Shown piece by piece: positions 1 through 23,732 of a stretch of 23,732 nucleotides of DNA. The notes below the pieces were generated by a model that was given only the letters and a program-made list of their open reading frames with translations, was not told where the DNA came from and ran no database searches. A program made the position numbers and the translations under genes. Numbering within the stretch: the stretch's first letter is position 1; the number at the start of each line of letters is the position of its first letter. The DNA comes from a virus, in the IMG/VR virus record IMGVR_UViG_3300024346_000513, positions 1-23,732 of that record. One strand, 5' to 3'.

Positions 1-53
1 ATTGCTACTAACTTTATAGTATAAGATTTGAATTAAATAAAAATAAAAGAATT

Positions 54-281
54 ATGGAATTAAAAACAGAATTATTTAGATTAGCACAAGAGCAATACGA
101 TGATTTAAGAGAAGAAAATAAGTTTGAGGATTGTGTAGGTGCTGAAAACACAAAAGAAGTTATATTTAAAAATAATAAATATAATATAAAAATAATTGGA
201 TTTTGGGAAAAACAAAACTGGTTTGAATTTCTTATAACTGGTGAAGATGGTTTTAAATATAGCGGTGATTACTGTAATTAA
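54..281 (+). CDS. Small hypothetical protein, 75 aa
   Basis: I do not recognise this protein. It is acidic and soluble, with no membrane segment or signal peptide. The N-terminal 25 residues look helical and charged; the rest alternates hydrophobic and charged residues as in a small beta-rich domain (NKYNIKIIGFWEKQNWFEF at about residues 40-58). The ATG follows an A-rich leader (AAATAAAAGAATT), typical of this window. It is the first gene seen and is followed by a 183-nt gap holding a branched hairpin. Coding status rests on codon pattern and an intact frame. Confidence 0.6.
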   Translation: MELKTELFRLAQEQYDDLREENKFEDCVGAENTKEVIFKNNKYNIKIIGFWEKQNWFEFLITGEDGFKYSGDYCN

Positions 282-297
282 TTTAAATTTTATACAT

Positions 298-409
298 AGT
301 TAGCATTAGTAATTGAGGGGATTGAAAATGTCAAGTAAATAGCGCAAAAAACTTGACTTTAAAAACAATTATCGTAAAAATGCCTTCAAACAATTATTAA
401 GTGCTAACT
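298..409 (+). ncRNA. Long branched hairpin RNA element between two small genes
   Basis: Bases 298-315 pair with 391-409 in an 18-bp stem with one bulged G (401) and one G-U pair. The outer arms are AGTTAGCA and TGCTAACT. Inside, GTCAAGT (330-336) pairs perfectly with ACTTGAC (351-357), and AGGG (316-319) can pair with CCTT (383-386). The result is a stem with an internal hairpin and an A/U-rich unpaired segment. There is no U-tract, so it is not a standard terminator. It could be a structured leader for the gene at 465, a processing site or a small RNA. Class unknown. Confidence 0.5.
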
Positions 410-464
410 TTACACGAATAACATTGGTTGCGTATTAACACAAATAAATATTAAAATTAAGAAA

Positions 465-710
465 ATGAAAAATTTAATAGATAAATACATTGAACGAATA
501 AAAATAGATTTTCCAGAAGATGATAAATTAATGATTGACTTACAAGATTTTGCAAAAGAAATACAAGTTAAGCAATCAAAGTTATTTGGAGTTAGCCAAC
601 AACTTGAACTGTTAGTAGATTTTTGGATGAACTTACCAAATACTAACAAAAATAAGAATGTAGCAAAACATTATATAGATAAGTATTTAGAATCTACTAA
701 TTGTGGCTAA
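465..710 (+). CDS. Small hypothetical protein, 81 aa
   Basis: Unrecognised, predominantly alpha-helical and highly charged, with no membrane segment. The regular spacing of hydrophobic residues (LIDKYIERI, LMIDLQDFAKEI, LLVDFWMNL) suggests a small helical bundle. The ATG at 465 follows an A-rich leader. It lies downstream of the branched hairpin at 298-409 and ends just before a 25-codon ORF. No function can be assigned. Confidence 0.6.
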   Translation: MKNLIDKYIERIKIDFPEDDKLMIDLQDFAKEIQVKQSKLFGVSQQLELLVDFWMNLPNTNKNKNVAKHYIDKYLESTNCG

Positions 711-745
711 CGGAATAGTATAATAATAGTAAAGGTTTTTATTAT

Positions 746-823
746 ATGAAAGGTGATTTTGAAAAAAAGAATAAGCTATCTATTGATGAGATAATTAATA
801 ATTGGATTAAAGAAAACTTATAA
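746..823 (+). CDS. Possible 25-aa microprotein
   Basis: A short frame begins with ATG after a T/A-rich leader and ends in TAA two bases before the start of the next gene. The peptide begins MKGDFEKKNKLSIDEI and is charged and probably helical. Tight spacing to the next ATG, as elsewhere in the window, is the main argument that it is translated; it could equally be leader sequence. No function can be proposed. Confidence 0.35.
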   Translation: MKGDFEKKNKLSIDEIINNWIKENL

Positions 824-825
824 TT

Positions 826-1008
826 ATGAGTATAACAGGATTTAAAAATGAGTCAGTTTACATAGTAGTAGAGTGGCCAGAAGTACAAGATTTAATGGAA
901 GCCTCTTGGTTTCAAGAAGAAGCAATATTAGATGTAGATTGTAAAATAAATGGAAATAGTTCCACTTATTTAGTACCTGCAAAATATTTAGATGCATCTT
1001 TTCAATAA
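826..1008 (+). CDS. Small hypothetical protein, 60 aa
   Basis: Unrecognised small acidic protein with a plausible beta-alpha-beta pattern: YIVVEWPEVQDLMEASWF near residues 12-29, then DVDCKING and a hydrophobic segment YLVPAKYL. No membrane segment or metal motif. It starts two bases after the stop of a 25-codon ORF and ends just before the GC-richer non-coding island, so it may be the last gene of a small early unit. Confidence 0.55.
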   Translation: MSITGFKNESVYIVVEWPEVQDLMEASWFQEEAILDVDCKINGNSSTYLVPAKYLDASFQ

Positions 1009-1017
1009 AATAAAAAG

Positions 1018-1415
1018 GCTAAACATTGAACCTTTGTGAATTATAGGAAAACTTGACAAGTACCAGCAGAAGCCGAAGGCATTTGGTGAAGGGTTCAAAA
1101 CTTGTTATTCACATAAAGATACTAAACCTGAATTGACAGGGTGTTATAACGACTTTCCAGATAATGCTGAATGTCCTGCCTAACGGAGTAATCCTAGATG
1201 TGTTGTTCCCTTGAGAAAGGAATGAGGTACAAGAGTGTATAATGTGATTCACTACAACACAAATGAGTTCTCAGCAAGTAATAATGAGATATATTATCCG
1301 AAGGAACAGGTTGGAAACTGTAGCTACGTGACCCTACTCTTATTAGTATCAGAAGGCTAAATCCTGTACAACGTGTGACTGTTTGGCGTGTCGCAGCTAA
1401 TAAGAAAGAGGGTGC
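1018..1415 (+). ncRNA. Large structured non-coding RNA candidate of unknown class
   Basis: No plus-strand frame of useful length covers this interval. My hand count gives 138 G+C in 360 bases (1021-1380, 38%) against 31 in 120 (26%) in the coding stretch 1501-1620. Helices I can draw: 1026-1032 with 1092-1098 (7 bp) crossing 1035-1041 with 1107-1113 (7 bp) and 1055-1061 with 1100-1106, a pseudoknot; CCTG 1127-1130 with CAGG 1137-1140; 1199-1206 with 1254-1261 (8 perfect bp) enclosing CCTT-GAGA-AAGG, a GNRA tetraloop hairpin; and 1338-1346 with 1397-1405 (9 bp) continued after a small internal loop by ACCCT 1331-1335 with AGGGT 1409-1413, enclosing a 6-bp hairpin (1374-1379 with 1390-1395). 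It ends about 8 bases before the ATG at 1423, so it could be a free ncRNA or a very large leader. I cannot match it to a known class. Confidence 0.6.
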
Positions 1416-1422
1416 TAAAATC

Positions 1423-1656
1423 ATGAAAAAAACAAATACACCGTCAGTAAAGAGAATAAGAGTATCTTTACAAGACAAAGTAGCCTTACTACTTAAAAAC
1501 AAACAAGGAACAGAAGTAACTTTTGTAAGAGAAGATGGAAGTAAAATTATACAAACATTAAATGACACTTTTTTAATAGGAAAGAGAATTAATGAAATTG
1601 TAGATGATTTACATGCCATTAATCATGACTTACGTGCTAAATATTTTATAATTTAG
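1423..1656 (+). CDS. Small hypothetical protein, 77 aa
   Basis: I chose the ATG at 1423 rather than the in-frame ATG at 1375 because the upstream part lies inside the conserved-looking stems of the RNA island. The protein has a basic N-terminus (KRIRVSLQDKVALLL), a beta-hairpin-like middle (GTEVTFVREDGSKIIQ) and a helical C-terminus. I do not recognise a family. It ends in TAG, unusual here where TAA dominates. An AGAGGG run 12-15 bases upstream could serve as a ribosome site but also pairs in the 1331-1413 stem, so translation might depend on RNA folding; that is inference. Confidence 0.55.
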   Translation: MKKTNTPSVKRIRVSLQDKVALLLKNKQGTEVTFVREDGSKIIQTLNDTFLIGKRINEIVDDLHAINHDLRAKYFII

Positions 1657-1658
1657 AT

Positions 1659-1733
1659 ATGAATTTTATTGAAATACCATATATGAGTTGTGATGGATTC
1701 ACAATTTTATATCACAGAATCTACTATTATTAA
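1659..1733 (+). CDS. Possible 24-aa microprotein
   Basis: A short frame starts three bases after the upstream stop and ends in TAA; the peptide begins MNFIEIPYMSCDGFTILY and is aromatic and hydrophobic at its end. A perfect hairpin (1688-1704) lies inside it, which argues that the stretch may be a terminator or regulatory RNA instead. Weak candidate. Confidence 0.25.
   Translation: MNFIEIPYMSCDGFTILYHRIYYY
1688..1709 (+). terminator. Weak intrinsic terminator-like hairpin
   Basis: TTGTGA (1688-1693) pairs perfectly with TCACAA (1699-1704) around a 5-nt loop and is followed by TTTT. The stem has only two G-C pairs, so it would be inefficient. It sits between the small genes and DNA polymerase and could separate transcription units, or be incidental in AT-rich DNA. 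Confidence 0.3.
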
Positions 1734-1746
1734 ATAATTAACTAGA

Positions 1747-1784
1747 CTCAAGTATGAGGTAATAAATAGATAGGCTGTCTATTT
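1747..1784 (+). promoter_or_regulatory. Two tandem leader hairpins before DNA polymerase
   Basis: CTCA/TGAG (1747-1758, loop AGTA) is followed by a perfect 7-bp stem AAATAGA (1764-1770) with TCTATTT (1778-1784) around a 7-nt loop. The second stem ends five bases before the polymerase ATG at 1790, so it would occupy the ribosome-binding region of the transcript. That position suggests translational control, perhaps autogenous as known for some phage polymerases. No U-tract follows, so termination is unlikely. Confidence 0.4.
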
Positions 1785-1789
1785 AATTA

Positions 1790-3766
1790 ATGAAAGTGAA
1801 GATGCAGGAGAATTTAAATGTGTATTTTATAGGTAATATAGAATACAGTGAATTTAATATCTCTACATTAGGTGAATGTTTTAACTATCTTAAAGATCAA
1901 ACTGTTATTTCTTTAGATATAGAAACTACACACAAATTTGGAGGTATTTACTCTGGTGAAGGATTAAATCCATATTTATCAGAGATTGTAATGTTACAAA
2001 TTGGAACTAAAGACCGCCAATATGTAATAGATTACAGAGTTATTGATGTTAGTATATTAATGCCACTATTAACATCTGAGAATATCACTATTGTTGGACA
2101 AAATATTAAATTTGAATATTTACATATTTTAGAAAACGAAGGTGTTAGAATCAACAAGGTCTATGACACTATGATTGTTGAACAAATATTATTCAATGGA
2201 TTACGTCCTGATATTTCCCTAAAAGGACTAGTTGAAAAGTATTTAAATATAATCATAACAAAAGATACAAGATTAGAATTTGCAACAATTGGTTTAAGAC
2301 CATTTACTGAAGAACAAATCTTGTATGGTGCAAGGGATATTCTTTACCCTCTACATATAAGAGATGTTCAATTAGAAGACGCTATAAAAAAAGACGTTAC
2401 CAATTGTATATCATTAGAAATGTTATTTCTAGAAGTATTAGGAGATGTAGAATATAAAGGAATGCACTTTGATAAAGCTGTATGGGAAAATACATACAAT
2501 AATAATTTAAAAGAGTATGATTTAATAGAAGAAGAGTTACATAATTATATTATTGAACATTACCCTAATTCTAAATTTGTTGATAAACAATTAGATTTAT
2601 TTAGTAATGAGAAAAAAACTTTAATTAGTTGGACTAGTTCTAAACAAGTTATTTCATTCTTTAATTATTTAGGTATTTGCCCTAGAGAGGTGTCAAAAAC
2701 AACCAATAAACTTGCTTACACTGTAAATGCTAAAGTATTACAAGCTTCCTTAAATACGTTTAATAGAGATATTGAACCATCTAAGAAAGAATTAATAAAT
2801 AAATATTTACTTTTTAAAAGGAAAGAACAGTCTTGTACTATTTTTGGTACAGATTTCTTTAAATATGTTAATCCAGTTACTAATAGATTACATAGTAATT
2901 ATAGACAAATTATAAATACTGGTAGAATTAGTAGTAGTAATCCTAATTTACAAAATATACCAGCCAGAGGTGGCTTTAGAGAAGCATTTACAGCTCAAGA
3001 AGGATATAAAATTGTTAATGCGGATTATTCGGGACAAGAGCAGATTATATTAGCTAATAAGTCCCAAGATAAAGATTTAATATATTTTTATGAACAAGGA
3101 TTTACTGATATGCATAGTTTTATTGCATCTAAAATCTATAATAAGCCATTTGATGATTATATTCAAGCTAATAAGGATAAAGATGCAAAATTAACTCTAA
3201 CAGCAGCTCAGAAAACATTATTAAAAGAGAGACAAATTGCAAAATCTGCAGGATTTGCCATTAACTATGGTGGTAATGGACATACAATAGCTAAAAACTT
3301 AGGTATTCCAGATCAACAAGGAGATGAAGTATATAATGCATATTTTAAAGCATTTCCTGGACTTAAAAATTATTTTAATAGAGTACAGAGAGAAGCAAAA
3401 CAACGTGGTTATATTTTAATAGACCCACTAACAGGACGTAAATTTTGGTTTAATCCACCAAAAAATAATAAAGATAAAGGTAGTATAGATAGAACTGCGC
3501 TGAATTATCCAATACAAGGTGAAGCAGGAGGTATAACTAAATTAGCTCCAGTGTTATTTAGAAAATGGATTTTAGAAAATAATTTACAAGATGTTATATT
3601 TATTACAAATATAGTACATGATGAGATTAATGTAGAAGCTAAGGAAGAATTTGCTGAATTGGCAGCTACAAATTTAGAAATATGTATGGCTAAGGCTGGA
3701 GAAAATTGGTGTACTATTATACCATTAAAAGCTAAAGCTGTGATAACTAATTATTGGACACATTAA
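1790..3766 (+). CDS. Family A replicative DNA polymerase with 3'-5' exonuclease
   Basis: Template-directed DNA synthesis during phage replication, with proofreading. The N-terminal DnaQ-like exonuclease domain (about residues 35-200) shows Exo I LDIETT (D43, E45), Exo II GQNIKFEYL and Exo III YGARD. The polymerase domain shows motif A NADYSGQE (D412), motif B ending FAINYGG (489-495) and motif C IVHDE (D611), so both catalytic aspartates are intact. At 658 aa it is close to T7-type polymerases and lacks the 5'-3' exonuclease domain of bacterial Pol I. The first ATG is used here; Met5 (1802) is an alternative. The frame is uninterrupted, with no intron or intein. A hairpin ends five bases before the start. 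Confidence 0.96.
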   Translation: MKVKMQENLNVYFIGNIEYSEFNISTLGECFNYLKDQTVISLDIETTHKFGGIYSGEGLNPYLSEIVMLQIGTKDRQYVIDYRVIDVSILMPLLTSENITIVGQNIKFEYLHILENEGVRINKVYDTMIVEQILFNGLRPDISLKGLVEKYLNIIITKDTRLEFATIGLRPFTEEQILYGARDILYPLHIRDVQLEDAIKKDVTNCISLEMLFLEVLGDVEYKGMHFDKAVWENTYNNNLKEYDLIEEELHNYIIEHYPNSKFVDKQLDLFSNEKKTLISWTSSKQVISFFNYLGICPREVSKTTNKLAYTVNAKVLQASLNTFNRDIEPSKKELINKYLLFKRKEQSCTIFGTDFFKYVNPVTNRLHSNYRQIINTGRISSSNPNLQNIPARGGFREAFTAQEGYKIVNADYSGQEQIILANKSQDKDLIYFYEQGFTDMHSFIASKIYNKPFDDYIQANKDKDAKLTLTAAQKTLLKERQIAKSAGFAINYGGNGHTIAKNLGIPDQQGDEVYNAYFKAFPGLKNYFNRVQREAKQRGYILIDPLTGRKFWFNPPKNNKDKGSIDRTALNYPIQGEAGGITKLAPVLFRKWILENNLQDVIFITNIVHDEINVEAKEEFAELAATNLEICMAKAGENWCTIIPLKAKAVITNYWTH

Positions 3767-3767
3767 T

Positions 3768-4040
3768 ATGGAACAACAACAATTGAAAGTTCAGATAAAG
3801 ACTAAAAAGAAACAAGCCCAAGCTCTTAGAGAAGAGGCACATACTTTAGATAAGGAAATAAATGGACTAAAAGATAAATTGAAGGCAATATGTACACATC
3901 CTTCTACAAAAATAGTGACTCAGAGTTATGAAGAACCAGGTAGAGTTAAATATTTTGAATGGAGAGAAAAAGTATGTAAGAAGTGTGGTAAAGTATTAGG
4001 AAAAAGTGAAGAAAAGACTACTTGGACTGAATTTAAATAA
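3768..4040 (+). CDS. Coiled-coil protein with C-terminal zinc-binding motif, 90 aa
   Basis: The first 40 residues are Lys/Gln/Glu-rich with heptad-like leucines, consistent with a short coiled coil. The second half carries C42 and H44 followed by C70-x2-C73, a spacing suited to one structural zinc. It starts one base after the polymerase stop and is probably co-transcribed and translationally coupled. The combination suggests a nucleic-acid or protein-binding accessory of replication, but I do not recognise the family and infer no activity. Confidence 0.7.
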   Translation: MEQQQLKVQIKTKKKQAQALREEAHTLDKEINGLKDKLKAICTHPSTKIVTQSYEEPGRVKYFEWREKVCKKCGKVLGKSEEKTTWTEFK

Positions 4041-4046
4041 AACTAT

Positions 4047-4259
4047 ATGAAAACATATGATTTAATTCATTTTTGTATTGATTTAGCTATTACTACATTA
4101 AATAGTTATAATGCATTTTCTATACAAAGAGAGTGTAAAGATGTACTAAATGAAGATATATCTATTTATGATATAGTAGAATATTTAAAACAGAAACATA
4201 ATAATAAATTATTAGGTATTAATGAATCAGAAATGATTAAATTTTTTCAAGATGAGTAA
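4047..4259 (+). CDS. Small hypothetical protein, 70 aa
   Basis: Unrecognised helical protein without membrane segments or metal motifs. Residues 20-55 (FSIQRECKDVLNEDISIYD and following) resemble a small helix-turn-helix-like bundle, but this is only an impression from residue pattern. It starts 6 bases after the upstream gene, and its last 8 bases overlap the start of the zinc-finger mini-protein, indicating a single operon. Confidence 0.6.
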   Translation: MKTYDLIHFCIDLAITTLNSYNAFSIQRECKDVLNEDISIYDIVEYLKQKHNNKLLGINESEMIKFFQDE

Positions 4260-4410
4260 GTTAGTAGAATGCCCGAATTGTTTAGGTTCAGGAGAGGAAT
4301 TAATAAAAGGAAAATTTGCCAAATCTTGCAGATACTGTAAAGGTGATGGTATGCTAGATAGTGAAATTGCAGAATCTCTTATTGATGAGAGATTCTACGA
4401 AGATTTATAA
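4252..4410 (+). CDS. Mini zinc-finger protein with DnaJ-type CxxCxGxG motifs, 52 aa
   Basis: Two cysteine pairs are visible: CPNCLGSG (residues 7-14) and CRYCKGDG (26-33), the CxxCxGxG signature of the DnaJ cysteine-rich domain, but with two copies instead of four and no J-domain. Together they can bind one zinc. The C-terminal 18 residues are acidic. The ATG lies within the last codons of the upstream gene (8-base overlap), so translation is probably coupled. Such fingers mediate protein or nucleic-acid contacts; the partner is unknown. It is short enough to be missed by standard gene callers. Confidence 0.75.
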   Translation: MSKLVECPNCLGSGEELIKGKFAKSCRYCKGDGMLDSEIAESLIDERFYEDL

Positions 4411-4428
4411 ATAATTTAAATAAGAAAT

Positions 4429-5040
4429 ATGGGAAAAAGTTTAGTACTAAATTTTGAGGTACTAAAAACTTTCGATATTTCTGTAGAAGAATTCTTATTT
4501 TTGTATAATATATATACAGATACAATAATTAATATTGATAGAATTGACTTAATTAAATTACAAGAACAACAATTAATAAAAATAATAACAGAAAATGAAA
4601 CGTCAAAGAAATACATTTTAAGAGATAAGTCTATTAAATTAATAGAATTCTTAACTATAGAAATTGAAGGTTCATTAGAATCAGAAAAAAAAACTATTAA
4701 AAAATCAGAACGTGCTATAAATCAAGATATTAAAGGTAGATTAACTGAATTTAGATCTAAATGGAAAGGCTTAAAAGCTGGTTCTATGGGTAGTCAAAAA
4801 TCATGTGAGATGAAACTTACAAGATGGATGAAAGAAAATTCAGAATATTCTTTCGATGATATTCTTAAAGCTGTGGATATTTATTTAGAAAGTTTAAACG
4901 GAGACTATAGATTTTTACAAAGAGCAGATTATTTTGTATTTAAACAAGAAAATAATAGAGAAGAATCTTCTCGCTTATCTGCTTATATAGATGAAATAGG
5001 TATCACCCAATCAGGAGATTGGACAACAACTTTAAAATAA
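4429..5040 (+). CDS. Probable phage replisome organiser / replication initiation protein, 203 aa
   Basis: Directly upstream of the DnaB-like helicase, the usual position of a phage helicase loader or origin-binding replisome organiser. Residues 1-75 form a winged-helix-like N-terminus (VLKTFDISVEEFLFLYNIY, then a segment ending KYILRDK). An acidic/lysine linker follows, then a helical domain (about 95-185) containing FRSKWKGLKAGSMGS and WMKENSEYSFDDILKAVDIY, similar in style to DnaD-like C-terminal domains. Assignment relies on position and domain pattern. It would bring the helicase to the phage origin. The helicase reading frame begins 2 bases after its stop. Confidence 0.6.
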   Translation: MGKSLVLNFEVLKTFDISVEEFLFLYNIYTDTIINIDRIDLIKLQEQQLIKIITENETSKKYILRDKSIKLIEFLTIEIEGSLESEKKTIKKSERAINQDIKGRLTEFRSKWKGLKAGSMGSQKSCEMKLTRWMKENSEYSFDDILKAVDIYLESLNGDYRFLQRADYFVFKQENNREESSRLSAYIDEIGITQSGDWTTTLK

Positions 5041-5042
5041 AT

Positions 5043-5210
5043 ATGAATAGTTTATACACACGAGTCTATGATGACTTAATAGATAGAAGAGCTAGGTTAC
5101 TAGATGGAAAAATAAATTGTATTCCATGGACATTACCTAGATTTGAAGAAGAATTACCTGGAATAGAGAAAGGTAAATATTATTTAATAACAGCGAATAG
5201 TAAAGTGGGT
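5043..5210 (+). CDS. DnaB-like replicative helicase, exon 1 (residues 1-56)
   Basis: The 5' exon encodes 56 residues ending at the sixth residue of Walker A (ANSKVG); the remainder, KT, is encoded at 7628. Unspliced, the frame reads six more codons and stops at TAG (5229-5231), so splicing is required for an active enzyme. I took the ATG at 5043, just after the upstream stop; an in-frame ATG at 5019 would overlap that gene by 22 bases. The exon ends in U (5210), as required for the group I 5' splice site, and in phase 0. It lacks the DnaB N-terminal primase-interaction domain. Confidence 0.85.
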
Positions 5211-5261
5211 AGAATTTGCCCCTATATATAGTAATATATATAGAAAAAAATTAATATTATT

Positions 5262-5960
5262 ATGAAACCAATATATTTAATGGATAATATTCCAGTGCAA
5301 TCTGGAATAAAGATAGAATGTAGGATATCAGGAGTAGTTATCAAAGATGCTATACTTACATTACAACAGAATAGATGGTATATCTGTCAAAATCATCTAA
5401 ATGGTTCTACTTGTAACAATAAATATGGATATATATACTCATACGACATTGGGGCAAGAGTAAAAAATAGTCCTTTTGACCTACAATCACCACTTTTAGA
5501 AATGAAAGTAAATGATCCTTTAAAAGTTACAGAAGGGGCAATAAATACTGTACAATTAAGTAATGGAAAACTTATGACTTATACTTATAGTATTCATAAG
5601 GATTTAGAGATATATAGAATTAAAATATTAAAGTCGAGATCTTTATTTTCAACAACTCGTCATCCAGATTGTTGTGGGTCTATACTATTATTTGGATTTG
5701 AAAGTAGTCCAATTGGATATGGTCGTTTACAAAATCTATCTAAAAGTGAAATGGAAGAAATAAAAGAATATATTAATTCTTTATACCCAGCAAAATTAGT
5801 GCATTTATCACACCACCAACAGACAGCTCGTGAATTTATTACAAAATTAGGGTTTACATCACTTATTGAATATACGAATAATAATTCAGGTAATGTAATA
5901 ACTATATTTCATCATAATAATATTATTTTAAACTCAGAATCCCGATTAGGGGTTAATTAA
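5262..5960 (+). CDS. Intron ORF 1, hypothetical protein of 232 aa
   Basis: Lies between P2 and P3 of the group I intron. No GIY-YIG, LAGLIDADG, HNH or His-Cys endonuclease motif is visible. The N-terminal half (residues 1-115) is beta-rich with CQN and CNNKYGY near residues 42-57. Residues 178-223 contain a hydrophobic strand, then a helix with TKLGF (194-198) and a closing strand with SGNVITIFHHN. That segment aligns by eye with the C-termini of the next two ORFs, suggesting a duplicated domain. It begins 19 bases after P2 and ends 2 bases before the next ORF. It may be mobility-related or a passenger; I cannot tell. Confidence 0.6.
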   Translation: MKPIYLMDNIPVQSGIKIECRISGVVIKDAILTLQQNRWYICQNHLNGSTCNNKYGYIYSYDIGARVKNSPFDLQSPLLEMKVNDPLKVTEGAINTVQLSNGKLMTYTYSIHKDLEIYRIKILKSRSLFSTTRHPDCCGSILLFGFESSPIGYGRLQNLSKSEMEEIKEYINSLYPAKLVHLSHHQQTAREFITKLGFTSLIEYTNNNSGNVITIFHHNNIILNSESRLGVN

Positions 5961-5962
5961 TT

Positions 5963-6400
5963 ATGAAATATTTAGAAGTAAAAAATGGACAACCAATTAA
6001 AGATGTATTCTATAAAATAAATGAATATTCTTACACTGAGTCAGTAAAATTAAAAATAGATATAGATAATTATCCATTTTATGTGGATAATCATGTAGGT
6101 AATTGTAAAGTATGTATTATACAACGTTTACAAGATAAATTACTATATGGAATAGAGGAGAAAGTTATTGATAGGTTAAATGAAGTATTTACATGTATGC
6201 AGAAATTAGTATTTTTAGTTACTAGTACAGATACTGCAGTAGATGGAATTTTATCTAAACATTTTAAACGAATTTATTCTGTAAAAGTTCCTATTGGGTA
6301 TTATAATGGTTATCAATATCACTCAGCATATTTAACTAATGGTAGATATGTAAATCGTGAAGAATATGTAACTAGAATTAAAAGTTCAGCAAAAAAATAA
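5963..6400 (+). CDS. Intron ORF 2, hypothetical protein of 145 aa
   Basis: Second ORF between P2 and P3, starting 2 bases after ORF 1 stops, so the pair is probably translated together. Residues 81-126 follow the shared pattern: hydrophobic strand KLVFLVTS, helix ending LSKHF (97-101), then YYNGYQYHSAYLTN. The N-terminal 50 residues are beta-like with two cysteines (C48, C51) as CKVC. The C-terminus is basic. Its stop codon at 6398-6400 falls immediately upstream of the P3 strand, so the ORF fits the loop without overlapping the catalytic core. Function unknown. Confidence 0.6.
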   Translation: MKYLEVKNGQPIKDVFYKINEYSYTESVKLKIDIDNYPFYVDNHVGNCKVCIIQRLQDKLLYGIEEKVIDRLNEVFTCMQKLVFLVTSTDTAVDGILSKHFKRIYSVKVPIGYYNGYQYHSAYLTNGRYVNREEYVTRIKSSAKK

Positions 6401-6438
6401 TTAATTAGCTAACGGGGAAACCCTTTAATTTTATTGAA

Positions 6439-6738
6439 ATGATTAAAACAACAACAGATTGCTGTGCTTTATGTCAATTAAGTAGAGTAAATAATGATAC
6501 ACCATTAGACTCAATAGCACATAAACTTAAGCAATTAAGGATAGAGATGAGATTAAATACAGAAGTAGGTATTACTACAGGTAGTGGACAAACTGCTGTA
6601 TTTACTATTGTGTCTCCTGGTGAATATAAATTAGAAGCAAATTTAAGGAAACTTGGATTTAAAATGAAACATACTTTTGAACGACGACGTGGATATCCAC
6701 CAGCTGGAGATCTCAAGATGTATATTATAAATTTATAA
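6439..6738 (+). CDS. Intron ORF 3 inserted in loop L5, 99 aa
   Basis: The whole ORF is looped out by P5 (6423-6435 with 6756-6766), a clean insertion that leaves P4-P6 intact. The protein starts with a Cys cluster (CCALC, residues 8-12). Residues 53-99 match the pattern in the two preceding ORFs: a strand, a helix with LRKLGF (69-74) and a final strand KMYIIN after a GYPPAG turn. There is a basic stretch ERRRG. No recognised endonuclease motif. It may be a shorter paralogue of ORFs 1 and 2. Confidence 0.55.
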   Translation: MIKTTTDCCALCQLSRVNNDTPLDSIAHKLKQLRIEMRLNTEVGITTGSGQTAVFTIVSPGEYKLEANLRKLGFKMKHTFERRRGYPPAGDLKMYIINL

Positions 6739-6750
6739 TTATCATAAATT

Positions 6751-7038
6751 ATGGAAATAAAAAAAGACAATCCCGTGCCGTCAATTAAAGATGTATATGA
6801 ATGGATGGAAAGAAATAAAGATTACGATAAAAAGTCATATGGATGTAAAATTCATAAACAAAAGACTCAAATGTTAGAATCTTTATTCCTGATGTTAAAT
6901 ACAATAAAACAATACGGCGTAGAGACTAACAATGAGCAACCTATGTTAAAAAAATGTAAAGGGTGTGGTGATAAAATATTACCAGACGATTATTACAACT
7001 TTGCTTGTCCAGAATGTGGAGAAGAAAATAATAGATAG
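6751..7038 (+). CDS. Intron ORF 4, zinc-ribbon protein of 95 aa overlapping the ribozyme core
   Basis: The C-terminus has two cysteine pairs, CKGC (residues 69-72) and CPEC (87-90), a typical zinc ribbon. The N-terminal 60 residues are helical and basic. The ORF spans ribozyme elements P5', P4', P6, the 5' strand of P7, P3' and both P8 strands, and its TAG stop falls inside P8' (7036-7038). The same bases therefore encode RNA catalysis and, if translated, protein. It could bind nucleic acid. The zinc ribbon argues for real coding; the core overlap is unusual. Confidence 0.55.
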   Translation: MEIKKDNPVPSIKDVYEWMERNKDYDKKSYGCKIHKQKTQMLESLFLMLNTIKQYGVETNNEQPMLKKCKGCGDKILPDDYYNFACPECGEENNR

Positions 7039-7107
7039 GCTGAAGAGATAGTCCGAACTATATGGTGACATATAGAGTTAAACAGAAATGATTTAACCTT
7101 TTAAATA

Positions 7108-7662
7108 ATGAAAAAACAAAGAAAAGAAATAACAGAAGAAAAACTCAGATACGCTACTAATAAGCTTTTAAATTATATCAAAAATCCTATGGCAATGCGT
7201 GATGTAGAAATATTAAGTCATTGGGACAATTATAAAGCTGTGTATAAAACAAATAATCAAAAAACTTATATAGGATATAGATGCTTAGATAAAACTGATA
7301 CAAGACTTTCTATTAAGAAATATAATAAGGAAAAGTATGTATTAAATGAATATAAAGCTATAACTCCTAGATATATACAACAATTTGTATGTAAAGAAAA
7401 AGTAAGTTTACGTCTTATTAATTATATATTAGTAAATTTTATAATAAATAAAAAATTAGTTATTATGCAATGCTCTGATATTAGACAAATCGTTGTACAT
7501 AACAATGACAATTGGGGAGGTACAACTGGTCTAAATATATTTAAAGATAGCGCATATGAAAGAAGATTCAAATCTTTAGTACATGATTATTACTTTGTTA
7601 AAAATTATCTAAAAAGTAACAAAATTGAAAACTCAAATAGCCGATTGGCTATTTCTGTATAA
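7108..7662 (+). CDS. Intron ORF 5, hypothetical protein of 184 aa running into exon 2
   Basis: Begins after the P9.1 hairpin and reads through the 3' splice site (7627/7628) into exon 2 in a different frame from the helicase, stopping at 7662. Full-length protein can be made only from unspliced RNA. The protein is basic, with a lysine-rich N-terminus (MKKQRKEITEEK), YKTNNQKTYIGYRCLD near residues 50-65, and aromatic C-terminal helices (HDYYFVKNYLKSN). I see no canonical homing-endonuclease motif, though size, charge and position would suit one, and I cannot exclude a divergent type. Confidence 0.55.
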   Translation: MKKQRKEITEEKLRYATNKLLNYIKNPMAMRDVEILSHWDNYKAVYKTNNQKTYIGYRCLDKTDTRLSIKKYNKEKYVLNEYKAITPRYIQQFVCKEKVSLRLINYILVNFIINKKLVIMQCSDIRQIVVHNNDNWGGTTGLNIFKDSAYERRFKSLVHDYYFVKNYLKSNKIENSNSRLAISV

Positions 7663-8563
7663 TACTATTCAACAAGTTATTGACAAACAATTAAATATAA
7701 AGTTAAAAATATTTTATTTTACTTTAGAGATGTCTAAAGAAGAAAAGATGTTATCTGCTTTTTCTAATATATTATACATAAAAGAAGGAGTAAGAATATC
7801 ACCTAAAGACCTTAGAAGTACTAAAGCAGATAATATATTAAGTGCTGAATATTTAGAACTAATACAAAAATATAAAATTTACTTTGATAAAATTGAAGAA
7901 ATAGTAGAATTTATAGATGATATTAGAAATCCTACAGGTATTTATAAAATGGTTAGATCCTATGCGTATGCTAATGGAGTTCAACATAAAAAAATTGTAA
8001 ATATTAAAGGAAATGAGATAGAAATTGATGATTATTATGAACCTAACGACCCAGAAGAGTATGTTATGGTTTTTATTGATCATATAAGTTTAATCTCTAC
8101 AGAAACAGATGAAGGAAGAAAAATGAATTTACATGAATCAATTGTAAAACTTTCATCTGATTATTTAATAAGACTAAGAAATAAGTATAAATACATACCA
8201 GTAGTTATACAACAGCAAGCATCTGCGCAAGAATCAGTTGAAAACATGAAAGTAGGAAGGTTAAAGCCTTCACTTGATGGGTTAGGAGATTGTAAACTTA
8301 CACAACGTGATGCAAATGTTATCTTAGGACTCTTTAGTCCATTTAGACATGAGATTAAAGAATATCATGGATATGATGTTACTTATTTTAAAGACAATAT
8401 ACGTTTTTTAGAGATCTTAGGAGGAAGAGAAGGAGGAGGAGGAACTATTTCACCTTTATACTTCGATGGAGCAGTTAATTATTTTAAAGAATTACCTAAA
8501 CCACATGACCAAGATAATATGAATAAAGTGTATACATTTATAAATAGTAATATTAGAAGTTAA
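7628..8563 (+). CDS. DnaB-like replicative helicase, exon 2 (residues 57-367)
   Basis: Encodes the remainder of a RecA-fold SF4 helicase that unwinds the phage fork. The first codons complete Walker A (KTQIADWLF). Motif H1a is YFTLEMSKEE, Walker B is VMVFIDHISL, H3 is YIPVVIQQQA and H4 is RDANVILGLF, in the order expected for DnaB/T7 gp4-type helicases. The spliced protein is 367 aa, the ATPase domain alone. The upstream TTG at 7625 in the same frame is not a start but the end of the intron. A gene of the replisome-organiser type precedes exon 1. Confidence 0.9.
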   Translation, partial: KTQIADWLFLYNTIQQVIDKQLNIKLKIFYFTLEMSKEEKMLSAFSNILYIKEGVRISPKDLRSTKADNILSAEYLELIQKYKIYFDKIEEIVEFIDDIRNPTGIYKMVRSYAYANGVQHKKIVNIKGNEIEIDDYYEPNDPEEYVMVFIDHISLISTETDEGRKMNLHESIVKLSSDYLIRLRNKYKYIPVVIQQQASAQESVENMKVGRLKPSLDGLGDCKLTQRDANVILGLFSPFRHEIKEYHGYDVTYFKDNIRFLEILGGREGGGGTISPLYFDGAVNYFKELPKPHDQDNMNKVYTFINSNIRS

Positions 8564-8575
8564 ATTTAATAATTT

Positions 8576-8911
8576 ATGAATGAATTAGGAGAACGAAAGA
8601 ATGAAGGTAAATTAAAGTGGAGTTTAGTAAGTTGGAGTGCATTAAAACCATTAGTAAGAGTATTAATGTTTGGTGCTGAAAAATATGATGACCATAATTG
8701 GAAAAAAGGTCTGAAATATACAGAAACTTGCGAAAGTTTACAAAGGCATTTAAATGCATTTATAGAAGGAGAAGATAATGATCCTGAAAGCAAAATAGAA
8801 CATGTAGGACATATATTATGTAATGCTATGTTTCTATCTTATATGTACTCGTTTAGAAAGGATCTAGATGATAGATTTGTAGATGAAAATTTTAAAAAAG
8901 ATGAGTCGTAA
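8576..8911 (+). CDS. Phage dATP/dGTP diphosphohydrolase-like protein (DUF5664 type), 111 aa
   Basis: Small all-helical nucleotide pyrophosphatase-like protein. Recognisable signature: NEGKLKWSLV (about residues 9-18), VLMFGAEKYDDHNWKKG (29-45), then LQRHLNAFIEGEDNDPES and HVGHILCNAMFL, which carry the Glu/Asp/His positions expected to hold metal. Known phage members remove pyrophosphate from deoxypurine triphosphates and adjust the dNTP pool. It follows the helicase by 12 bases and precedes another nucleotide-related gene. Substrate preference here is inferred from the family. Confidence 0.75.
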   Translation: MNELGERKNEGKLKWSLVSWSALKPLVRVLMFGAEKYDDHNWKKGLKYTETCESLQRHLNAFIEGEDNDPESKIEHVGHILCNAMFLSYMYSFRKDLDDRFVDENFKKDES

Positions 8912-8918
8912 AAAGAAA

Positions 8919-9287
8919 ATGAAAAAAATTTATTTAGCCATTTCATATTCAAGTATGAAGGAAAGTAGTTATGTTCAAGCTAATGAGGCTACAGCTATTA
9001 TAATGAATAAAGGAATAAATGTATTTAGTCCTATTAGTCATTGTCATATAATAGCCAAAGAACATCAATTACCTACATCGTGGGATTATTGGATGCAAAT
9101 AGATTTTCAATTTATTGATTGGGCAGAAGAAGTATGGGTACTTATACCAAAAGAAGGTGTACAATACTTACATGACTCACCTGGCGTAAATGCAGAGATT
9201 AAATATGCTAAAAATAAAAATTTGCCAATAAACTTTATAAAGATAGTAGATGGTGAAGTACAATTTATAGATTATATTTGGTCATAG
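8919..9287 (+). CDS. DUF1937 / nucleoside 2-deoxyribosyltransferase-like protein
   Basis: Rossmann-like fold of the nucleoside 2-deoxyribosyltransferase superfamily: N-terminal strand KIYLAISYSS, helix with nucleotide-handling residues, then GINVFSPISHCH, SWDYWMQIDFQFIDWAEEVW (central acidic strand region) and SPGVNAEIKYAKNKN, whose glutamate is the usual catalytic or binding position. The family acts on deoxynucleosides or nucleotides and is common in phages, but DUF1937 itself is uncharacterised to my knowledge. I placed the start at 8919; in-frame ATGs at 8901 and 8883 would overlap the upstream gene. Stop TAG is followed at once by TAA. Confidence 0.7.
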   Translation: MKKIYLAISYSSMKESSYVQANEATAIIMNKGINVFSPISHCHIIAKEHQLPTSWDYWMQIDFQFIDWAEEVWVLIPKEGVQYLHDSPGVNAEIKYAKNKNLPINFIKIVDGEVQFIDYIWS

Positions 9288-9309
9288 TAAATTAAAAAAA
9301 TAATAATAC

Positions 9310-9753
9310 ATGAAAAAAACAGATGTAATAACAAAAGAAGATATAGAATTATACTATAAAAAATGTAGAAAGATAAGATTTAATTCTACAACAACTCACA
9401 CAGTAGAGCAAATATTAAGTAGATTAATATATATAAATGAGTCTTATCCAAGTGCTACTGTTTATAGTAGAGGAGGTTTTCATTGTGATGCGGAGAAATA
9501 TAGATCACTAGATGATATAATTAAAGTAGTAAAATACTATCATCCAGAACTTACTGTAAAACAAATCTTAATTGATATATCAAAATATAAAGATGGTGAT
9601 CTATATTTTAGATATTGTCCTTCTATAAAAAAATATAATTTTGCTGGAAGAGCTCATTATGCTGGGTCTTTTAAAGCAGGAATGAAATACTTTAATATGA
9701 AAGGACAAGGATTTAGGAATTGTGATATTACATTACATCAGTTAATTTCATAA
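9310..9753 (+). CDS. Hypothetical protein, 147 aa
   Basis: Unrecognised. Mixed alpha/beta composition, basic overall, with many Tyr, Lys and Gly residues in the C-terminal half (YNFAGRAHYAGSFKAGMKYF, about residues 113-132). The N-terminal 75 residues look helical (TVEQILSRLIYINESYP). No metal-binding cluster, Walker motif or membrane segment. It sits between nucleotide-metabolism genes and the recombination ATPase in the same transcriptional direction. Confidence 0.65.
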   Translation: MKKTDVITKEDIELYYKKCRKIRFNSTTTHTVEQILSRLIYINESYPSATVYSRGGFHCDAEKYRSLDDIIKVVKYYHPELTVKQILIDISKYKDGDLYFRYCPSIKKYNFAGRAHYAGSFKAGMKYFNMKGQGFRNCDITLHQLIS

Positions 9754-9783
9754 TAGAGGATGGTAGGACGGAAAAGATGATGA

Positions 9784-10554
9784 ATGATTGATTTACCAAA
9801 TAAAAAAACTAAAGCAGAAAGAGTAAATCCAAAATCGATGATTATATTTAGCCAGCCTAAGATGGGAAAAACCACAGTAGTAGCAGGATTAGATAATTGT
9901 TTGATTATAGATTTAGAAAAAGGTAGCCACTTTGTGGAGGCCTTGAAATTTGATGTTATAAGAATTGCAAATGAAGCGCAAAAATTACCAATTGTTATTT
10001 TAAAACAATTAATAGAAACTATTAAGAAGGAAAATAAAGAACGTGGGGAATATGTATACAAGTATCTTACAATAGATACAGTAACAGCCCTTGAAGAAAT
10101 TGTTTTACCTCTAGCTAATAAAATGTATAGAGATACGCCTATGGGACGTAATTGGGTAGGAGAAGATGTTACAACTCTACCAAATGGTGCAGGATATAGA
10201 TATACAAGATTAGCTCTTTCTACAGTTCTTAATGAACTTGAAGAAATATGTGATACATTAATTATATTAGGACATGTTAAAGATAAATTAGTTGAAAAAG
10301 ATGGAAAAGAAATGAATGAGAGAGGATTAGCCTTAACAGGAAGACAATCATCAATTCTTTGTTCTCAAGTAGACGCAGTAGGTTATCTCTTTAGAGAAGA
10401 TGAAAATACTGTTATTAATTTTGCAGCATCTGAAAGTTTACTTTCAGGAGCACGATGTGAACATTTAAAAGGGCAAGAAATAATAGTTGCAACGTCTGAT
10501 GAGACAGGACAAATAAAAGTAGATTGGTCTCAAATATTTATTAATAAAGATTAA
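9784..10554 (+). CDS. Sak4-like RecA-fold ATPase (single-strand annealing/recombination)
   Basis: ATP-dependent recombination protein of the Sak4/RAD51-core type, which in phages promotes strand annealing together with an SSB. Walker A is SQPKMGKT (residues 23-30); Walker B is YLTIDT (D98). The sequence IIDLEKGSHFVEAL (41-54), the conserved GHVKDK near residue 159 and LTGRQSSILCSQVDAVGYL (residues about 180-198) match the AAA_24-type phage ATPase pattern. Length 256 aa is normal. The next gene is a presumed ssDNA-binding protein, the usual partner. An in-frame TGA-adjacent overlap of short ATGs precedes it; 9784 gives the family-like N-terminus. Confidence 0.85.
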   Translation: MIDLPNKKTKAERVNPKSMIIFSQPKMGKTTVVAGLDNCLIIDLEKGSHFVEALKFDVIRIANEAQKLPIVILKQLIETIKKENKERGEYVYKYLTIDTVTALEEIVLPLANKMYRDTPMGRNWVGEDVTTLPNGAGYRYTRLALSTVLNELEEICDTLIILGHVKDKLVEKDGKEMNERGLALTGRQSSILCSQVDAVGYLFREDENTVINFAASESLLSGARCEHLKGQEIIVATSDETGQIKVDWSQIFINKD

Positions 10555-10575
10555 TTTTAAAAACGAAGAGAGATT

Positions 10576-11154
10576 ATGTTTGATTTGAATGAAAAGAAAT
10601 TTGGAGGAACTGTTATATTTAATAATGGTCAAGCGGGATTAGTGAAAAATGTAGAAATTTCTGTTGAAAAGAGGCAGCCTGGGGAACCTGAGACATATCC
10701 AAACTACAAATTAGTAGTATCGGATGATTTAGGAAAAGTTAACCAAGGATTTTATTATCCAAAAGTTGACCCTCAGAAAAGTGCAGAACAAAATGAACAA
10801 AGTGCAGTAAGAGAAGTAGGACGTATAATGCATATAGCTAGAGCAGTCTTAGGGAATGACTATGAATTTCCTAAAGTGAACTCCGCTAAGGAAGCATTCG
10901 ACATACTATTTAGTTTAGTATTAGAAAATAGTGCTGGTAAGAAATTTAATGTATTTGTAACTTATGGTACTACAGGTTATCCTGGAAAGTATTTAGGTTT
11001 AAGATATTTTAACTTTATTGAACCAGCTACAGGGCAACCTACAAGATTACGAGCTGGTGCTACAGATTTATTAGAACGAGTGGAGCAAGATGCGCCAAAA
11101 AATTCTGATTTAGATGCACCTAAAAGTACAAAAACAACTGATTGGTTAGGCTAA
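10576..11154 (+). CDS. Putative single-stranded DNA-binding protein, 192 aa
   Basis: Assigned mainly from context and overall form. It follows the Sak4-like ATPase, has a beta-rich core (residues 8-150) consistent with an OB-like fold, and ends in a Lys/Asp/Pro-rich flexible tail finishing TTDWLG, resembling the acidic, aromatic-tipped tails of SSBs that recruit partners. The core includes GGTVIFNNGQAGLVKNVEIS and YPNYKLVVSDDLGKVNQGFY. It would coat ssDNA during replication and recombination. A strong terminator follows its stop codon directly. I do not recognise an exact family, so other recombination-accessory roles remain possible. Confidence 0.6.
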   Translation: MFDLNEKKFGGTVIFNNGQAGLVKNVEISVEKRQPGEPETYPNYKLVVSDDLGKVNQGFYYPKVDPQKSAEQNEQSAVREVGRIMHIARAVLGNDYEFPKVNSAKEAFDILFSLVLENSAGKKFNVFVTYGTTGYPGKYLGLRYFNFIEPATGQPTRLRAGATDLLERVEQDAPKNSDLDAPKSTKTTDWLG

Positions 11155-11163
11155 TTTAATATT

Positions 11164-11187
11164 AAAGGGGGAGAAATCCCCCTTTTT
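11164..11187 (+). terminator. Strong intrinsic terminator after the SSB gene
   Basis: AAAGGGGG (11164-11171) pairs with CCCCCTTT (11178-11185) around the loop AGAAAT, followed by a T-run to 11187. Five consecutive G-C pairs stand out in this AT-rich sequence. It lies 10 bases after the SSB stop and only 10 bases before the primase ATG, so primase expression must come from read-through, processing or antitermination; no promoter fits in the gap. Confidence 0.92.
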
Positions 11188-11197
11188 ACTTATTATC

Positions 11198-12232
11198 ATG
11201 AAAATAGATTTAAATAAAAAAATAATAACAAAAGAAGGGCTTTTACGAAAAATTACAGATATAGATATCTATCGTCATTATATAGGAAAAAATGTTGAAT
11301 TAGGTGTAAAACTTAAATCATTTCTTAGAGATGAAGACGACCCATCATTTGGATTTTTTATAGGAGACAGTGGGGAAATTTGTTTTAATGATTTCTTATT
11401 AGGTGGAGGTGACTGTGTAAAATTTGTTCAATTGAAATTTGGACTAAATTTTCATGAAGCTTTGAGTAAAATAGCAATTGATTTAAAATTAGATCATTTG
11501 TTTATAGTGAAGAAAACATTTAAAACAGAATCATCATATAATCCTGATACATTTGAAGATAGAGATAAAATCTTAAGTAAAGCTAATAACTTTAAATTAG
11601 GAAAAAAATCTAGAGAATGGGAAGCAAGAGATTTGGCATATTGGTTAAAATTTGGAATAGATCATGAAACATTAATTAAATATAATGTTGAACCTATTTC
11701 TTATATATTTATAAACCAAAAGCCTATTTTAGCTGAAAAATTTGCATATGCATTTACAGAATTTAAAGATAATGTAGAAACATATAAAATTTATCAACCA
11801 TACAGTGAAAGATATAAATGGATAAATAATCATAATCATTCTATTTGGCAAGGATGGAATCAATTACCTGGTATTGGTAAAACTTTAATCATAACTAAAT
11901 CATTAAAAGATGTAATGGCTATATCTAATATTTTAGGTATACCATCAGTATCATTACAGTCTGAATCAACTCTCCCAAAAGCTCATATTATAGATGAATT
12001 AAAAGAAAGATTTAAACAAATATTTATTTTATATGATAACGATTATGATAAAGAAGAAAATTGGGGCAGACAATTAGGGAATGATATTTCTGAAGCATTT
12101 TATATACCTCAAATTGAAATTGATGAAAAATATAAAGCAAAAGACTTCAGTGATCTAGTAGCTAAATTTGGAGCCTATAGAGCTAAAATTATATTAGACG
12201 GAATATTAGAACAAAGAATAACACCATTTTAA
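11198..12232 (+). CDS. Diverged DnaG-type primase with TOPRIM domain, 344 aa
   Basis: RNA primer synthesis at the fork is the likely role. Residues 20-110 resemble the DnaG zinc-binding domain (FLRDEDDPSFGFF, then GEICFNDFLLGGGDCVKFV), but the four metal cysteines are absent. Residues 220-310 resemble TOPRIM: LIITKSLKDVMAISNILG, where the usual TEG glutamate position reads TKS, then IFILYDNDYDKEENWGRQLG carrying the DxD motif (YDND). The catalytic Glu substitution is seen in some phage primases as I recall, but activity should not be assumed. The gene lies directly downstream of a strong terminator and upstream of the amide-ligase block. Confidence 0.75.
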   Translation: MKIDLNKKIITKEGLLRKITDIDIYRHYIGKNVELGVKLKSFLRDEDDPSFGFFIGDSGEICFNDFLLGGGDCVKFVQLKFGLNFHEALSKIAIDLKLDHLFIVKKTFKTESSYNPDTFEDRDKILSKANNFKLGKKSREWEARDLAYWLKFGIDHETLIKYNVEPISYIFINQKPILAEKFAYAFTEFKDNVETYKIYQPYSERYKWINNHNHSIWQGWNQLPGIGKTLIITKSLKDVMAISNILGIPSVSLQSESTLPKAHIIDELKERFKQIFILYDNDYDKEENWGRQLGNDISEAFYIPQIEIDEKYKAKDFSDLVAKFGAYRAKIILDGILEQRITPF

Positions 12233-12246
12233 AAAACAATAAAAAT

Positions 12247-12645
12247 ATGTTAGTAGCAGTTTATGGATCTTTAAGAAAAGGTCTTAGTAATTATAAAGGG
12301 TATTTAACTAAATCTGTTTACTTAGGTAAATTTGATTCAGAACCTGTATTTACACTAAAAAGTTTAACACATTATCCTGCCTTAATTAGAGGAGGTAAAA
12401 CTTCTGTAGTAATGGAAGTATTTCGAGTAACAGAAAATACTTTAAATCAATTAAATATATTAGAAGGATTTTACGAAGAAAAAGATAAATTTAATCATTA
12501 TAATAGAGAAATTATTAAAACTCCTTATGGTGATGCATTCGTATATTTATATAATTGTGAAGAACGAATTAAAGATGCAACAGTAGTTAAATCAGGAGAT
12601 TGGGTAGAATTTTTAGCTAACGCAAAATTATATAATAATGCTTAG
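12247..12645 (+). CDS. Gamma-glutamylcyclotransferase-like protein (GGCT/AIG2 fold), 132 aa
   Basis: First gene of the amide-ligase block. The phosphate/substrate loop YGSLRKG (residues 6-12) and the catalytic glutamate in LNILEGF (E73) are intact, followed by HYNREII, matching the family pattern. GGCT enzymes release gamma-glutamyl or epsilon-aminoacyl groups as cyclic products (5-oxoproline-type), so here it could remove or recycle a gamma-glutamyl adduct made by the neighbouring ligases. Small soluble protein, normal length. Stop is TAG, and the next gene starts 8 bases before it, implying translational coupling. Confidence 0.85.
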   Translation: MLVAVYGSLRKGLSNYKGYLTKSVYLGKFDSEPVFTLKSLTHYPALIRGGKTSVVMEVFRVTENTLNQLNILEGFYEEKDKFNHYNREIIKTPYGDAFVYLYNCEERIKDATVVKSGDWVEFLANAKLYNNA

Positions 12646-13471
12646 ATACTTTAGACCAAGAATTAGAAGTAGACATCCATCACATGCACCATTGAGAGTA
12701 AGAGGAACTTTTCCATTATTCCCATTTAGATCAGTTATTAGATTTGGATCTACAACAGAAGTACCAGCTGCTACAGTAGAAATTAATTCTATTGAATCAG
12801 TAAAGAATTCTTCTAGTAAATTAAAAATGAAAACGTGTTTTAAAAACGATAATGTTAGTACAGCAATTTGGTTTAGATACAATCAAGCTACAGGTGGATT
12901 TATCAATCAAATAACAGAAGATGAGCTACATATTAGTGAATTACCTTTTCCTATTATCTCAAAATCTGAATTTGGAAGTAGGAACCAAGGTAATAAAAAA
13001 CACAACTCTTTAGAAGAATTAGAAGATTGGCTGGCAGGAAAAGAAACTACTAAATATATATTTGAAAAATATTATAATTTTAGTAGAGAATACCGCCTAC
13101 ATATTACAGAGAATGGTTGTTTCTATACTTGTAGAAAAATGTTAAAAGCAGACACTGCTGAAGAAGATAAGTGGTATCGTAATGATGAACATTGTGTATG
13201 GGTTTTAGAAGAAAATGAATTATTTGATAAACCTAGTAATTGGAATGTAGTAGTAGATGAATCTGTAAAAGCTTTAAAAGCTGTTGGATTAGATATTGGT
13301 GCAGTAGATTTAAGAATACAGTCTGCAACTAATAATGCAGGAACAAGACGTGAAAATCCTGAATTTATTATAGTTGAAATAAATTCAGCTCCATCATTTG
13401 GGGATATTACAATAACTAAATATATAGAAGAATTAACTAAATTATTACCACAAAAAAATGGAAAACAATAA
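12638..13471 (+). CDS. ATP-grasp amide/peptide ligase-like protein, 277 aa
   Basis: Predicted to activate a carboxylate with ATP and join it to an amine. The N-terminus is Arg/Pro-rich and ends IRFGSTT (residues 34-40), resembling the pre-grasp segment of phage ATP-grasp proteins. FPIISKSEFGSRNQG (about 105-119) supplies the ATP-binding strand and glycine-rich loop, SREYRLHI (about 149-156) the EYR motif, and FIIVEINSAPSFGD (about 247-260) the metal-binding E-x-N motif. The two-gene overlap (8 bases at the start, 14 at the end) ties it to GGCT and GAT-I. Substrate unknown; the family covers peptide and amino-acid ligases. Confidence 0.8.
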   Translation: MLRYFRPRIRSRHPSHAPLRVRGTFPLFPFRSVIRFGSTTEVPAATVEINSIESVKNSSSKLKMKTCFKNDNVSTAIWFRYNQATGGFINQITEDELHISELPFPIISKSEFGSRNQGNKKHNSLEELEDWLAGKETTKYIFEKYYNFSREYRLHITENGCFYTCRKMLKADTAEEDKWYRNDEHCVWVLEENELFDKPSNWNVVVDESVKALKAVGLDIGAVDLRIQSATNNAGTRRENPEFIIVEINSAPSFGDITITKYIEELTKLLPQKNGKQ

Positions 13472-14150
13472 AAAACGACAAATTAGAATAGGAGTTGAGT
13501 TTGAATTAACAGAAGAAGAAAGAAAATTTTTTGAATCTAGATTCGATATAAAAACTATACTATTTTCTGATTTAATTAAACATAGAAAAGAGATTAGTGT
13601 TAATCTATTATATTTTAATGGAGGAGCAGATGTTAGTCCTAATTTATATGGACAAAAAAAAGGAAAATTTACATCAGTATCTGAAGAAAGAGATGCATTA
13701 GCAGAAAGAGTTATAAATTCTTTTAGTAATGTGCCAAAATTAGGTATTTGTAGAGGAGCACAATTACTTACTGTGTTCTCAGGAGGAGAATTAATTCAAC
13801 ATGTTGAAGGACATGCTATAAGTAAATTACATAAAATTGATGTATTATATGAAGGACGTAGTCAAGTTACAACTATGGATATTACTTCTACACATCATCA
13901 AATGATGTACCCCTTTAATTTAATTAATAATAAATACAAGTTATTAGCTTGGTCTAGTAAATTTTTAGGTAATATCTATTTAAATGGAGAGGATAAACAA
14001 ATACCACTTCCTGATAAATTTGTAGAGCCAGAAATTGTATATTACCCATTTACAAGAGGTTTAGCTATACAAGGGCATCCAGAATATAGTGATTGTCCTA
14101 CTAGTACAAAAGATACTTGTTTAGACTTAATAGAACAATATTTACTTTAA
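13458..14150 (+). CDS. Class I glutamine amidotransferase / C26 gamma-glutamyl hydrolase
   Basis: Cysteine hydrolase of the PuuD/peptidase C26 group that splits gamma-glutamyl amide bonds. Catalytic nucleophile C98 is in GICRGAQ, and the His-Glu pair is in QGHPE (H207, E209). The NGGADVSPNLYG segment (54-65) and THHQM (145-149) are also characteristic. It could deliver ammonia from glutamine or, more likely given the PuuD-like form, hydrolyse a gamma-glutamyl conjugate. Its start overlaps the ATP-grasp gene by 14 bases. Length (230 aa) is normal for a stand-alone enzyme. Confidence 0.9.
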   Translation: MENNKKRQIRIGVEFELTEEERKFFESRFDIKTILFSDLIKHRKEISVNLLYFNGGADVSPNLYGQKKGKFTSVSEERDALAERVINSFSNVPKLGICRGAQLLTVFSGGELIQHVEGHAISKLHKIDVLYEGRSQVTTMDITSTHHQMMYPFNLINNKYKLLAWSSKFLGNIYLNGEDKQIPLPDKFVEPEIVYYPFTRGLAIQGHPEYSDCPTSTKDTCLDLIEQYLL

Positions 14151-14169
14151 TATTTAATAAATTTATATA

Positions 14170-14976
14170 ATGATTACAAATGTTTTAATAGGAGCAGATC
14201 CAGAGTTGTTTCTTGAGAAAAATGAAGAAATTGTGTCTGCAGAAGGATTAATAGGTGGTACTAAACATCATCCTAAATATATTAGCGAGGAAGGACATGC
14301 TATACAAGAAGATAATGTTATGATTGAATTTAATATTCCAGCATCTAAGACTAAGGAAGAATTCAGGACAAACATAAATTTTGTAAAAGATTATTTAGAA
14401 GCTTTAGTTAGAATACAAGGTGGTAAATTAAATTTTCAAGCGGCAGCTGAACTAGACCCTAAATATTTACAAACTCCCCAGGCAAAATTATTTGGTTGTG
14501 ATCCAGATTTAAATGTTCATTTAAAAGATTTAAATGAACCACCTATGGCAGGGGGAAGATTAAGAACTTGTGGTGGACATATTCATATTGGGTATGATAA
14601 TCCTACACAAGAAATTAGTGAAAAAATAGTATATGCAATGGATTTTATTTTAGGATTAGAATCTATAACTCTAGATAAAGACATCAGAAGAAGAGAAATG
14701 TATGGTAATGCAGGATGTTTTAGATTTAAAAAATATGGAGTGGAATATAGAACCTTATCTAATTTTTGGATAGCTACAGATGAATTAATTGAATGGGCGT
14801 TTAATAAAACGTTAGAAGCAATTGAGTTAGTTAATTCTGGCCAAATTGATGAATTAATAGAAAGTTTCTCTAAGGATGTTAAATATGTTATAGATAACAA
14901 TGATAAAGAAGCAGCAAATGCACTATTAATAAAAATAAAAGAAAACATAAAAGCAAAATTAATAATACAAAAATAA
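14170..14976 (+). CDS. Phage COOH-NH2 ligase, type 2 (glutamine-synthetase-like fold), 268 aa
   Basis: Resembles the phiEco32-type amide ligases. The N-terminal GADPELF (8-14) provides an acidic metal/ATP site; QEDNVMIEFNIP (46-57) carries the D-x5-E pattern; CGGHIHIGY (134-142) is the paired-histidine motif, and VEYRTLSNFW (191-200) the arginine-bearing strand. These are the motifs of the glutamine-synthetase-like amidoligase fold, which forms amide bonds using ATP. It is the first of two such ligases in this block, and they differ enough to suggest two substrates or successive steps. The true substrate is unknown. Confidence 0.85.
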   Translation: MITNVLIGADPELFLEKNEEIVSAEGLIGGTKHHPKYISEEGHAIQEDNVMIEFNIPASKTKEEFRTNINFVKDYLEALVRIQGGKLNFQAAAELDPKYLQTPQAKLFGCDPDLNVHLKDLNEPPMAGGRLRTCGGHIHIGYDNPTQEISEKIVYAMDFILGLESITLDKDIRRREMYGNAGCFRFKKYGVEYRTLSNFWIATDELIEWAFNKTLEAIELVNSGQIDELIESFSKDVKYVIDNNDKEAANALLIKIKENIKAKLIIQK

Positions 14977-14982
14977 TAAAAT

Positions 14983-16830
14983 ATGTGTGGAATATTTGGA
15001 TGGGCAGGTAAAGACCCAAAACAATTTGATAAAACAAAATTAGATATATTAGGTATATTTAATGAAGTAAGAGGAGTACATTCTTGTGGTATTTCTACAG
15101 ATGGAGACATAGCAATAGGAATTGACAGTAATAAAATTTATAGAAATTTTTTATCTAATGTTGGGTATGAAACACCTAAAAAAATTCCAGTAGTTATAGG
15201 TCACACAAGACAAAGTACTTATGGAGCTCATACTATTGAAAATGCACATCCATTTGGATTTGGAGAATTAGCTGGCAATTATGAATTTGTTGGAGTACAT
15301 AATGGTACTTTATTGAATCATGGTGATATAGCCACAGAATTTGAGATTAAAGATACTGCTGTTGTAAAAAAATCAGCTACCAGTTATGTCCATAGATCTA
15401 AAATTGATAGTGAAATTATATTAGAGACATTATTTAAGACTAAAAATTTTAAAGTTTTAAGTATTTATAATGGTGCAGCAGCATTAGTTTGGACAGATTT
15501 ACATAAACCAAATGTTATATATTGCTATCATGGTGAGTCCAGAAAAAGAGATTTTGTAAATTCTCCTGTAGAAGAAGAAAGACCATTATTTTATTTTCAA
15601 GAGAAGAAAAATAGTATGTATATATCATCATTAAGTGATAGTTTAAAATCAATTGGAGCTACTGATCAAACCTTACATTCTTTCGATACAAATACCGTAT
15701 ACAAAATTACAGATGGTGATGTTAGTAAAGCGGAGAAAACAAAAATTAGTAGAGTAACTAATTTTCAAACTGGAACACCTTATGAATCAAAAAAGCCATC
15801 ATCCACTACTCCAAGAGAGGGGGCAAATCACGAAAGAGGTATAGACGACGATGATTATCCTCAATATAAATTTTCAAATTATAGCCCTAGAGTACGTGGT
15901 TCAGCTGACAGTAATACTGGTAGAAATAATTTATATTTTAATCTTTACACAGAATCTCCAGTACAAAATGTAAATTACTATCAAAGTAAAGTTTATATGA
16001 ATAAACTTCGCTATTGGAGAAATGGACATGTAATTACTGGGTGTTATATATTTGTACCTACATATGGATTTATATTTGTAGGCGAATCTATAGCTGCAGC
16101 GGAGACTAGATTTTATGATTTTGTAAATAAACTATTCTTTAATGGTGAATTTAGAGATGGTGGTGATTTAACAGATAAAGAAAAACAAGATGCATTTATG
16201 CCATTTGTACATAAAACTGGATCTGAAATTATCAAACCACCATTGTATTTTATGTATGATGGGATTAGAATTAAAACAGCTTTTGACTATCTTGCTTGTT
16301 TAGATATGGAGCGTAAAAAAGAAACTCCTTTCAACTATGAGCAGTTATCTCATTGTTCTGCACATCCTATATTAAATATTAAAACAAATTTTAAAGGATT
16401 TGATGCACAAAATATTCTGTATGAAGGTGTGCCAGTAACTGATACCGTTTGTCCATTAGGGGCAGAGAAAATCTATGAGATAGTAGATGGTAATTGTATT
16501 AAGGCAACTCCAATAGAGAATTTTCAAAAATATGAGAATACCAAATCAGATAGTACTCAAATTAAATTAGACCTAGTAACAGATAATTTAACAAAGATTG
16601 AAGAGGCATACGAAGGGCAAACAGCAGAATTAGCTATAATTCACTCTGTTGAGAATGATTTATTAGAGGATGATCTTAATGATATGTTCAAAGAATCATT
16701 AAGAAAATTTCCTAATTATATAAAAAGGTTACAAGATTATAATGAACCAAAGGCTACTAAAGCTAAGTTAATTATGGAAGTATTTATGAAAAAAACAACA
16801 AATTTACTTATAAAAGATTTAAAAGAGTAA
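14983..16830 (+). CDS. Class II (Ntn) glutamine amidotransferase with long unknown C-terminal region
   Basis: Starts MCGIFGW, so Met removal exposes the N-terminal nucleophile Cys2. GHTRQSTYG (73-81), HNG (106-108) and DSE (142-144) match the glutamine-binding residues of GlmS-type domains, so ammonia release from glutamine should be intact. The GATase domain ends near residue 240. The remaining 370 residues are unlike the SIS, synthetase or phosphoribosyltransferase partners of known enzymes. Two related turns, YKITDGD (about 240) and YEIVDGN (about 489), hint at repeats. It lies between the two amidoligases and may feed ammonia to one of them; the C-terminal region could be an acceptor or docking domain. 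Confidence 0.9.
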   Translation: MCGIFGWAGKDPKQFDKTKLDILGIFNEVRGVHSCGISTDGDIAIGIDSNKIYRNFLSNVGYETPKKIPVVIGHTRQSTYGAHTIENAHPFGFGELAGNYEFVGVHNGTLLNHGDIATEFEIKDTAVVKKSATSYVHRSKIDSEIILETLFKTKNFKVLSIYNGAAALVWTDLHKPNVIYCYHGESRKRDFVNSPVEEERPLFYFQEKKNSMYISSLSDSLKSIGATDQTLHSFDTNTVYKITDGDVSKAEKTKISRVTNFQTGTPYESKKPSSTTPREGANHERGIDDDDYPQYKFSNYSPRVRGSADSNTGRNNLYFNLYTESPVQNVNYYQSKVYMNKLRYWRNGHVITGCYIFVPTYGFIFVGESIAAAETRFYDFVNKLFFNGEFRDGGDLTDKEKQDAFMPFVHKTGSEIIKPPLYFMYDGIRIKTAFDYLACLDMERKKETPFNYEQLSHCSAHPILNIKTNFKGFDAQNILYEGVPVTDTVCPLGAEKIYEIVDGNCIKATPIENFQKYENTKSDSTQIKLDLVTDNLTKIEEAYEGQTAELAIIHSVENDLLEDDLNDMFKESLRKFPNYIKRLQDYNEPKATKAKLIMEVFMKKTTNLLIKDLKE

Positions 16831-16836
16831 TTGATA

Positions 16837-18513
16837 ATGGAAGAATTAATAAAAAAAACTGAAATGGTTACTACTATAGATGGAACTACACATCCTAGGA
16901 CAAATTGTAGAAAAATGGGAGGAGAATTTTTCACTAAAGGAGATGTAACTATAGAAAATTCAGGGCAATGTTATTATATTAATAGAAAATACTATAAGTA
17001 TAATACTGGTTATATTGTTTATGATCATTCAATAGAAGAATATGTAGTAAAAAATGTATCTAATTTAACTTACGGTATAATTGCATTTGATAAAGATAAT
17101 ATGTGTTGTTTTGGATATTACTCTAATAAAGATTCTGAAATAGTAGTTAAAACTAAGGAAGACACATACAATTGTATATCAGAAAATATTATCCCTCAAA
17201 ATTTATATATTAGAGATGTAAATACTGGTGTATTTATAGATAGATTAGCGTTTAGTGTAAAAACTTTATTCTTGCCTCCTGTTATAGATAGAAATATAAA
17301 AAATAGTCTACCTTATGATTCAAGAGGTGGTATGGATTCTTTAATTTATGCACATTCTTTATACAAACCAACTATTAATAAAACTGTTGAGAAATTTGCA
17401 CCTGCATTAAAGGATTTAACTTTTGGAGTAGAATTTGAAACAGTTAATGGAGCTGTACCAGCTTTTAAATGTAAGCAATTAGGCTTAATGCCATTACGAG
17501 ATGGTAGTATTGCAGGATTAGAATATGCAACAATTCCATTGCAAGGAGAAAAAGGGTTACAAACTTTTGTTAATGGAATTACTGAATTACGTAATTATAC
17601 AACATATAATAAAGACTGTTCTGTTCATTTTCATATTGGAAATATTCCAAGAACTGAAGAATTTATGTTAGCATTGTTTAAAACATTATGTGCATTACAA
17701 GATCAGATGTATGCTATATTTCCACTTTATAAAAAATATAATTTTGGGGTAAAAAGAAAGCATTATACACAACCTTTTCCTTTTGACGAAACTATTTTTC
17801 AGATGGATAAATCTATAAATGGAGATAATATAAAAAATAATTTTGATATATTATATAAATTCTTATCTATGGGGCAATCCTACAGACAAGTAAAATATTC
17901 ATTAGATAATGTAGAGGGACACCCTTCTGATCCAAGAGGTAACAGTAAGTGGAATATAAGAACTAGATATTATTGGGTTAACTTTATTCCATTATTATTT
18001 GGAAATAAGGAAACTATTGAATTTAGGTTACATACTCCGACTTATGATAGTAATAAATTAGTAAATTATTTACTTTTATGTACTACTATTGTAAATTTTG
18101 TGAAAGATAATACAGATAGAATCTTAAAAGATCCTACTATATTATTAGGAATAAATTTACAAAATTTATTCTATAAATTAGAAGAAAATAGTAGTGGTGA
18201 GTCAATGAGAAAACTTGTTGATGATTTAATTACTTATTTTTCAATGCGACGTGACCATGTTTATAGAGAAAATAAACTTGGTAAAATAGAAGGGGATGAG
18301 GATAGTTTTAAGCCTAGAAACACTATTGTATGGGAAGATAAAAATCCTGCATATGAAATTGAAGTTACTAGGTTAAAAAGAAAAGGTAACAGCGAACATT
18401 ATATATCATATGATGCAGTAAGAGCTAGAGAAGAACTTATGCAAAATTTAGCTAATCCTGGTGGATTCTTTTTAGATAGGAATCCAGTTCCAGAAATACG
18501 TCTTGATGAATAA
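16837..18513 (+). CDS. Second amidoligase (glutamine-synthetase-like) with novel N-terminal domain, 558 aa
   Basis: Residues 195-420 hold the amidoligase motifs: FGVEFE (196-201), RDGS (221-224) followed by LEYATIP, CSVHFHIG (261-268) and IEFRLHTPTYD later, in the order seen in the glutamine-synthetase-like amidoligase family. It should form an amide bond at ATP cost. The first 190 residues are an additional beta-rich domain I do not recognise (cysteines near 45, 90 and 113). Several Tyr-rich short repeats occur there. I placed the start at the ATG at 16837, not the upstream TTG at 16831. It closes the block and is followed directly by the UDG-like gene. Confidence 0.85.
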   Translation: MEELIKKTEMVTTIDGTTHPRTNCRKMGGEFFTKGDVTIENSGQCYYINRKYYKYNTGYIVYDHSIEEYVVKNVSNLTYGIIAFDKDNMCCFGYYSNKDSEIVVKTKEDTYNCISENIIPQNLYIRDVNTGVFIDRLAFSVKTLFLPPVIDRNIKNSLPYDSRGGMDSLIYAHSLYKPTINKTVEKFAPALKDLTFGVEFETVNGAVPAFKCKQLGLMPLRDGSIAGLEYATIPLQGEKGLQTFVNGITELRNYTTYNKDCSVHFHIGNIPRTEEFMLALFKTLCALQDQMYAIFPLYKKYNFGVKRKHYTQPFPFDETIFQMDKSINGDNIKNNFDILYKFLSMGQSYRQVKYSLDNVEGHPSDPRGNSKWNIRTRYYWVNFIPLLFGNKETIEFRLHTPTYDSNKLVNYLLLCTTIVNFVKDNTDRILKDPTILLGINLQNLFYKLEENSSGESMRKLVDDLITYFSMRRDHVYRENKLGKIEGDEDSFKPRNTIVWEDKNPAYEIEVTRLKRKGNSEHYISYDAVRAREELMQNLANPGGFFLDRNPVPEIRLDE

Positions 18514-18515
18514 TT

Positions 18516-19232
18516 ATGAAATTACAATTAATAGATGAATTTGCATTAGATTATGAGTTTAAAGAAATTTTAGGTAGTGATTGGCAGAGTATGCTAGAAG
18601 AACCATTACTTAAAACTGAATATATGAAGAATCTAATGCTTTTCTTGGAAGAATCTTATAAACAAGGAAATTTATATCCTAAAAAAAAAGATGTATTTAA
18701 AACATTTAGAAATATAAAATTTTCTAATGTTAAAGTAGTTATCTTAGGAAGTGAACCATATAGGGACTTTAGAAGTATGGGTATCCCACTAGGTAATTAT
18801 GAAAAATTTGGGGTAAATTACTCCCCTGAATTAATATCTTGGAATAGGGGAATTGAAAGAGAGTTTTATGATGGATTAAGAATGTATAATGAACCAAGTT
18901 TAGCTACTTTAGGTGCACAAGGTGTATTACTATTAGATAGTGCTTTAACATCTACAGATAAAAAAGCATTTGATCATAGTATATATTGGAAAACTTTTAT
19001 TAGAGAAGTATTAAAAGTGATATGTGAATGGCATCCAGCTACTATATTTGTTTTCTTAGGGAAAGAGGCTCAAGAATTTGTTCCAGTAATTGGGAAAACT
19101 GGATATAAATTTTTATGGGAACACCCTACGGAAGCTATAGCAGCTAAAAAAAACTGGGATGCATCTGTGCTGAGGGAAGTAAATTCTATTTTAAATTATC
19201 TAAATGGAAAGACAGAAGAAATTTATTGGTAA
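18516..19232 (+). CDS. Diverged family 1 uracil-DNA glycosylase-like protein, 238 aa
   Basis: Aligns along its length with UDG family 1: DWQSMLEEP, LYPKKKDVFKTFR, VKVVILGSEPYR, GAQGVLLLDSALTS, WHPATIFVFLGKEAQ and HPTEA. Key positions differ from the E. coli enzyme: water-activating Asp64 is Glu80, uracil-reading Asn123 is Asp141, stacking Phe77 is Leu92, and the HPSPLS loop reads HPTEAI; His187 (His203) and Tyr66 (Tyr82) remain. It may be weakened, changed in specificity or non-catalytic (DNA-binding or protein partner). It follows the amide-ligase block by 2 bases and precedes a resolvase, fitting DNA replication and repair. Confidence 0.85.
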   Translation: MKLQLIDEFALDYEFKEILGSDWQSMLEEPLLKTEYMKNLMLFLEESYKQGNLYPKKKDVFKTFRNIKFSNVKVVILGSEPYRDFRSMGIPLGNYEKFGVNYSPELISWNRGIEREFYDGLRMYNEPSLATLGAQGVLLLDSALTSTDKKAFDHSIYWKTFIREVLKVICEWHPATIFVFLGKEAQEFVPVIGKTGYKFLWEHPTEAIAAKKNWDASVLREVNSILNYLNGKTEEIYW

Positions 19233-19250
19233 TAATTAAATATACAGCGT

Positions 19251-19718
19251 ATGATTTGGATACCAGGAAATGTACCTAGTTTGAAGAATAGTAAAGTAAA
19301 GACAAAAAATGGAATATTCAGTTCTCCTACTGTACAAAAATACATTAGGAGACTGGGTATACAGTCTTTTGATTCTAGGCGAAAATTAGTAAAAGGCTAT
19401 GTTGATAAAAACAGGCCAAATCAATTTGAAGAAATAAGACTTCATTTTGAAAAAATGAAAGTGGGTAAAGAAAATCCATTATTTATAGGTTATCATCATG
19501 TTCGTGATAGTAAAAGAAAGTTTGATTTTAGCAACAGTGTTGAAATTATACAAGATTTACTAACAGCACATGATTTTATAGAGGATGATAATATTTCATT
19601 TATCTTCCCTATACCTATGAGTATAGAAGGTGATTTACCAACTACAACAAATTTAAGAACAACAAATTGGTATTCCATAGACCCTGAGTGTCCTGGAGTA
19701 TTTATAAAAATTTTTTAA
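19251..19718 (+). CDS. RusA-like Holliday junction resolvase
   Basis: Small endonuclease that would cut branched DNA during recombination or packaging. It has the family start GNVPSLKNSK (6-15) and the motif KFDFSNSVEIIQDLL followed by FIEDDNISFI. Compared with E. coli RusA, Asp70 and the acidic pair near Asp91 are present, but by eye the second metal aspartate (Asp72) reads Ser and Lys76 reads Glu; related Bacteroidota proteins share this kind of variation as I recall. Length 155 aa is normal. It sits between UDG-like and nuclease genes in the same direction. Confidence 0.75.
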   Translation: MIWIPGNVPSLKNSKVKTKNGIFSSPTVQKYIRRLGIQSFDSRRKLVKGYVDKNRPNQFEEIRLHFEKMKVGKENPLFIGYHHVRDSKRKFDFSNSVEIIQDLLTAHDFIEDDNISFIFPIPMSIEGDLPTTTNLRTTNWYSIDPECPGVFIKIF

Positions 19719-19719
19719 T

Positions 19720-19962
19720 ATGGATAAAAAATTAAAATTACAAATTATAAATTTAGCTAAGTTTGTGTTTGAAGATGTGGAATATATTAAATTTATGTAT
19801 TATTTAAACAATAATAAGTTTAATGACTTACGTTTATTTGTAGATGAAAAATTAGAATTATTAGATTTATTACCAAAAAATGAAATAATTTTAAAACAAT
19901 TACAATATTGTGATGAATTAGAAGATATTGTTGTAGATTTATACATTGAAGTAATGAATTAA
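19720..19962 (+). CDS. Small hypothetical protein, 80 aa
   Basis: Unrecognised acidic helical protein, Leu- and Asp/Glu-rich (DEKLELLDLLPKNEIILKQL, about residues 42-61). No metal motif, membrane segment or signal peptide. It begins 1 base after the resolvase stop and ends 4 bases before the PD-(D/E)XK nuclease, so it is probably co-translated with them. A small inhibitor or adaptor of one of these nucleases would fit the position but cannot be shown. Confidence 0.6.
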   Translation: MDKKLKLQIINLAKFVFEDVEYIKFMYYLNNNKFNDLRLFVDEKLELLDLLPKNEIILKQLQYCDELEDIVVDLYIEVMN

Positions 19963-19966
19963 TAAT

Positions 19967-20977
19967 ATGATTGATGAAGAATTGGACGAGCTTTACGGCT
20001 CAAATGAAGAAGTAGATATTTACTTAAGTTATAGTAGAGTCGCTGATTTTGTAAAAAATGGACCTAAAGCTTTAATCTCACGCCATGATAAAGGTGGAGA
20101 AGGTATGAAAGTAGGTTCTATTACAGATGATTGGTTATATAATAGAGAAAATTTCGATAAATTATATATAGTATTTGATGGTGTTAAACCAACAGCTACT
20201 TTAGGAACATTAACAGATATAATTATACAAAATTATACTGAGATCCCTAGTAAGAAAGAAATTCTTAATATTATAAAAAAGAATGAGTTCTGGAAAAGAA
20301 GTAAAGATGATACAAAACTAGCAAACTTTGATACACCAGAGTTTTGGAAGTATTTGAAATTACAGTTTTTGGCTACAGATAAAGTAATAATAACTAGTGA
20401 ACAGTTTGAGCTTGGGAAAACTCTATCTGAAGTATTAGTTACACACAAACATTCTAAAGAACTTTTCAGTGATAAATATGAAAGATTAGATCAATTTAAA
20501 TTTAATATAACTTATCAGAATGTCAAATTTAGAGGTATTATTGATATGATTTTATTAGATCATAAAAATAAAACTATTAGGGCAGTGGACTTAAAGACAG
20601 GGGTACCACGTGCTGAGGAATTCATGAGTAATTTTCTTAAATTTAAATACTATTTCCAAGAAGCTGTATATATGTTAGCACTTGATAGTATTTTAAAGGA
20701 ATTAGGATTAGATGAATACCAAATATTATCATTTCAATTTTTATATATTGGAAGAAATGAACAAGTGCCAATTGTATTTAATATAACAGACAAATGGCAT
20801 AATGCTGCAATTACTGGCTTCAAAACTAAATCAGGGTATTATTTCCCAGGATTAGAAGAAACAGTAGAACTTATAAAATGGCATTTTAAGTGCAACGAGT
20901 TTGTATTTTCTAAGGACATTAGAGAAAATAATGGAAATATCAATTTAAATGATGATTTTTTATTATTAAGTAAATAA
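19967..20977 (+). CDS. PD-(D/E)XK nuclease (Cas4/RecB-like exonuclease), 336 aa
   Basis: DNA-degrading or end-processing nuclease. The metal site is readable as RGIIDMILL followed by a beta turn and AVDLKTG (about residues 190-212), the D-x(n)-D-x-K arrangement of the PD-(D/E)XK fold. An upstream helix with SYSRVADFVKNGPKALISRH (about 24-43) is typical of phage members. FQEAVYMLALDS after the active site is the usual helix with the Q motif (QxxxY). It lies in the recombination cluster with Sak4, SSB and RusA-like genes and may generate single strands for annealing. Confidence 0.8.
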   Translation: MIDEELDELYGSNEEVDIYLSYSRVADFVKNGPKALISRHDKGGEGMKVGSITDDWLYNRENFDKLYIVFDGVKPTATLGTLTDIIIQNYTEIPSKKEILNIIKKNEFWKRSKDDTKLANFDTPEFWKYLKLQFLATDKVIITSEQFELGKTLSEVLVTHKHSKELFSDKYERLDQFKFNITYQNVKFRGIIDMILLDHKNKTIRAVDLKTGVPRAEEFMSNFLKFKYYFQEAVYMLALDSILKELGLDEYQILSFQFLYIGRNEQVPIVFNITDKWHNAAITGFKTKSGYYFPGLEETVELIKWHFKCNEFVFSKDIRENNGNINLNDDFLLLSK

Positions 20978-20984
20978 GTAGTAA

Positions 20985-21533
20985 ATGAGTAAAGGTAAGT
21001 ACAATAAATCAAAAACATACCTTTTACCATTATTAGCCGAAGTTATTGATTTGGATTTGAAATTTTATAATAATATAGTAAACACTTATATTTACGATGT
21101 AAATAATAATTATAAGGATTGTTTTTTTATATTACATGACTTTTCATTTAGAAATCCAGAATTTACAGCTTATGAACATAAACTTACGAATAGCCCATAT
21201 TTTATAGAATTAGTAGATATAGATAATAAAGTATTATATATCTATAAATTCCCAGAAGAGTATTTACCTGAGTATAATAATTTTAAAATAGGAAAATATT
21301 CTCAATATGGAAAAGATGCTAAAGAAATATTATTAAATTTTTTTGGTACTATTTATAGTGGAAATCTTAATGCAATAAAATTTTTAATGACTTTAAAACA
21401 AGTATTATTTAAAGATGAAAAATTAAAACTAAAATTAGAAACAGAGTTAAAAGTTACTTTACCGCCAGATGCAGAATTAACTGATATTATGGTGGAAGAA
21501 AATGAAACTTTTGATGTAACAAATATAAAATAA
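20985..21533 (+). CDS. Hypothetical protein, 182 aa
   Basis: Unrecognised. Mainly mixed alpha/beta with a Tyr/Phe-rich first half (LDLKFYNNIVNTYIYD, DCFFILHDFSFRN) and an acidic C-terminus (DAELTDIMVEENE). A helical segment FGTIYSGNLNAIKFLMTLKQ occupies residues about 119-138. No transmembrane helix is convincing. Its position between the exonuclease and ribonucleotide reductase does not point to a role. Confidence 0.65.
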   Translation: MSKGKYNKSKTYLLPLLAEVIDLDLKFYNNIVNTYIYDVNNNYKDCFFILHDFSFRNPEFTAYEHKLTNSPYFIELVDIDNKVLYIYKFPEEYLPEYNNFKIGKYSQYGKDAKEILLNFFGTIYSGNLNAIKFLMTLKQVLFKDEKLKLKLETELKVTLPPDAELTDIMVEENETFDVTNIK

Positions 21534-21592
21534 AAAAGAATATTTGTATTTAATAAAGGTAGGAAATTGTTTTTTATAAACAAGAACGACGA

Positions 21593-23732
21593 ATGACGGA
21601 AGAATTATTAAAATACTTTAATAATGATGATTTAGCTGCAAGAGTGTGGTTAGATAAATATGCATTATTGAATGAAACAACTCCAGCAGATATGCATAGG
21701 AGATTAGCAAAGGAATTTGCAAGAGTAGAATTATCAAATAAAATATATGTACCATTTTATAAACAAGAACATCTGTCCGAATATGGACAAAATAGGGAAG
21801 TTGCTAGTGAAGAGTATATATTTAGATTATTTGATAAGTTTAAATATGTAATTCCTCAAGGTTCAATTATGTCACAGTTAGGGTCGGGGTCTATAGGATC
21901 CCTCTCTAATTGTTTTGTAGTTGGACAACCTGAGGATTCCTATGGTGGAATTTTTCAGAAAGATGAAGAAATAGCACAACTTGAGAAGAGACGTGGTGGA
22001 GTAGGTATAGATTTATCTACATTAAGACCAGCAGGAACTCCAACAAGTAATGCTGCTAAAACATCTACGGGAGCAGTATCATTTATGCATAGATTTAGTA
22101 ATACTACTAGAGAAGTTGCACAAAATGGAAGAAGAGGAGCATTAATGATATCAATGGATATCAATCATCCAGACATCATGGATTTTATCAAGATTAAAAG
22201 AGATTTAACACAGGTAACTGGAGCTAATATTTCTATTAAACTTAATGATGAATTTATGAAGGCTGTTGAAAATGATGAAATTTATGATTTAAGATTTCCT
22301 TGTAATGTAGCACCTAAAGATGCTGATATTTTTAAGCCTATTAGAGCTAAAAAGTATTGGGATGAAATTATCAAATCTGCACATAGTGTAGCAGAGCCTG
22401 GTTTAATGTACTGGGACAAAATGGTAAACTATAGCCCAGATGGGGTTTATCCTCAATTTAAGCAAGTTACCACTAATCCTTGCAGTGAAATAGGTATGCA
22501 AGCTTATGATGCATGTAGATTAATTGCAGTTAATTTATATAATTTTGTAAAAGATCCATATACAGATAAAGCAGTATTTGATTTTAAGAAATTCTATGAA
22601 ATTAATTATGAAGCGATGTGTTTGAGTGATAATTTAATTACACTTGAAGTAGAACATATTGATAGAATAATTGGAAAAATAGAAAAAGATCCAGAAAGTA
22701 TTCTTTTAAAATTTAGAGAATTAGAATTATGGAAAAAAATCAGAGCTACAGCATTATCAAGTAGAAGAACAGGTTTAGGTTTTACTGCTTTAGGAGACAC
22801 TCTAGCAGCTTTAAATTTCAAATATGACTCTCAGGAAGCATTAGATATAATTAATGAAATTATGTATGCTAAAATGCGTTCTGAGTTAGATTGTACAATT
22901 GACTTAGGTATCAAATTTGGAACTTTTGAAGGTTGGGCAGGTAAAAATGAATTCTTTAATGGTCCAGATAACGAATTAGTAGGAAAAAATGAATTTTATA
23001 ACTTCATTGCTAAAACTTATCCAGAACAAACCAAGAAGTTATTTTTATTCGGTAGAAGGAATTTATCGTGGAGTACAGTTGCTCCAACTGGAACAGTAAG
23101 TTTATTAACACAAACTACATCTGGTATTGAGCCATTGTTTCAACCTTTCTACACACGTAGGAAGAAAGTAAATGTTGGTGAAAATGTGAGAGTAGATTTT
23201 ATAGATGATAATGGGGATTCTTGGCAAGAATTTGCTGTGTTACACCCTAAATTTAAAGATTGGATCTTAACGAATAGACTTGATCACGAATCTAACAAAG
23301 AAGAGATAATAAATACTCTAACTAAAGAAGACTTAGATGGATTTTTTAAAGATTCTCCTTGGTATGGAAGTACTGCGAATGATATTAATTGGGAAAGAAG
23401 AGTAGACATACAAAGCACTATACAGAAGTATATTACACATAGTATATCATCTACTATTAACTTACCAGAAGATGTATCAGAAGAAGAGGTGTCTAATATA
23501 TATCTACAATCCTTTCATAAAGGAGTAAAAGGTATTACCGTTTATAGAGATGGTTCAAGAAGTGGAGTATTGATAACTAATAAGAGTAATAATACTACTT
23601 TTGATTATAAAGATGCCACTAAAAGACCAAAGGAAATAAAAGGTGAAGCATTTACTACAACTATTAAAGGAAAAACTTTTAGTGTTATTGTAGGGTTAAT
23701 CAATAAGAAGCATAATGAAGTATATATAGAGT
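21593..23732 (+). CDS. nrdJ: Class II (adenosylcobalamin-dependent) ribonucleotide reductase, 3' end outside window
   Basis: Converts ribonucleotides to deoxyribonucleotides using coenzyme B12, independent of oxygen. 713 codons are visible and the gene is open at the window edge. LSNCFVVGQPEDSYGGIF holds the first active-site Cys, followed by KRRGGVGIDLSTLRP, then TTNPCSEIGM (finger-loop N-x-C-x-E motif), GTVSLLTQTTSGIEPLF and KGITVYRDGSRSGV. The C-terminal part begins the KRPKEIKGEAF domain typical of long NrdJ proteins. No intein or intron is seen in the visible part. It implies a host that supplies cobalamin. The start ATG follows a 59-base gap. Confidence 0.93.
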   Translation, partial: MTEELLKYFNNDDLAARVWLDKYALLNETTPADMHRRLAKEFARVELSNKIYVPFYKQEHLSEYGQNREVASEEYIFRLFDKFKYVIPQGSIMSQLGSGSIGSLSNCFVVGQPEDSYGGIFQKDEEIAQLEKRRGGVGIDLSTLRPAGTPTSNAAKTSTGAVSFMHRFSNTTREVAQNGRRGALMISMDINHPDIMDFIKIKRDLTQVTGANISIKLNDEFMKAVENDEIYDLRFPCNVAPKDADIFKPIRAKKYWDEIIKSAHSVAEPGLMYWDKMVNYSPDGVYPQFKQVTTNPCSEIGMQAYDACRLIAVNLYNFVKDPYTDKAVFDFKKFYEINYEAMCLSDNLITLEVEHIDRIIGKIEKDPESILLKFRELELWKKIRATALSSRRTGLGFTALGDTLAALNFKYDSQEALDIINEIMYAKMRSELDCTIDLGIKFGTFEGWAGKNEFFNGPDNELVGKNEFYNFIAKTYPEQTKKLFLFGRRNLSWSTVAPTGTVSLLTQTTSGIEPLFQPFYTRRKKVNVGENVRVDFIDDNGDSWQEFAVLHPKFKDWILTNRLDHESNKEEIINTLTKEDLDGFFKDSPWYGSTANDINWERRVDIQSTIQKYITHSISSTINLPEDVSEEEVSNIYLQSFHKGVKGITVYRDGSRSGVLITNKSNNTTFDYKDATKRPKEIKGEAFTTTIKGKTFSVIVGLINKKHNEVYIE

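Follow-up and report, generated by a model that had tools for sequence, protein, structure and literature searches.

Six adjacent genes of a crAss-like phage form a rearranged variant of an already known phage amidoligase cassette, and on balance we think that they encode a soluble pathway that makes and trims amide bonds during genome replication, with an acceptor that is probably peptide-like. The window, by which we mean the whole stretch of DNA analyzed, is a 23.7-kb crAss-like phage fragment from IMG/VR whose nearest isolate is phi14:2 (44% identity between the two primases). The block occupies positions 12247-18513 and consists of six intact ORFs, all on the + strand, arranged head to tail and adjoining the primase gene (Table 1). 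In the order GGCT-ATPg-C26-AO1-GATII-AO2, the genes overlap by 8 and 14 bases or are separated by 19, 6 and 0 bases. A sequence-only reading of the same DNA had described this row with gaps of at most 19 bases, had named the families and had noted intact key catalytic residues. The ORFs lie where it placed them, profile searches agree with its families, and the residues are conserved over about 100 homologues per family, the sample on which conservation was judged throughout. Because this conserved unit brings together genes for three ATP-dependent carboxylate-amine ligases, a glutaminase, a hydrolase and a cyclotransferase, the making and trimming of amide or gamma-glutamyl bonds is its natural reading.

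Table 1 Genes of the block and of its two borders, with the best profile matches of their products.
Feature	Position	Strand	Match or remark
DNA primase, Toprim type	11198..12232	+	phrog_12622 4e-67; upstream slot border, outside pathway
GGCT, gamma-glutamyl(amine) cyclotransferase-like, GGACT/AIG2 fold, 132 aa	12247..12645	+	PF06094 5e-17
ATPg, RimK/cyanophycin-synthase/Ddl-like ATP-grasp amino-acid ligase, 277 aa	12638..13471	+	phrog_2599 1e-30
C26, peptidase C26 / class I GATase fold, 230 aa	13458..14150	+	PF07722 4.5e-15
AO1, phiEco32-like COOH-NH2 ligase type 2, 268 aa	14170..14976	+	PF14395 7e-11; phrog_3815 2e-76
GATII, class II glutaminase + C-terminal domain, 615 aa	14983..16830	+	PF13522 4e-8
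AO2, Amidoligase_2, 560 aa	16831..18513	+	PF12224 2.7e-6; phrog_2443 2e-35
Uracil-DNA glycosylase (UDG)-like	18516..19232	+	phrog_12143 1e-33; PF03167 2e-4, slightly below cut-off; downstream slot border, outside pathway

Relatives and catalytic residues of the six proteins

In profile searches the GGCT protein matches YtfP (2.8e-28) and, at about 1e-8, the AIG2-like GGACT structures 3jub and 3jud; its residues Y6, G7 and E73 are conserved. The ATP-grasp protein has no match in Pfam. Against the PDB its profile recovers the whole cyanophycin synthase/RimK/Ddl range (3e-11 to 5e-6), with cyanophycin synthase at 3e-11, glutamate ligases at 2e-10, RimK at 1e-9 and Ddl at 2e-7, and K61, E151, R153, K167, D224, E247 and N249 are conserved. 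Conservation of C98, H207 and E209 in the C26 protein gives the Cys-His-Glu set of PuuD-like hydrolases, and PuuD is matched both by sequence (6e-5) and by profile (6e-12, with Lin1909 at 1e-24). This protein had been read as a class I GATase/C26 hydrolase; the fold holds. Sequence comparison places it closer to PuuD and other gamma-glutamyl hydrolases than to enzymes that donate ammonia, and it is probably a gamma-glutamyl-amide hydrolase.

Pfam assigns AO1 to the GS superfamily, and D10, E12, E53, H137 and R194 are conserved; no sequence relative of AO1 was found in the PDB. AO2, which is listed as starting with a TTG at 16831 and has an ATG in the same frame at 16837, consists of a beta-rich N-terminal domain of ~190 aa followed by a GS/GCS-fold ligase (AlphaFold model, pLDDT 89). 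The best Foldseek match of the model is gamma-glutamylcysteine synthetase (GshA; 5e-4, prob 0.98), and further matches include the GS homologue 4hpp (prob 0.94) and YbdK. Since the TM-scores against solved ligases are low (0.25-0.35), the likeness is only at superfamily level, and it is at this level that the model identifies AO2 as a GS/GCS-fold ligase. E201, E203, H266, H268 and R399, which supply the metal-binding Glu/His and Arg, are conserved.

Within GATII the match to the GATase family is confined to residues 1-230, which are PurF/GlmS-like (3e-16 against PurF), and the class II GATase assignment made from the sequence stands for this part only. C2 is present in 96% of 107 homologues and R76, N107, G108 and D142 in 100%; as judged from these alignments, GATII carries the full class II glutaminase residue set and its N-terminal glutaminase resembles GlmS and PurF in every key residue. 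The C-terminal domain, in contrast, matches no GATase family, and fold comparison with the PDB found neither the sugar isomerase domain of GlmS nor the phosphoribosyltransferase domain of PurF. Its model (pLDDT 87) has no fold match among solved structures and is matched only by the models of other crAss-like GATII proteins.

The pairing of a GS-fold ligase with a C26 hydrolase follows the logic of the Puu/Spu gamma-glutamyl-polyamine pathway. Polyamines or small amines could be gamma-glutamylated here as by PuuA-PuuD or PauA-SpuA, either to shift the pools of free polyamines while DNA is packaged or as a defence against a toxic amine. The GGACT family acts on gamma-glutamyl-amines, the relatives of the C26 protein are PuuD and PuuD-like hydrolases, and 4hpp is among the fold matches of AO2. 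However, the top fold match of AO2 is GshA, the oxidase and dehydrogenase of the Puu route are absent from the block, which instead adds ligases and a GATase, and such a route needs fewer than three ligases; we regard it as quite improbable. In butirosin biosynthesis the ATP-grasp enzyme BtrJ attaches a gamma-Glu that the cyclotransferase BtrG takes off. The block likewise pairs an ATP-grasp with a GGCT fold, but it also contains GS-fold ligases and GATases, and no acyl carrier protein was identified among the small ORFs scanned.

Joint conservation of the cassette

In a neighbourhood survey of 60 non-redundant loci having enough flank, AO1, AO2, GATII and ATP-grasp genes are found together in 60/60, on one strand throughout, and GGCT and C26 genes in 50/60 and 47/60. 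This clustering is far above chance expectation, and the scattering in relatives that the sequence-only reading had named as evidence against itself is not what the loci show. That reading had also looked to such a survey for a shared six-gene order: the gene set is kept, but under two quite different orders. GATII adjoins AO2 in 56/60 loci, and the ATP-grasp gene adjoins GGCT in 28/60. The GATII and AO2 distances, taken from fast trees with phage phylogeny allowed for by primase comparison only, form the tightest pair (rho 0.89 over 86 loci); their correlations with primase, 0.77 and 0.76, are both lower. Co-variation of AO1 with the other cassette genes is weaker (0.40-0.46), and the co-varying core is GATII-AO2-ATP-grasp. 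C26 and GGCT may be optional to the cassette, because some loci lack them and others have them in duplicate. No glutaminase-ligase gene fusion occurs among the ORFs surveyed, and a search within the block for a conserved small protein substrate found no family common to most loci.

The cassette occurs in phages infecting a wide range of unrelated bacteria, among them E. coli, Pseudomonas, Bacteroidota and cyanobacteria. Among E. coli phages, Bas86-Bas88 have ATP-grasp relatives and Bas86 has the cassette. AO2 was not found in plasmids. Phage ZRK32, which has GATase, amidoligase, glutathione synthase and GGCT genes, was proposed to use them in nitrogen or glutamate metabolism (PMC10945688), and a generic auxiliary role of this kind, in recycling for host or phage, could be extended to the present block. 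The ZRK32 claim is based on growth effects of the whole phage, however, and simple nitrogen scavenging needs no multi-ligase set with co-varying partners, so that we consider such a role very unlikely.

Comparison with podovirus cassettes

Podoviruses also carry an amidoligase cassette, reportedly described by Iyer (2009) and Hardies (2013). As in the window, AO1 (PF14395), AO2 (PF12224), a class II GATase, a RimK-like ATP-grasp and GGCT lie in a co-directional run that adjoins primase/replication genes. The podovirus order is AO1-(~220 aa)-AO2-GATII-ATPg-GGCT, as against GGCT-ATPg-C26-AO1-GATII-AO2 in the window, and the window block has the C26 enzyme in addition. The phrog_4877-type gene of ~220 aa between AO1 and AO2 is a trait of a podovirus sub-type, present in 28 loci having this other order and absent from the window and from crAss-type loci. 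Compared with its podovirus counterpart, the window AO2 has the additional N-terminal domain, and the GATII C-terminal domains of the two groups have no detectable similarity. A fusion of the podovirus ~220-aa protein as the origin of the AO2 N-terminal domain was considered and is unsupported at the sequence level (no similarity by hhalign). This equivalent seven-gene cassette, carried by RIO-1, PSA-HP1, phiEco32, PaP3/LUZ24 and tf (Duhaime 2017), has been published as a predicted 'peptidoglycan modification cassette' (PMC5498523; PMC11945000), and the block is less new than its first description implied.

Amidation or extension of stem-peptide precursors, which would block superinfection or tune lysis, is the published prediction for RIO-1-like, phiEco32, PaP3 and LUZ24-like cassettes (PMC5498523; PMC11945000; PMC10580990). 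The ATP-grasp profile does extend to D-Ala-D-Ala ligases. Glutaminase-coupled amidation of stem peptides is moreover established chemistry (MurT/GatD, AsnB/LtsA). Unlike MurT-GatD, however, the six block proteins include no partner with a Mur-ligase domain, and neither in the window nor in the annotated relatives was a wall gene, whether of Mur-ligase, transporter, sugar or other type, recognised within or beside the block. The block is surrounded by DNA-metabolism genes, and a literature search found no experimental test of the prediction. A peptidoglycan target is possible for the present block, although we lean against it. Archaeal occurrence was dropped as an argument in this matter, as the sole candidate followed up in an archaeal bin (L131) has genes of phage type and looks misbinned.

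The primase-UDG slot in crAss-like phages

What is new here is the slot context: relatives carry alternative cassettes between the primase and UDG/nuclease genes, namely ThiF-JAB, rIIA/rIIB or an AAA+ ATPase. Phage phi14:2 has the same families in the primase-UDG slot, with GGCT-ATPg-AO1-GATII-AO2 kept and the C26 gene absent. In the Crassvirales phage cr108_1 the same families fill the same slot without GGCT and with two extra unknown genes, and the slot of crAss001 holds ThiF. The UDG gene keeps its place in both phi14:2 and crAss001.

The proximity of replication and UDG genes, and of primase/helicase genes in podoviruses, would be accounted for if the block placed an amino acid or amide on a modified DNA base. 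We find such base hypermodification hardly probable: no base hydroxymethylase, base kinase or pyrophosphorylase was recognised among the genes scanned, and UDG sits at the same place in phages such as crAss001 that have no block.

Alternatively, the block might attach amino acids or small tags to a protein of the host or of the phage, in host takeover or counter-defence and in functional parallel to E1/JAB systems. This is suggested by relatives that fill the slot with ThiF (PF00899 8e-16) and a JAB-like protease or with rIIA/rIIB. RimK, which glutamylates a protein C-terminus, is among the nearest ATP-grasp relatives, and protein modification was proposed by Burroughs et al. for other phage ATP-grasp ligases (PMC4431377). 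Slot sharing shows cassette exchange, however, and not common function. Neither a ThiF-family E1 nor any match to PADLOC defence models was found among the six proteins, and the block yielded no protein substrate and no small tag protein. We judge protein conjugation to be rather unlikely. A bolder proposal, for which we see only a small chance, is that the primase-to-UDG/nuclease interval of Crassvirales is a host-conflict slot whose content is exchangeable. The amidoligase block would then be a functional alternative to ThiF(E1)-JAB and rIIA/rIIB, a non-ubiquitin conjugation and deconjugation system tagging a host or phage protein against defence or to redirect the host, and not a cell-wall modifier.

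Proposed pathway and significance

For the make-and-trim amide pathway that we favour, we infer reaction directions, ammonia transfer, step order, timing and acceptor as follows. GATII would split glutamine and pass the ammonia to its neighbour AO2, or would serve as an acyl-transfer partner; feeding of AO2 is probable because the two genes are adjacent in nearly all loci and show the tightest co-variation. Carboxylates of the same molecule may receive amino-acid or gamma-glutamyl units from AO1 and the RimK-like ATP-grasp. Gamma-glutamyl groups would be stripped off by the C26 hydrolase together with the GGACT-type cyclotransferase, in a deprotection or editing step modelled on BtrG after BtrJ and PuuD after PuuA. 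Because no stretch in any of the six proteins is hydrophobic enough for a membrane segment (maximum 19-aa mean 1.4), the pathway would run in the cytosol, putatively during genome replication. Its probable acceptor is a host molecule of peptide or peptide-like nature. The making and editing of an amide linkage proposed by the sequence-only reading is thus retained, while the evidence does not tell apart peptides, stem peptides, proteins and small amines as acceptors.

The labels 'peptidoglycan modification' and 'superinfection exclusion' have been repeated in the literature from prediction alone. The co-varying core, the GS/GCS fold of AO2 and the swaps with E1/JAB or rII cassettes offer concrete, testable alternatives to the wall label.

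The six genes of the amidoligase block

The sequence-only reading had proposed six adjacent genes for the synthesis and hydrolysis of amide bonds, and all six open reading frames were found where it had placed them. The proposed families held for five genes by Pfam (see table) and PHROG, and for the ATP-grasp gene, which had no match in Pfam, by PHROG (1e-30) and by a profile of 25 homologues that led to cyanophycin synthase, glutamate ligases, RimK and D-Ala-D-Ala ligases. PHROG matches of the block proteins ranged from 1e-17 to 2e-76, with 3e-14 for the class II GATase (GATII). The tight packing was also confirmed (overlaps of 8 and 14 bases; gaps of 19, 6 and 0 bases), and the catalytic positions known for these families, described as intact, are kept in about 100 homologues of each protein.

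Features of the amidoligase block and of related loci
Feature	Record	Position	Pfam match
Amidoligase block, six genes	window	12247-18513
GGCT (cyclotransferase-like)	window		PF06094, 5e-17
ATP-grasp ligase	window
C26 hydrolase-like	window		PF07722, 4.5e-15
AO1 (COOH-NH2 ligase type 2)	window		PF14395, 7e-11
GATII (class II GATase)	window		PF13522, 4e-8
AO2 (Amidoligase_2)	window		PF12224, 2.7e-6
DnaB-type helicase gene, interrupted	window	5019-8563
ThiF (E1-like)/JAB-like cassette	crAss001 (L132)	4583-9805	PF00899, 8e-16 (ThiF)
PncB, PrsA and amidoligase block	Lbo-JY46 (L002)	1500-13497

The podovirus form of this gene set has been named a 'peptidoglycan modification cassette', with predicted service in superinfection exclusion or in lysis (PMC5498523; PMC11945000; PMC10580990), and similar genes in a Planctomycetes phage were ascribed to nitrogen metabolism (PMC10945688). 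The block in the window is a real, well conserved, crAss-like variant of this phage cassette of predicted function.

The window is a virus record 23,732 bases long. Its other genes encode DNA polymerase, dATP/dGTP pyrophosphohydrolase, Sak4, primase, UDG, RusA and PD-(D/E)XK proteins. The closest named matches are Cellulophaga phage phi14:2 (Crassvirales, Steigviridae), Leptolyngbya phage Lbo-JY46 and gut crAss-like phage cr108_1. Phi14:2 has a similar gene content, a like order from Sak4 to the exonuclease, and identities of 54% (ATP-grasp), 44% (primase) and 37% (AO2). In Lbo-JY46 the block is directly preceded by genes annotated as nicotinate phosphoribosyltransferase (PncB) and PRPP synthetase (PrsA), and has two class I GATase-like genes with it.

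An insert of roughly 2.4 kb, with several ORFs, breaks the helicase gene within the Walker A motif (..ITANSKVG / KTQIADW..); the two halves are one gene in 55 surveyed ORFs. Rfam gave no match. Junctions alike in relatives (..GTGGGT/AGAATTTGCCCC and ..AACAAAATTG/AAAACT), a GGGU/GCCC pairing that might form P1, and a 3' G suggest that the insert may be a group I-like intron.

Linkage, core genes and architectures

IMG/VR loci were fetched with AO1 and C26 queries, profiles were built and gene order was tabulated; after removal of near-duplicates, 60 loci that extend 6.5 kb or more to each side of AO1 were kept. AO2, GATII and ATP-grasp were present in 60/60, all on one strand, GGCT in 50 and a C26 gene in 47, counts that measure linkage and not abundance because the loci were chosen by AO1 or C26. 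GATII adjoined AO2 in 56 of the 60. Tree distances of these two correlated at 0.89 (86 loci). Among the loci that bear the primase the value was 0.91, and there each of the two correlated at 0.76-0.77 with the primase. ATP-grasp correlated at about 0.8 with both; AO1, GGCT and C26 were lower. We infer from gene order and tree distances that GATII, AO2 and ATP-grasp form the core of the block, with GATII as the probable nitrogen donor of AO2.

Two architectures were observed. The crAss-type order is primase-GGCT-ATP-grasp-C26-AO1-GATII-AO2-UDG-RusA-exonuclease, with GGCT or C26 at times duplicated. The podovirus-type order is (C26)-AO1-~220 aa-AO2-GATII-ATP-grasp-GGCT. Extra copies of GGCT, C26 or both lie inside the block in L019, L090, L164, L165, L170, L171 and L174, hinting at differing substrate specificities. 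AO2 is mostly 300-430 aa in podovirus-type loci versus about 450-640 aa in most crAss-type loci, where the metal-binding motif begins near residue 190. Immediately ahead of AO2 is the ~220-aa gene, which has 28 members; 23 of these sit exactly between AO1 and AO2. This gene was suspected of forming a split/fused pair with AO2; profile comparison found no similarity.

Among public phage records, AO1 occurred in 315, AO2 of the window's type in only 5 and a related primase in 141. The block is widespread, yet rare among named crAss-like phages. A search of one genome per bacterial or archaeal species returned four AO1 loci, so that AO1 is essentially a phage family at this sensitivity. In one contig binned as an archaeon (L131), a stretch resembling large-phage DNA carries AO1, with GATII-AO2 roughly 4 kb from it; nearby genes resemble, by eye, adenylosuccinate synthetase, IMP dehydrogenase/GMP reductase and PhoH, and this is possibly a phage with a 2-aminoadenine (Z) genome.

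Alternative cassettes between primase and UDG

In crAss001 and cr111_1 the primase-UDG interval holds a ThiF protein, a weak JAB-like protease and unknowns, and in cr116_1 it holds rIIA/rIIB. A four- to five-gene ThiF/JAB-like cassette lies between the primase and UDG or nuclease genes in crAss001, L133, L193, L195, L198 and L203; its ThiF weakly matches PADLOC E1-E2 and BilD models. In a primase-based scan, whose sampling is biased to window-like primases, the loci with both borders visible included 45 amidoligase blocks, 5 ThiF-JAB and 1 rII by profile, and no slot held both an amidoligase block and ThiF-JAB. In L188, whose far border is out of view, PHROG recognises rIIA and rIIB. Some loci classed as 'other' have an AAA+ ATPase adjoining a phrog_1314 protein after the primase, as assigned by PHROG in L176 and L202 and by size and position only in L180 and L206. 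These observations suggest that the interval is an exchangeable cassette slot, with equal function of the cassettes not implied.

Predicted structures and chemistry

The AO2 model (pLDDT 89) had gamma-glutamylcysteine synthetase as best solved relative (E 5e-4, with a very high match probability). The GS homologue 4hpp, YbdK and glutamine synthetases were also among the best, and the depupylase Dop came lower in the list; TM-scores were low, so the match is one of superfamily membership. The N-domain of GATII matches PurF and GlmS. Its C-terminal half (pLDDT 87) matched no solved structure and, among viral models, only GATII of phi14:2 and cr108_1. For the C26 protein, the closest relatives are Lin1909 and hydrolases of the PuuD type, not ammonia-donor subunits. 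None of the six proteins has a hydrophobic stretch of membrane strength. Together with this, the set of three ATP-dependent ligases and three enzymes of glutamine or gamma-glutamyl bonds suggests a make-and-trim chemistry that would act on a soluble molecule; the acceptor could be a stem-peptide precursor, a protein or a small amine. What gives the block its value is the question of its substrate, together with the apparent swapping of cassettes at its slot.
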